Shown in pieces: positions 1-64,000 of a stretch of DNA of 64,000 bases. The stretch's first letter is position 1; the number at the start of each line of letters is the position of its first letter. The DNA comes from Schoenoplectus triqueter. Its lineage: Eukaryota; Streptophyta; Magnoliopsida; Poales; Cyperaceae. The translations under genes and the position numbers were made by a program. The stretch is taken from the NCBI GenBank assembly GCA_964058805.1, contig CAXKVV010000411.1, positions 1 through 64,000 of the forward strand, given 5' to 3'. Below the pieces are notes generated by a model. The model had not been told where the DNA came from, searched no databases, and was given only the letters and a program-made list of their open reading frames with translations.

Positions 1-805
1 AAGAGAGGAGAGATTAAAGGAGGTGGGTGAGATGTGCCTCTTGGGTGCACTTGGTTCATATGAACCATTTCATGAACATTAGGCCGGCTCACCAAAACCG
101 AGCTCATGGCTCTTTTCTCATCTTCTTTTCTTTGAAAAGATTTGGTATATAGTATTTAATGCAAGCCATTGAGACAACACTTCTGACATGTGGGTCCGAG
201 CATTTTTGGTTCAAGCGTTTAATGTAGTCCTTTTGAAATTAATTTAAATTAATTCGGATTTTAATCAGAATTTTGTATTCCGAATTTATTTTGAATAATC
301 CCTTCATCCAAAATTCACCAAAAATTTACCAAAAATCTTATAAATCATATTAAGATTTATGATAATTTTTATTTTGATTTTTGACCCTTGGTTAATCATC
401 AATTAATTGTGTGCCCAATTAATTGATTTAATTTGTGTCAATTGATCATTTCCGGATTTCCTCGACTTTTGTAACTCCAATAATATCAAATGATATATGA
501 GAATTCTCATAATTTCATAGAGAACCCAATTCTCTCATAAAATTTGAGTTTTGAAATTTTTAACTTTGACGAGGTTTTCGATTTGAATCTCCTGAGCTTT
601 GGCAATCAATTTTTTTTTCAGAATTTCTAATTTCTTTCAATTTTATCTCCAACCCCTGGCTCTTTGGGATTGATCTGGGCTTTTTTGGACCTCTATTATG
701 ATTAATGGGTCTTTTTGGGCATTTCAGGAATACCGGGCCTCTCGGGCCTAACCCGAGTTTTAATTTTCTTTTGAATTATTCCCCGAATATTTCCAGGGGT
801 AAACA
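1..805 (-). repeat. 3' LTR of the pol-less element, partial
   Basis: It is the same sequence as 14301-15106, with one T fewer in a T-run near 610. On the element strand the LTR starts TGTTTACCCC (plus-strand end TAAACA at 805), the usual TG terminus. The remaining roughly 6 kb lies outside the window. Confidence 0.95.
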
Positions 806-821
806 AAGAGCCACCCACCAA
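806..821 (-). other. 3' LTR junction motif in the polypurine-tract position
   Basis: Read on the minus strand this is TTGGTGGGTGGCTCTT, directly upstream of the 3' LTR. The identical 16 bases stand at 44247-44262 next to the 3' LTR of the other element. It is the expected place for plus-strand priming, but it is not a clean purine run: the last five bases are CTCTT. Confidence 0.7.
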
Positions 822-1033
822 AGCGGGTCATGAACACTTTAAGAATTGAAGGGCCTGCTTTGGTGCATTCGAAGTTAACACTTATTCTTATTTTGTAGTG
901 ATTTTTGGGTTGAATCTTCTTGTGAAGGGTCTTCTCTCCAAGTGCCTTCATCTGAAGAGATTTCAGCTTCACTTCTTCATCACAAAGGTTTCTGATTTAC
1001 TTTACTCTAATAAGGTTGTCTTTGACAAAAGAT

Positions 1034-1178
1034 GCAGGACTCATGACGTTTTGAGTCTGAAGCGCTATGCCAACTCACGTCAGGACCTGCAATTATCGGA
1101 AGACAGGCTGAACTTTGTATGTCTGATCCGACCTTCTAAGTCATGAGCGTGAAGCGTTCTGCTGGCTTTTGGACTTAG
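1034..1178 (-). other. Two stem-loops with the family C loop, internal copies
   Basis: First hairpin 1034-1090: nested stems GCAGG/CCTGC (1034-1038 with 1086-1090), TGACG/CGTCA (1044-1048 with 1078-1082) and TGAGT/ACTCA (1052-1056 with 1073-1077) around a 16-nt loop, read TGGCATAGCGCTTCAG on the element strand. Second hairpin 1136-1178: CTAAGTC/GACTTAG around a related loop containing GCTTC. The same loop recurs in the LTRs of both elements. Confidence 0.6.
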
Positions 1179-2029
1179 GTCTCCAACTCCTTACTGAAGT
1201 AATCTTCGATTAGAGTTTTGTTTGAAGAGGTTTCGGCTTGAATTCTTCGTCTGACGCGATCTTCAATTGAGTATCTTCATTCCAAGAAGTTTCAACCCTA
1301 ATCTTTTATTCATTTTTTTTATTCTTTTTCTTCTATGTGTTATCCTCTAGTGGCTCGCTTACTCGAGGATCTTTCAATGAGATTTACATCAAATCTTCTT
1401 TTGACTTCATAAAACTCTACTCTTGTCTGACCATCAATGAATTTTTGCCTTCGTCTTTCTTTGCTTTTGATATTCTTTTGGCTTGCTTGCTCATATGCGT
1501 TATTCGTCCAGCGTCTCTTTTAGTCAATACCTTTGACATTGCTTCGTGGTGGGACCATGGTATTTAAAGATACCAATCCTACCTGTATTGACCTTTAGGC
1601 CAGGTACAGAGTGAACCCGTTTATCCTTTTATTACTGACGGATAAACTTGCCAGTATCAATTGTATTATGGATTCAACTGACAAAACCATTTTGTAGATA
1701 CTTCATACATATATCATTTAAAAGTGGGAGCTCACACACTCTCCCCTCATTATGTGCACTTTGCGTGCTAAAGTGGAAACTCACCGTCGCTCATCTCCGC
1801 TTATTTTATTTTGTGGAAGTGTGGTGCTTTTACGGATGAATGCACCCAACCTGCTTTGTATGACACTCTTGGTGTCGGGGACAAAGATGACAACCCCTTT
1901 TCAGAAAATATATATTTTTATTTTTTATAAAATATAGCTTCTTTTATTATTTTTATTTAACTAAAATATTTTTGTGTGTTTTATAGAGGAATATTATTTA
2001 TTATTAATATATACGAACTTTTTTATTTT

Positions 2030-2265
2030 TTTATGCCCTCAGAAGTGACTATAGATAGCCACCAATCTGCTCGACCTATCCTTTGATTTTCACCGCAGGC
2101 GACCGTGATGAGCAGCTTTCCTCATTGGGCGATACAGATAGTTTGAGGGACAAACTGCAAACCCTGTCCATTTTCATGTTTATTCTGGATCAAATGGACA
2201 AACCCAGTGGTATTTATATTATGAGCACAAACACCAAAGCTATCGCCTTTAACTCCGCATGGTTT
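2030..2265 (-). other. Conserved noncoding block downstream of the coding frame
   Basis: On the minus strand this matches 39088-39322 of the complete element closely, including the stem-loop AGTTTGtccctCAAACT. It has no open frame in common. Its preservation after loss of pol suggests a cis function such as RNA processing, packaging or plus-strand priming; the role is inferred. Confidence 0.65.
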
Positions 2266-2299
2266 TGGTCATGATTGATTTCATTATATTTTTTGGTTT

Positions 2300-2640
2300 G
2301 GGGTTTATTTAGGTCTCTTTCCATTATTATTATATATTTTTGGATTTTTGGGCTACTAAGGGTTTTATTCTATTTTTAGATTTTCGGGTCTATTGAGGCC
2401 TTTATTCTATTTTGGGTTTTCGGGCTTACTGAGACTGTTATTCTATTTTTTAGGTTTTTTGGTTTACTGAAGCTTTTATTCTATTTTTTTGTTTTTGGGC
2501 CTATTGAGGCCTTTATTTTATTTTGGGTTTTCGGACTTATTGAGGCCTTTATTCTATTTTTGGTTTTCGGGCCTATTGAGGCCTTTATTCTATTTTTTGG
2601 TTTTTAGGCCTACTGAGGCATTTATTTTATTTCTAGCACT
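2300..2640 (-). repeat. Minisatellite, about 37-40 bp unit, about 8 copies
   Basis: Imperfect tandem units on the plus strand share GGGCCTATTGAGGCCTTTAT followed by a T-rich tail. It lies just after the coding end and has no counterpart after the pol frame of the complete element. Confidence 0.85.
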
Positions 2641-2680
2641 CCATGACTAATTGTGTACGGTGGGACTAGTTCTTGATGAA

Positions 2681-5600
2681 TCACAAATCATCGTCAGATT
2701 CGTAACCCAATCCTCGAGTATTCTTCATTTTACCATCTGGGCCCATGATCATCTTCCGGGGATTGTCCCATAACCTTACAAAGGTCTTGACTTCGGCTTT
2801 CGACATGTCTCTTAGACCACCTATCCTTTGTACCAACTCATAGATTTTCTTTTCAAAGAAGTGAATAATAGTACCATTATCTTTTTCGTCGCCCGAGTCT
2901 TCTTGTTCCATCATCCATCGTTCCCAGGAATCAACACTGGAGTCTTCCTTGGACTGGGTTGAATCACTTTTATAGAAAATAATAGCTTTCTGAACTATAG
3001 GTTTTCCCTTCACATATATCAACTTTGCGGGTACCACGAAGCTTTTTAAAATTTGTATGTGATTTACCTCCCTTGGGGTCAAGTCTTTGAAGTATTTATC
3101 AGGCACCGTTGTGATAGCCAGTGACATTGCCTCATTTTTTATTTTGACATTCAATACATGATTCGAGCGATGCACTTCTTTAAGATTCCTCTTCTTAAAC
3201 TTCTTGAGAGGGTTTTGATCACTCCCGACTCCTTTTGGTTTTTCTTCTTTTTGGGTTCCCGATTCCGGGAGATGAGTCTTAATTGACTTAAGGTTGAAAA
3301 TAATCCCATCATCAGAGTCTTCATCTACCATGTCATGTGAGATAGTGCATACTCTGAATCGCACCCTCTCCTCTTGTTCTTTCGCTTCATGTGGGGCTGG
3401 GCTTTGAAGAACGTTTGGCGGGAGTTCGATTATTCCTTCTGTGTATCCTTTCTCAACCCAATCTTTAAATACCCAGCAATCCTCGATCGGGTGCCCCAAG
3501 ACTCGATGGTAAGGACAGTAATTTGAATCACTGTCTTTCTCCATCTCAGCTGGTCTTTTGCTTGTTGGCAGGATAAGTCCATTTTCTATCGCTTCTTTGA
3601 AGACTTTAGCCACCTTGTCTCTTCGAAAAGAATATGACTTGCTCTTCTTTTGTTTGAGAGTCATGTCTCGTCTGCTCTCTCTTGCGCACATGGGTTGTTT
3701 ACCTTTATCTCGGTTCTCTCCCGGGGTTCTTATTGTTTTTTCTAAGGTATTAGCGTCGCCAATGGTTATTTGAATGGCTTTGACCATTTCTAGGATTTCA
3801 TTATTTTGTACTTTTATATCTTGCATCACCTCCCATTGTTCAGCTATTTCTCTTCTGTTGACTTCTATTTGGCATCTTAATTTTTCGATTGAGGGAGGTT
3901 CTGCTACTCTGAGATCCCAAACACGGGTTCTCGAGGCATCGCACCATTGGGGCCTTGCATTTGAAGAGTTGAGACCTGAAAACACTTGATCTTCATCTCC
4001 TGGTCTGTCAGTAATGGCGAGGCACATAAGTTTATCTTCTATGTGATCGATCATATATGACGCTTCACTTTCGCTGCTTGTATCTACATCATTTTCAGGT
4101 CTTTGAAGACAACGGTAGATAATTTCTTCATCTGATTCTTTTCTTTCTGAGTTTTCAGATGATTCTTTCTCTCTTGATCTTGAATTATTCTCTGACTCTT
4201 CTTCATTTGGACTCCCGTACACCGGGATATTATGTGACGTCGTGTGTCCTGAATCTTCAGATTCCTCGGACTCTTCATTTGATGATGTCTCAATTTGAGA
4301 TGCAGTCTTGTTCTTGAGATTAAATGTAACCTCCTCATCAGAGCCGTTGCTTGAAAACTCTATTTGTGATATAGTTTTCGACTTAAGGTCAAAAATAACC
4401 TCTTCACCTGAACTTCCGTTTGACCTTTTGGTTTGAAGCGTAGTCTGAGGTTTGAAGTGAAATTTAATTTCTTCTTCTTCCTCTGAAGATGCATCATATT
4501 CGGATCCTTCAATTGGCGCAATGTTCCTTAGTGTTTTTACTGGCTCTGAGGGTTTACCCTTCTCTTTGCCTTCTTTTGATAAGAAGAATTGGGCATCGTT
4601 AAATTTTATCTCATGAACACCAAATGGTTTTAAATCTCCATTGATCCTTTTCTGCCTGCCATTATCGACGTACTTTAGGCATTGATGAAGGGTGGAAGGT
4701 ACTATTTGGTTATTGTGCAACCAAGGTCGTCCCAGTAATGCCCGATACGATGTCTCAGCATCTATTACGTAGAATTTTGTTGGAGATTTCAAGCCACCAC
4801 ATTGTAAATTCAGAGTTACTGCTCCCAAGGCCTTCTGGGAGTTTTGGTTAAACCCGTGAATAGTTACTTTTTCATCAGATAAATTCTTTACATCCAGTGC
4901 TATTGTCTTTAGGGTCTTGAGAGGCATAATGTTGATTGAAGATCCAGCATCAATCAAGATGCGACCAATTCTTTGTCCTCCACAATCTCCTGTAATGTAC
5001 AGAGGACGGTTGTGATCTGTGGTACCCATTAGGAGATCTTCATTGGTGAAGGTAATGCTTACTTCTCGTTTGGTGGCATACAATGCTTCTCGCAAGTTTT
5101 GCTCAATAAAATAAGACTTGTATTTCTCTGGATTTTGCAGAGCTTGAATTAGCACATCCCGTAGGTCTTGCGACATCATTAGTGCGTCGAATATGCTGAG
5201 CAGAGCGGGAATTTTGCGAAGATGTGCTAGGACATTGTAGTCATCGATAGTTTGCCTAGTTTTTTCGTTATTCTTGACAATATCATCTATTTCTCTAGAC
5301 CTATTATGGGCTTTTTCTTTATTTTTGTCTGAATCCTTCACGGCTTGTCTTTCAGGAATGTAAGTTCCAGAGCGTAGTACCGTCTTGCATTCTTCCTTTT
5401 TGGTACCTGAAGTGCTGGCTTCCCCTTGATGCGCTGAGAAAAGTAACTCTTGTAACATGAGCGTATCTTCTTCATCATATGTGTTATCATCATGATACAC
5501 CATGTTGCATGTTACCCTTTCATGAGAAATTGCATTTATTTGTTTGTGAGGCGTAGGATTTTGCAAAAATCCCTTGGGTAAAGTAATTTCACCATTTCGG

Positions 5601-6310
5601 ATAGATTTTTCAACCCAATCTTTGAAAACCCAACAGTCTTCTAATGTATGCCCTAATATTCTGTGATATGGGCAATAATTAGGGTTATCAGATCTTTCTG
5701 CATCTTCGGGGCGCTTGCTTACGGGTAATTCTAGCCCATTTTTCAATGCTCCCTTAAAGATTGTGAGCACCTTATCTCTTCGAAAGGAATATGGCTTGCT
5801 TTTCTTTTGTCTTAAAGTTTCAAAAGACTGAGAACTCCCTCCTATAACGGGCTTAGAATTTCTCTCGCTACTGTTATTTGTGTTGTTACCTGATACATTT
5901 GTATTGGCAACCATTTTATCCTTGAGCTTGGTGAAAGCCACCTTTGCTTCTGTCCTTCTTGGTGGTCGAGCACCCATAAAACTTGGAATGTTGGAAGACG
6001 ACATGTTTTCCATGTTGGATACTGCTCTTAGCAAATCTTTGAACGTGTTGACTTTAGTCACACCCAAGAGCATCCCCATCCATCCATCGATATTTTTCTG
6101 GATCAGGTTGATCGCCTCATCTTCGGTCAGTGTCCTGTCACATTTGATGCTGAGATTTCTCCATCTGTTGATGTAGTCCACCATGGACTCACCCTTTTTG
6201 GGCTTTGTATTTGTCAAATCGGCTATGTTCACTTTATCTGATATCATGGCGAATCTGGCCCTGAACGCATTCGCCATTTCATCCCATGTGTTTACACTTT
6301 CATTCTCCAA
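2681..6310 (-). CDS. Gag C-terminal part plus aspartic protease of the pol-less element
   Basis: This is the same reading frame as the upstream gag half, which stops at TGA 6361-6359; the first Met after the stop is at 6310. Counting from the gag Met at 8101, it holds the rest of the gag core, a zinc-knuckle-like CPYH...H...C motif (first Cys near residue 810), an aspartic protease with DAGSS (Asp near residue 1051), an acidic Ser/Glu-rich stretch with repeated EE(V/I)xFxL(K/R) motifs, and a second copy of the zinc-knuckle module (first Cys near residue 1529). It ends at a GLGY motif like the one before RT in the complete element, so pol is cleanly missing. The protease motif is intact. The product would act in particle assembly and polyprotein cleavage. 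Confidence 0.85.
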   Translation of the reverse strand: MENESVNTWDEMANAFRARFAMISDKVNIADLTNTKPKKGESMVDYINRWRNLSIKCDRTLTEDEAINLIQKNIDGWMGMLLGVTKVNTFKDLLRAVSNMENMSSSNIPSFMGARPPRRTEAKVAFTKLKDKMVANTNVSGNNTNNSSERNSKPVIGGSSQSFETLRQKKSKPYSFRRDKVLTIFKGALKNGLELPVSKRPEDAERSDNPNYCPYHRILGHTLEDCWVFKDWVEKSIRNGEITLPKGFLQNPTPHKQINAISHERVTCNMVYHDDNTYDEEDTLMLQELLFSAHQGEASTSGTKKEECKTVLRSGTYIPERQAVKDSDKNKEKAHNRSREIDDIVKNNEKTRQTIDDYNVLAHLRKIPALLSIFDALMMSQDLRDVLIQALQNPEKYKSYFIEQNLREALYATKREVSITFTNEDLLMGTTDHNRPLYITGDCGGQRIGRILIDAGSSINIMPLKTLKTIALDVKNLSDEKVTIHGFNQNSQKALGAVTLNLQCGGLKSPTKFYVIDAETSYRALLGRPWLHNNQIVPSTLHQCLKYVDNGRQKRINGDLKPFGVHEIKFNDAQFFLSKEGKEKGKPSEPVKTLRNIAPIEGSEYDASSEEEEEIKFHFKPQTTLQTKRSNGSSGEEVIFDLKSKTISQIEFSSNGSDEEVTFNLKNKTASQIETSSNEESEESEDSGHTTSHNIPVYGSPNEEESENNSRSREKESSENSERKESDEEIIYRCLQRPENDVDTSSESEASYMIDHIEDKLMCLAITDRPGDEDQVFSGLNSSNARPQWCDASRTRVWDLRVAEPPSIEKLRCQIEVNRREIAEQWEVMQDIKVQNNEILEMVKAIQITIGDANTLEKTIRTPGENRDKGKQPMCARESRRDMTLKQKKSKSYSFRRDKVAKVFKEAIENGLILPTSKRPAEMEKDSDSNYCPYHRVLGHPIEDCWVFKDWVEKGYTEGIIELPPNVLQSPAPHEAKEQEERVRFRVCTISHDMVDEDSDDGIIFNLKSIKTHLPESGTQKEEKPKGVGSDQNPLKKFKKRNLKEVHRSNHVLNVKIKNEAMSLAITTVPDKYFKDLTPREVNHIQILKSFVVPAKLIYVKGKPIVQKAIIFYKSDSTQSKEDSSVDSWERWMMEQEDSGDEKDNGTIIHFFEKKIYELVQRIGGLRDMSKAEVKTFVRLWDNPRKMIMGPDGKMKNTRGLGYESDDDL

Positions 6311-6358
6311 TGAATAATACCATTGAAAAGCAGTGCCAACTAGACTTTGAGAGAATTG

Positions 6359-6361
6359 TCA
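6359..6361 (-). other. In-frame TGA splitting the gag-protease frame
   Basis: Reading from 8101, codon 581 is TGA; the frame is open on both sides for 580 and 1225 codons. The aligned codon in the complete element is AGA (Arg). A CGA to TGA change, common at methylated CpG, is the simplest explanation. The next base is C, a context that favours readthrough, so partial readthrough cannot be excluded. Confidence 0.9.
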
Positions 6362-8101
6362 CAGCAACAGTGCGTCATTCCCGCCAGTGTTCCCACACGA
6401 GGCTACGAAGTGTGCCAAGTGTTGTTCTGGGTTTAGGTCTCTGTTTCCTTCTCCTGAGAAGACCCTGAATTTTGGTATCACATACCCTTTTGGATATTCT
6501 TCGAGATCATAAGTGGCAGGATATGGATGTCCACAGTTTCGGACAGGCGGAAGTGCATAGCCACCTCCTGCAATCTGCATCTGTTGAGCAATCATTGCTT
6601 GTATTTCTTTCTTGGTTACTCCTTGGTATTCAGGTTCAGGATTTACGTGACTATGAAAGGTCACTCTCGGGTTGCTAGGACCAGCATTGGTATTTGACCC
6701 ATCTCTTCCTTTCTGGTTTTTAGAATCGACATTGATACTTATTTGATGAGAACCCTTTACTTTGTTAGTATCAGTGTTGAGATTCATGTGCTCTTGCAAA
6801 GCCTTGATGGTGTTGGCTAGTTCTTCATTTTGCTTTAACACAGCCATCAAAAGTTCTCGTTGTTTCACAAGCTCTTCATCCTGCATCTCTATATGATTTC
6901 TCAATAATTCTATGTTGTCAAGAGGGATGCTTGTTGTTCCATGATTTTCGCATCCATCTTCGGAGTCGGAAGGAGTGTTTTCTTCGTCCCCTTCTTCTCC
7001 AAATTTGTTACTATCGATCCCTTTATTTTTTCTTGGTCTTCCTTTTCGACCATTGCCCTTACCAGTATTTGTCGTATTTGTCTGATTTTGTGGGGATTGA
7101 TCTTCAGGATCTTGAGGGTCTTCTGATGTCACAACATTGACACTGGCGTGGACTTGAGATTCTTTATTTTCTTCGAAGCTTGCGGTGACCATATAGGCCG
7201 AGAAATGTCTTCCTAGATCTCCCACATATTTGACGACCCGTCTTTTCTTTCGACTTTGATTATTCACCGAGATAGTTAAATTTTCGGATTGAATCTTGGG
7301 ACCCAACCTATTAAACACGCTATAAGAGGTGCGTTCTTCAGCCACCGGTTTTAATCGGGATTCATATTGAGTCTTAAAAGTTATAGGGACCCACTCTTGC
7401 GTGGTTTTCTGATTTCTTCCTTTTACGAGTCTCACGACTTGAGAGGCTCGACTGCGCCAATTCTGGTTTACTTGATCTTGAGAGGGAAAGTTCAACCTGG
7501 ATTTAACTGATACTCGATTCTGAGCTTGATCAGGGATCTGATATCTCAACTTTCCAGTTGTCAGGTTCCTTCTTTCTTTCAAGGTTACTGCTGAGACTGG
7601 TTGCTTCTGATTTTGTTGAGGTTTTCGTGATGAAACTTCCCAAACTTGACACTTCTGACCTCTAGAAGGGCTCTCTGCTACAACTCTTAGAACGGAGAAA
7701 GAGTTGGATACAGGGATATTTGGCCTAGCCACCAGGCGTTCTTGAGGTACTTCCCGAGTTATTTTCTGGAAAACCTTGGATGTAGAGCCAGTTTTGGGAG
7801 AGATTGCCTTCTTGGTTGGGCGTCTCCTCCTCCTTTGAGGTTCAGGAGGAGAGTTCATGATTTTGTTATCTATACCCTTCTGAGTTAGAGCAAAATAGAC
7901 TTCTTCATCTTCTTCTTCAGTTGGGGCTGCTGCGGAGATGGGAGCCACCATGGTTGAAGCCACCGCTGTTGGAGTATTGATGATGACTTCTTGCGGGATA
8001 GTCCCGAAGAAAATGAAATATTTCCCTTCAGCGCCTTGGGAAGGAGTGATAGTGCGAGAAGCCACCATTGTTGTTGTTTCGTTGCTGTTGAGATATGCCA
8101 T
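6359..8101 (-). CDS. Gag N-terminal part of the pol-less element, ended by an in-frame TGA
   Basis: The start Met at 8101 is supported by alignment with the gag start of the complete element: both share an FFGTIPQE motif about 30 residues in. The protein is basic and probably disordered at first, with Arg runs near residue 90 and an SVFNRLGP motif. A heptad-like coiled coil lies around residues 390-440, followed by the start of the gag core (GGGYALPPV, then GYVIPKFR). The frame stops at TGA 6361-6359 where the complete element has an arginine codon, and continues open beyond the stop. A pyrimidine-rich stretch ending in AG lies just before the start, as in the complete element. Confidence 0.85.
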   Translation of the reverse strand: MAYLNSNETTTMVASRTITPSQGAEGKYFIFFGTIPQEVIINTPTAVASTMVAPISAAAPTEEEDEEVYFALTQKGIDNKIMNSPPEPQRRRRRPTKKAISPKTGSTSKVFQKITREVPQERLVARPNIPVSNSFSVLRVVAESPSRGQKCQVWEVSSRKPQQNQKQPVSAVTLKERRNLTTGKLRYQIPDQAQNRVSVKSRLNFPSQDQVNQNWRSRASQVVRLVKGRNQKTTQEWVPITFKTQYESRLKPVAEERTSYSVFNRLGPKIQSENLTISVNNQSRKKRRVVKYVGDLGRHFSAYMVTASFEENKESQVHASVNVVTSEDPQDPEDQSPQNQTNTTNTGKGNGRKGRPRKNKGIDSNKFGEEGDEENTPSDSEDGCENHGTTSIPLDNIELLRNHIEMQDEELVKQRELLMAVLKQNEELANTIKALQEHMNLNTDTNKVKGSHQISINVDSKNQKGRDGSNTNAGPSNPRVTFHSHVNPEPEYQGVTKKEIQAMIAQQMQIAGGGYALPPVRNCGHPYPATYDLEEYPKGYVIPKFRVFSGEGNRDLNPEQHLAHFVASCGNTGGNDALLL

Positions 8102-8258
8102 TTCACCTACAAAACAAACAACAACTTCAACTTTATTATTTTATTTTATTATTATTATTTTTTTATTTAAGCAACCACTTAATTTACTTAATTATTCTAT
8201 TTATTTTTCCTTTCAAAGATGAGAGGAGAATCTTGGTCCCACCGGGCGTGCCAGATCC
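8102..8258 (-). other. Leader of the pol-less element with primer binding site
   Basis: It runs from the 5' LTR to gag. On the minus strand it starts GGATC and then the primer binding site. The first 60 bases align with the leader of the complete element. The end is a T-rich tract and TAG immediately before GTGAAATG, resembling a splice acceptor. Confidence 0.75.
8235..8253 (-). other. tRNA primer binding site
   Basis: Minus-strand TGGCACGCCCGGTGGGACC begins five bases after the LTR end. It is identical to the site at 29629-29647. Its complement ends in CCA and fits tRNA geometry (T-stem CCCAC, acceptor CGGGCGT, discriminator G). A tRNA-Arg primer, as reported for Ogre elements, is plausible but unchecked. 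Confidence 0.85.
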
Positions 8259-8422
8259 TGTGCGACCCTTTTTCGCGCCTCTCACCGCCCTGAAAAATGA
8301 AGTGGGCGATGAATTGCGGAAGAAGGACACGGAGATCCCTCTAAGTGTGCATCATGTATATTTATATGAATTTGGAATGCACATTTAAAGGTTTTTAGAG
8401 ATTGTGGGGTCTTTAAGATTCC

Positions 8423-8442
8423 AATGGGCGCAAGCCCCCATT
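8423..8442 (-). other. Conserved U5 hairpin
   Basis: On the minus strand the stem is AATGGG/CCCATT around loop GGCTTGCG, inside a conserved context (AGCCCAGGGTAATTAAC upstream, GGAATC downstream). The complete element has the same loop with stem GGTGGG/CCCACC, so two base pairs changed on both sides. Confidence 0.75.
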
Positions 8443-8583
8443 GTTAATTACCCTGGGCTTTGAACCCGAGGAACCTCTGATTACGAAAGGAAAAAATAAA
8501 CAGAATAGTTAAGCAATTTTAAGTGATCGTTGTGAGAGAGGGCGGAGAAGATATGAACTCTTTTTAAGGTAGTCTACACATTG

Positions 8584-8665
8584 TGAACCTCAATTAATGG
8601 CAGTTCAGACCATGAGTCTCGATTAATGGCAACTCAGACCATGAGCCTCGATTAATGGCAGCTCA
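8584..8665 (-). repeat. Stem-loop family G: three 29-bp tandem units with co-varying arms
   Basis: Plus-strand arms are TGAAC/GTTCA (8584-8588 with 8603-8607), TGAGT/ACTCA (8613-8617 with 8632-8636) and TGAGC/GCTCA (8642-8646 with 8661-8665). The 14-nt loop is almost constant (CTCGATTAATGGCA). Two stem columns change as complementary pairs while the loop varies by one base. Confidence 0.8.
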
Positions 8666-8689
8666 GACCACGTGAGTATCAGTACGCAA

Positions 8690-9169
8690 GATGTGAAGCT
8701 TGAAGCGCTATGCCAGCTCAGCATCAAGGACTGGTTATCAGAAAGACGGAGAAGATTTTGATCGTCTTTAACTGATCTTCTAGATCATGAACATGAAGCT
8801 CTATGCCAGTTCATGGACCTAGGCATTCAGATATCTCGATGATCCATATAGAGATACTGAATGGTTCCCGAGATACGAGATATTGAGTTAAGGCTCCTTA
8901 CCAACTCAAATATCAAAATCAAGGTGGACCTTCTGAGATACAAGATGTGAACGCGAGCGCTCTGCCCGCTCAACATCAAGATTCGATGAATCAAAAAGAC
9001 AGAATTTGACCCCTTTCTTGGTCTTTACTGATCTTCTAGACTATGAATCTGCAGCGTTGTGCCAATTCATAAATCTAGGAATTCAAAGTCTCGATGATCC
9101 ATATAGAGACTTGAATAATTTTTTAAGATACGAGATATTGAGTTAAGGCTCCTTACCAACTCAAATATC
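8690..9169 (-). repeat. Stem-loop families C and F in a duplicated block of about 257 bp
   Basis: Family C hairpins (loop about TGGCATAGCGCTTCAA on the element strand) lie at 8690-8725, 8786-8815 (CATGAAC/GTTCATG), 8879-8914 (GATAT plus TGAGT with ACTCA, one bulged base, ATATC), 8944-8977, 9036-9078 (CTAGA/TCTAG outside ATGAAT/ATTCAT) and 9134-9169. Family F, with loop GATGATCCATATA, lies at 8824-8863 (CATTCAG and TATCTC arms) and 9082-9115 (TTCAA and GTCTC arms). The block starting near 8771 is repeated from about 9028. Confidence 0.75.
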
Positions 9170-9189
9170 AAGATCAAGAATTGATTTTT

Positions 9190-10980
9190 TTTGTTTTAGA
9201 TTGAGTTTGATTTATTTTTGAGATTGAATTTTAATTTTATTTTATTTCATGAGAATGATGATGTCCTTATTATTATTTTTATTTTTATTTGGGTTTGTTT
9301 ATTTTATTTGCTTATTTTATTTTTAATTTTGTGGTTTGGAAGTTCATTTAATTTTGGTGAAAGGAGATAATATTTTATTTATTTTAATTATTTTTTTTTT
9401 GTATTTTTAATTTGATTTATATTTATCTTATTATTATCTTATTTTTTTATTTAATTTAAAAAGTTGAAAGAGTTGCATTTTTATTTTATTTTTCATTAAT
9501 TTTCTTTTATTTACATATTTATCTTTATCTTTTAATTTATATATATTCAAAACTTATTTAATTTTGACTTAATGATAGGAATTTATATTTCTTATTTAAT
9601 TATTTTATTTATTTTTATTTATATATTCAGTTTTACTTATATTTATTTTATAAAATTTAATTCAATGAATAAGAATTATATTTCGTTTTAATTTATTTCA
9701 CTTGTCTTTTCATATGTTTAAGAAAACATGCGATTTATTTTAACTAAAAAGAATGCATATTATTATATATGTTTATCATTTTTATATATTATTTTTTGTT
9801 TATCATTATCATTATTTCCTTCAAAAAGAAGTATTTTTATTTATTTTAGTTTACTTTATTTAAGTATTCTATTTATTTTTAATTTAACTTATTTTAACCT
9901 ATTTAATGGATGAAAAAGGTGCATACATTATTATATATTTTGTTATTCTTTGTTAGAGAAACGCATCCACTTGTTTATTTTATTTTAATAAAGTGTTTTG
10001 ATTTTATGAAGCAATAAAGTGTTTTGATTTTATGAGAAGTTTATAAAATTTAGGAGGCAAAGCCAAGTTTGGGATCAGCAGGATTATGAGCAATTTTTTT
10101 ATTTCATTTGTTTTTACGGGATTTTCTTTTACTTTATTTGGATCAGGATTCTCTTTGGGTCGATTCTTGAAGCAACAGGTTGGACTTCAATTTAATTTCA
10201 AGCATATGCTCTAGGCTGAAATTGAATTTTATTTCAAGATTGGGGCTAAGTCATTTTGTCTTATTCATCGATACTAAATTTCTTTCTTTTATTCTTCACT
10301 CATTCAAGTCAAAGCGTACACTTATTATTTTGTCGTCAGAGATATATTTTATTTGTGAAGGAAGTATTTTCATTTATGTTTTATATTTTACTACTAGTAT
10401 TTTTTATTATTATTCCTCACAAGGGAAGAAGCATTTTTTTTATTTAGTTCAAATAGATGAAAAAAAAATATTATATTTATTTTACTTTATACTTTTTTCC
10501 TCATTGACTTCATTGATATTTCGTTATTTTTTATTGTTTATTTTATATATGTGTTCTTTTAGAATTATGAAATTTAAAAAGCTTATTCACGTATGAAAAG
10601 TACATATATTTTATATGTATTTAAGTAATATAAAATTTATTTTATTTCAAAAGAGCTATTCATCAATTTTCTATTATTTATTATAGTAATTATTTATAAC
10701 AGGGAAACTCTATCATGTTTATCTTACGAATTGAAGTTGAGTCCAACCGTGAAAAAGAATTTAGGATAATGTTATTTCAGTTTTACGAGATTTATATTAA
10801 GTGCATTAGGGTCGAGATTCATCCTTTGTTTTTCTGACTTGGACCGAATTTTACTATATGGCTTTTTTTCTCAAGCCGAGATCGAACTCTTGGGCTCCAA
10901 TTAGTTGCAATCCAATTTTCGGGCTAACCTCTTTTTAGGCTTTGCGTAATTGCTTATGCAGATTTTTCAATTTTAATTCT
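9190..10980. other. T-rich LTR interior without recognisable genes
   Basis: Long T and TTTA runs on the plus strand. A 26-bp direct duplication sits at about 9991-10035. The short ORFs here are products of the base composition. Confidence 0.6.
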
Positions 10981-11769
10981 CTTTCCGTTTGAATATAGAA
11001 CTTATATATAAAAATATATTCTTGATGGAATTGACAATTCGTAACATGTCCATACAGCTTTACTTGGAGTACCAAATGATATAATATAGTCTTTTACAGA
11101 TTTGACATATCCAACAAGGGCTAATATACAAATTATACATCTTTTGCCACATGCTTACAGACAAATTATTTGCAAGTTTAGCTATTCCGAATTGAATGAA
11201 CCATAATTATAAATTAATATTGATTAATTCCAAAGCATTGCACAAACAAGATTTCACGAGTCCAAACATTGGTATTTGGTACTAATTGGTACCGACTTTA
11301 GATAATGTCCCAACATGAGATAGTTTATTTACACAAGTTATTTTTAGAATTTTCCAAATTAACATCAGCTATGAGTTATCACAGCAAGCAGTGTCAAGAT
11401 ATGGCTTATAGCATGTTCAGGTTATATACAACAAAGTCCTCAATATTATACAAATTTTGAGAAATCAAATTATTTGAAGAAAAGGGAGCAGCAAGTTGCT
11501 TAAGAGGATCCACTTCGTAAAGCAATATTTACATCTATGAATCATCACAAAACAAATGTTAAGAATGTCAGATAAGCAATTAGACTTTGCATTTATACTA
11601 ACTTTTTACCCTTTCTGCATTTTAACCCCTAAAAATAAATAGATGTGTACATCTGTTCTTTGAAAGAGCTTCTTTATAATTATATCTAAACAATGTATGC
11701 TTTGTACAGGTACAGAATTTGATACTCGGACATTAGGGATACTAGTTTTGACTTAAGCCTAATAGCTCA

Positions 11770-11872
11770 CCGAGCTCTTCACTCGGGCCAATGGTATTTA
11801 GAGAAATTAGATGGTATTAATATTTTTATTCTAGTTGACTCAGGCCAATAGCTCACCAAACTCTTCGCTTGG
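11770..11872 (-). other. Stem-loop family I: pair with co-varying arms
   Basis: On the plus strand CCGAG/CTCGG around CTCTTCA (11770-11786) and CCAAA/CTTGG around CTCTTCG (11856-11872). In the second copy the innermost pair is A.C on the plus strand, which is a G.U wobble on the element's sense strand. Each copy is embedded in a repeated phrase containing GCCAATAGCTCAC. Confidence 0.65.
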
Positions 11873-12237
11873 GCCAATAGCTCACTGAGTTACTCTTAAC
11901 TATACTTATATTTACTTTACTTATAAAATTAAAGCATGCACCCTCTTTATTTGACTTTTGAAACATGATTTTATTTATATGAAATGGGGGGAAAATGCTA
12001 GTATGTAATATTGAAAATTCAAATATTTGGGAAATAGTTCTATTTTAAGCGAGAATAGAAAGGAAAATAGATAGAAGCCTTTTTGTTTATTTAAAATGTA
12101 ATTTTGCATAAAGGTCTAAAGGGTTTAATTCGCTTACATTAGCCTTATGAATTGATTCTTAAAGACAAATGCTTAGGGAAAATCGTTAGCAAATGAAGCA
12201 GAAATTTTTGGAATGCATCTTTAACAGCAAAAATAAA

Positions 12238-12270
12238 TAATAATAATAATAATAATAAAATAATAATAAT
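12238..12270. repeat. AAT microsatellite
   Basis: About ten AAT/TAA units, interrupted once, inside the LTR. A TA repeat lies nearby at about 12710-12727. Confidence 0.85.
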
Positions 12271-12446
12271 TAAGCAAATATTTCTTACTTATTAATTGAA
12301 AACTAGCAAAGTCATGTTACAGTTTTATCCTGAATGCATATTATAGAGATGATATTTCATGAAAAGATTCAAAATTTTTTAGAAGTTTATGAAAATACGA
12401 GGATATACTCTCAAACTTTTATTAAATTTCTTTTGGTAATTTTATT

Positions 12447-12539
12447 GAGAGCAAGGGCTCACGACTGAACTCAGCCGGCACAAGCTCTCTAGCTCTTCAA
12501 AATCAAGGGCTCACGACCATATTCAGCCGGCACAAGATT
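12447..12539 (-). other. Stem-loop family H: pair with conserved 31-nt loop and different stems
   Basis: Copy 1 has arms GAGAGC/GCTCTC (12447-12452 with 12484-12489). Copy 2 has arms AATC/GATT (12501-12504 with 12536-12539). The 31-nt loops are nearly the same and contain AGGGCTCACGAC and AGCCGGCACAAG. Arms differ but remain complementary within each copy. Confidence 0.65.
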
Positions 12540-13630
12540 GAGAAAAGCTTTTATTTTTACAAATTGGTTTAAGTTGTATATTAGTCAGTTTCCATGCATA
12601 TATTTTTAATGTAGGTTTTATATATAAGGTATAACAGAAATATTAAAGAGGGTAATAATCAGACAAATGCAGAGACCATAGAAGAAATAGGTCTTTCTAT
12701 TTATTCACTTATATATATATATATATAGATAGTAAATAACTAAAAAAAATGATTTAAAATGAGATCCTACGAATCTAAATGTGCTTCTCTTATGGAATCT
12801 GTATGAAAGTTTCATCTCAGCCCCCTTTTTATTATATTAACTGTGTTTGAAAACACCATGGATGGAAGGCTTCACCAATTTCATAGTAAACTTAAGAACA
12901 ATATAGAAACGTGCCTTGAAATCTCTAAGTTCTATGTTATTTGCATGCCAATAAAAAAAAGTCAAATTAAAAAGAAATACAGCGAAGCAGCAAATACTAT
13001 ACTAACCATCTTATTATGCCACCATAAATCTAGATTCTGCATAAAGAAAGAAAATACAAAGAGACTTGAGTTTTAGCTTCCTCTTTTTACTGCTAAATAC
13101 CATATCATAACCTCATCAGTCTCTATCAATTTCTACTTCATTGAACTTTCGATTTTTACCAAAGAAGTTTTATCGCAAAGAAACAATGAAAAGAAAATGC
13201 GACTTATAAAAATGCAACAGAATAAACAAAGAAGCGAAAAATGCAAATTGAACTTAAGAAGATGAAAAGAAATATGACAGATTCACAAATTTCATTGATT
13301 GAACTTGCAAATACATTAAACTTCAATTGAAAATATTACATTTCAACTGTAAAATCTACCTATTCTAATTGCTAGCAGACTAGTTTTCTGTTGATCCTCT
13401 AATAAGCACTAGTATCGGAAAATAGTGGCTGTTGGTGTTTGGATGTTTGGGAGGCTTGACTGTATATGGTGAGGGCTACTAGGTTTCTTAGTAATTGACT
13501 AATGGGGAGATGGGAGCAATTGGCTGCTGGGGTTTCAACTATGGGGGTGAGGAGTTTTTTTTTTTGATAATTGCTGGGGTTATGGCTTGTATCTGGGGGA
13601 AGAGAGAGTTATAATTGAGGAAGGGATATG

Positions 13631-13714
13631 CTTATATAGGCAGTAGGATTAGGGTTCCGATTTAGGCCTTGTTGGTTTTGAATTTACGAAATTAGGTTTA
13701 GGGTTAGGGTTTAG
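13631..13714 (-). promoter_or_regulatory. Candidate LTR promoter: TATA box with upstream telo-box
   Basis: The minus strand reads CCTATATAAG (TATA core 13638-13631). About 60 bp upstream is a telo-box run (AAACCCTAACCCTAAACC, about 13694-13714), a motif typical of plant promoters of highly expressed genes. Downstream is a CT-rich leader. If used, transcription would start near 13600 and the R-U5 part would be over 5 kb. Confidence 0.5.
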
Positions 13715-15106
13715 ATTAGAGCTTAGATTTACTGATTTTACTAAAATGGGTCTAAGATTTTTGCTGAGGTGTTCTTCATCCGAGTTGACACTAATCCACC
13801 AATAAAATCCATATTTATCCCCATTCACCCAATCATAGGCAGCCACACGGCTTTGCCAGTTCACCAGAGCAACAACAGAAAGAACTATCTCAGTGTAGTA
13901 TTACCTGGGGCAGTGCTACTTGGTGCCGAATTTACTGACAATGAGGTTGGCCTGTTGAGAGCACGAGTCGGTGGGCTTCTAGACTTGGTCGGGCCTTGAT
14001 TTTCGGGTCGCTCCGGACCTGGGCCAGCTCTATATCCCTTGATTTTCTTTTCTCCTTTAATTCCGCCATTTCCGATTTCTCTTATTTCTAGGGTTTGTTG
14101 TTCTTCTCAAATTCACTGCTACCTCTTGAAATTGAGACCAGATTTCTCTTCTCTTAGGTTCACAGTGTTGGATTTTGTGGGATTTTAGGTTTGGAATTAG
14201 GCAATTTTGCTTTTTCTTGTTGGTTTTCGGTTGTTGTCGCAAGAGAGAAAAAGGGGCAGAGGTGAGCTCATTTTTTATTTTTTTTGTTCTGTTGGAACCG
14301 AAGAGAGGAGAGATTAAAGGAGGTGGGTGAGATGTGCCTCTTGGGTGCACTTGGTTCATATGAACCATTTCATGAACATTAGGCCGGCTCACCAAAACCG
14401 AGCTCATGGCTCTTTTCTCATCTTCTTTTCTTTGAAAAGATTTGGTATATAGTATTTAATGCAAGCCATTGAGACAACACTTCTGACATGTGGGTCCGAG
14501 CATTTTTGGTTCAAGCGTTTAATGTAGTCCTTTTGAAATTAATTTAAATTAATTCGGATTTTAATCAGAATTTTGTATTCCGAATTTATTTTGAATAATC
14601 CCTTCATCCAAAATTCACCAAAAATTTACCAAAAATCTTATAAATCATATTAAGATTTATGATAATTTTTATTTTGATTTTTGACCCTTGGTTAATCATC
14701 AATTAATTGTGTGCCCAATTAATTGATTTAATTTGTGTCAATTGATCATTTCCGGATTTCCTCGACTTTTGTAACTCCAATAATATCAAATGATATATGA
14801 GAATTCTCATAATTTCATAGAGAACCCAATTCTCTCATAAAATTTGAGTTTTGAAATTTTTAACTTTGACGAGGTTTTCGATTTGAATCTCCTGAGCTTT
14901 GGCAATCAATTTTTTTTTTCAGAATTTCTAATTTCTTTCAATTTTATCTCCAACCCCTGGCTCTTTGGGATTGATCTGGGCTTTTTTGGACCTCTATTAT
15001 GATTAATGGGTCTTTTTGGGCATTTCAGGAATACCGGGCCTCTCGGGCCTAACCCGAGTTTTAATTTTCTTTTGAATTATTCCCCGAATATTTCCAGGGG
15101 TAAACA

Positions 15107-15111
15107 AATAT
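15107..15111. repeat. Right target-site copy of the pol-less element (AATAT)
   Basis: These five satellite bases directly follow the LTR. The satellite at about 18664 reads AAATATATAATC, consistent with insertion at this motif. The left copy is outside the window, so the duplication is unconfirmed. Confidence 0.55.
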
Positions 15112-18100
15112 ATAATCATAAAATAGACAATATTAGTAGTGTTCATATAAATTTTCAAGAATTTAATTACAGTCATGAGGCCAAAATAATATAAAACACA
15201 ATCAACTTATTTAAACTACAGTTTTTAATTCATCCGAAAGATATTTTGTGCAAAATGAGTGTCATCGAATATTTAACTGTAAAAACATATAATAGACAAT
15301 ATTAGGATGCTCATATGAATTTGAACGAATTTACGTCCAGTTGTGAGGACAAAATAATAGAAAACGCAAACACTCATTTAAACAGCAGTTTTAATTCCTC
15401 TGGATTACGGTTTAGGTAAATTAAGTACCATAGAAACTTAATATTTAATTATTAAATGATATAACAGACAAAATTAGAAGTGTATATATGAATTTTCATG
15501 AATTTATTCACAGTTTTGATGCCAAAATAACATAAAATGCAAATAACTTATTTAATAGATAGTTTTAACACACACGGATAAAGTTTTGTGCAAAATTATT
15601 CTGATAGAATATTCAAATTGAGTATTTAATTATGAAAATACATAATATAATATATTAGGAGTGTTCATATGAGGGCAAAATACCATAAAACACAAACAAC
15701 TCCTTTAAACAACAGTTTTCAATGCATTGGATGAAGTTTTAGGCAAATTTTGTGTTATAAAATTTTAATATTGAATATTTAATGATAATTAAATATAATG
15801 ATAGATACTACTTGAAACGTCCATGTAAATTTACACAAATTTATATACAGTAATGTGGTCAAAAATAACATAAAATAAAATTAACATGTCTAAACAATCT
15901 TTTTCAATACATACGGATGAAGCTTTGACCAAGATGAGTATCACAGAAAGATCACATTGAACATTTAATTATAAAATCACATAATAGACAATATTAGGAG
16001 TGTTCATATGAATTTTCACGAATTTAATTGAAGTTACAAGGCCAAAATAAAATAAAACACAATCAACTTATTTAAACAACAGTTTTTAATGCATCTAGGG
16101 CTGATTTTGTGCAAAATAAGTGTTGTAGAATATTCATATTGAATATACAACACTAGGAGTGCTCATTTGAATTTTAATAAATTTACACGCAGTTGTGAGG
16201 CCAAAATACGAAAAATGCAAAAAAAAACTCATTTAAACAGCAGTTTTAAAATCATCTTGATTGCGTTTTTGGCAAATGAAATGTCATAGAATCTTAATAT
16301 TGAATATTTAATTATTAAAACATATAATAAAGAAAATTAGAAGTCTCCATATAAATTTGCATGAATTTATGCGCAGTTATGAGGCCAAAATAACATAAAA
16401 TGAAATCAACTTGTTTAAACGACAGTTTTTAATACATACGGATGATATTTTATGCAAAATGAGTGTCGTAGAATTATTATATTAAATATTTAATTCTAAA
16501 AACGCATAATAAAAAATATTATGAGTGTTCATATGAATTTGCATGAATTTATATGCAGTTATGATGTCAAAATAACATAAAACGCAAATAACTCATTTAA
16601 ACGGCAGTTTTCAATGCATCAGGATGATGTTTTAGGCAAATTTTGTGTTGAAAAATCTTAATATTGAATATTTCATTATAAAAACATGTAACAGATAATA
16701 TTTGAAGGGTCCATGTGAATTTTCATGAATGTACGCACAGTAATGGGGCAAAAAATAACATAAAATGCAAACAACCGGCTTAAGCAGCAGTTTTAATACA
16801 TTCGGATGATGTTTTGAGCAAAAATGAGTGTCGGAGAAAATTTATATTGAATATTCAATTATAAAATCATGTAGTGGATAATATTAGGAGTGTTCATATT
16901 ATTTTTTACGAAATTAATTTCACTTATGAGGTAAAAGTAACATAAAAACATAATCAACTTATTTAAACAATAGTTTTTAATGCATCCAGCGGATGTGTTG
17001 TGCAAAATGAGTGTCGTAAAATATTCACATTAGATATTCAATTGTAAAAACATATAAGAGACAATATTAGTAGAGTTCATATGAATTTGGACGAATTTAC
17101 GTGCAGTAGTAAGGCCAAAATAACATAAAACAAAAACAACTTGTTAAAACAGCAGATTTAATTCAACTAGATGATATTTTGGGCAAAATAAATGTCATAG
17201 AATCTTAATATTGAATATTAAATTATAAAAATATATGATAGACAAAATTATGTGTCCATATATATTTTCCGAATTTATGCATAGTTATGAGACCAAAGTA
17301 ACATAAAATGCAAGTAACTTGATAAAACAACAGTTTTTAATACATGCGGATGAAGTTTTTTACAAAATAAGTGTTGCAGAATATAATATTGAATATTTTA
17401 TTATAAAAACACATAATAAAAAATATTTGGAGTGTTCATATAAATTTTTACGAATTTATGCGCAGTTATGAGGCCAAATTAACATAAAACGCAAACAACT
17501 CGTTTAAACTGCAGTTTTCAAAGCATATGGACGAAGTGTTAGGCAAAGTTAGTTTACTAAAATCTTAATATTAAATATTTAATTATAAAAACACATAATG
17601 GACAATATTTGAAGTGTCCATTGTAATTTGCATGAATTTACACAATAATGAGGTCTGTGTAAATAACATGTCTAAACAGCATTTTTCAACACATACGGAT
17701 GAAACTTTGACCAAAATGAGTGTAGCAGAAAGTTCATATTGAATATTTAATTATAAAATCAAATAGTAGACAATATTAGGATTGTTCATATCAATTTTCA
17801 CGAAATTCATTGAAGTTACAAGGCCAAAATAATATAAAACACAATCAACTTATTTAAACAATAATTTTTATTTCATTTAGAGCATGTTTTGGGCAAAATG
17901 AGTGTCGTAGAATATTCATATTGAATATTCAACTCTGAAAACATATAATAAACAACATTAGGAGTGCACATTTGAATTTTAATGAATTTACACGCAGTTG
18001 TGAGGCCAAAATACGATAAAACGCAAAAAAACTCATTTAAACAGCAGTTCTAAATTAATCTTGACTGCGTTTTTGGCAAATTATGTGTCGTAGAATCTTA

Positions 18101-19189
18101 ATATTGAATACATAATTATTAAAATATATAATAAACAAAATTAGAAGTCTCCATATAAATTTGCATGAATTTATGCGCAGTTATGAGGACAAAATAACAT
18201 AAAATGAAATCAACTTGTTTAAACGATAGTTTTTATTACATAGGGTTGATATTTTATGCAAAATGAGTGTCGTAGAATATTCATATTAAGTAATTAATTA
18301 CAAAAACACATAATAAAAAATATTTGGAGTGTTCATGAATTTTTTTGAATTTATGCACAGTTATGAGGCCAAAATAACATAAAACACAAATAACTCCTTT
18401 AAACTGCAGTTTTCAAAGCATCTAGATGAATTTTAGGCAAAGTTATCTTTCTAAGATCTTATTATTGAGTATTTAATTACAAAAACACATAATTCGCAAT
18501 ATTTGGAGTGCCCATTTGAATTTGCATTAATTTATGTACAGTAAGGAGGCAAAAAATAACATAAAATACAAACAACATGTTTAAACAACAGTTTTTGATA
18601 CATACGAATGAACTTTTGAGCAAAATGAGTGTCGCAGAAAATTCATATTGAACAATTAAATATATAATCATAAAATAGACAATATTAGGAGTGTTCATAT
18701 CAATTTTCAAGAATTTAATTGCAGTCATGAGCCCAAAATAACATAAAACACAATCAACTTATTTAAACTACAGTTTTTAATTCATCCGAAAGATGTTTTG
18801 TGCAAAATGAGTGTCGTAGAATATTCAACTGTAAAAACATATAATAGACAATATAACAGAAAACACAAACACTCATTTAAACAGCAGTTTTAATTCCTCT
18901 GGATTACGTTTTAGGTAAATTAAGTATCGTAGAACCATAATATTTAATATCTAATTATGAAATGATATAACAAACAAAATTAGAAGTGTATATATGAATT
19001 TGTATGAATTTATTCGCAGTTATGAGGCCAAATTAACTTAAAAATGCAAATAACTTGTTTAAAAGATAGTTTTTAACACACGCGGATAAAGTTTTGTTCA
19101 AAATTATTCTGATAGAATATTAAAATTGAATATTTAATTATGAAAATACATAATATAAAATATTAGGAGTGTTCATATGAGGCCAAAAT
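15107..19189. repeat. Diverged satellite array, about 182-bp monomers
   Basis: About 22 monomers share phrases such as GAGGCCAAAATAACATAAAA, TTTAAACAGCAGTTTT and AATATTGAATATTTAATTA. Copies differ more than in the right-hand array, yet the monomer order resembles its higher-order unit. The start (from 15107) is repeated from about 18655, where an internal stretch is deleted. A monomer lacking about 50 bp between TGTTCATAT and GAGG occurs near both 15670 and 19180. No gene. Confidence 0.85.
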
Positions 19190-22100
19190 AATATAAAACA
19201 CAATCAACTTATTTAAACAACTGTTTTTATTGCATTTAGAGCATATTTTGGGCAAAATGAGTTTCGTAGAATAGTCATATAGAATATTCAACTGTGAAAA
19301 CATACAATAAACAACATTAGGAGTGCACATTTGAATTTTAATGAATTTACACGCAGTTGTGAGGCCAAAATACGATAAAACGCAGAAAACTCATTTAAAC
19401 AGCAGTTTGAAATTCATCTTGATTTCGTTTTTGGCAAATTAAATGTCATAAAATCTTAATATTGAATATTTAACTATTGAAACATATAATAGACAAAATT
19501 AGAAGTCTCCATTTAAATTTGCATGAATTTATGCGCAGTTGTGAGGCCAAAATTACATAAAATGAAATCAACTTGTTTAAACGACAGTTTTTAATACATA
19601 TGGATGATATTTTATGCAAAATGAGTGTCGTAGAATTATTATATTAAATATTTAATTCTAAAAACACATAATATAAAATATTAGGAGTGTTCATAAGAAT
19701 TTGCATGAATTTATATGCAGTTATGAGGTTAAAATAACATAAAACGCAAACAAGTCATTTTAACAGCAGTTCTCAATGCATCTGGATGATGTTTTAGGCA
19801 AATTTTGTGTTGGAAAATATTAATATTGAATATTTAATTATAATAACATGCAACAGATAATATTTGAAGGGTCCATGTGAATTTTCATGAATGTACGCAC
19901 AGTAATGGGGCAAAATATAACATAAAATGCAAACAACCCGTTTAAGCAGAAGTTTTAATACATTCGGATGATGTTTTTGAGCAAAATGAGTGTCAGAGAA
20001 AAATTCATATTGAATATTCAATTATAAAATCATATAGTGGACAATATTAGGAGTGTTCATATTAATTTTCATGAAATTAATTTCAGTTATGAGGCAAAAG
20101 TAACATAAAACACAATCAACTTATTTAAACAATAGTTTTTAATGCATCCAGCGGATGTGTTGTGCAAAATGAGTGTCGTAGAATATTCACGTTAGATATT
20201 CAATTGTAAAAACATATAAGAGACAATATTAGTAGAGTTCATATGAATTCGGACGAATTTACGTGCGGTAGTGAGGCCAAAATAACATAAAACGAAAACA
20301 ACTCGTTAAAACAGCAGATTTAATTCAACTGGATGATATTTTGGATAAAATAAGTGTCATAGAATCTTAATATTGAATATTTAATTATAAAAACATATGA
20401 TAGCCAAAATTATATGTGTCCATATATATTTTCCGAATTTATGCATAGTTATGAGACCAAAGTAACACAAAATGCAAGTAACTTGATAAAACAACAGTTT
20501 TTAATACATGCGGATGATGTTTTTTGCAAAATAAGTGTTGCAGAATATTAATATTGAATATTTTATTATAAAAACACATAATACAAAATATTTGGAGTGT
20601 TCATATAATTTTTTACGAATTTATGCGCAGTTATGAGGCCAAAATAACATAAAACACAAACAACTCGTTTAAACTGCAGTTTTCAAAGCATATGGATGAA
20701 GTTTTAGGCAAAGTTAGTTTACTAAAATCTTAATATTGAATATTTAATTATAAAAACACATAATGGACAATATTTGAAGTGTCCATTGTAATTTGCTTGA
20801 ATTTACACAGTAATGAGGCATAAAATGACATAAAATAAAATTAACATGTCTAAACAGCATTTTTCAACACATACGGATGAAACTTTGACCAAAATGAGTG
20901 TGGCAGAAAGTTTATATTGAATATTTAATAATAAAATCATATAATAGACAATATTAGGAGTGTTCGTATCAATTTTCACGAAATTCATTGAAGTTACAAG
21001 GCCAAAATAATATAAAACACAATCAACTTATTTAAACAACTGTTTTTATTGCATTTAGAGCATATTTTGGGCAAAATGAGTTTCGTAGAATAGTCATATA
21101 GAATATTCAACTGTGAAAACATACAATAAACAACATTAGGAGTGCACATTTGAATTTTAATGAATTTACACGCAGTTGTGAGGCCAAAATACGATAAAAC
21201 GCAGAAAACTCATTTAAACAGCAGTTTGAAATTCATCTTGATTTCGTTTTTGGCAAATTAAATGTCATAAAATCTTAATATTGAATATTTAACTATTGAA
21301 ACATATAATAGACAAAATTAGAAGTCTCCATTTAAATTTGCATGAATTTATGCGCAGTTGTGAGGCCAAAATTACATAAAATGAAGTCAACTTGTTTAAA
21401 CGACAGTTTTTAATACATATGGATGATATTTTATGCAAAATGAGTGTCGTAGAATTATTATATTAAATATTTAATTCTAAAAACACATAATATAAAATAT
21501 TAGGAGTGTTCATAAGAATTTTCATCAATTTATATGCAGTTATGAGGTTAAAATAACATAAAACGCAAACAAGTCATTTTAACAGCAGTTCTCAATGCAT
21601 CTGGATGATGTTTTAGGCAAATTTTGTGTTGGAAAATATTAATATTGAATATTTAATTATAATAACATGCAACAGATAATATTTGAAGGGTCCATGTGAA
21701 TTTTCATGAATGTACGCACAGTAATGGGGCAAAATATAACATAAAATGCAAACAACCCGTTTAAGCAGAAGTTTTAATACATTCGGATGATGTTTTTGAG
21801 CAAAATGAGTGTCAGAGAAAAATTCATATTGAATATTCAATTATAAAATCATATAGTGGACAATATTAGGAGTGTTCATATTAATTTTCATGAAATTAAT
21901 TTCAGTTATGAGGCAAAAGTAACATAAAACACAATCAACTTATTTAAACAATAGTTTTTAATGCATCCAGCGGATGTGTTGTGCAAAATGAGTGTCGTAG
22001 AATATTCACGTTAGATATTCAATTGTAAAAACATATAAGAGACAATATTAGTAGAGTTCATATGAATTCGGATGAATTTACGTGCGGTAGTGAGGCCAAA

Positions 22101-22364
22101 ATAACATAAAACGAAAACAACTCGTTAAAACAGCAGATTTAATTCAACTGGATGATATTTTGGATAAAATAAGTGTCATAGAATCTTAATATTGAATATT
22201 TAATTATAAAAACATATGATAGCCAAAATTATATGTGTCCATATATATTTTCCGAATTTATGCATAGTTATGAGACCAAAGTAACACAAAATGCAAGTAA
22301 CTTGATAAAACAACAGTTTTTAATACATGCGGATGATGTTTTTTGCAAAATAAGTGTTGCAGAA
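19190..22364. repeat. Homogenised higher-order satellite, left of the giant element
   Basis: From about 19190 the array follows the 1819-bp higher-order unit seen on the right. The unit start (CAGAATATTAATATTG) is at 20541, and the next one, at 22360, is interrupted by the giant element. The short ORFs repeating here at 1819-bp spacing reflect the repeat itself. Confidence 0.9.
22360..22364. repeat. Target-site duplication CAGAA, left copy
   Basis: CAGAA precedes the LTR start TGTTTACC. The same five bases follow the right LTR at 51521-51525, and uninterrupted satellite units have them once (for example at 53340). Confidence 0.97.
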
Positions 22365-22552
22365 TGTTTACCCTTAAAAAAATTTCAAGGATGAGTAGAT
22401 GAATAAATGAAATAAATTGATGATAAATCATAAGAAAGGGGGAGAAGAAAGAGAGCAGTGGAAAGGTGGCCCACTGATCAGGAAAGGCCGCTGCATAACC
22501 CCGGAACAAATCCATTAGTCCCACAATGGAATGCTGAGCGCAAAGTGAAGAG

Positions 22553-22637
22553 TATAAATACCCCGCTATTCTCTATCCACTCAGCATGTGTGACACCCAA
22601 GAAGATCGAGGGAGAGAGGAGACCTCTTGGGTGTCAC
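22553..22637 (+). promoter_or_regulatory. TATA box followed by a perfect 13-bp inverted repeat (module 1)
   Basis: TATAAATA at 22553-22560 is followed at 22590 by GTGACACCCAAGA, pairing perfectly with TCTTGGGTGTCAC at 22625-22637 around a purine-rich loop. An outer CATG/CATG extends the stem. After it comes TCTGACAAGTGGGAACC. Copy in the 3' LTR: 44451-44535. Confidence 0.65.
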
Positions 22638-22797
22638 CATGTGATTTTATCTTTTCTGACAAGTGGGAACCACATGGCAATCCCTTATGAGCAGCTCCAA
22701 TGACATGGACCTAGCCTATTTTGTTAAGAAAGCTAATTAACCCGGAACAGAGGTTAAGCATTAATCCCACAAGGAAATCCTAAATATGGAGCAAGGA

Positions 22798-22884
22798 TAT
22801 AAATACCCAGCCACCTTCTGCCCATTCGAAGTGGCTGACCCTCGGGAGATTTAGGAGAGAGAAAATCTCCTGATGGGTCAGCCA
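22798..22884 (+). promoter_or_regulatory. TATA box followed by a nested hairpin (module 2)
   Basis: TATAAATA lies 245 bp after that of module 1 (22798-22805). The arms are TGGCTGACCC/GGGTCAGCCA (22832-22841 with 22875-22884) enclosing GGAGATTT/AAATCTCC (22845-22852 with 22863-22870). Flanks match module 1 (GGAACA, TATAAATACCC, TCTGACAAGTGGGACCC), but the stem sequence differs and stays paired. Copy in the 3' LTR: 44696-44782. Confidence 0.65.
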
Positions 22885-23183
22885 TTTGATTATATTTTCT
22901 CTGACAAGTGGGACCCACCTGGCAGCCCCTTGTAGATGAACCTAATGGCACAGCCTATCTGATGAGTCATCCATATGACCATTTTCACTGACAGGTGGAC
23001 CCCACACCTCAGTGACCTATTGAAGAGGGTCAGAATTGAACCCTAGAAATCTGCCTTTGAAGCTAACCCTAGGAAGGAGCTGAAGCAGTATAATCCCTAT
23101 ACTACATGAAATGATGTCAATGCCAAGCTAGCATTTTGATGCAACTAATCATGAGAAATTCCAAATGTGATTTTGTTTTCAAG

Positions 23184-23386
23184 GCTGACCTGGTGCCAAA
23201 GCTGCGAGCAACCACCTAACCATGCTTTGATTTGTGTCAATTACTGATAAGTAGTCAGTTATTTGACCAAGTCACCCTCATGTTAAGGGATTGAAAGTCA
23301 ATTTCACAAGACTGATCAGGTGCCAAAGCTGGGAGCAACCATCTGATCAAGTCTAGATTTGTATTAATTGCTGATAAGTAGTCAGC
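23184..23386 (+). repeat. Duplicated stem-loop segment with phrase GGTGCCAAAGCTG
   Basis: Two copies about 127 bp apart. Each ends in a small hairpin with loop TAAGTAG: ACTGA/TCAGT (23243-23259) in copy 1 and GCTGA/TCAGC (23370-23386) in copy 2. Copy 2 also has a 10-bp stem TGATCAGGTG/CATCTGATCA (23313-23322 with 23340-23349) with one G.U pair; in copy 1 only the inner GGTG/CACC remains. Confidence 0.7.
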
Positions 23387-23402
23387 ATTTGATCAAATCA
23401 AG

Positions 23403-23446
23403 CCCTAATAAATATCAATATAAGTCTAATTGATATCTAGTTAGGG
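23403..23446 (+). other. Two-part inverted repeat
   Basis: CCCTAA/TTAGGG (23403-23408 with 23441-23446) encloses ATATCAAT/ATTGATAT (23412-23419 with 23429-23436). Function unknown. Confidence 0.6.
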
Positions 23447-23817
23447 TGGTTTCTGCAAGAGGGAGATAATTGGCAGAGACACAGAGCTACAATTGAGATC
23501 AGGGATTAATTCATAAGGAATAATAGGGTTTTATGAATAAAAGAATTTTTAATCCAGAGAAGGAAGGGTAAAAATGGAATTAAAAATTACAGGGATGATC
23601 ATCATGAATTTAGGGATTTTTGGTGAAATTTTCATGATTTTTGGATAAGTGGAGCTATCAGAATAAATTCAGGGAAGATAAAGGCAGAATAAATGGATTG
23701 ATCAAAGGCTGAGATTCAATCAAGGGTTCATCTGGGTGCAATCTGGGGACAGAGACACATCTGGGTACAAACTGGGGATCCTAAGCACACCTACACCGAA
23801 TCAGAGAAGAGAGAGGG

Positions 23818-24250
23818 TGTGACACGTGTCAGCATCTCATTGGGCCACCTCATGCCACGTGTCAGCACCCCATTGGTCCACTTCAGCCATGTGGGCCCCA
23901 CACCCCTGCAGACCTGACAAGTGGGCCCCACCTATGCCACATGGCAGTCAGCCATTGGTCCACATCAGCAGCCATCTCATTCAATAGCTGGACAAATGGC
24001 AGCATGCTATAAGGCCACCTCAACAGCCCATTGCCATGTGGCCTCCCCTTATTGGTCCACCTCACCACTGTGAATCTCACTATGCTATAAGGCGACTGAC
24101 AAGTGGGCCCCACTGGATGCCACATGGCATGCACTCACTGGTGCCATGTCATCATACAGTGTGTATAAGGAGAGACACATGGCTCCTTATAATTGGTACA
24201 GAGCAACACAAGGTGCCACATGGCACTATCTTACAGGGCCACATCACACA
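23818..24250 (+). promoter_or_regulatory. Cluster of G-box, CCAAT-like and GTGGGCCCC motifs
   Basis: CACGTG occurs at 23823-23828 and 23856-23861, each followed by TCAGCA and CATTGG. Motifs CATTGG(T/G)CCAC, ACAAGTGGGCCCCAC and TGCCACATGGCA recur through the cluster. These words bind bZIP/bHLH, NF-Y and TCP proteins in plants; their use here is inferred. Another CACGTG is at 24551-24556. The same cluster occurs in the 3' LTR from about 45716. Confidence 0.5.
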
Positions 24251-25135
24251 CAGGTTATTAACACTAAGGGTTTGTTTAATAAGCAACCAACCAATCAGGC
24301 AGAGCCACCTCAGCCTATTAACCCTAATCATTATACTAATCAACTGCTAATTAGATCTATAGGCGTATACTCACATAACCTTACAGGTGGGACCCTATTG
24401 TCAGGTTTATGAATCAGAGGCGCATAAGCCACTATGTGAACCAAACTCATTCGAATACAACTGGAATTTAAATAAAGGATAAAGAAAGGAAAGGTGTACC
24501 TGGCTCATGCGCATTATCCCCCTGGCTGTGGACCCCACTCTGTTGCGGTTCACGTGCGCCAAGGCCAACCCCTCCAGAGGCGCCTCCTTCTTCTCTTCTT
24601 CCTCTGCGTCTCTTTCTTCCGCGCGATTGATCGAAAGGCGCCATGGATGAATAAGCTAGAGATGGCGTAATAATTCAAATTCCTTCAATATAAAGATGCA
24701 GAACATTGATTAAAGCATGGAAAAGCTATGAATTTTGGAGATTACGAAAGGAACAAGGAAAATTAGTCTAAAACAGTTAGTAAGGTTGAAATTGGGATTG
24801 ACCTTTGCAAGTTCACAAATGTGAAATTGATTATGCAAGTAGCCTCCTTCCACTAAGGCGACACTCTCCAGATGCAAAGATAACACCTTGTGAAGCTTTA
24901 CAACAGTATTCCACCAAGTCAATAATCGGAGGAAGAACAGTGAGCTCAAACTTGACAATGGAGTACACCAGTAGTGCAAGAGACAGACCGGATCAATTAC
25001 TGGAGCTAAGAGGAAGCTGAAAAAGCTTGCAATTGAATGAATTGGTGAAAGAGTGATAGCAATGGTGATTGAGTGGAAAATCGGGCTTAAATGGAGAAAT
25101 AAGAAATTTAAACTGTGTAAAGGCTTTTATAGTAT

Positions 25136-25152
25136 CCAGAGGGACCCTCTGG
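25136..25152. other. Near-perfect palindrome CCAGAGGG-A-CCCTCTGG
   Basis: Eight-base arms separated by one A, about 290 bp upstream of the TATA candidate at 25428. Meaning unknown. Confidence 0.6.
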
Positions 25153-25388
25153 TGATTGCCAAGTATAGAGAAAGTTCTAGAATGATCCAGAAATGAGTGA
25201 AGGCCGGTTAAGTCAAGAGAGTGGCAAGAGGGTAAATATGAAAATGTGTGTAACTAACTCAAACGGCCTAGCTGCCAAAGGCCAACTCAATTGAGTGATT
25301 AGAAAGCACAGTAGCATCCCAGCCATTGATCTAAGCCGAACCAAGGGTGAAGATTGAATAAAAAACCGTAATCCAAGTGCTAATCTTC

Positions 25389-25502
25389 TAACCAATCACC
25401 ATTTAGCAAATTTCATACCTTTTAGCCTATATAAACTCACAGAATCAGATAGATAGAGGAGCTCTGGAAAATCTAGCAATTGAGAGAGAGAGAGAGAGAG
25501 AT
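25389..25502 (+). promoter_or_regulatory. Candidate core promoter: CCAAT, TATA box and GA repeat
   Basis: ACCAATCACC near 25390 is followed by CCTATATAAAC (TATATAAA 25428-25435) and a (GA)n run at about 25484-25502. The TATA context resembles CCTATATAAG in the LTR of the pol-less element, so this is my preferred start region. It would leave an R-U5 part of about 4 kb that includes all stem-loop arrays. Copy in the 3' LTR: TATA at 47326-47333. Confidence 0.5.
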
Positions 25503-26699
25503 ATAGTAACAAGAGAAAGGAAGAAAGGGTGAAAATCATCTCCAAGGCCGAAATTGAAATCAATTGATAGTAGAGCAAGCCTAGCTCTCTCAATTCGATT
25601 GAAATTTAGCAATCTTGGTGCATTCTCAGTTGAACAAGGTAAATGTAAAATGAGAATTTCAATTGTTGCAATTATGTAAGCCGATTTAGCCATTTCTATT
25701 GGAATTTTCATTTGCATTTGATTTCTCTTGAATTCTTTATTAATTCTTGATTTATGATCTTCAGTCTTGCTCTTTTCAAACCCAATTTATAATATAAATC
25801 ACTATGGCTATATGAATAAGATCAGAAAATTCAGCTCAAACATTCAAATTTTGAGTTTAAACCCATTTTCCAGTCTTTTTACTTTGTTCTTCTCTAAGCA
25901 AAGGATCTGAAGGCACAAGATTGGTAGTAGGTCTCTTGTAGGCCTCCCATTCTCCATTTGATCGGTGAATTAGACAAATTGGTAGAAGGATTTCCGTCCT
26001 CTCAATTCTGTCGATCTGACAATCAGTGAAATTCAAACCGATACCATTGTATTGAAGTTGAATTGATAACTTGAACATGGTGATGTAACAGTATCACATA
26101 TGCGGAAGAAGAAGCATCACCAAAATCAAGCATCAATTGAAAGGAATTTGACTGTTTGAGTTGAATCGCGCGGTACCAGTATATAACGAGACCAATTACT
26201 CAAAGAAGATTGGAATTAAAGCAAAATTGAATAAATAATCCGGTATAACATCAATTAACAAAGATTAATCTGAAAGATTTTACTAGAATCAATCGGCAAT
26301 TTGATCAAAATAAGCAATCAAAGCAATCGGTACCGAATTATGAACTGTACCGAAACGGTACTGGGTTATGTAGCAATCTGACCGATGGATCTCGAATCAA
26401 AGATCAAGATCATACTCCTCCGAGTAGGGCGATGCTAGGGGTAGTGGCCGATCATCGATCAAGAGCTCCGATCACCAGAAGCGCGGTAGCACGCATCTCA
26501 GTGAAGTGATCGGCAGAGGGGATGAAGAGAAGCCCCTGCGCGAGATTTGATGCGCAGATACGGATCTTAGTGAATCTCAAAGAAATCCAACGTCTCCCGT
26601 GAATCGACCGTTAAAAGGAATAATAATGAGTGGATCTAAATCGTTCATCTACTAGGAACTAATCTTAAAACATATCGGACGATTCAAATAAGAGTAAAG

Positions 26700-27956
26700 A
26701 TATATGAAAGATATGCACTAATCTCAATATAGATCCAACGGCCCAGATTAGGCCCAGTAATCAAATAATAGCAAAATATTAATAATATAGGATAAATGAA
26801 TGATTTGAAAATGCTATTAAACTCCAAATTGACTCAAATTTGTTTCTAAAATTTTCTTATTTTTCATACTATTTTTCTATACAATAATATTCCAGTTTTA
26901 GAAATATAATCATGATAAAACAATTTAAAAGCAAAAAACATTACCTATATTGATATGTTTGACCTAATTTTGACTTGTCATTTTAAATACTATAAAAAAT
27001 TCCAAAAATACAAATAAAAATCATAAATAATAACTAGATATATTTTACTGATTTTTCAAGTGATTTTCCATGAAATAATAATGGTGATAATAATATACCA
27101 TAATAAATAATGAGAGTAGCTATATTCTTTGATAAATATAAAAAAAAATATATAAAAAAAAATATGAATAACAATAAATATTATATTGATATCTTTCTGT
27201 AAAAAGAATAATAAAAGTAAATAGCACAAAATATACAAAATATATTACTATGGTAATAAATAGTAAAATACATTTTCTTTTATGATAAAAAAAAAATGAT
27301 AATATAGTTTTATAATATGAATTATATTTCTTTTGTTACTCCCATGCAAATATACAATAAAAATACTTTTGATGAATAAACTGTAATAAAAATAATAGTT
27401 GTAATAAAAACATAATGAATTTCATCTCTTATGGTTATTTTCAACTAATAATAAAAAATCTTATACTTTTCCATAGATAATAAATAGAAATAATAAAAAT
27501 AATGAATAGTATAATAAATAGGATAGAATATTAGTAATGATTTCTTTTAGCTATCATAAATAATAATAATAAAAAAAAATATAAAAAAAAAAATAATAAT
27601 AATAAAATAGTATAGCTAACCACCTTTTAATTTTGTAAATGATTCTTACATAATGAATAGTATTTTAAATATAATAGAATATAATAATAAAATTCTATTA
27701 CTTTAGCTATTATAAACATTTTAAAAATACAAATAAAAAAATATAGCCATTTTATTTTCTATTACTTTTGTAAGTGATTTTCTATAGAATACATAGAGTT
27801 TAGAAGTAATGAAAATAAAATTCTACTATTTTAGCTATTATAAAATCCCAAAAATATAAATAAAGTTCTAAGTTAATAGCTACCCATTTTCTATTATTTT
27901 TGTAAATAGTTTTCTACATAGATAAATAGCATTCAAAAATAATAATAATAGTAATA

Positions 27957-28002
<46 letters not shown>

Positions 28003-28080
28003 TAATAAATAAATGCATCTTGATAATAGAGATAATAATAGAAGATATTATATGGGCTTTGTATATTTTTGAGATGAATA
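26700..28080. other. Very AT-rich LTR interior with TAA microsatellite
   Basis: Long A and TAA/AAT-rich tracts and a pure (TAA)n stretch at about 27941-28010. The A-run near 27590 is one base longer than in the 3' LTR. No gene is seen. Confidence 0.75.
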
Positions 28081-28142
28081 AAAAATGCTCACACAAGGAG
28101 TGTAGAGTCACATGAGAATATTTGCACAACATTTAGAAAGAT

Positions 28143-28564
28143 ATGTCGAGACAAGAACATCTTGACATTTGATGAATAATAATAAAATACGTTGAGACAA
28201 GAACATCTCGACGTGAGAAGATTAAGGCTTCGATAGCAATATGAAGAAGATGCGTTGAGACAAGAACATCTTGACGTTTGAAGATTAAGGCTTCGATAGC
28301 GACCTGAGAAGATACATCGAGACAAGAACATCTTGATGTTTGATGAAGAATAACCAGAGCTACGATACTAACATGAAGATATACGTCGACTCTGAAGAAG
28401 AAGAACATTATGATGTCCTAGAGAGGTGACATCTTAATGACTCGCTGCCATGAGCAAGTAACTCATGATTGAATACGCTCACACAAGGGGTGTAGGGCTA
28501 CATAGTAATTTTGCACAAGTAATGCAACACGTAGAATGATTAGTCGAGACAAGAACATCTTGGC
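28143..28564 (+). repeat. Stem-loop family A: five hairpins with constant loop ACAAGAACAT
   Basis: Arms: ATGTCGAG/CTTGACAT (28143-28168), ACGTTGAG/CTCGACGT (28189-28214), GCGTTGAG/CTTGACGT (28252-28277), ACATCGAG/CTTGATGT (28314-28339), GTCGAG/CTTGGC (28543-28564). The 10-base loop is identical in all five. Outer pairs switch between T-A and C-G and between G-C and A-T. All imperfect pairs are G.U on this strand. Copy in the 3' LTR: 50040-50461. Confidence 0.8.
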
Positions 28565-28696
28565 GTTCGTTGAAGATTGACCAAAGCTACGACATCAGCA
28601 TGGAGAGATATGTCGACTTTGAAGATGAAGAACGTTACGATGTCCTAGCGAAGTGACATCTTAATGACTCGGTGTCATGAACAAGTAATTCATGAC
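28449..28696 (+). other. Stem-loop family D: two hairpins with loop CAAGTAA
   Basis: CATGAG/CTCATG at 28449-28467 and GTCATGAA/TTCATGAC at 28674-28696 share loop CAAGTAA. The closing pair is G-C in one and A-T in the other. Confidence 0.7.
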
Positions 28697-28711
28697 CATT
28701 TGAGCTGGCAA

Positions 28712-29306
28712 GACTGAACTCGTCCGTCGATGAGTTTATCTCCTGGCTCATTTCCCGAGAATGTGAGATTGAATCGGTCTGTTGGTAGATTCATCCACAA
28801 AACAGTGAATGTGAACCGTTCTGTAGGTAGGTTCCTTCACTAACACATGCCTCAATGTTGAACTGGCCCAGCGCTTCAGGTTTGACATTGTGTGCAATTG
28901 TGTTTCCTAGGTTTATGAATCGGCTTAGTGCTTCGAATTCATGATCTAGAAGATCGGTGAGAAGAAATACGTGGGCCATAGCCACCCTTCTCCTGATTCA
29001 CCAACCTCAAGATCAACCGGCTCAGTGCTTCGAGTTGTATTTTGTGTGATTGGTTGTTGACTAGTTAAGATTGAACCGGTCTGTTTGTAGGTTTATCTTC
29101 TAGATCAACGGAGGTCGAGTCGGTCTGTATGTAGACTCACCTCAAGCCCCCTATGAAGAGATTAACCTGGTCTGTTGGTAAGGTTACATCTCGAGGTGGC
29201 ATGGACTGAACCGGTCTGTTTGTAGGTTCGTCCCCCATAAGACAAAACCGATCTGTTTGTAGGTTTGTCTTCCATAGATTGAACCGGTCTGTTGGTAGGT
29301 TCATCT
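28712..29306 (+). repeat. Stem-loop family B: nine hairpins, conserved 12-nt loop GGTCTGTTGGTA, co-varying two-part stems
   Basis: Hairpins at 28712-28740 (divergent), 28767-28795, 28804-28841, 29067-29099, 29111-29143, 29158-29192, 29203-29233, 29239-29271 and 29276-29306. Most have a 5-bp inner stem, one unpaired base and an outer stem of 3-5 bp. Inner arms include GAATC/GATTC, GAGTC/GACTC, TAACC/GGTTA, AAACC/GGTTT and GAACC/GGTTC. Outer arms include GAGGT/ACCTC, GAGAT/ATCTC, GGAC/GTCC, AAGAC/GTCTT and AAGAT/ATCTT. The loop is almost invariant. Copy in the 3' LTR ends at 51203. Confidence 0.85.
28853..29037 (+). repeat. Stem-loop family C in the giant element: three hairpins
   Basis: 28853-28890 pairs CAATGT/ACATTG and continues inward with A-T, C-G and G.U pairs. 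28915-28942 pairs ATGAAT/ATTCAT. 29014-29037 pairs only CAAC/GTTG. Loops read about CGGCTCAGTGCTTCGA and match the family C loop of the pol-less element. Confidence 0.7.
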
Positions 29307-29425
29307 TCCGTAGATCCATTTTTATAAACTTAGACGACCACTTGCCCATCTCTTAACTATACTATTTGCTTCTCTCTTTCAAAGATCCAGAGGTGCCTCG
29401 AGGTTCGTAGCCCAGGGTAATTAAC

Positions 29426-29445
29426 GGTGGGGGCTTGCGCCCACC
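29426..29445 (+). other. Conserved U5 hairpin (5' LTR copy)
   Basis: GGTGGG/CCCACC around GGCTTGCG, preceded by AGCCCAGGGTAATTAAC. The counterpart in the pol-less element (8423-8442) has AATGGG/CCCATT with the same loop. The 3' LTR copy is at 51323-51342. Confidence 0.75.
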
Positions 29446-29623
29446 GGAATCTACAAGAACTCACAATCACTAAAAACCCCCTGAATGTGCATCCAAATAA
29501 TCTCTAAACGGCAGAATCGGCCGACACCCATCAGATGCACGCTCGGGAGGGATCTCCGTGTCCTTCTTCCGCAGAACCCATCGCCCGGCGGCGGTGCGGC
29601 GGCGCGCGAAAAAGGGTCGCACA

Positions 29624-29763
29624 GGATCTGGCACGCCCGGTGGGACCTAGATTCTCCTCTTATCTCTGAAAGAGAGAGGCAAATAGAATACTTAAGAGAT
29701 ACAAGTGGTCTTCTATGTGCTAAAATGACTAATAATTTTCAAGTGTTTTTGTTTTTGCAGGAA
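29624..29763 (+). other. Leader between 5' LTR and gag, with acceptor-like end
   Basis: It begins GGATC and the primer binding site. A branch-point-like GACTAAT lies about 30 bases before a T-rich tract ending TTGCAG at 29760, three bases before the gag ATG. The pol-less element has an equivalent T-rich TAG before its gag. A spliced 5' leader is possible; no donor was identified. Confidence 0.6.
29629..29647 (+). other. tRNA primer binding site
   Basis: TGGCACGCCCGGTGGGACC starts five bases after the LTR end and is identical to the site of the pol-less element. It primes minus-strand DNA synthesis; tRNA-Arg is the likely but unchecked primer. Confidence 0.88.
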
Positions 29764-32700
29764 ATGGCATTCTTCGGAAACTTCAACCTTGCTCCCTACA
29801 CCGTCACTCCTGCTCAGAGCCCAGAGGGCAAACTATTCATGTTCTTCGGGACCATCCCGCAAGAACTTACTATCTACGGCCCAGCTCCAGTGGCCACGAT
29901 TACTCCTGCGACCGTCCGGATCTCCATTCCGGACGAGGAGGAAGAATCGATCACCCTAACTCCCAAGGAGATCTCCAACAACGTAATGGCCTCTCCTACT
30001 GCCTCCCCAAAGAGGAGAAGGCGACCGTCCAAGAGGACAGCTCCAAAGGTCGCAGCCCAAACTGCCCGTAACTCTCAAGCATCCAGGAAGAGGGCCCTGG
30101 ATGCATACCAGAACCAGCTGGTGGCTAGGCCAGCTATCCCAGTCTCCAACAAATTTACAGCTCTCCGAATAGTGGCCAAGAACTCGGCCACGGGCCAGCT
30201 CCGCCAGGCATGGGAGGTGCCTAAGCCCACACCTCGCCCAACTCAAAGGCCTCAGCGCCGCCAGGACAAACCCCAAACCCCTGCAGAAGCCATCTACAAG
30301 GCTCACAGGGCCCTCAAACAGAGGAGAAGCGTTAAAAACGCTAGGTCGAGACAGTACGTCTCCCGCCCTAACCAATCTCAAGGCTTGGCTCAGCCGCGAG
30401 TCATTGCCTCCACTCCGAACACAAGGAGGTCTATACCAAAGGCAACACCTAGCATCCAGCAGGTGTGGGTCCCGAAGGGTTCCCAGCCAACAAAGCCCCA
30501 ATCTCAAACCCAGCCCAGTAAGGCCGGCAGGTCCAACGCTCCGTCCGAGAGCGTGTTCAGCCGCTTGGGTCAGAAGAGTGTATTCAGCCGATTAGGCTCG
30601 AGAATACCACTCAATAGTCTAAAAATAACTGCCCCTGATCAAGCAAAGAAGAAGAGAAGAACCGCTCGTTACGAAGAGCACTTCTCGGTCAACACCATCA
30701 GTATAAGCTACGATACTGATCCAGACACTGATGGTGAGGTGAATATGGTCCAGGATGACCAGTCCCCGCCTAATCAAGCTCACGTCACCAATACCAATAA
30801 GAATAATGGTAGAAAAGGGAGACCACCCAAGAGAGTCAACCCCGAAGGCAACAGCAGGGAAGAGGAAGACCACAACGAAAACCCTGACTTCTTTGATAAT
30901 GAAGATGACGTTGAAACACGTCCCGAAGTGCCTATCGATGAAATTGAAATACTAAAAGGCCACATCGAGGCACGGGATGAAGAGCTGATTAGGCAACGGG
31001 AGCTAATCGCTACCATGCTGAAGCAGAATGAAGAATTGATTAAGGCGGTCAAATCGTTACAAGAATCACAAGACGCCAATTTCAAAGCTGGTAGCTCCCG
31101 TCAAGAAGGGGTCCACAGTACCAAAAGCAATCATAAGGGAAAACAACCTGTCGATTCTAAACCCCATCCACATAGAACCATAGAAGTGGAGGCTGAACCA
31201 ACGGGAATATCCCGGAAGGAGATTCAAGCCATGATTGCCCAGCAAATGCAAATAGCTGGAGGTGGATACGCTATCCCTCCTGTCAAAAACTGTGGACATC
31301 CATACCCTGCCATATACGATTTAGAAGAATATCCTAAAGGGTATGTGATCCCCCGCTTCAGGACCTTCTCAGGGGAGGGCAATAAAGACCTGAACCCCGA
31401 ACAACACCTAGCCCATTTCGTAGCCTCGTGCGGCAACACGGGCGGCAATGATGCACTGTTGTTAAGACAATTCCCTCAGAGCTTGGTGGGAACCGCCTTT
31501 CAATGGTACTATTCGCTGGAAAACAACAGCATCAGGACCTGGGACGAGATGGCGGACTCGTTCAGGGCACGTTTTGTCATGGTGTCTGACAAGATAAACA
31601 TAGCCGATCTGGCAAGCACTAAACCCAAGAAAGGGGAGTCAATGACAGATTTTATCAATAGATGGCGGAACCTCAGCATCAAATGCGACCGCACATTAAC
31701 CGAAGATGAGGCCGTCAACCTAATCATGAAGAACATTGACGGGTGGATGGGCATGCTTCTTGGTGTGACAAAGGTCAACACGTTTAAAGACTTGCTCAGA
31801 TCGGTATCCAATATGGAAAGGATGTCACCACACACCGTGCCGAACTTCATGAATAATAGGCCGCAACGAGGAGCCCGAGCTGAAACCAAAGTGGCATTCA
31901 CCTCGTTAAAGGATAAGATGGTTGCCAATGCAGACACCCAAGGCGGCAGTAGTAGCATAAATGGCAACAATTATAATAAGGGACCCAGGCCCAACCCAGG
32001 AGGGAGTTCACGGAGTTTTGAATCCCTTAAACAAAAGAAATCTAGACCATACTCCTTCAGAAAAGATAAAGTTGCCCAAATCTTCAGAGGGGCACTGAAG
32101 AATGGCCTAACCCTGCCGGCCAGTAAACGCCCGGAAGATGCCGATAAATCGGACGAACCCAACTTCTGCCCATACCACAGAATAATAGGGCACTCAATCG
32201 AAGATTGCTGGGTCTTCAAAGATTGGGTCGAGAAGGCGTATAAAAACGGTGAAATTACTTTACCTAAGGGGTTCTTGCAAAGCCCATCAGCCCATGAGCA
32301 GGCCAACACGATCTCTCATGAGGAAGAGAAAGTCCCGGGCCAGTCATGCGAAGACCAGGAAGAACAATGGACTACGCACCTATCGAAGAAATCAATTAAA
32401 ATGCTTAAAGCCCTTAAGAAAGAACCTGGCATGAAATGGAAAGACGATATCACACCAGTGGTCCCACCAAAACCCAGGGTATACTATAAGGTGGACCAGA
32501 GCCAAGACCAGGTTCTTAAGAAGAAAAAGAAGCATAGAAACAACAAATCCAGAAAGAATAAAATTGAAGAATATGAGCAGGGCAGTCCCGAGGTGATCAC
32601 CCTTCAACATTTCATCTCCAAAGAAGATTGGGAGAAGCTAACCCTAGGTCAAAAGAAGGAAAATGTGAATGAAGAAATAAATAAAGAAGAAAGCGAAGAG

Positions 32701-35700
32701 ATCTGGGGTGCTTCGTGCAATATGGTATATTCTTCTCACGACGAAGATATGCCAACATTAGAGGAGATGTTCTTCCCGAATGATGAAGGAGAAGCAAGCA
32801 CCTCTGGGACCAAAAATGAAGAATGTAAAGCCGTGCTCCGGTCCGGGACTTATATACCCGAGAGACAGGCTCCCAAGGATTCCGATAAAGGGAAGGACAA
32901 GGTCCAGAATAAAGGTAAAGAGGTCGAGAATCCAAGCAAGAACCCAGAAAGGACCCGGTCGACGGGCGAAGAATATAATGTGTTGGCACATCTGCGTAAG
33001 ATTCCAGCGCTATTAAGCATATTTGATGCGTTGATGATGTCACAAGACCTAAGGGAGGTACTAATCCAGGCCTTGCAAGATCCCGAGAAGTACAAGTCAT
33101 ACTTTGTCGAGCAAAATATGCAAGAAGCCCTATTCACCGCCAAACGGGCCGCCTGTATAAATTTCACAGACGATGACCTCCTAATAGGCACCGTCGACCA
33201 TAACCGCCCGCTATACATCACCGGAAACTGCGGAGGGCAAAAGATTGGCCGCATCTTGGTCGACGCAGGGTCTTCGATCAATATTATGCCGCTCAAAACC
33301 CTAAAGACCATCACCTTAGATGTGAAGAACCTATCTGATGAAAAGGTGATTATTCATGGCTTTAATCAAAACTCCCAAAAGGCCCTGGGAGCTATAACCC
33401 TAAACCTGCAATGCGGAAGCTTAAAGGCGCCTACTAAATTCTATGTTATTGACGCTGAAACCTCTTATCGGGCGTTGCTGGGTCGCCCGTGGCTTCACAG
33501 CAATCAGGTCATACCCTCTACTCTGCACCAGTGCCTGAAATATATTGAGAATGGTAAGCAAAAGAGAATTGACGGAGATGTCAAGCCATTCGGGGTGCAT
33601 GAGATTAAGTTCAATGACGCCCAGTATTTTCTGCCTAAATCCGCTGTGGCGCCGAGCCGGCCAATGACAAAAGCGGGTCAGAAACCCTTTAACAAAGGCC
33701 CTAAATTTGATACTTCATCTGGAGAAGAAGAAGAGGTCAAATTTAACATTAAACCCCGAGGCGCTCGAGCCCAAAGACCCGGAAGAAAGTCGGGTGAAGA
33801 AGCAACCTTCCGCTTCAAACAGGTGGCTGCGTATAAGGCCCAAATAAAACCGAGCGAAATCAATGCAAGTGATTCTGAAGAGGAGGTCATTTTCAATTTT
33901 AGGCCTGCCAACACCCCTCAAATTCAGATCATAGAGGCAACTTCAGGAGAAGACTCCGAAGATTCTAACAACTCGGGCGATACCACCTCGGGAGAAGAAT
34001 CTGGCCATGATCGTCAACCCTGGGAAGAGGAGTCTGACGAAGAGATCATCTATCACATCCTCAAGAAGCCATATAAAGGGCCCGAAACAGATAATGAAAG
34101 CGAGGAGTCATTTATGATCAACGCGGGACCCGGTAGCGGAAGGGATAACCCGGTTAGGCCAAGGCCTATAAATGAAGAACGCTCATGGCGGGAAAATTTC
34201 GAAGGTCGCGTCTGGAATACGATCGACGAAATAAGGCACCAAGTTGAAAATAATAGAAGAGAGGTGTCTGAACAATGGGAAGTGATGCAGGATATCAAGA
34301 CGCAACACAATGAAATCATGGTAATGATTGAAAACCTGCAAACCGCGATTTATAACTCCGAGCTACTCAAGGAGGTGACGAGCGAACCCCGTTCCGGGAC
34401 CCCCGAAAGACAAGCACCCGATAGCGGCAAACGGGTAATTGTAATAGTAGATGAATCAAAGGGGGAAGAAACGAAAGCTAAACAACCGACCGTCATGCAA
34501 ACTCTTAAGGTCAAGAAGAGTAAACCATACTCTTTTCTGAGAAATAAAACAGCTCGGATATTTGAACAGGCCCTAAAGAATGGATTAACACTTCCCGTAT
34601 GTAAGAGACCCGCTGACATAGAAAGAGCCGGTGAAGGCGAATTCTGCCCTTATCATCGCATATTGGGTCATACTATTGAAGAGTGTTGGGTATTCAAAGA
34701 CCTAATAGAAGAAGGGCATAGAGACGGGACAATCCAACTCCCGAAGAGCTTTCAACAAGACCCAGCTCCGCATAACTTGAATAACAAAGGCAAAGGGGTG
34801 GCTTATACGATCTCGCACACTCCCGTACCTAGTAAACCTAAGGCTGCGAGACGTAAGCCGATCAAAGAAATCTACCGCTCCAACTCAGTCATGAACATTG
34901 AAATAGAAGAAGAGATGGCAGCGCTGGAGATTACTGTGGTTCCCGAAAGGCATTTTAAAGACCTTATACCAAGGGAGGTGAACCACATCCAAACCCTAAA
35001 GACCTTTGTTGTGCCGGCAAAGGTAGAGCGCCTCAAAGGGAAAACTATCATCCATAAGGCTATAATTTTCTATCAGAGTGATTCGACCCAGTCTCTGAAG
35101 AATCCTGATCACAACACTTGGAAGAAGTGGGTGATAGAACAAGAGTCAGAGAATGCAACGAGCGGTGACGTTGCATCTCATCCCTTTGGAAAGGAGCTAT
35201 ATAAATTGGCAAAAAGGGCAAAATGTCTGAGAGACATATCCAAGGCCGAGGCCAAGCGCTTCGATGAACTCTGGAATGGCGGCCAGAATAAAGTCCTAGG
35301 CCTGGATGGCAAAATAAAATATACCCGGGGGCTAGGGTATGACTGCGATGATGCAGCATGTTTTGAAGGGTCTCTCAACGAGTACCGTATGAAAGAGAGC
35401 TGTTGTATGACTTCTGTTGAGATGCCGGACAATGAAACAGAAGAGGACAATGCCCCGGTCCTGAAAAATGCTTTGAAACAGCTAGAAAAGGAGCCTAATA
35501 CGGTCGATGAGTTAGCTGAAATCAATCTGGGGACGGAAGAAGATCCACGACCAACTTTCATAAGCGCGTCATTGCCAGAAGAAGTGGCTGACAGGTTGAA
35601 GACATTCCTTAGAAGCTATATGGACTGCTTCGCTTGGAGTTATAAAGAAATGCCTGGATTAGATCCCAACGTGGCGGTCCATTATTTGAAAATTGATCCA

Positions 35701-38700
35701 ACCTTCAAGCCGATTAAACAAGCGCCGAGGCGGATGAGAATAGAGCTCGAAGAAAAGGTCGTGGAAGAGACAAAGAAACTCATCGACGCCGGCTTTATAC
35801 GGGAAGAAGAGACGCCAGAATGGGTGGCTAGCATTGTCCCGGTTAAAAAGAAAAATGGGCAAATCCGCATTTGCGTGGACTTTCGGGACTTGAATAAGGC
35901 GTGCCCTAAAGATGATTTCCCGCTCCCAGTAACTGAAATTATAATTGACCATACATCCTCCTATGAAGTCTTCTCCTTCATGGACGGTTATGCGGGCTAC
36001 AATCAAATTAAAATGGCGCCAGAAGATGAGAGGCATACGGCATTCCGCACGCCGATTGGCATATATTGTTACAAAGTCATGCCGTTTGGGCTCAAAAATG
36101 CGGGAGCCACCTACCAACGGGCGATGACGAAAATATTCGATGATCTGATCCACAAGATAGTCGAGTGCTATGTGGACGACCTAGTCATCAAGGCCATGTC
36201 ATATGAAGAACACCTCCAATATCTTGAGGTCGTTTTCAACCGCCTGAGAGAACATGCACTCAAATTAAACCCGTTGAAATGCGCATTCATGGTATCATCT
36301 GGTAAATTTCTGGGATTTGTAGTACGCCATAGGGGAATTGAGATAGACCCGGGCAAGATCAAAGCAATAACTGAACTATCCCCGCCAAAGAATTTAAAAC
36401 AATTGCGATCCTTGCAAGGGCAATTGGCGTACATTAGGCGGTTTATAGCCAACCTATCGGGTAAAATCCAACCCTTCACCCGGCTGACTAAGAAGAACAT
36501 CCCGTTTAAGTGGGATGGCGAGTGCCAGCGAGCCTTTGAAGAAATCAAGGCATATCTACTCAACCCTCCAGTGTTGGCGGCGCCCATACCCGGGAAGGAG
36601 CTCATTCTATACACGACCGCCCTAGATGGATCCTTGGGAGCCCTGTTGGCACAAGAAAACCAGGATGGAAATCAAAATGCGCTATATTATCTAAGTCGCA
36701 TGATGGTAGGGGCAGAACACGGGTATTCACCGATCGAGAAGCATTGCCTAGCCCTAATCTTCGCGGTGAAGAAATTGAGGCATTATATGTTAGCCCACAA
36801 AATCATTTTAATATCCAAGGTGGACCCTCTCAAGTATCTGATGACTCGGCCAATGCTGACGGGGAGGCTGGCCAAGTGGGCTATCATCCTCACTGAATTC
36901 GACATCACCTATACACCGCAAAAGGCGATCAAGGGGCAGGCGCTAGCAGATTTCTTGGCTGCACACCCGATTCAAGATGACTCCCCATTAAAATGTGACT
37001 TTCCTGACGAGGAAACTCTACATGTTGAAGAAGGAGACCCTATATGGGAGATGTACTTTGATGGTGCTTCTTCAATCAAGCCAATCGCGGGCCCGGGAGT
37101 CCCAACTGTGCGAGCTGGCGCAGGACTAGTCTTCGTAACCCCGGAGGGCGGGATAATACGACATTCTCTAGCTTTAACTGAACCATGTACAAATAACGAA
37201 GCAGAGTATGAGGCACTCATCGCCGGACTAGAGCTTTCATTGGAGCTGGAAATCAAGGCTATGCGTATCTTTGGGGATTCACAGCTGATAATAAATCAGA
37301 TAATTGGCGAATACAAGGTCTTAAAGCCGGAACTAATACAATATCACCAGAAGGCCATGGAACTAATGAAGAAAATCCCGTACGTGTCCATCGAGAAGGT
37401 CACAAGGGCCGTGAATGGTGAAGCAGATGCGCTGGCCAAACTCGCCAAGGAGCTGGGTGAACCAACAGAACCGGAAATCCACATCATCGTCCGCAATAGG
37501 AGACCATTATCATTGTGTCAAATAACAGATGATGCGATTAATGAAAATGCCGGGCTAGAAAAGATGGAATGCCAAGAAGCAATGATAACTGAAGACGATG
37601 ATTGGAGACAGCCATTCATTGAATATTTCCGGCATGGCACCCTCCCTAAAGATAAAAGGATAGCTGATCAACTAAGAAAGCGGGTACTACGGTATGCATA
37701 TGTGGGCAATACGCTATACCGTAGATCTTATGATCAGTTATGGCTAAGATGTGTATCAGGGCCTGAAGCCGGACAGGTTATGAAAGAAGTTCATTCCGGG
37801 CTATGCGGAGCACATCAGTCTGGGCCAAAAATGAAGTTGAAAATTAAGCGAATGGGATATTATTGGCCCACGATGGTGGCTGATTGTGAAGAACATGCAA
37901 AGAAGTGCCGCATGTGCCAGATACACGGCCCTTTTATACATCAAGCGCCAAACCCGTTGCACCCCACGGTAGCATCTTGGCCATTTAATATGTGGGGCAC
38001 AGACATAGTGGGGCCCATAGACCCTCCGACGTCGAGAGGTCACCGGTTCATCCTGGCGGCGACAGATTACTTTACAAAATGGGCCGAAGCCGTTCCGCTT
38101 AAAGAAGTTAAAGCATCCGATGTGGTTAAGTTCTTCAAGACGCACATCCTCTACCGATTTGGTACCCCACAACGGATAATATCCGATAACGGGACAGCCT
38201 TCAAGAGCTCCAAAGTCTATGCCCTGGCGGAGCAATTCAATATTGACTGGAGATTCTCGTCCATTTATAACCCGAGAGCCAATGGCCTGGCCGAAGCCTT
38301 TAACAAAACCCTAATCAATATCATGAAGAAGACTGTGGACGGCAACCAACGAGACTGGGATAATCGTCTACAGGAGGCATTATGGGCTTATCGGACCACA
38401 TACCGAACGCCTACGCAAGCTACCCCGTATTCTTTGGCTTTTGGGGTTGAAGCCGTCCTCCCTCTTGAGGTAGAATTACCGTCATTGCGGGTGGCTATGC
38501 AAAACGATATGACCATGGACGAATGCCAACAACTTAGACTGGACGAATTGGATGCCATGGACGAGAAGAGGCTAATAGCCCAGCAGAACCTTGAGATATA
38601 TCAGGCAAAAATGGCGAGGGCATATGACAAAATGGCGCGAGTTAGGGCATTTCAACAAGGGGAGCTGGTTCTTGTCCTTAAGAGGCCGATCATTGGCCGG

Positions 38701-38850
38701 CACATCGGCCCAAAATTCTCTCCGAACTGGGAAGGGCCATATGTAATTGAGAAGGTATACGAGGGCGGCGCATACCAACTCATAGATCATGAAGGTGAGA
38801 GGCCCATGCCACCGATTAATGGGCGATATCTGAAGAAGTACTACACATAG
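29764..38850 (+). CDS. gag-pol: Gag-pro-pol polyprotein of the giant Ogre/Tat-like element, intact
   Basis: 3028 codons without a stop or frameshift. I chose the Met at 29764 because the pol-less element starts at the matching place; the frame is open back to 29485, but that part lies in the LTR and primer site. Order: basic disordered N-terminus with FFGTIPQE, coiled coil (about 393-436), gag core (about 520-690), zinc-knuckle-like C802-X2-H-X4-H-X4-C815, protease with DAGSS (D1167), acidic motif repeats, second zinc-knuckle module (C1628), GLGY motif, RT (about 1995-2190, YVDD 2136-2139), RNase H (about 2280-2400), archaeal-type RNase H (YFDGAS, D2433), integrase with HHCC finger (from H2677), D2747, D2808, E2844 (D-X35-E) and a GPY motif (G2991). 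Dual RNase H is a Tat-lineage mark. All catalytic residues I can check are present. Gag, protease and pol in one frame imply processing by the element's protease. Confidence 0.95.
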   Translation: MAFFGNFNLAPYTVTPAQSPEGKLFMFFGTIPQELTIYGPAPVATITPATVRISIPDEEEESITLTPKEISNNVMASPTASPKRRRRPSKRTAPKVAAQTARNSQASRKRALDAYQNQLVARPAIPVSNKFTALRIVAKNSATGQLRQAWEVPKPTPRPTQRPQRRQDKPQTPAEAIYKAHRALKQRRSVKNARSRQYVSRPNQSQGLAQPRVIASTPNTRRSIPKATPSIQQVWVPKGSQPTKPQSQTQPSKAGRSNAPSESVFSRLGQKSVFSRLGSRIPLNSLKITAPDQAKKKRRTARYEEHFSVNTISISYDTDPDTDGEVNMVQDDQSPPNQAHVTNTNKNNGRKGRPPKRVNPEGNSREEEDHNENPDFFDNEDDVETRPEVPIDEIEILKGHIEARDEELIRQRELIATMLKQNEELIKAVKSLQESQDANFKAGSSRQEGVHSTKSNHKGKQPVDSKPHPHRTIEVEAEPTGISRKEIQAMIAQQMQIAGGGYAIPPVKNCGHPYPAIYDLEEYPKGYVIPRFRTFSGEGNKDLNPEQHLAHFVASCGNTGGNDALLLRQFPQSLVGTAFQWYYSLENNSIRTWDEMADSFRARFVMVSDKINIADLASTKPKKGESMTDFINRWRNLSIKCDRTLTEDEAVNLIMKNIDGWMGMLLGVTKVNTFKDLLRSVSNMERMSPHTVPNFMNNRPQRGARAETKVAFTSLKDKMVANADTQGGSSSINGNNYNKGPRPNPGGSSRSFESLKQKKSRPYSFRKDKVAQIFRGALKNGLTLPASKRPEDADKSDEPNFCPYHRIIGHSIEDCWVFKDWVEKAYKNGEITLPKGFLQSPSAHEQANTISHEEEKVPGQSCEDQEEQWTTHLSKKSIKMLKALKKEPGMKWKDDITPVVPPKPRVYYKVDQSQDQVLKKKKKHRNNKSRKNKIEEYEQGSPEVITLQHFISKEDWEKLTLGQKKENVNEEINKEESEEIWGASCNMVYSSHDEDMPTLEEMFFPNDEGEASTSGTKNEECKAVLRSGTYIPERQAPKDSDKGKDKVQNKGKEVENPSKNPERTRSTGEEYNVLAHLRKIPALLSIFDALMMSQDLREVLIQALQDPEKYKSYFVEQNMQEALFTAKRAACINFTDDDLLIGTVDHNRPLYITGNCGGQKIGRILVDAGSSINIMPLKTLKTITLDVKNLSDEKVIIHGFNQNSQKALGAITLNLQCGSLKAPTKFYVIDAETSYRALLGRPWLHSNQVIPSTLHQCLKYIENGKQKRIDGDVKPFGVHEIKFNDAQYFLPKSAVAPSRPMTKAGQKPFNKGPKFDTSSGEEEEVKFNIKPRGARAQRPGRKSGEEATFRFKQVAAYKAQIKPSEINASDSEEEVIFNFRPANTPQIQIIEATSGEDSEDSNNSGDTTSGEESGHDRQPWEEESDEEIIYHILKKPYKGPETDNESEESFMINAGPGSGRDNPVRPRPINEERSWRENFEGRVWNTIDEIRHQVENNRREVSEQWEVMQDIKTQHNEIMVMIENLQTAIYNSELLKEVTSEPRSGTPERQAPDSGKRVIVIVDESKGEETKAKQPTVMQTLKVKKSKPYSFLRNKTARIFEQALKNGLTLPVCKRPADIERAGEGEFCPYHRILGHTIEECWVFKDLIEEGHRDGTIQLPKSFQQDPAPHNLNNKGKGVAYTISHTPVPSKPKAARRKPIKEIYRSNSVMNIEIEEEMAALEITVVPERHFKDLIPREVNHIQTLKTFVVPAKVERLKGKTIIHKAIIFYQSDSTQSLKNPDHNTWKKWVIEQESENATSGDVASHPFGKELYKLAKRAKCLRDISKAEAKRFDELWNGGQNKVLGLDGKIKYTRGLGYDCDDAACFEGSLNEYRMKESCCMTSVEMPDNETEEDNAPVLKNALKQLEKEPNTVDELAEINLGTEEDPRPTFISASLPEEVADRLKTFLRSYMDCFAWSYKEMPGLDPNVAVHYLKIDPTFKPIKQAPRRMRIELEEKVVEETKKLIDAGFIREEETPEWVASIVPVKKKNGQIRICVDFRDLNKACPKDDFPLPVTEIIIDHTSSYEVFSFMDGYAGYNQIKMAPEDERHTAFRTPIGIYCYKVMPFGLKNAGATYQRAMTKIFDDLIHKIVECYVDDLVIKAMSYEEHLQYLEVVFNRLREHALKLNPLKCAFMVSSGKFLGFVVRHRGIEIDPGKIKAITELSPPKNLKQLRSLQGQLAYIRRFIANLSGKIQPFTRLTKKNIPFKWDGECQRAFEEIKAYLLNPPVLAAPIPGKELILYTTALDGSLGALLAQENQDGNQNALYYLSRMMVGAEHGYSPIEKHCLALIFAVKKLRHYMLAHKIILISKVDPLKYLMTRPMLTGRLAKWAIILTEFDITYTPQKAIKGQALADFLAAHPIQDDSPLKCDFPDEETLHVEEGDPIWEMYFDGASSIKPIAGPGVPTVRAGAGLVFVTPEGGIIRHSLALTEPCTNNEAEYEALIAGLELSLELEIKAMRIFGDSQLIINQIIGEYKVLKPELIQYHQKAMELMKKIPYVSIEKVTRAVNGEADALAKLAKELGEPTEPEIHIIVRNRRPLSLCQITDDAINENAGLEKMECQEAMITEDDDWRQPFIEYFRHGTLPKDKRIADQLRKRVLRYAYVGNTLYRRSYDQLWLRCVSGPEAGQVMKEVHSGLCGAHQSGPKMKLKIKRMGYYWPTMVADCEEHAKKCRMCQIHGPFIHQAPNPLHPTVASWPFNMWGTDIVGPIDPPTSRGHRFILAATDYFTKWAEAVPLKEVKASDVVKFFKTHILYRFGTPQRIISDNGTAFKSSKVYALAEQFNIDWRFSSIYNPRANGLAEAFNKTLINIMKKTVDGNQRDWDNRLQEALWAYRTTYRTPTQATPYSLAFGVEAVLPLEVELPSLRVAMQNDMTMDECQQLRLDELDAMDEKRLIAQQNLEIYQAKMARAYDKMARVRAFQQGELVLVLKRPIIGRHIGPKFSPNWEGPYVIEKVYEGGAYQLIDHEGERPMPPINGRYLKKYYT

Positions 38851-39087
38851 CCCGGAGCGGGGCCGATCGAGTAGTATCTATTGTAAATAAATAAGGAGGG
38901 AATAAGTGTTCGTTTACACACACGTGCACGAAACACAAACCTATGTCTAACCTCCACTTTTGCATAAAAATCCCAAAAACCCTACTTGTGCATCTGTAAA
39001 TAGAATGCATCCAAAAATCCAAAACCACACAAACACATTTAGCCCTATAAAAATAAAAATATAGAATAAGAGAAATCAACGCCAAAA

Positions 39088-39322
39088 CCACGCGAGAATG
39101 CAAGGCGAGAGCTTTGGTGTTTGGGCTCACAATACAAATACCACTGGGTTTGTCCATTTGATACAGAATAAACACAAAAATGGGCAGGGTTTGCAGTTTG
39201 TCCCTCAAACTATCTGTTGCCCAATGACGAAAGTTGCTCATATTGGTCGCCCGCGGCGCGAGCCAAGGGATAGGTCGAGCAAATTGGTGGCTAGTAAATA
39301 GTCGCTTCCGAGGGCATATAAA
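39088..39322 (+). other. Conserved noncoding block after pol
   Basis: Matches 2030-2265 (minus) of the pol-less element, including AGTTTGtccctCAAACT. See that entry for possible roles. Confidence 0.65.
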
Positions 39323-39532
39323 TAAATAACTCTCGTACTATTAGTAACATGTATCACTAATAACAAAAATCTGCCTTCCTCTAATAAATAAATGGATATA
39401 TATGTAAAACAATAAAAACCTATTTTCCTACTCATAAAAAAAAAATATAAAATAAATAATAATAAAAAAATAATAAAACTTTCAATAAGGGGTTGCCACC
39501 TTTGTCCCCGACACCATGAGTGTTATACAAAG

Positions 39533-39999
39533 CCAGGTTGGGTGCATTCATCCGTAAAAGCACCACACGCCCGAAGAAATGGTGTGTCATAATCCCACGA
39601 CATATCATGGAGGGGTCAGATCAAGGGTTTACGCTTGTACCCGACATTCCATGTTAAACAAAGCGGCTCGCTTAAAGAAGTGACTCAGGTCATGGAGAGC
39701 GGACCTACCCGATGAAAGCCTGTCTCGCAGGGATGCGTGATGGATGTTTGAGGGTAGCTAAAATATAAAAAACCAGGTTGGGTACATTCATCCGCAAAAG
39801 TACCACACGCCCAAGGAGGTGATCTGTTTCTAATCCCAAAATAGATCATGGAGGGGTCAGACTAAGGGTTTATGCTTTTGCCCGACATTCAGTGTCAAAT
39901 AAAGTAATTCGCTTAAAGAAGTGACTCAGGTCACGGAAAGCGAACCTACCCGATGAAAGCCTGTCTCGCAGGGATGCGTGATGGATGTTTGAGGGTAGT
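39533..39999 (+). repeat. 240-bp tandem duplication, two copies
   Basis: Copies start at 39533 and 39773 with CCAGGTTGGGT and end with GATGTTTGAGGGTAG. They differ at many scattered positions, so the duplication is older than this insertion. The pol-less element has only part of one copy (about 1820-1905). Confidence 0.85.
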
Positions 40000-40584
40000 A
40001 CCCCCACAAAACAAATTGAGTGGAGATGAGTGAAAGTGAGTTTCCACTTCCGCACGCAACGGTGCACAAATGAGGGGAGAGTGGGTGAGCTTCCACAAAT
40101 AAAAGTCAATTAAACATATAAGGAGCATCCACGAAATGGTGTTATCAATTGCATCCATAATTCAATTGATACTGGTAAGTTTATCCATCAGTAATAAAGG
40201 GATAAACGGGTTTATTCTGTACCTGGCCTAGAGGTCAATACAGACAGGTTCGGTATCCGTAAAATACCACGGTTACTTGAGTTTTGTATTGCCATGAATA
40301 AAAAGAAATGATGAATAGAATCAATGTAATAGGATGTTGTAAGATTTTCCTTTTATTTTAGACGCTGCGAAGCAGTTGTAATAGGGCGCTTTTGCAAATA
40401 AGATTGGAGGTGCACAGCATGAATGGATGAAATATTTCCTCGCGCTGCAGAGGAAGCGATGAAGGGATAATAATAATAAAGGCAAGCATCATCCACAACA
40501 AGAGATCAAAATGATAAATGTCAATACATCCTATATCAAGTATGGCAAAAAGAAAAGGAGAAAGAAAAAAAATGAAAGTGCAGT

Positions 40585-43500
40585 CTATGGGCCCAAAAAG
40601 CGGGACTCCAACTCTAATAACACAGTGCTAATAGTCTCTAAATGAGTATGGAGGGAGTGCCTATCCTCCTCCGAGGCTGCCTCGAAGTCCAGGAACTGAG
40701 AGAAAGCACTATCTCGGGCACTCGAATGAATCTGCAGCTCCGGGAGACGTCCCGCCAGATGTCGAGAGAAGCCCTCTACTAATAATCTATGGTCCTCTAG
40801 CTCCTGCACGAGCAGTCGAGCGGGCCCACCACTGACTCCCATGGAGCGGAGAGTGGCACAAGAAGAAAGCCGCTGAAGATAATAGAGTCGAGCAGCCTCC
40901 AAATGCCTACGCAGCTCATGAATCTCTAACTCGTGCTGATATACAAGAGAGCTCGCATCCTGGTAAGCCCTGAGCAGCTCCTCACACCTCCTGGAAATAA
41001 AAGTGCTCTCGAGACGAGGTGCAATGAGTAGAGCTGGCGCGATGGTATCCCGCATCAGCCTATACCAATCGAAGGAGAAGCCACTGGGCAGAGAATCCAG
41101 GATCTCGAAATCTAGCGGATAGCCCCCGAAGAAGGTATCTCGGAGTGCATCCGCCAGCGCGGCCAAGGCGAGCTGCACATCCCTCGATGAAACATCTGCA
41201 AGTAAAATAAATGGGTTAGACAAATTGTTATAACCAAAGAAGAAATAGAAGGAAGAGAAGATCTAACCTATCGCCTCGTCGCCTGAGACAGGCGGGACTG
41301 AGTCAGGGATAGGGATGTCGGTCGCCTCAGGAGGACCCGTAGGTGTACCAGACCCGGCTACAAAATAAAATAAAAGCATAAGTACATGAAAAGTAAAAAT
41401 ACGGGCAAATGACAGAAGGAAATATAAGATACCGGGAGAAGCATGAGGCTCGGCGAGACCCTCGCTAGCCGGAACCCCTGTCTCTGGGCTGTGGAATAGC
41501 TGCTCCACCAGCCAGCTCTCATCCAACTCTGAGTCGTAGTCGACTGCAACCCGCTCAGTCGAGACTCTGTCATCTGTGGCCATGAGAGGCTGCACGTTGG
41601 GAGATGAAGAAGTATGAGATGGCCCTCCCTCGATCAATAAAGGCTCGTCGCCTGCGGGCTCGACAGCCAATGGACTCCCCTGCTCTAAAGAAGCCTCCTC
41701 TGGTAGTGCAAGAGTGAGCACTGGCCCCAGAATCACATCGAATGAGTCACCATCTCCAGTGGGTACCAGCAAAATCGACGGTGAAGCAGGACCGTCATGG
41801 AAGAAAGGCTCCGAGCGGTGAGGAGACGCCATGTCATCGGCCTCAGGGTCTGTAAAATTTACATGTAAGAATGAAAATACTAGTGCATACTGACAACTAG
41901 GTATTAAATGAAGCACACGAACCTGCGACGGCAAGGTCGGTGCAAAACCCTGGAATAGCAGTGCTCGCAGGCGCTGATAGATCTGCTACGATGTCATCCT
42001 GAGTTGCCTCTACAGGAGATGTCCCGCGAGCTGAAAAATAAACCCTAATCAGAGGTGTGAATGAAATGCGCCCAAGTAAAGATAGGCGAGTCAGTAAAGA
42101 AAATCACCCGGAGTGGGAGAAGGTAAAGAAGATGGAGAAGACGGCTGAGAGGCGCTGTCTCGATCTCTCCCTGTGGTAGCTGGAGCCGATGGCTCGACAT
42201 GTGGCTGAGAATGAACGCCAACTACTCGTGGACGAGGGACCGAGAACCCGGGCCCCGCATGATCATACTCATAAGCCAGCTCTGAATCAAAAGAGAATTG
42301 GTCGAAGTGAGACGAGGCTTATTAAAAAGAAATAACCTAAAAGGGATAATGAAGTGTACCTGTAAGAGTAGTCCTAACAGGAGCACGAGAAAACCGGCTG
42401 TCTAAACCCTGGAAATCAATAGGCTCTACAGTGATGTCTGGGAAAAGAGAGCGGCCATATGAGATATCTCCACTAGAAAGGACATGTCCGTCACGAGGGC
42501 AAGTGACACGTGCAACTACAGGAGGAGTGTATGACTGGTAAGAGCGGATGGCATCATGATACCACTGCTGATAACGTCTCGAGAAAGTGGGAACTCGAGA
42601 AGTAGAAACCATCTGGCAACGAACACCGGTACCTAGTCGGAAGAGGTGAGTATAACACCACCCGACACCCTCCAAGTCAGCTGCCAAAAACTCAGGACGA
42701 AGAAGAGGCGCTGGGATATCCTGATCTAGCCCAAACTGATGTGCACACCGATGAGGTGAATAGGGCTCAATGAATATGTGATCACCCGATCTAAAAGGAA
42801 GGAAACCCTGGCGGATGCTAACAAGGTACTCCAAGTCAGTCAGTCTATCCCGAATGCTAGAAGGGTCAGAAGAAGGAACCCTACTATCAACCACTGACCG
42901 CTCCACGGTCCTGGCTATCCTGCGAGTCATCCGTCTATCTCGAGCGAACCTCAGATGATCACGACTCCTATAAAATCTGTATCTGGCATCTGCGGGAGTC
43001 AAAGAAGTGGGCTGCACTCCGGCTAAATCGCCCAACAGAGGTAAATGGTCTCTCAATGAAGCAGCCATACCAGGATCATAAGAACCTGACCAATGCATAT
43101 GAAGCCAGCCGCTAACCAAATGCCATGGAATCAGCTCCCTACATCTCGAAGGACTACGAGATGATACTAGACCGCGGAGACCCCTGTAAATGTTGGCCAA
43201 TACAGGCACTGATAAGGAAATCCTGCTGCCGCGCGCAATCAAACTCGCCATGACAAATACAGAAGGCCGGATGGTGTATGCAGGGGAGCTGGGTAATAGA
43301 AAGTAACAGATCCACCAGGAAATGAATGCGGTCAGATAAGTCTCCCGATCTATATCGTGAGAGCACAATGCATCCTGAGAAGGGGCAGGGCCGTCGTAGT
43401 GAATCTCGAGACGACCTGTACCAAAAGGATCCCGAATAGAGGCTAAGCCCTCGGGACGAGTATGAACTCGATCTGTGAAATAGGCAATCCAATGCCTGAA

Positions 43501-44238
43501 GGGGACTCCGGAGTGACCCCCTCTCAAATGATGGTATATATCATACACCCTCTGTAAAGATGACGGGAATCGAGATGAATCTCTCAAGTCAGTAGGCGAG
43601 ACTATGAACTCGTCGTAAAACCAGCCAAAGATCGGCAACCCCGTCAACTGCTGTATCTCCAGGAGAGTCGGAGTCAGCTCCCGGTCATCAATGAACAAAG
43701 TATTGGTGGAATAGTTCCACCTCTCGCAAAAGGCCCACAGCCAGGGTGTGTCGATGTGATAGCGAAACATCGACAGAAAGATCGGGTCGTATATCCCAGT
43801 ACGCTCAAGTATAGCCCTCTCCCGCATGAGTATATATCGAGTCCACTCCAGCTGGTAACCGTGGCACTCTAAAGGAGCCATGAAAGAAGCGGAAGACCAC
43901 CGAGAAGCCTCCCCGTCAATAATCTCCTTGCCCAGGAGATGTGTCAAAGGAGCTGTAGAGGCAACGCCTAAAGGCTGAAGGGGCATGATGTCATGAGGCT
44001 GATCATCCCTGAAGAATAAACCGCCGCCTCGCGGGTAGACAGGAGTCGCTCGGATGGCTGAAACGAAAGGAGTCCAATCGCTAGGGTCCTCATAAAAAGA
44101 ATGATAATGACTCAAGGGGCGACGCGGAATGGCGTCGTGAGATGAAACTACAATACCCGAAGAGGAGAAGACGTCATGAGAAATGAAGTGATGAATAATA
44201 AGGAATAATGCACCAAGACAAGCCTTTCGAGCGTTCAA
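40585..44238 (-). CDS. Antisense six-exon gene: plant mobile domain protein, about 1092 aa
   Basis: Exons on the minus strand: 44238-42360, 42281-42108, 42030-41923, 41849-41433, 41357-41268, 41195-40585. All five introns (78, 77, 73, 75 and 72 bp) start GT, end AG, and interrupt codons after the first base. The joined frame is 3279 bases with no internal stop. Exon 1 has the plant mobile domain: W...FCERW, then E.TPTL.E...L.GLPI.G around residues 160-210. Exons 2-5 encode Pro/Ser-rich and acidic, probably disordered sequence; exon 6 is helical. Relatives include the host proteins MAIN and MAIL1 and transposon-borne proteins, so a role in silencing or nuclear regulation is possible but unproven. 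The start Met lies 25 bp from the 3' LTR, so any promoter must be in that LTR or a later Met is used. Confidence 0.82.
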
Positions 44239-44246
44239 GGCTCGTC

Positions 44247-44262
44247 TTGGTGGGTGGCTCTT
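44247..44262 (+). other. 3' LTR junction motif in the polypurine-tract position
   Basis: TTGGTGGGTGGCTCTT ends at the first base before the 3' LTR, whose start is fixed by the satellite junction of the 5' LTR. The same 16 bases occur in the pol-less element (806-821). Confidence 0.75.
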
Positions 44263-47200
44263 TGTTTACCCTTAAAAAAATTTCAAGGATGAGTAGATGA
44301 ATAAATGAAATAAATTGATGATAAATCATAAGAAAGGGGGAGAAGAAAGAGAGCAGTGGAAAGGTGGCCCACTGATCAGGAAAGGCCGCTGCATAACCCC
44401 GGAACAAATCCATTAGTCCCACAATGGAATGCTGAGCGCAAAGTGAAGAGTATAAATACCCCGCTATTCTCTATCCACTCAGCATGTGTGACACCCAAGA
44501 AGATCGAGGGAGAGAGGAGACCTCTTGGGTGTCACCATGTGATTTTATCTTTTCTGACAAGTGGGACCCACATGGCAATCCCTTATGAGCAGCTCCAATG
44601 ACATGGACCTAGCCTATTTTGTTAAGAAAGCTAATTAACCCGGAACAGAGGTTAAGCATTAATCCCACAAGGAAATCCTAAATATGGAGCAAGGATATAA
44701 ATACCCAGCCACCTTCTGCCCATTCGAAGTGGCTGACCCTCGGGAGATTTAGGAGAGAGAAAATCTCCTGATGGGTCAGCCATTTGATTATATTTTCTCT
44801 GACAAGTGGGACCCACCTGGCAGCCCCTTGTAGATGAACCTAATGGCACAGCCTATCTGATGAGTCATCCATATGACCATTTTCACTGACAGGTGGACCC
44901 CACACCTCAGTGACCTATTGAAGAGGGTCAGAATTGAACCCTAGAAATCTGCCTTTGAAGCTAACCCTAGGAAGGAGCTGAAGCAGTATAATCCCTATAC
45001 TACATGAAATGATGTCAATGCCAAGCTAGCATTTTGATGCAACTAATCATGAGAAATTCCAAATGTGATTTTGTTTTCAAGGCTGACCTGGTGCCAAAGC
45101 TGCGAGCAACCACCTAACCATGCTTTGATTTGTGTCAATTACTGATAAGTAGTCAGTTATTTGACCAAGTCACCCTCATGTTAAGGGATTGAAAGTCAAT
45201 TTCACAAGACTGATCAGGTGCCAAAGCTGGGAGCAACCATCTGATCAAGTCTAGATTTGTATTAATTGCTGATAAGTAGTCAGCATTTGATCAAATCAAG
45301 CCCTAATAAATATCAATATAAGTCTAATTGATATCTAGTTAGGGTGGTTTCTGCAAGAGGGAGATAATTGGCAGAGACACAGAGCTACAATTGAGATCAG
45401 GGATTAATTCATAAGGAATAATAGGGTTTTATGAATAAAAGAATTTTTAATCCAGAGAAGGAAGGGTAAAAATGGAATTAAAAATTACAGGGATGATCAT
45501 CATGAATTTAGGGATTTTTGGTGAAATTTTCATGATTTTTGGATAAGTGGAGCTATCAGAATAAATTCAGGGAAGATAAAGGCAGAATAAATGGATTGAT
45601 CAAAGGCTGAGATTCAATCAAGGGTTCATCTGGGTGCAATCTGGGGACAGAGACACATCTGGGTACAAACTGGGGATCCTAAGCACACCTACACCGAATC
45701 AGAGAAGAGAGAGGGTGTGACACGTGTCAGCATCTCATTGGGCCACCTCATGCCACGTGTCAGCACCCCATTGGTCCACTTCAGCCATGTGGGCCCCACA
45801 CCCCTGCAGACCTGACAAGTGGGCCCCACCTATGCCACATGGCAGTCAGCCATTGGTCCACATCAGCAGCCATCTCATTCAATAGCTGGACAAATGGCAG
45901 CATGCTATAAGGCCACCTCAACAGCCCATTGCCATGTGGCCTCCCCTTATTGGTCCACCTCACCACTGTGAATCTCACTATGCTATAAGGCGACTGACAA
46001 GTGGGCCCCACTGGATGCCACATGGCATGCACTCACTGGTGCCATGTCATCATACAGTGTGTATAAGGAGAGACACATGGCTCCTTATAATTGGTACAGA
46101 GCAACACAAGGTGCCACATGGCACTATCTTACAGGGCCACATCACACACAGGTTATTAACACTAAGGGTTTGTTTAATAAGCAACCAACCAATCAGGCAG
46201 AGCCACCTCAGCCTATTAACCCTAATCATTATACTAATCAACTGCTAATTAGATCTATAGGCGTATACTCACATAACCTTACAGGTGGGACCCTATTGTC
46301 AGGTTTATGAATCAGAGGCGCATAAGCCACTATGTGAACCAAACTCATTCGAATACAACTGGAATTTAAATAAAGGATAAAGAAAGGAAAGGTGTACCTG
46401 GCTCATGCGCATTATCCCCCTGGCTGTGGACCCCACTCTGTTGCGGTTCACGTGCGCCAAGGCCAACCCCTCCAGAGGCGCCTCCTTCTTCTCTTCTTCC
46501 TCTGCGTCTCTTTCTTCCGCGCGATTGATCGAAAGGCGCCATGGATGAATAAGCTAGAGATGGCGTAATAATTCAAATTCCTTCAATATAAAGATGCAGA
46601 ACATTGATTAAAGCATGGAAAAGCTATGAATTTTGGAGATTACGAAAGGAACAAGGAAAATTAGTCTAAAACAGTTAGTAAGGTTGAAATTGGGATTGAC
46701 CTTTGCAAGTTCACAAATGTGAAATTGATTATGCAAGTAGCCTCCTTCCACTAAGGCGACACTCTCCAGATGCAAAGATAACACCTTGTGAAGCTTTACA
46801 ACAGTATTCCACCAAGTCAATAATCGGAGGAAGAACAGTGAGCTCAAACTTGACAATGGAGTACACCAGTAGTGCAAGAGACAGACCGGATCAATTACTG
46901 GAGCTAAGAGGAAGCTGAAAAAGCTTGCAATTGAATGAATTGGTGAAAGAGTGATAGCAATGGTGATTGAGTGGAAAATCGGGCTTAAATGGAGAAATAA
47001 GAAATTTAAACTGTGTAAAGGCTTTTATAGTATCCAGAGGGACCCTCTGGTGATTGCCAAGTATAGAGAAAGTTCTAGAATGATCCAGAAATGAGTGAAG
47101 GCCGGTTAAGTCAAGAGAGTGGCAAGAGGGTAAATATGAAAATGTGTGTAACTAACTCAAACGGCCTAGCTGCCAAAGGCCAACTCAATTGAGTGATTAG

Positions 47201-49853
47201 AAAGCACAGTAGCATCCCAGCCATTGATCTAAGCCGAACCAAGGGTGAAGATTGAATAAAAAACCGTAATCCAAGTGCTAATCTTCTAACCAATCACCAT
47301 TTAGCAAATTTCATACCTTTTAGCCTATATAAACTCACAGAATCAGATAGATAGAGGAGCTCTGGAAAATCTAGCAATTGAGAGAGAGAGAGAGAGAGAT
47401 ATAGTAACAAGAGAAAGGAAGAAAGGGTGAAAATCATCTCCAAGGCCGAAATTGAAATCAATTGATAGTAGAGCAAGCCTAGCTCTCTCAATTCGATTGA
47501 AATTTAGCAATCTTGGTGCATTCTCAGTTGAACAAGGTAAATGTAAAATGAGAATTTCAATTGTTGCAATTATGTAAGCCGATTTAGCCATTTCTATTGG
47601 AATTTTCATTTGCATTTGATTTCTCTTGAATTCTTTATTAATTCTTGATTTATGATCTTCAGTCTTGCTCTTTTCAAACCCAATTTATAATATAAATCAC
47701 TATGGCTATATGAATAAGATCAGAAAATTCAGCTCAAACATTCAAATTTTGAGTTTAAATCCATTTTCCAGTCTTTTTACTTTGTTCTTCTCTAAGCAAA
47801 GGATCTGAAGGCACAAGATTGGTAGTAGGTCTCTTGTAGGCCTCCCATTCTCCATTTGATCGGTGAATTAGACAAATTGGTAGAAGGATTTCCGTCCTCT
47901 CAATTCTGTCGATCTGACAATCAGTGAAATTCAAACCGATACCATTGTATTGAAGTTGAATTGATAACTTGAACATGGTGATGTAACAGTATCACATATG
48001 CGGAAGAAGAAGCATCACCAAAATCAAGCATCAATTGAAAGGAATTTGACTGTTTGAGTTGAATCGCGCGGTACCAGTATATAACGAGACCAATTACTCA
48101 AAGAAGATTGGAATTAAAGCAAAATTGAATAAATAATCCGGTATAACATCAATTAACAAAGATTAATCTGAAAGATTTTACTAGAATCAATCGGCAATTT
48201 GATCAAAATAAGCAATCAAAGCAATCGGTACCGAATTATGAACTGTACCGAAACGGTACTGGGTTATGTAGCAATCTGACCGATGGATCTCGAATCAAAG
48301 ATCAAGATCATACTCCTCCGAGTAGGGCGATGCTAGGGGTAGTGGCCGATCATCGATCAAGAGCTCCGATCACCAGAAGCGCGGTAGCACGCATCTCAGT
48401 GAAGTGATCGGCAGAGGGGATGAAGAGAAGCCCCTGCGCGAGATTTGATGCGCAGATACGGATCTTAGTGAATCTCAAAGAAATCCAACGTCTCCCGTGA
48501 ATCGACCGTTAAAAGGAATAATAATGAGTGGATCTAAATCGTTCATCTACTAGGAACTAATCTTAAAACATATCGGACGATTCAAATAAGAGTAAAGATA
48601 TATGAAAGATATGCACTAATCTCAATATAGATCCAACGGCCCAGATTAGGCCCAGTAATCAAATAATAGCAAAATATTAATAATATAGGATAAATGAATG
48701 ATTTGAAAATGCTATTAAACTCCAAATTGACTCAAATTTGTTTCTAAAATTTTCTTATTTTTCATACTATTTTTCTATACAATAATATTCCAGTTTTAGA
48801 AATATAATCATGATAAAACAATTTAAAAGCAAAAAACATTACCTATATTGATATGTTTGACCTAATTTTGACTTGTCATTTTAAATACTATAAAAAATTC
48901 CAAAAATACAAATAAAAATCATAAATAATAACTAGATATATTTTACTGATTTTTCAAGTGATTTTCCATGAAATAATAATGGTGATAATAATATACCATA
49001 ATAAATAATGAGAGTAGCTATATTCTTTGATAAATATAAAAAAAAATATATAAAAAAAAATATGAATAACAATAAATATTATATTGATATCTTTCTGTAA
49101 AAAGAATAATAAAAGTAAATAGCACAAAATATACAAAATATATTACTATGGTAATAAATAGTAAAATACATTTTCTTTTATGATAAAAAAAAAATGATAA
49201 TATAGTTTTATAATATGAATTGTATTTCTTTTGTTACTCCCATGCAAATATACAATAAAAATACTTTTGATGAATAAACTGTAATAAAAATAATAGTTGT
49301 AATAAAAACATAATGAATTTCATCTCTTATGGTTATTTTCAACTAATAATAAAAAATCTTATACTTTTCCATAGATAATAAATAGAAATAATAAAAATAA
49401 TGAATAGTATAATAAATAGGATAGAATATTAGTAATGATTTCTTTTAGCTATCATAAATAATAATAATAAAAAAAAATATAAAAAAAAAATAATAATAAT
49501 AAAATAGTATAGCTAACCACCTTTTAATTTTGTAAATGATTCTTACATAATGAATAGTATTTTAAATATAATAGAATATAATAATAAAATTCTATTACTT
49601 TAGCTATTATAAACATTTTAAAAATACAAATAAAAAAATATAGCCATTTTATTTTCTATTACTTTTGTAAGTGATTTTCTATAGAATACATAGAGTTTAG
49701 AAGTAATGAAAATAAAATTCTACTATTTTAGCTATTATAAAATCCCAAAAATATAAATAAAGTTCTAAGTTAATAGCTACCCATTTTCTATTATTTTTGT
49801 AAATAGTTTTCTACATAGATAAATAGCATTCAAAAATAATAATAATAGTAATA

Positions 49854-49899
<46 letters not shown>

Positions 49900-51520
49900 T
49901 AATAAATAAATGCATCTTGATAATAGAGATAATAATAGAAGATATTATATGGGCTTTGTATATTTTTGAGATGAATAAAAAATGCTCACACAAGGAGTGT
50001 AGAGTCACATGAGAATATTTGCACAACATTTAGAAAGATATGTCGAGACAAGAACATCTTGACATTTGATGAATAATAATAAAATACGTTGAGACAAGAA
50101 CATCTCGACGTGAGAAGATTAAGGCTTCGATAGCAATATGAAGAAGATGCGTTGAGACAAGAACATCTTGACGTTTGAAGATTAAGGCTTCGATAGCGAC
50201 CTGAGAAGATACATCGAGACAAGAACATCTTGATGTTTGATGAAGAATAACCAGAGCTACGATACTAACATGAAGATATACGTCGACTCTGAAGAAGAAG
50301 AACATTATGATGTCCTAGAGAGGTGACATCTTAATGACTCGCTGCCATGAGCAAGTAACTCATGATTGAATACGCTCACACAAGGGGTGTAGGGCTACAT
50401 AGTAATTTTGCACAAGTAATGCAACACGTAGAATGATTAGTCGAGACAAGAACATCTTGGCGTTCGTTGAAGATTGACCAAAGCTACGACATCAGCATGG
50501 AGAGATATGTCGACTTTGAAGATGAAGAACGTTACGATGTCCTAGCGAAGTGACATCTTAATGACTCGGTGTCATGAACAAGTAATTCATGACCATTTGA
50601 GCTGGCAAGACTGAACTCGTCCGTCGATGAGTTTATCTCCTGGCTCATTTCCCGAGAATGTGAGATTGAATCGGTCTGTTGGTAGATTCATCCACAAAAC
50701 AGTGAATGTGAACCGTTCTGTAGGTAGGTTCCTTCACTAACACATGCCTCAATGTTGAACTGGCCCAGCGCTTCAGGTTTGACATTGTGTGCAATTGTGT
50801 TTCCTAGGTTTATGAATCGGCTTAGTGCTTCGAATTCATGATCTAGAAGATCGGTGAGAAGAAATACGTGGGCCATAGCCACCCTTCTCCTGATTCACCA
50901 ACCTCAAGATCAACCGGCTCAGTGCTTCGAGTTGTATTTTGTGTGATTGGTTGTTGACTAGTTAAGATTGAACCGGTCTGTTTGTAGGTTTATCTTCTAG
51001 ATCAACGGAGGTCGAGTCGGTCTGTATGTAGACTCACCTCAAGCCCCCTATGAAGAGATTAACCTGGTCTGTTGGTAAGGTTACATCTCGAGGTGGCATG
51101 GACTGAACCGGTCTGTTTGTAGGTTCGTCCCCCATAAGACAAAACCGATCTGTTTGTAGGTTTGTCTTCCATAGATTGAACCGGTCTGTTGGTAGGTTCA
51201 TCTTCCGTAGATCCATTTTTATAAACTTAGACGACCACTTGCCCATCTCTTAACTATACTATTTGCTTCTCTCTTTCAAAGATCCAGAGGTGCCTCGAGG
51301 TTCGTAGCCCAGGGTAATTAACGGTGGGGGCTTGCGCCCACCGGAATCTACAAGAACTCACAATCACTAAAAACCCCCTGAATGTGCATCCAAATAATCT
51401 CTAAATGGCAGAATCGGCCGACACCCATCAGATGCACGCTCGGGAGGGATCTCCGTGTCCTTCTTCCGCAGAACCCATCGCCCGGCGGCGGTGCGGCGGC
51501 GCGCGAAAAAGGGTCGCACA
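44263..51520 (+). repeat. 3' LTR of the giant element, 7258 bp
   Basis: Nearly identical to 22365-29623 (offset 21898, then 21897 after the A-run near 27590). It carries the same TATA-hairpin modules (44451-44535, 44696-44782), TATA candidate (47326-47333), stem-loop arrays (50040-51203) and U5 hairpin (51323-51342). Its U3 side lies next to the start of the antisense gene. Confidence 0.97.
50040..51203 (+). repeat. Stem-loop arrays A, B, C and D, 3' LTR copy
   Basis: The same hairpins as 28143-29306, shifted by 21897. I saw no difference between the two copies in this part, as expected for LTRs of a recent insertion. Confidence 0.85.
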
Positions 51521-51525
51521 CAGAA
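51521..51525. repeat. Target-site duplication CAGAA, right copy
   Basis: It follows the LTR end TCGCACA and continues directly into satellite (TATTAATATTG). Confidence 0.97.
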
Positions 51526-54500
51526 TATTAATATTGAATATTTTATTATAAAAACACATAATACAAAATATTTGGAGTGTTCATATAATTTTTTACGAAT
51601 TTATGCGCAGTTATGAGGCCAAAATAACATAAAACACAAACAACTCGTTTAAACTGCAGTTTTCAAAGCATATGGATGAAGTTTTAGGCAAAGTTAGTTT
51701 ACTAAAATCTTAATATTGAATATTTAATTATAAAAACACATAATGGACAATATTTGAAGTGTCCATTGTAATTTGCTTGAATTTACACAGTAATGAGGCA
51801 TAAAATGACATAAAATAAAATTAACATGTCTAAACAGCATTTTTCAACACATACGGATGAAACTTTGACCAAAATGAGTGTGGCAGAAAGTTTATATTGA
51901 ATATTTAATAATAAAATCATATAATAGACAATATTAGGAGTGTTCGTATCAATTTTCACGAAATTCATTGAAGTTACAAGGCCAAAATAATATAAAACAC
52001 AATCAACTTATTTAAACAACTGTTTTTATTGCATTTAGAGCATATTTTGGGCAAAATGAGTTTCGTAGAATAGTCATATAGAATATTCAACTGTGAAAAC
52101 ATACAATAAACAACATTAGGAGTGCACATTTGAATTTTAATGAATTTACACGCAGTTGTGAGGCCAAAATACGATAAAACGCAGAAAACTCATTTAAACA
52201 GCAGTTTGAAATTCATCTTGATTTCGTTTTTGGCAAATTAAATGTCATAAAATCTTAATATTGAATATTTAACTATTGAAACATATAATAGACAAAATTA
52301 GAAGTCTCCATTTAAATTTGCATGAATTTATGCGCAGTTGTGAGGCCAAAATTACATAAAATGAAATCAACTTGTTTAAACGACAGTTTTTAATACATAT
52401 GGATGATATTTTATGCAAAATGAGTGTCGTAGAATTATTATATTAAATATTTAATTCTAAAAACACATAATATAAAATATTAGGAGTGTTCATAAGAATT
52501 TGCATGAATTTATATGCAGTTATGAGGTTAAAATAATATAAAACGCAAACAAGTCATTTTAACAGCAGTTCTCAATGCATCTGGATGATGTTTTAGGCAA
52601 ATTTTGTGTTGGAAAATATTAATATTGAATATTTAATTATAATAACATGCAACAGATAATATTTGAAGGGTCCATGTGAATTTTCATGAATGTACGCACA
52701 GTAATGGGGCAAAATATAACATAAAATGCAAACAACCCGTTTAAGCAGAAGTTTTAATACATTCGGATGATGTTTTTGAGCAAAATGAGTGTCAGAGAAA
52801 AATTCATATTGAATATTCAATTATAAAATCATATAGTGGACAATATTAGGAGTGTTCATATTAATTTTCATGAAATTAATTTTAGTTATGAGGCAAAAGT
52901 AACATAAAACACAATCAACTTATTTAAACAATAGTTTTTAATGCATCCAGCGGATGTGTTGTGCAAAATGAGTGTCGTAGAATATTCACGTTAGATATTC
53001 AATTGTAAAAACATATAAGAGACAATATTAGTAGAGTTCATATGAATTCGGACGAATTTACGTGCGGTAGTGAGGCCAAAATAACATAAAACGAAAACAA
53101 CTCGTTAAAACAGCAGATTTAATTCAACTGGATGATATTTTGGATAAAATAAGTGTCATAGAATCTTAATATTGAATATTTAATTATAAAAACATATGAT
53201 AGCCAAAATTATATGTGTCCATATATATTTTCCGAATTTATGCATAGTTATGAGACCAAAGTAACACAAAATGCAAGTAACTTGATAAAACAACAGTTTT
53301 TAATACATGCGGATGATGTTTTTTGCAAAATAAGTGTTGCAGAATATTAATATTGAATATTTTATTATAAAAACACATAATACAAAATATTTGGAGTGTT
53401 CATATAATTTTTTACGAATTTATGCGCAGTTATGAGGCCAAAATAACATAAAACACAAACAACTCGTTTAAACTGCAGTTTTCAAAGCATATGGATGAAG
53501 TTTTAGGCAAAGTTAGTTTACTAAAATCTTAATATTGAATATTTAATTATAAAAACACATAATGGACAATATTTGAAGTGTCCATTGTAATTTGCTTGAA
53601 TTTACACAGTAATGAGGCATAAAATGACATAAAATAAAATTAACATGTCTAAACAGCATTTTTCAACACATACGGATGAAACTTTGACCAAAATGAGTGT
53701 GGCAGAAAGTTTATATTGAATATTTAATAATAAAATCATATAATAGACAATATTAGGAGTGTTCGTATCAATTTTCACGAAATTCATTGAAGTTACAAGG
53801 CCAAAATAATATAAAACACAATCAACTTATTTAAACAACTGTTTTTATTGCATTTAGAGCATATTTTGGGCAAAATGAGTTTCGTAGAATAGTCATATAG
53901 AATATTCAACTGTGAAAACATACAATAAACAACATTAGGAGTGCACATTTGAATTTTAATGAATTTACACGCAGTTGTGAGGCCAAAATACGATAAAACG
54001 CAGAAAACTCATTTAAACAGCAGTTTGAAATTCATCTTGATTTCGTTTTTGGCAAATTAAATGTCATAAAATCTTAATATTGAATATTTAACTATTGAAA
54101 CATATAATAGACAAAATTAGAAGTCTCCATTTAAATTTGCATGAATTTATGCGCAGTTGTGAGGCCAAAATTACATAAAATGAAATCAACTTGTTTAAAC
54201 GACAGTTTTTAATACATATGGATGATATTTTATGCAAAATGAGTGTCGTAGAATTATTATATTAAATATTTAATTCTAAAAACACATAATATAAAATATT
54301 AGGAGTGTTCATAAGAATTTGCATGAATTTATATGCAGTTATGAGGTTAAAATAATATAAAACGCAAACAAGTCATTTTAACAGCAGTTCTCAATGCATC
54401 TGGATGATGTTTTAGGCAAATTTTGTGTTGGAAAATATTAATATTGAATATTTAATTATAATAACATGCAACAGATAATATTTGAAGGGTCCATGTGAAT

Positions 54501-57500
54501 TTTCATGAATGTACGCACAGTAATGGGGCAAAATATAACATAAAATGCAAACAACCCGTTTAAGCAGAAGTTTTAATACATTCGGATGATGTTTTTGAGC
54601 AAAATGAGTGTCAGAGAAAAATTCATATTGAATATTCAATTATAAAATCATATAGTGGACAATATTAGGAGTGTTCATATTAATTTTCATGAAATTAATT
54701 TCAGTTATGAGGTAAAAGTAACATAAAACACAATCAACTTATTTAAACAATAGTTTTTAATGCATCCAGCGGATGTGTTGTGCAAAATGAGTGTCGTAGA
54801 ATATTCACGTTAGATATTCAATTGTAAAAACATATAAGAGACAATATTAGTAGAGTTCATATGAATTCGGACGAATTTACGTGCGGTAGTGAGGCCAAAA
54901 TAACATAAAACGAAAACAACTCGTTAAAACAGCAGATTTAATTCAACTGGATGATATTTTGGATAAAATAAGTGTCATAGAATCTTAATATTGAATATTT
55001 AATTATAAAAACATATGATAGCCAAAATTATATGTGTCCATATATATTTTCCGAATTTATGCATAGTTATGAGACCAAAGTAACACAAAATGCAAGTAAC
55101 TTGATAAAACAACAGTTTTTAATACATGCGGATGATGTTTTTTGCAAAATAAGTGTTGCAGAATATTAATATTGAATATTTTATTATAAAAACACATAAT
55201 ACAAAATATTTGGAGTGTTCATATAATTTTTTACGAATTTATGCGCAGTTATGAGGCCAAAATAACATAAAACACAAACAACTCGTTTAAACTGCAGTTT
55301 TCAAAGCATATGGATGAAGTTTTAGGCAAAGTTAGTTTACTAAAATCTTAATATTGAATATTTAATTATAAAAACACATAATGGACAATATTTGAAGTGT
55401 CCATTGTAATTTGCTTGAATTTACACAGTAATGAGGCATAAAATGACATAAAATAAAATTAACATGTCTAAACAGCATTTTTCAACACATACGGATGAAA
55501 CTTTGACCAAAATGAGTGTGGCAGAAAGTTTATATTGAATATTTAATAATAAAATCATATAATAGACAATATTAGGAGTGTTCGTATCAATTTTCACGAA
55601 ATTCATTGAAGTTACAAGGCCAAAATAATATAAAACACAATCAACTTATTTAAACAACTGTTTTTATTGCATTTAGAGCATATTTTGGGCAAAATGAGTT
55701 TCGTAGAATAGTCATATAGAATATTCAACTGTGAAAACATACAATAAACAACATTAGGAGTGCACATTTGAATTTTAATGAATTTACACGCAGTTGTGAG
55801 GCCAAAATACGATAAAACGCAGAAAACTCATTTAAACAGCAGTTTGAAATTCATCTTGATTTCGTTTTTGGCAAATTAAATGTCATAAAATCTTAATATT
55901 GAATATTTAACTATTGAAACATATAATAGACAAAATTAGAAGTCTCCATTTAAATTTGCATGAATTTATGCGCAGTTGTGAGGCCAAAATTACATAAAAT
56001 GAAGTCAACTTGTTTAAACGACAGTTTTTAATACATATGGATGATATTTTATGCAAAATGAGTGTCGTAGAATTATTATATTAAATATTTAATTCTAAAA
56101 ACACATAATATAAAATATTAGGAGTGTTCATAAGAATTTGCATGAATTTATATGCAGTTATGAGGTTAAAATAACATAAAACGCAAACAAGTCATTTTAA
56201 CAGCAGTTCTCAATGCATCTGGATGATGTTTTAGGCAAATTTTGTGTTGGAAAATATTAATATTGAATATTTAATTATAATAACATGCAACAGATAATAT
56301 TTGAAGGGTCCATGTGAATTTTCATGAATGTACGCACAGTAATGGGGCAAAATATAACATAAAATGCAAACAACCCGTTTAAGCAGAAGTTTTAATACAT
56401 TCGGATGATGTTTTTGAGCAAAATGAGTGTCAGAGAAAAATTCATATTGAATATTCAATTATAAAATCATATAGTGGACAATATTAGGAGTGTTCATATT
56501 AATTTTCATGAAATTAATTTCAGTTATGAGGTAAAAGTAACATAAAACACAATCAACTTATTTAAACAATAGTTTTTAATGCATCCAGCGGATGTGTTGT
56601 GCAAAATGAGTGTCGTAGAATATTCACGTTAGATATTCAATTGTAAAAACATATAAGAGACAATATTAGTAGAGTTCATATGAATTCGGACGAATTTACG
56701 TGCGGTAGTGAGGCCAAAATAACATAAAACGAAAACAACTCGTTAAAACAGCAGATTTAATTCAACTGGATGATATTTTGGATAAAATAAGTGTCATAGA
56801 ATCTTAATATTGAATATTTAATTATAAAAACATATGATAGCCAAAATTATATGTGTCCATATATATTTTCCGAATTTATGCATAGTTATGAGACCAAAGT
56901 AACACAAAATGCAAGTAACTTGATAAAACAACAGTTTTTAATACATGCGGATGATGTTTTTTGCAAAATAAGTGTTGCAGAATATTAATATTGAATATTT
57001 TATTATAAAAACACATAATACAAAATATTTGGAGTGTTCATATAATTTTTTACGAATTTATGCGCAGTTATGAGGCCAAAATAACATAAAACACAAACAA
57101 CTCGTTTAAACTGCAGTTTTCAAAGCATATGGATGAAGTTTTAGGCAAAGTTAGTTTACTAAAATCTTAATATTGAATATTTAATTATAAAAACACATAA
57201 TGGACAATATTTGAAGTGTCCATTGTAATTTGCTTGAATTTACACAGTAATGAGGCATAAAATGACATAAAATAAAATTAACATGTCTAAACAGCATTTT
57301 TCAACACATACGGATGAAACTTTGACCAAAATGAGTGTGGCAGAAAGTTTATATTGAATATTTAATAATAAAATCATATAATAGACAATATTAGGAGTGT
57401 TCGTATCAATTTTCACGAAATTCATTGAAGTTACAAGGCCAAAATAATATAAAACACAATCAACTTATTTAAACAACTGTTTTTATTGCATTTAGAGCAT

Positions 57501-60500
57501 ATTTTGGGCAAAATGAGTTTCGTAGAATAGTCATATAGAATATTCAACTGTGAAAACATACAATAAACAACATTAGGAGTGCACATTTGAATTTTAATGA
57601 ATTTACACGCAGTTGTGAGGCCAAAATACGATAAAACGCAGAAAACTCATTTAAACAGCAGTTTGAAATTCATCTTGATTTCGTTTTTGGCAAATTAAAT
57701 GTCATAAAATCTTAATATTGAATATTTAACTATTGAAACATATAATAGACAAAATTAGAAGTCTCCATTTAAATTTGCATGAATTTATGCGCAGTTGTGA
57801 GGCCAAAATTACATAAAATGAAATCAACTTGTTTAAACGACAGTTTTTAATACATATGGATGATATTTTATGCAAAATGAGTGTCGTAGAATTATTATAT
57901 TAAATATTTAATTCTAAAAACACATAATATAAAATATTAGGAGTGTTCATAAGAATTTGCATGAATTTATATGCAGTTATGAGGTTAAAATAACATAAAA
58001 CGCAAACAAGTCATTTTAACAGCAGTTCTCAATGCATCTGGATGATGTTTTAGGCAAATTTTGTGTTGGAAAATATTAATATTGAATATTTAATTATAAT
58101 AACATGCAACAGATAATATTTGAAGGGTCCATGTGAATTTTCATGAATGTACGCACAGTAATGGGGCAAAATATAACATAAAATGCAAACAACCCGTTTA
58201 AGCAGAAGTTTTAATACATTCGGATGATGTTTTTGAGCAAAATGAGTGTCAGAGAAAAATTCATATTGAATATTCAATTATAAAATCATATAGTGGACAA
58301 TATTAGGAGTGTTCATATTAATTTTCATGAAATTAATTTCAGTTATGAGGCAAAAGTAACATAAAACACAATCAACTTATTTAAACAATAGTTTTTAATG
58401 CATCCAGCGGATGTGTTGTGCAAAATGAGTGTCGTAGAATATTCACGTTAGATATTCAATTGTAAAAACATATAAGAGACAATATTAGTAGAGTTCATAT
58501 GAATTCGGATGAATTTACGTGCGGTAGTGAGGCCAAAATAACATAAAACGAAAACAACTCGTTAAAACAGCAGATTTAATTCAACTGGATGATATTTTGG
58601 ATAAAATAAGTGTCATAGAATCTTAATATTGAATATTTAATTATAAAAACATATGATAGCCAAAATTATATGTGTCCATATATATTTTCCGAATTTATGC
58701 ATAGTTATGAGACCAAAGTAACACAAAATGCAAGTAACTTGATAAAACAACAGTTTTTAATACATGCGGATGATGTTTTTTGCAAAATAAGTGTTGCAGA
58801 ATATTAATATTGAATATTTTATTATAAAAACACATAATACAAAATATTTGGAGTGTTCATATAATTTTTTACGAATTTATGCGCAGTTATGAGGCCAAAA
58901 TAATATAAAACAAAAACAACTCGTTTAAACTGCAGTTTTCAAAGCATATGGATGAAGTTTTAGGCAAAGTTAGTTTACTAAAATCTTAATATTGAATATT
59001 TAATTATAAAAACACATAATGGACAATATTTGAAGTGTCCATTGTAATTTGCTTGAATTTACACAGTAATGAGGCATAAAATGACATAAAATAAAATTAA
59101 CATGTCTAAACAGCATTTTTCAACACATACGGATGAAACTTTGACCAAAATGAGTGTGGCAGAAAGTTTATATTGAATATTTAATAATAAAATCATATAA
59201 TAGACAATATTAGGAGTGTTCGTATCAATTTTCACGAAATTCATTGAAGTTACAAGGCCAAAATAATATAAAACACAATCAACTTATTTAAACAACTGTT
59301 TTTATTGCATTTAGAGCATATTTTGGGCAAAATGAGTTTCGTAGAATAGTCATATAGAATATTCAACTGTGAAAACATACAATAAACAACATTAGGAGTG
59401 CACATTTGAATTTTAATGAATTTACACGCAGTTGTGAGGCCAAAATACGATAAAACGCAGAAAACTCATTTAAACAGCAGTTTGAAATTCATCTTGATTT
59501 CGTTTTTGGCAAATTAAATGTCATAAAATCTTAATATTGAATATTTAACTATTGAAACATATAATAGACAAAATTAGAAGTCTCCATTTAAATTTGCATG
59601 AATTTATGCGCAGTTGTGAGGCCAAAATTACATAAAATGAAGTCAACTTGTTTAAACGACAGTTTTTAATACATATGGATGATATTTTATGCAAAATGAG
59701 TGTCGTAGAATTATTATATTAAATATTTAATTCTAAAAACACATAATATAAAATATTAGGAGTGTTCATAAGAATTTGCATGAATTTATATGCAGTTATG
59801 AGGTTAAAATAACATAAAACGCAAACAAGTCATTTTAACAGCAGTTCTCAATGCATCTGGATGATGTTTTAGGCAAATTTTGTGTTGGAAAATATTAATA
59901 TTGAATATTTAATTATAATAACATGCAACAGATAATATTTGAAGGGTCCATGTGAATTTTCATGAATGTACGCACAGTAATGGGGCAAAATATAACATAA
60001 AATGCAAACAACCCGTTTAAGCAGAAGTTTTAATACATTCGGATGATGTTTTTGAGCAAAATGAGTGTCAGAGAAAAATTCATATTGAATATTCAATTAT
60101 AAAATCATATAGTGGACAATATTAGGAGTGTTCATATTAATTTTCATGAAATTAATTTCAGTTATGAGGCAAAAGTAACATAAAACACAATCAACTTATT
60201 TAAACAATAGTTTTTAATGCATCCAGCGGATGTGTTGTGCAAAATGAGTGTCGTAGAATATTCACGTTAGATATTCAATTGTAAAAACATATAAGAGACA
60301 ATATTAGTAGAGTTCATATGAATTCGGATGAATTTACGTGCGGTAGTGAGGCCAAAATAACATAAAACGAAAACAACTCGTTAAAACAGCAGATTTAATT
60401 CAACTGGATGATATTTTGGATAAAATAAGTGTCATAGAATCTTAATATTGAATATTTAATTATAAAAACATATGATAGCCAAAATTATATGTGTCCATAT

Positions 60501-63500
60501 ATATTTTCCGAATTTATGCATAGTTATGAGACCAAAGTAACACAAAATGCAAGTAACTTGATAAAACAACAGTTTTTAATACATGCGGATGATGTTTTTT
60601 GCAAAATAAGTGTTGCAGAATATTAATATTGAATATTTTATTATAAAAACACATAATACAAAATATTTGGAGTGTTCATATAATTTTTTACGAATTTATG
60701 CGCAGTTATGAGGCCAAAATAATATAAAACAAAAACAACTCGTTTAAACTGCAGTTTTCAAAGCATATGGATGAAGTTTTAGGCAAAGTTAGTTTACTAA
60801 AATCTTAATATTGAATATTTAATTATAAAAACACATAATGGACAATATTTGAAGTGTCCATTGTAATTTGCTTGAATTTACACAGTAATGAGGCATAAAA
60901 TGACATAAAATAAAATTAACATGTCTAAACAGCATTTTTCAACACATACGGATGAAACTTTGACCAAAATGAGTGTGGCAGAAAGTTTATATTGAATATT
61001 TAATAATAAAATCATATAATAGACAATATTAGGAGTGTTCGTATCAATTTTCACGAAATTCATTGAAGTTACAAGGCCAAAATAATATAAAACACAATCA
61101 ACTTATTTAAACAACTGTTTTTATTGCATTTAGAGCATATTTTGGGCAAAATGAGTTTCGTAGAATAGTCATATAGAATATTCAACTGTGAAAACATACA
61201 ATAAACAACATTAGGAGTGCACATTTGAATTTTAATGAATTTACACGCAGTTGTGAGGCCAAAATACGATAAAACGCAGAAAACTCATTTAAACAGCAGT
61301 TTGAAATTCATCTTGATTTCGTTTTTGGCAAATTAAATGTCATAAAATCTTAATATTGAATATTTAACTATTGAAACATATAATAGACAAAATTAGAAGT
61401 CTCCATTTAAATTTGCATGAATTTATGCGCAGTTGTGAGGCCAAAATTACATAAAATGAAGTCAACTTGTTTAAACGACAGTTTTTAATACATATGGATG
61501 ATATTTTATGCAAAATGAGTGTCGTAGAATTATTATATTAAATATTTAATTCTAAAAACACATAATATAAAATATTAGGAGTGTTCATAAGAATTTGCAT
61601 GAATTTATATGCAGTTATGAGGTTAAAATAACATAAAACGCAAACAAGTCATTTTAACAGCAGTTCTCAATGCATCTGGATGATGTTTTAGGCAAATTTT
61701 GTGTTGGAAAATATTAATATTGAATATTTAATTATAATAACATGCAACAGATAATATTTGAAGGGTCCATGTGAATTTTCATGAATGTACGCACAGTAAT
61801 GGGGCAAAATATAACATAAAATGCAAACAACCCGTTTAAGCAGAAGTTTTAATACATTCGGATGATGTTTTTGAGCAAAATGAGTGTCAGAGAAAAATTC
61901 ATATTGAATATTCAATTATAAAATCATATAGTGGACAATATTAGGAGTGTTCATATTAATTTTCATGAAATTAATTTCAGTTATGAGGTAAAAGTAACAT
62001 AAAACACAATCAACTTATTTAAACAATAGTTTTTAATGCATCCAGCGGATGTGTTGTGCAAAATGAGTGTCGTAGAATATTCACGTTAGATATTCAATTG
62101 TAAAAACATATAAGAGACAATATTAGTAGAGTTCATATGAATTCGGACGAATTTACGTGCGGTAGTGAGGCCAAAATAACATAAAACGAAAACAACTCGT
62201 TAAAACAGCAGATTTAATTCAACTGGATGATATTTTGGATAAAATAAGTGTCATAGAATCTTAATATTGAATATTTAATTATAAAAACATATGATAGCCA
62301 AAATTATATGTGTCCATATATATTTTCCGAATTTATGCATAGTTATGAGACCAAAGTAACACAAAATGCAAGTAACTTGATAAAACAACAGTTTTTAATA
62401 CATGCGGATGATGTTTTTTGCAAAATAAGTGTTGCAGAATATTAATATTGAATATTTTATTATAAAAACACATAATACAAAATATTTGGAGTGTTCATAT
62501 AATTTTTTACGAATTTATGCGCAGTTATGAGGCCAAAATAACATAAAACACAAACAACTCGTTTAAACTGCAGTTTTCAAAGCATATGGATGAAGTTTTA
62601 GGCAAAGTTAGTTTACTAAAATCTTAATATTGAATATTTAATTATAAAAACACATAATGGACAATATTTGAAGTGTCCATTGTAATTTGCTTGAATTTAC
62701 ACAGTAATGAGGCATAAAATGACATAAAATAAAATTAACATGTCTAAACAGCATTTTTCAACACATACGGATGAAACTTTGACCAAAATGAGTGTGGCAG
62801 AAAGTTTATATTGAATATTTAATAATAAAATCATATAATAGACAATATTAGGAGTGTTCGTATCAATTTTCACGAAATTCATTGAAGTTACAAGGCCAAA
62901 ATAATATAAAACACAATCAACTTATTTAAACAACTGTTTTTATTGCATTTAGAGCATATTTTGGGCAAAATGAGTTTCGTAGAATAGTCATATAGAATAT
63001 TCAACTGTGAAAACATACAATAAACAACATTAGGAGTGCACATTTGAATTTTAATGAATTTACACGCAGTTGTGAGGCCAAAATACGATAAAACGCAGAA
63101 AACTCATTTAAACAGCAGTTTGAAATTCATCTTGATTTCGTTTTTGGCAAATTAAATGTCATAAAATCTTAATATTGAATATTTAACTATTGAAACATAT
63201 AATAGACAAAATTAGAAGTCTCCATTTAAATTTGCATGAATTTATGCGCAGTTGTGAGGCCAAAATTACATAAAATGAAATCAACTTGTTTAAACGACAG
63301 TTTTTAATACATATGGATGATATTTTATGCAAAATGAGTGTCGTAGAATTATTATATTAAATATTTAATTCTAAAAACACATAATATAAAATATTAGGAG
63401 TGTTCATAAGAATTTGCATGAATTTATATGCAGTTATGAGGTTAAAATAACATAAAACGCAAACAAGTCATTTTAACAGCAGTTCTCAATGCATCTGGAT

Positions 63501-64000
63501 GATGTTTTAGGCAAATTTTGTGTTGGAAAATATTAATATTGAATATTTAATTATAATAACATGCAACAGATAATATTTGAAGGGTCCATGTGAATTTTCA
63601 TGAATGTACGCACAGTAATGGGGCAAAATATAACATAAAATGCAAACAACCCGTTTAAGCAGAAGTTTTAATACATTCGGATGATGTTTTTGAGCAAAAT
63701 GAGTGTCAGAGAAAAATTCATATTGAATATTCAATTATAAAATCATATAGTGGACAATATTAGGAGTGTTCATATTAATTTTCATGAAATTAATTTCAGT
63801 TATGAGGCAAAAGTAACATAAAACACAATCAACTTATTTAAACAATAGTTTTTAATGCATCCAGCGGATGTGTTGTGCAAAATGAGTGTCGTAGAATATT
63901 CACGTTAGATATTCAATTGTAAAAACATATAAGAGACAATATTAGTAGAGTTCATATGAATTCGGACGAATTTACGTGCGGTAGTGAGGCCAAAATAACA
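51526..64000. repeat. Higher-order satellite: 10 monomers of 180-184 bp in a 1819-bp unit, just under 7 copies
   Basis: Unit starts (CAGAATATTAATATTG) are at 51521, 53340, 55159, 56978, 58797, 60616 and 62435, always 1819 bp apart. Within a unit the GAGGCC-type anchor recurs at 180, 183, 182, 182, 182, 182, 184, 182, 180 and 182 bp, which sums to 1819. Monomers differ clearly from each other, while whole units are almost identical. Nucleosome-scale monomers in a homogenised higher-order array suggest a centromeric or pericentromeric satellite; this is inference. The array continues beyond the window. Repeated ORFs of 61 and 75 codons are by-products. Confidence 0.95.

Follow-up and report, generated by a model that had tools for sequence, protein, structure and literature searches.

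Element A and its setting

The window, that is, the whole 64,000-nucleotide stretch of DNA analysed here, contains an LTR retrotransposon on the + strand, referred to as element A, which is embedded in a satellite of about 182 bp. Its 5' LTR (22365-29623, + strand, 7259 bp) and 3' LTR (44263-51520, + strand) are flanked by the target-site duplication CAGAA, and they differ by 4 mismatches and 2 gap columns over 7258 aligned columns. A single open frame at 29485-38850 (3121 aa) encodes gag, RT, RNase H, a second RNase H and integrase. In the polyprotein, CPYHRIIGHSIEDC-like stretches by eye resemble zinc knuckles. The conserved stretch that follows the 5' LTR (29624-29647, + strand) was taken, from its genome matches, as the primer-binding site (PBS) region; it recurs at 280 genome sites at no more than 3 mismatches, and its reversed pattern at none. 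The left part of the window holds element B, a diverged relative of A on the - strand. In the satellite at 51522-64000, self-matches recur every 1819 bases, as a higher-order repeat of ten units would produce.

The second RNase H (aRH) lies between RNase H and integrase: an RT_RNaseH match stands at the end of the piece 35002-36801, and the piece 36802-38847 matches RVT_3 at residues 103-215 and rve at residues 394-491. Such an order is described as a feature of the Ogre/Retand branch in the available text of PMC6317226, and element A is therefore placed in this branch of the Tat clade. The interval from pol to the 3' LTR holds three frames antisense to gag-pol (in 40585-44265), an arrangement shared with Retand elements, and the one at 42340-44265 (- strand) carries PF10536, the plant mobile domain, which is given for 57% of Ogre elements (PMC6317226, PMC11963269, as far as available). 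However, a scan of the three antisense frames (225-642 aa) gave no TRP28, a domain usual in Retand, which the layout otherwise resembles. Since it was absent from these frames we file element A as Tat rather than as Retand, although TRP28, reported in 97% of Retand clusters (PMC11963269, in part), is common and not universal. Its single frame for gag and pol and the antisense frames downstream of pol make element A look unlike a typical Ogre. The eight closest RT relatives (protein matches P0001-P0008) are 87-98% identical and all come from JGI metagenome contigs, so the samples behind these contigs contain DNA of the same or a near plant.

Stem-loops in the LTR

The first-pass annotation had described nine two-part stem-loops in the LTR whose arms change together, and all nine are present in the 5' LTR, with inner stems of 5 bp and outer stems of 4-5 bp. 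The window has exactly two occurrences of each string, because the 3' LTR holds another copy of the whole array, with its loops at 50673-51194. On the + strand they are H0 (inner portion 28711-28741; 28702-28749 with a third outer stem part), H1 (28765-28797, loop GGTCTGTTGGTA), H2 (28805-28840, GTTCTGTAGGTA), H7 (29067-29099, GGTCTGTTTGTA), H8 (29111-29143, GGTCTGTATGTA), H9 (29158-29192, GGTCTGTTGGTA), H10 (29202-29234, GGTCTGTTTGTA), H11 (29239-29271, GATCTGTTTGTA) and H12 (29275-29307, GGTCTGTTGGTA). Changes on both sides among relatives are clearest in H9. Watson-Crick pairs account for 43 of the 45 inner pairs (the other 2 are G.U) and for 39 of the 44 outer pairs. Of the 362880 ways to permute the 3' arms among the nine, 48 gave pairing as good as that of the own arms for the inner stems and 12 did so for the outer stems. 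An unpaired base between the two stem parts, which most copies were said to keep, does lie on the 5' side in seven of the nine by the division into inner and outer stems used here, with an adjoining C.A pair in the first one; H2 has three unpaired bases, and H9 has none on the 5' side and one on the 3' side.

The loop had been described as a fixed 12-mer, and this holds in part: GGTCTGTTGGTA is exact in 3 of the 9 and altered at one or two of positions 2, 8 and 9 in 5, but the loop of H0 is unrelated. At no more than 2 mismatches the loop has 19 matches in the window against 2.99 expected, 16 of them inside the two LTR arrays. A simple hairpin finder returned 5 hairpins in 28412-29015 and 3 in 29016-29619, where shuffled sequences gave means of 1.8 and 1.4 (maximum 3 for both), and an excess over shuffles was also seen in some other stretches of element A. 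Rfam at the gathering cut-off (4227 families, including self-cleaving ribozymes) gave no match in the window, and ARAGORN gave no tRNA. Two likenesses of the loop were considered and dropped: a tRNA D-arm, whose pairing does not fit, and a PUF-type site, for UGUA is absent from GGTCTGTTGGTA. Kissing loops were likewise set aside, as no palindrome common to the loops was found by eye.

The array is larger than first described, and hairpins with other loops stand before, between and after the nine, all on the + strand. HB (28674-28696) reads GTCATGAA-CAAGTAA-TTCATGAC. A second loop class is represented by H3 (28853-28890, GGCCCAGCGCTTC), H4 (28907-28949, GGCTTAGTGCTTC, with a CTAG...CTAG stem and counterparts in the families B, C and D) and H6 (29008-29044, GGCTCAGTGCTTC), and H5 (28952-28998) has the outer stem GATC...GATT. 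Three more precede the PBS: P1 (29425-29446), which is CGGTGGG/CCCACCG in A, CAATGGG/CCCATTG in B and CAGTGAG/CTCACTG in C; P2 (29477-29551), with the core GTGCATC/GATGCAC; and P3 (29579-29596, CATCGCC/GGCGGTG), which pairs poorly in the alignment used. Upstream of the array, a repeat of about 225 bases (28406-28480 and 28633-28704) contains more hairpins, including CATGAG/CTCATG and GTCATGAA/TTCATGAC, that by eye differ on both sides.

Related families in the same genome

We searched the genome assembly (82 Mb, 2086 contigs) for these signals. The exact loop matched 471 times and its reversed pattern 4 times; a shorter loop variant matched 858 sites (reversed pattern 18), 100 of which were inspected, and a signature from hairpin H6 matched 600 sites (reversed pattern 0). 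Searches with one pattern each in viral contigs and in prokaryote genome contigs gave no relatives. Related Tat families in the genome have corresponding hairpins whose stems are re-written yet paired, and families besides A show the same layout with other loops. The relatives were sampled through PBS, loop or array queries only, mostly as the first places listed, so that the sample consists of families with these signals.

In the LTR of element B, three stem-loops of a third loop class (8584-8665, - strand) have the loop GCCATTAATCGA flanked by TGAGC/GCTCA, TGAGT/ACTCA or TGAAC/GTTCA. This hairpin occurs at 75 genome sites, its reversed pattern at none, and by eye the five pairs are all Watson-Crick at 64 of the sites, include G.U at 5 and a mismatch at 6. 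Among the copies looked at, A and D have one CTAG...CTAG hairpin each, B has two and C has four, and their stems are paired but differ in sequence. Seven second-class hairpins, hand-picked from 21 forms that include hairpins of other kinds, paired better with their own arms than with exchanged ones (2 of 20000 exchanges were as good), and the own arm was the single best partner in only 4 of the 7. Of the 149 distinct flanked loops in the loci sampled up to that stage, 133 form no fewer than 4 of the 5 inner pairs. In the 48 flank sets to which 117 flank pairs collapse, non-hairpins included, own arms beat all 20000 exchanges, the own arm being the single best partner in only 15 of the 48.

Retention of pairing among relatives

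For the tree-based tests we used 72 of 86 distinct stretches from 128 regions, the omitted 14 being second matches from an upstream repeat of the anchor. The proposed stems (113 pairs) were derived from one of the sequences, and in the null, changes equal in number and kind to those observed fall independently on the tree. Of the cells, 0.9874 (113 pairs by 72 sequences) was paired against 0.881 in the null, a value that none of 300 runs reached, and 14 pairs had changed on both sides against 8.6 (reached by 4 of 300 runs). The number of cells with both-side changes was not above this null (56 of 300 runs reach it). With slid partners, 0.35-0.47 of the cells were paired and 2-6 pairs had changed on both sides. 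One pair of H0 is C.A in 12 of the 72 sequences. The folding energy z-score was -4.87 for the array and +1.30 for another LTR stretch (20 shuffles each).

Pairing retention and both-side pairs among the relatives thus exceed the tree-aware null, but all-pairs covariation scans do not add to this. The scan and the null are our own scripts after the idea of R-scape and not R-scape proper. At the array the scan gave nothing significant (best E 8.75, 72 sequences), and the stems are little changed among the copies at hand. Near the PBS, in an alignment of 60 distinct of 81 sequences, the best E was 0.12, for a pair outside the proposed set. When only the 21 listed pairs there were counted, two P1 pairs reached E of 0.008 and 0.036, and several P2 and P3 pairs showed mismatches or no covariation.

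Plain tandem duplication followed by decay, with complementarity arising by chance, has in its favour that hairpin units are duplicated in some families, but pairing is better than such decay predicts, as the first-pass annotation had argued: both the arm-exchange and the tree-aware tests oppose this reading, and we regard it as extremely improbable.

The distribution of changes over the tree points the same way as these tests. Stem changes are depleted on internal branches relative to other columns (46:118 v 104:137, p 0.0023) and also relative to loops (p 0.033), while loops show no such depletion relative to spacers (p 0.53). Parsimony changes per column were 0.204 for stems, 0.462 for loops and 0.627 for other columns on internal branches, and 0.522, 0.705 and 0.825, respectively, on the tips. 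Similarly, among 46 close copies (of 53 distinct sequences, those at least 93.5% identical to one of them), shared variants per site were fewest in stems (0.048), with 0.131 for loops and 0.160 for the remaining columns. Watson-Crick pairs on tip branches gave 39 changes to G.U and 40 broken pairs, compared with 17 and 5 on internal branches (Fisher p 0.028), so that broken pairs make up 40 of 79 changes on the tips and 5 of 22 on internal branches. The changes on tip branches should be mostly decay after insertion.

These results support the view that base pairing has been kept by selection, and the level of action is probably RNA. The idea of an RNA element under selection therefore stands as far as the pairing goes, on the tree null, the internal against the tip branches and the excess of G.U over A.C given below, but not as to an invariant loop. 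That the loop hardly changes was overstated, because between relatives loops vary nearly as fast as spacers, and other families have other loops. Since the loops drift in this way, the recognised part, if there is one, would be a sub-motif (e.g. TCTGT..GTA) or the stem end and not a fixed 12-mer.

Strand and course of the changes

On the sense strand, G.U and A.C products stood at 56:27 (p 0.0019 against 1:1), and against background transitions the excess of G.U was weaker (Fisher p 0.046). This excess weakly indicates sense RNA. The 75 third-class sites, by eye, showed no excess of G.U (5 G.U vs 4 A.C), and folding energy does not tell the strands apart (z -4.87 sense, -4.68 minus).

A process at the DNA level, or during reverse transcription, that re-templates one arm from the other without selection would yield both-side changes and, during reverse transcription, would do so in the replicating lineage only. 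However, only 4 changes from one Watson-Crick pair to another altered both sides of the pair on one and the same branch (a tip in 3 cases, an internal branch in 1), whereas single steps to G.U numbered 56 (tip 39, internal 17), and several pairs show the full series of steps, e.g. CG/TG/TA and GC/GT/AT. Moreover, the loop was found 728 times in one orientation and never inverted, a count that includes overlapping loci and is thus non-independent. Stepwise change through G.U and the lack of inverted loops argue against re-templating of arms, which we consider very unlikely. The pattern fits selection on sense RNA better than it fits either tandem decay or arm re-templating.

Position in the leader

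A TATA-like box lies at 25426-25442 (+ strand), and a similar box is present in element B. Transcription would start about 30 bp downstream of it. The array is 3.3-3.9 kb downstream of the box and 0.3-0.9 kb upstream of the PBS; with the box some 3.3 kb upstream, the array would belong to the 5' leader. The TATA stretch of A (25423-25446) occurs in only 16 genome places, as compared with 600 for the array signature, and promoters have therefore seemingly turned over while the array stayed.

The hairpins could instead belong to the 3' part of an intron in the leader and, through a host protein, govern whether the RNA is spliced, retained or exported unspliced. At 29353-29390 (+ strand), a branch-point, pyrimidine-tract and CAG motif resembles a 3' splice site; by eye, both A and B have it after the array, and C has a looser form. 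After the TATA box of A there is also a strong 5' splice-site match, a 9-mer at 25636 that scores 10.6 with a hand-written matrix. Against this, the best 5' site of B within 1.1 kb of its TATA box scores only 7.6, none there being comparably strong, the joined presumed exons match 0 genome stretches at no more than 3 mismatches, and the TATA stretch of A is as rare as stated above. We therefore hold control by a leader intron to be unlikely.

Comparison with known systems

One close likeness is the palindrome-rich LTR cis-region of the maize Sireviruses (Ty1/copia), where structured repeats are also clustered inside a plant LTR (PMC10760457, in the text available). There, one palindrome sequence is repeated, whereas here the element is of the Ty3 type (Tat) and its loop motifs are shared by stems that vary. 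By eye, the array has no repeated Sirevirus palindrome CACCGGACNNNGTCCGGTG; its stems vary and its loops are longer than 3. The same source lends some weight to a role in DNA or silencing, with cis-regulatory repeats that fold and feed small-RNA production, for in Sirevirus LTRs palindromic motifs are clustered, the predicted structure is strong and small RNAs are in excess (PMC10760457, in part). But the palindrome described there is a single sequence, and here the stems stay paired although their letters differ; if such a site were read as duplex DNA, one would expect fixed arms; and the array stands kilobases downstream of the TATA-like box, at the distance given above. We regard such a role as quite doubtful.

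Dispersed packaging signals of the MS2 type consist of many stem-loops that have a common recognition motif while the rest varies (PMC6281560, as far as available), and the array has this feature too. They differ in being spread over the genome and bound by coat protein, whereas the array is a cluster in an LTR for which protein binding would be a prediction (PMC6281560, likewise in part). Retroviral leader packaging structures also comprise several stem-loops near the PBS, but element A has a repeated array with three loop classes.

Neither hairpin nor secondary structure is a term used in the main text of a Retand survey from 2025 (PMC11963269), and the literature searched, whose coverage was limited and included few subscription papers, gave no description of Tat LTRs with arrays of covarying hairpins. 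One fixed palindrome clustered in Sirevirus LTRs is known; a Tat LTR in which the stems differ and a loop motif is shared seems to be a new form of such clusters. Maize Ty3 elements are said to be generally without such a palindrome peak (PMC10760457, in the text available). The array suggests that plant Ty3-type elements can have LTR structure that a search for a single palindrome would not see.

Possible role of the array

That the stems change their letters yet stay paired suggests that the folded RNA itself serves the element, perhaps by marking the RNA for packaging. In our judgement the array is probably a selected sense-RNA structure of some role. The fuller reading, in which sense-RNA stem-loops in the LTR transcript keep their pairing by selection during replication and act in multivalent docking, most likely of Gag and for packaging, we would put a little short of an even chance. 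According to it, the hairpins would keep their pairing while the element replicates, and each would present its loop on a stem whose letters are free; because of this, the row could form a multivalent docking platform. The likeliest partner would be the element's own Gag, which would pick the genomic RNA for packaging, in analogy to the dispersed packaging signals of small RNA viruses. Binding of Gag or packaging, taken as the role on its own, is a tentative assignment that might well be right but that we do not favour outright.

The selection of genomic RNA for packaging by plant LTR retrotransposons is little known. A December 2025 review on host factors discusses packaging, and the terms stem-loop, hairpin and secondary structure are absent from its main text as available (PMC12786077). 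A repeated RNA structure with evolutionary support, found at about 600 genome places by one signature, is a concrete candidate. More broadly, Tat elements might carry a multivalent RNA address code of drifting stems and lineage-specific loops (GNTCTGT..GTA; GGCYYAGYGCTTC; GCCATTAATCGA), each matched to its own Gag or host factor. We think this somewhat unlikely; if it were true, related elements would sort their RNA genomes within one nucleus.

Two minor observations concern the sampled relatives. The LTR end together with the PBS forms tandem repeats of 2-4 units, spaced about 146 bases apart, in the loci L001, L009, L041, L043, L055, L064, L075 and L088, and 136 bases apart in L067. In the locus L108, on the reverse strand, a hairpin ATATTGAC..GTCAATAT with the loop GTTCTGTAGTA lies amid short repeats, apparently outside an LTR array.
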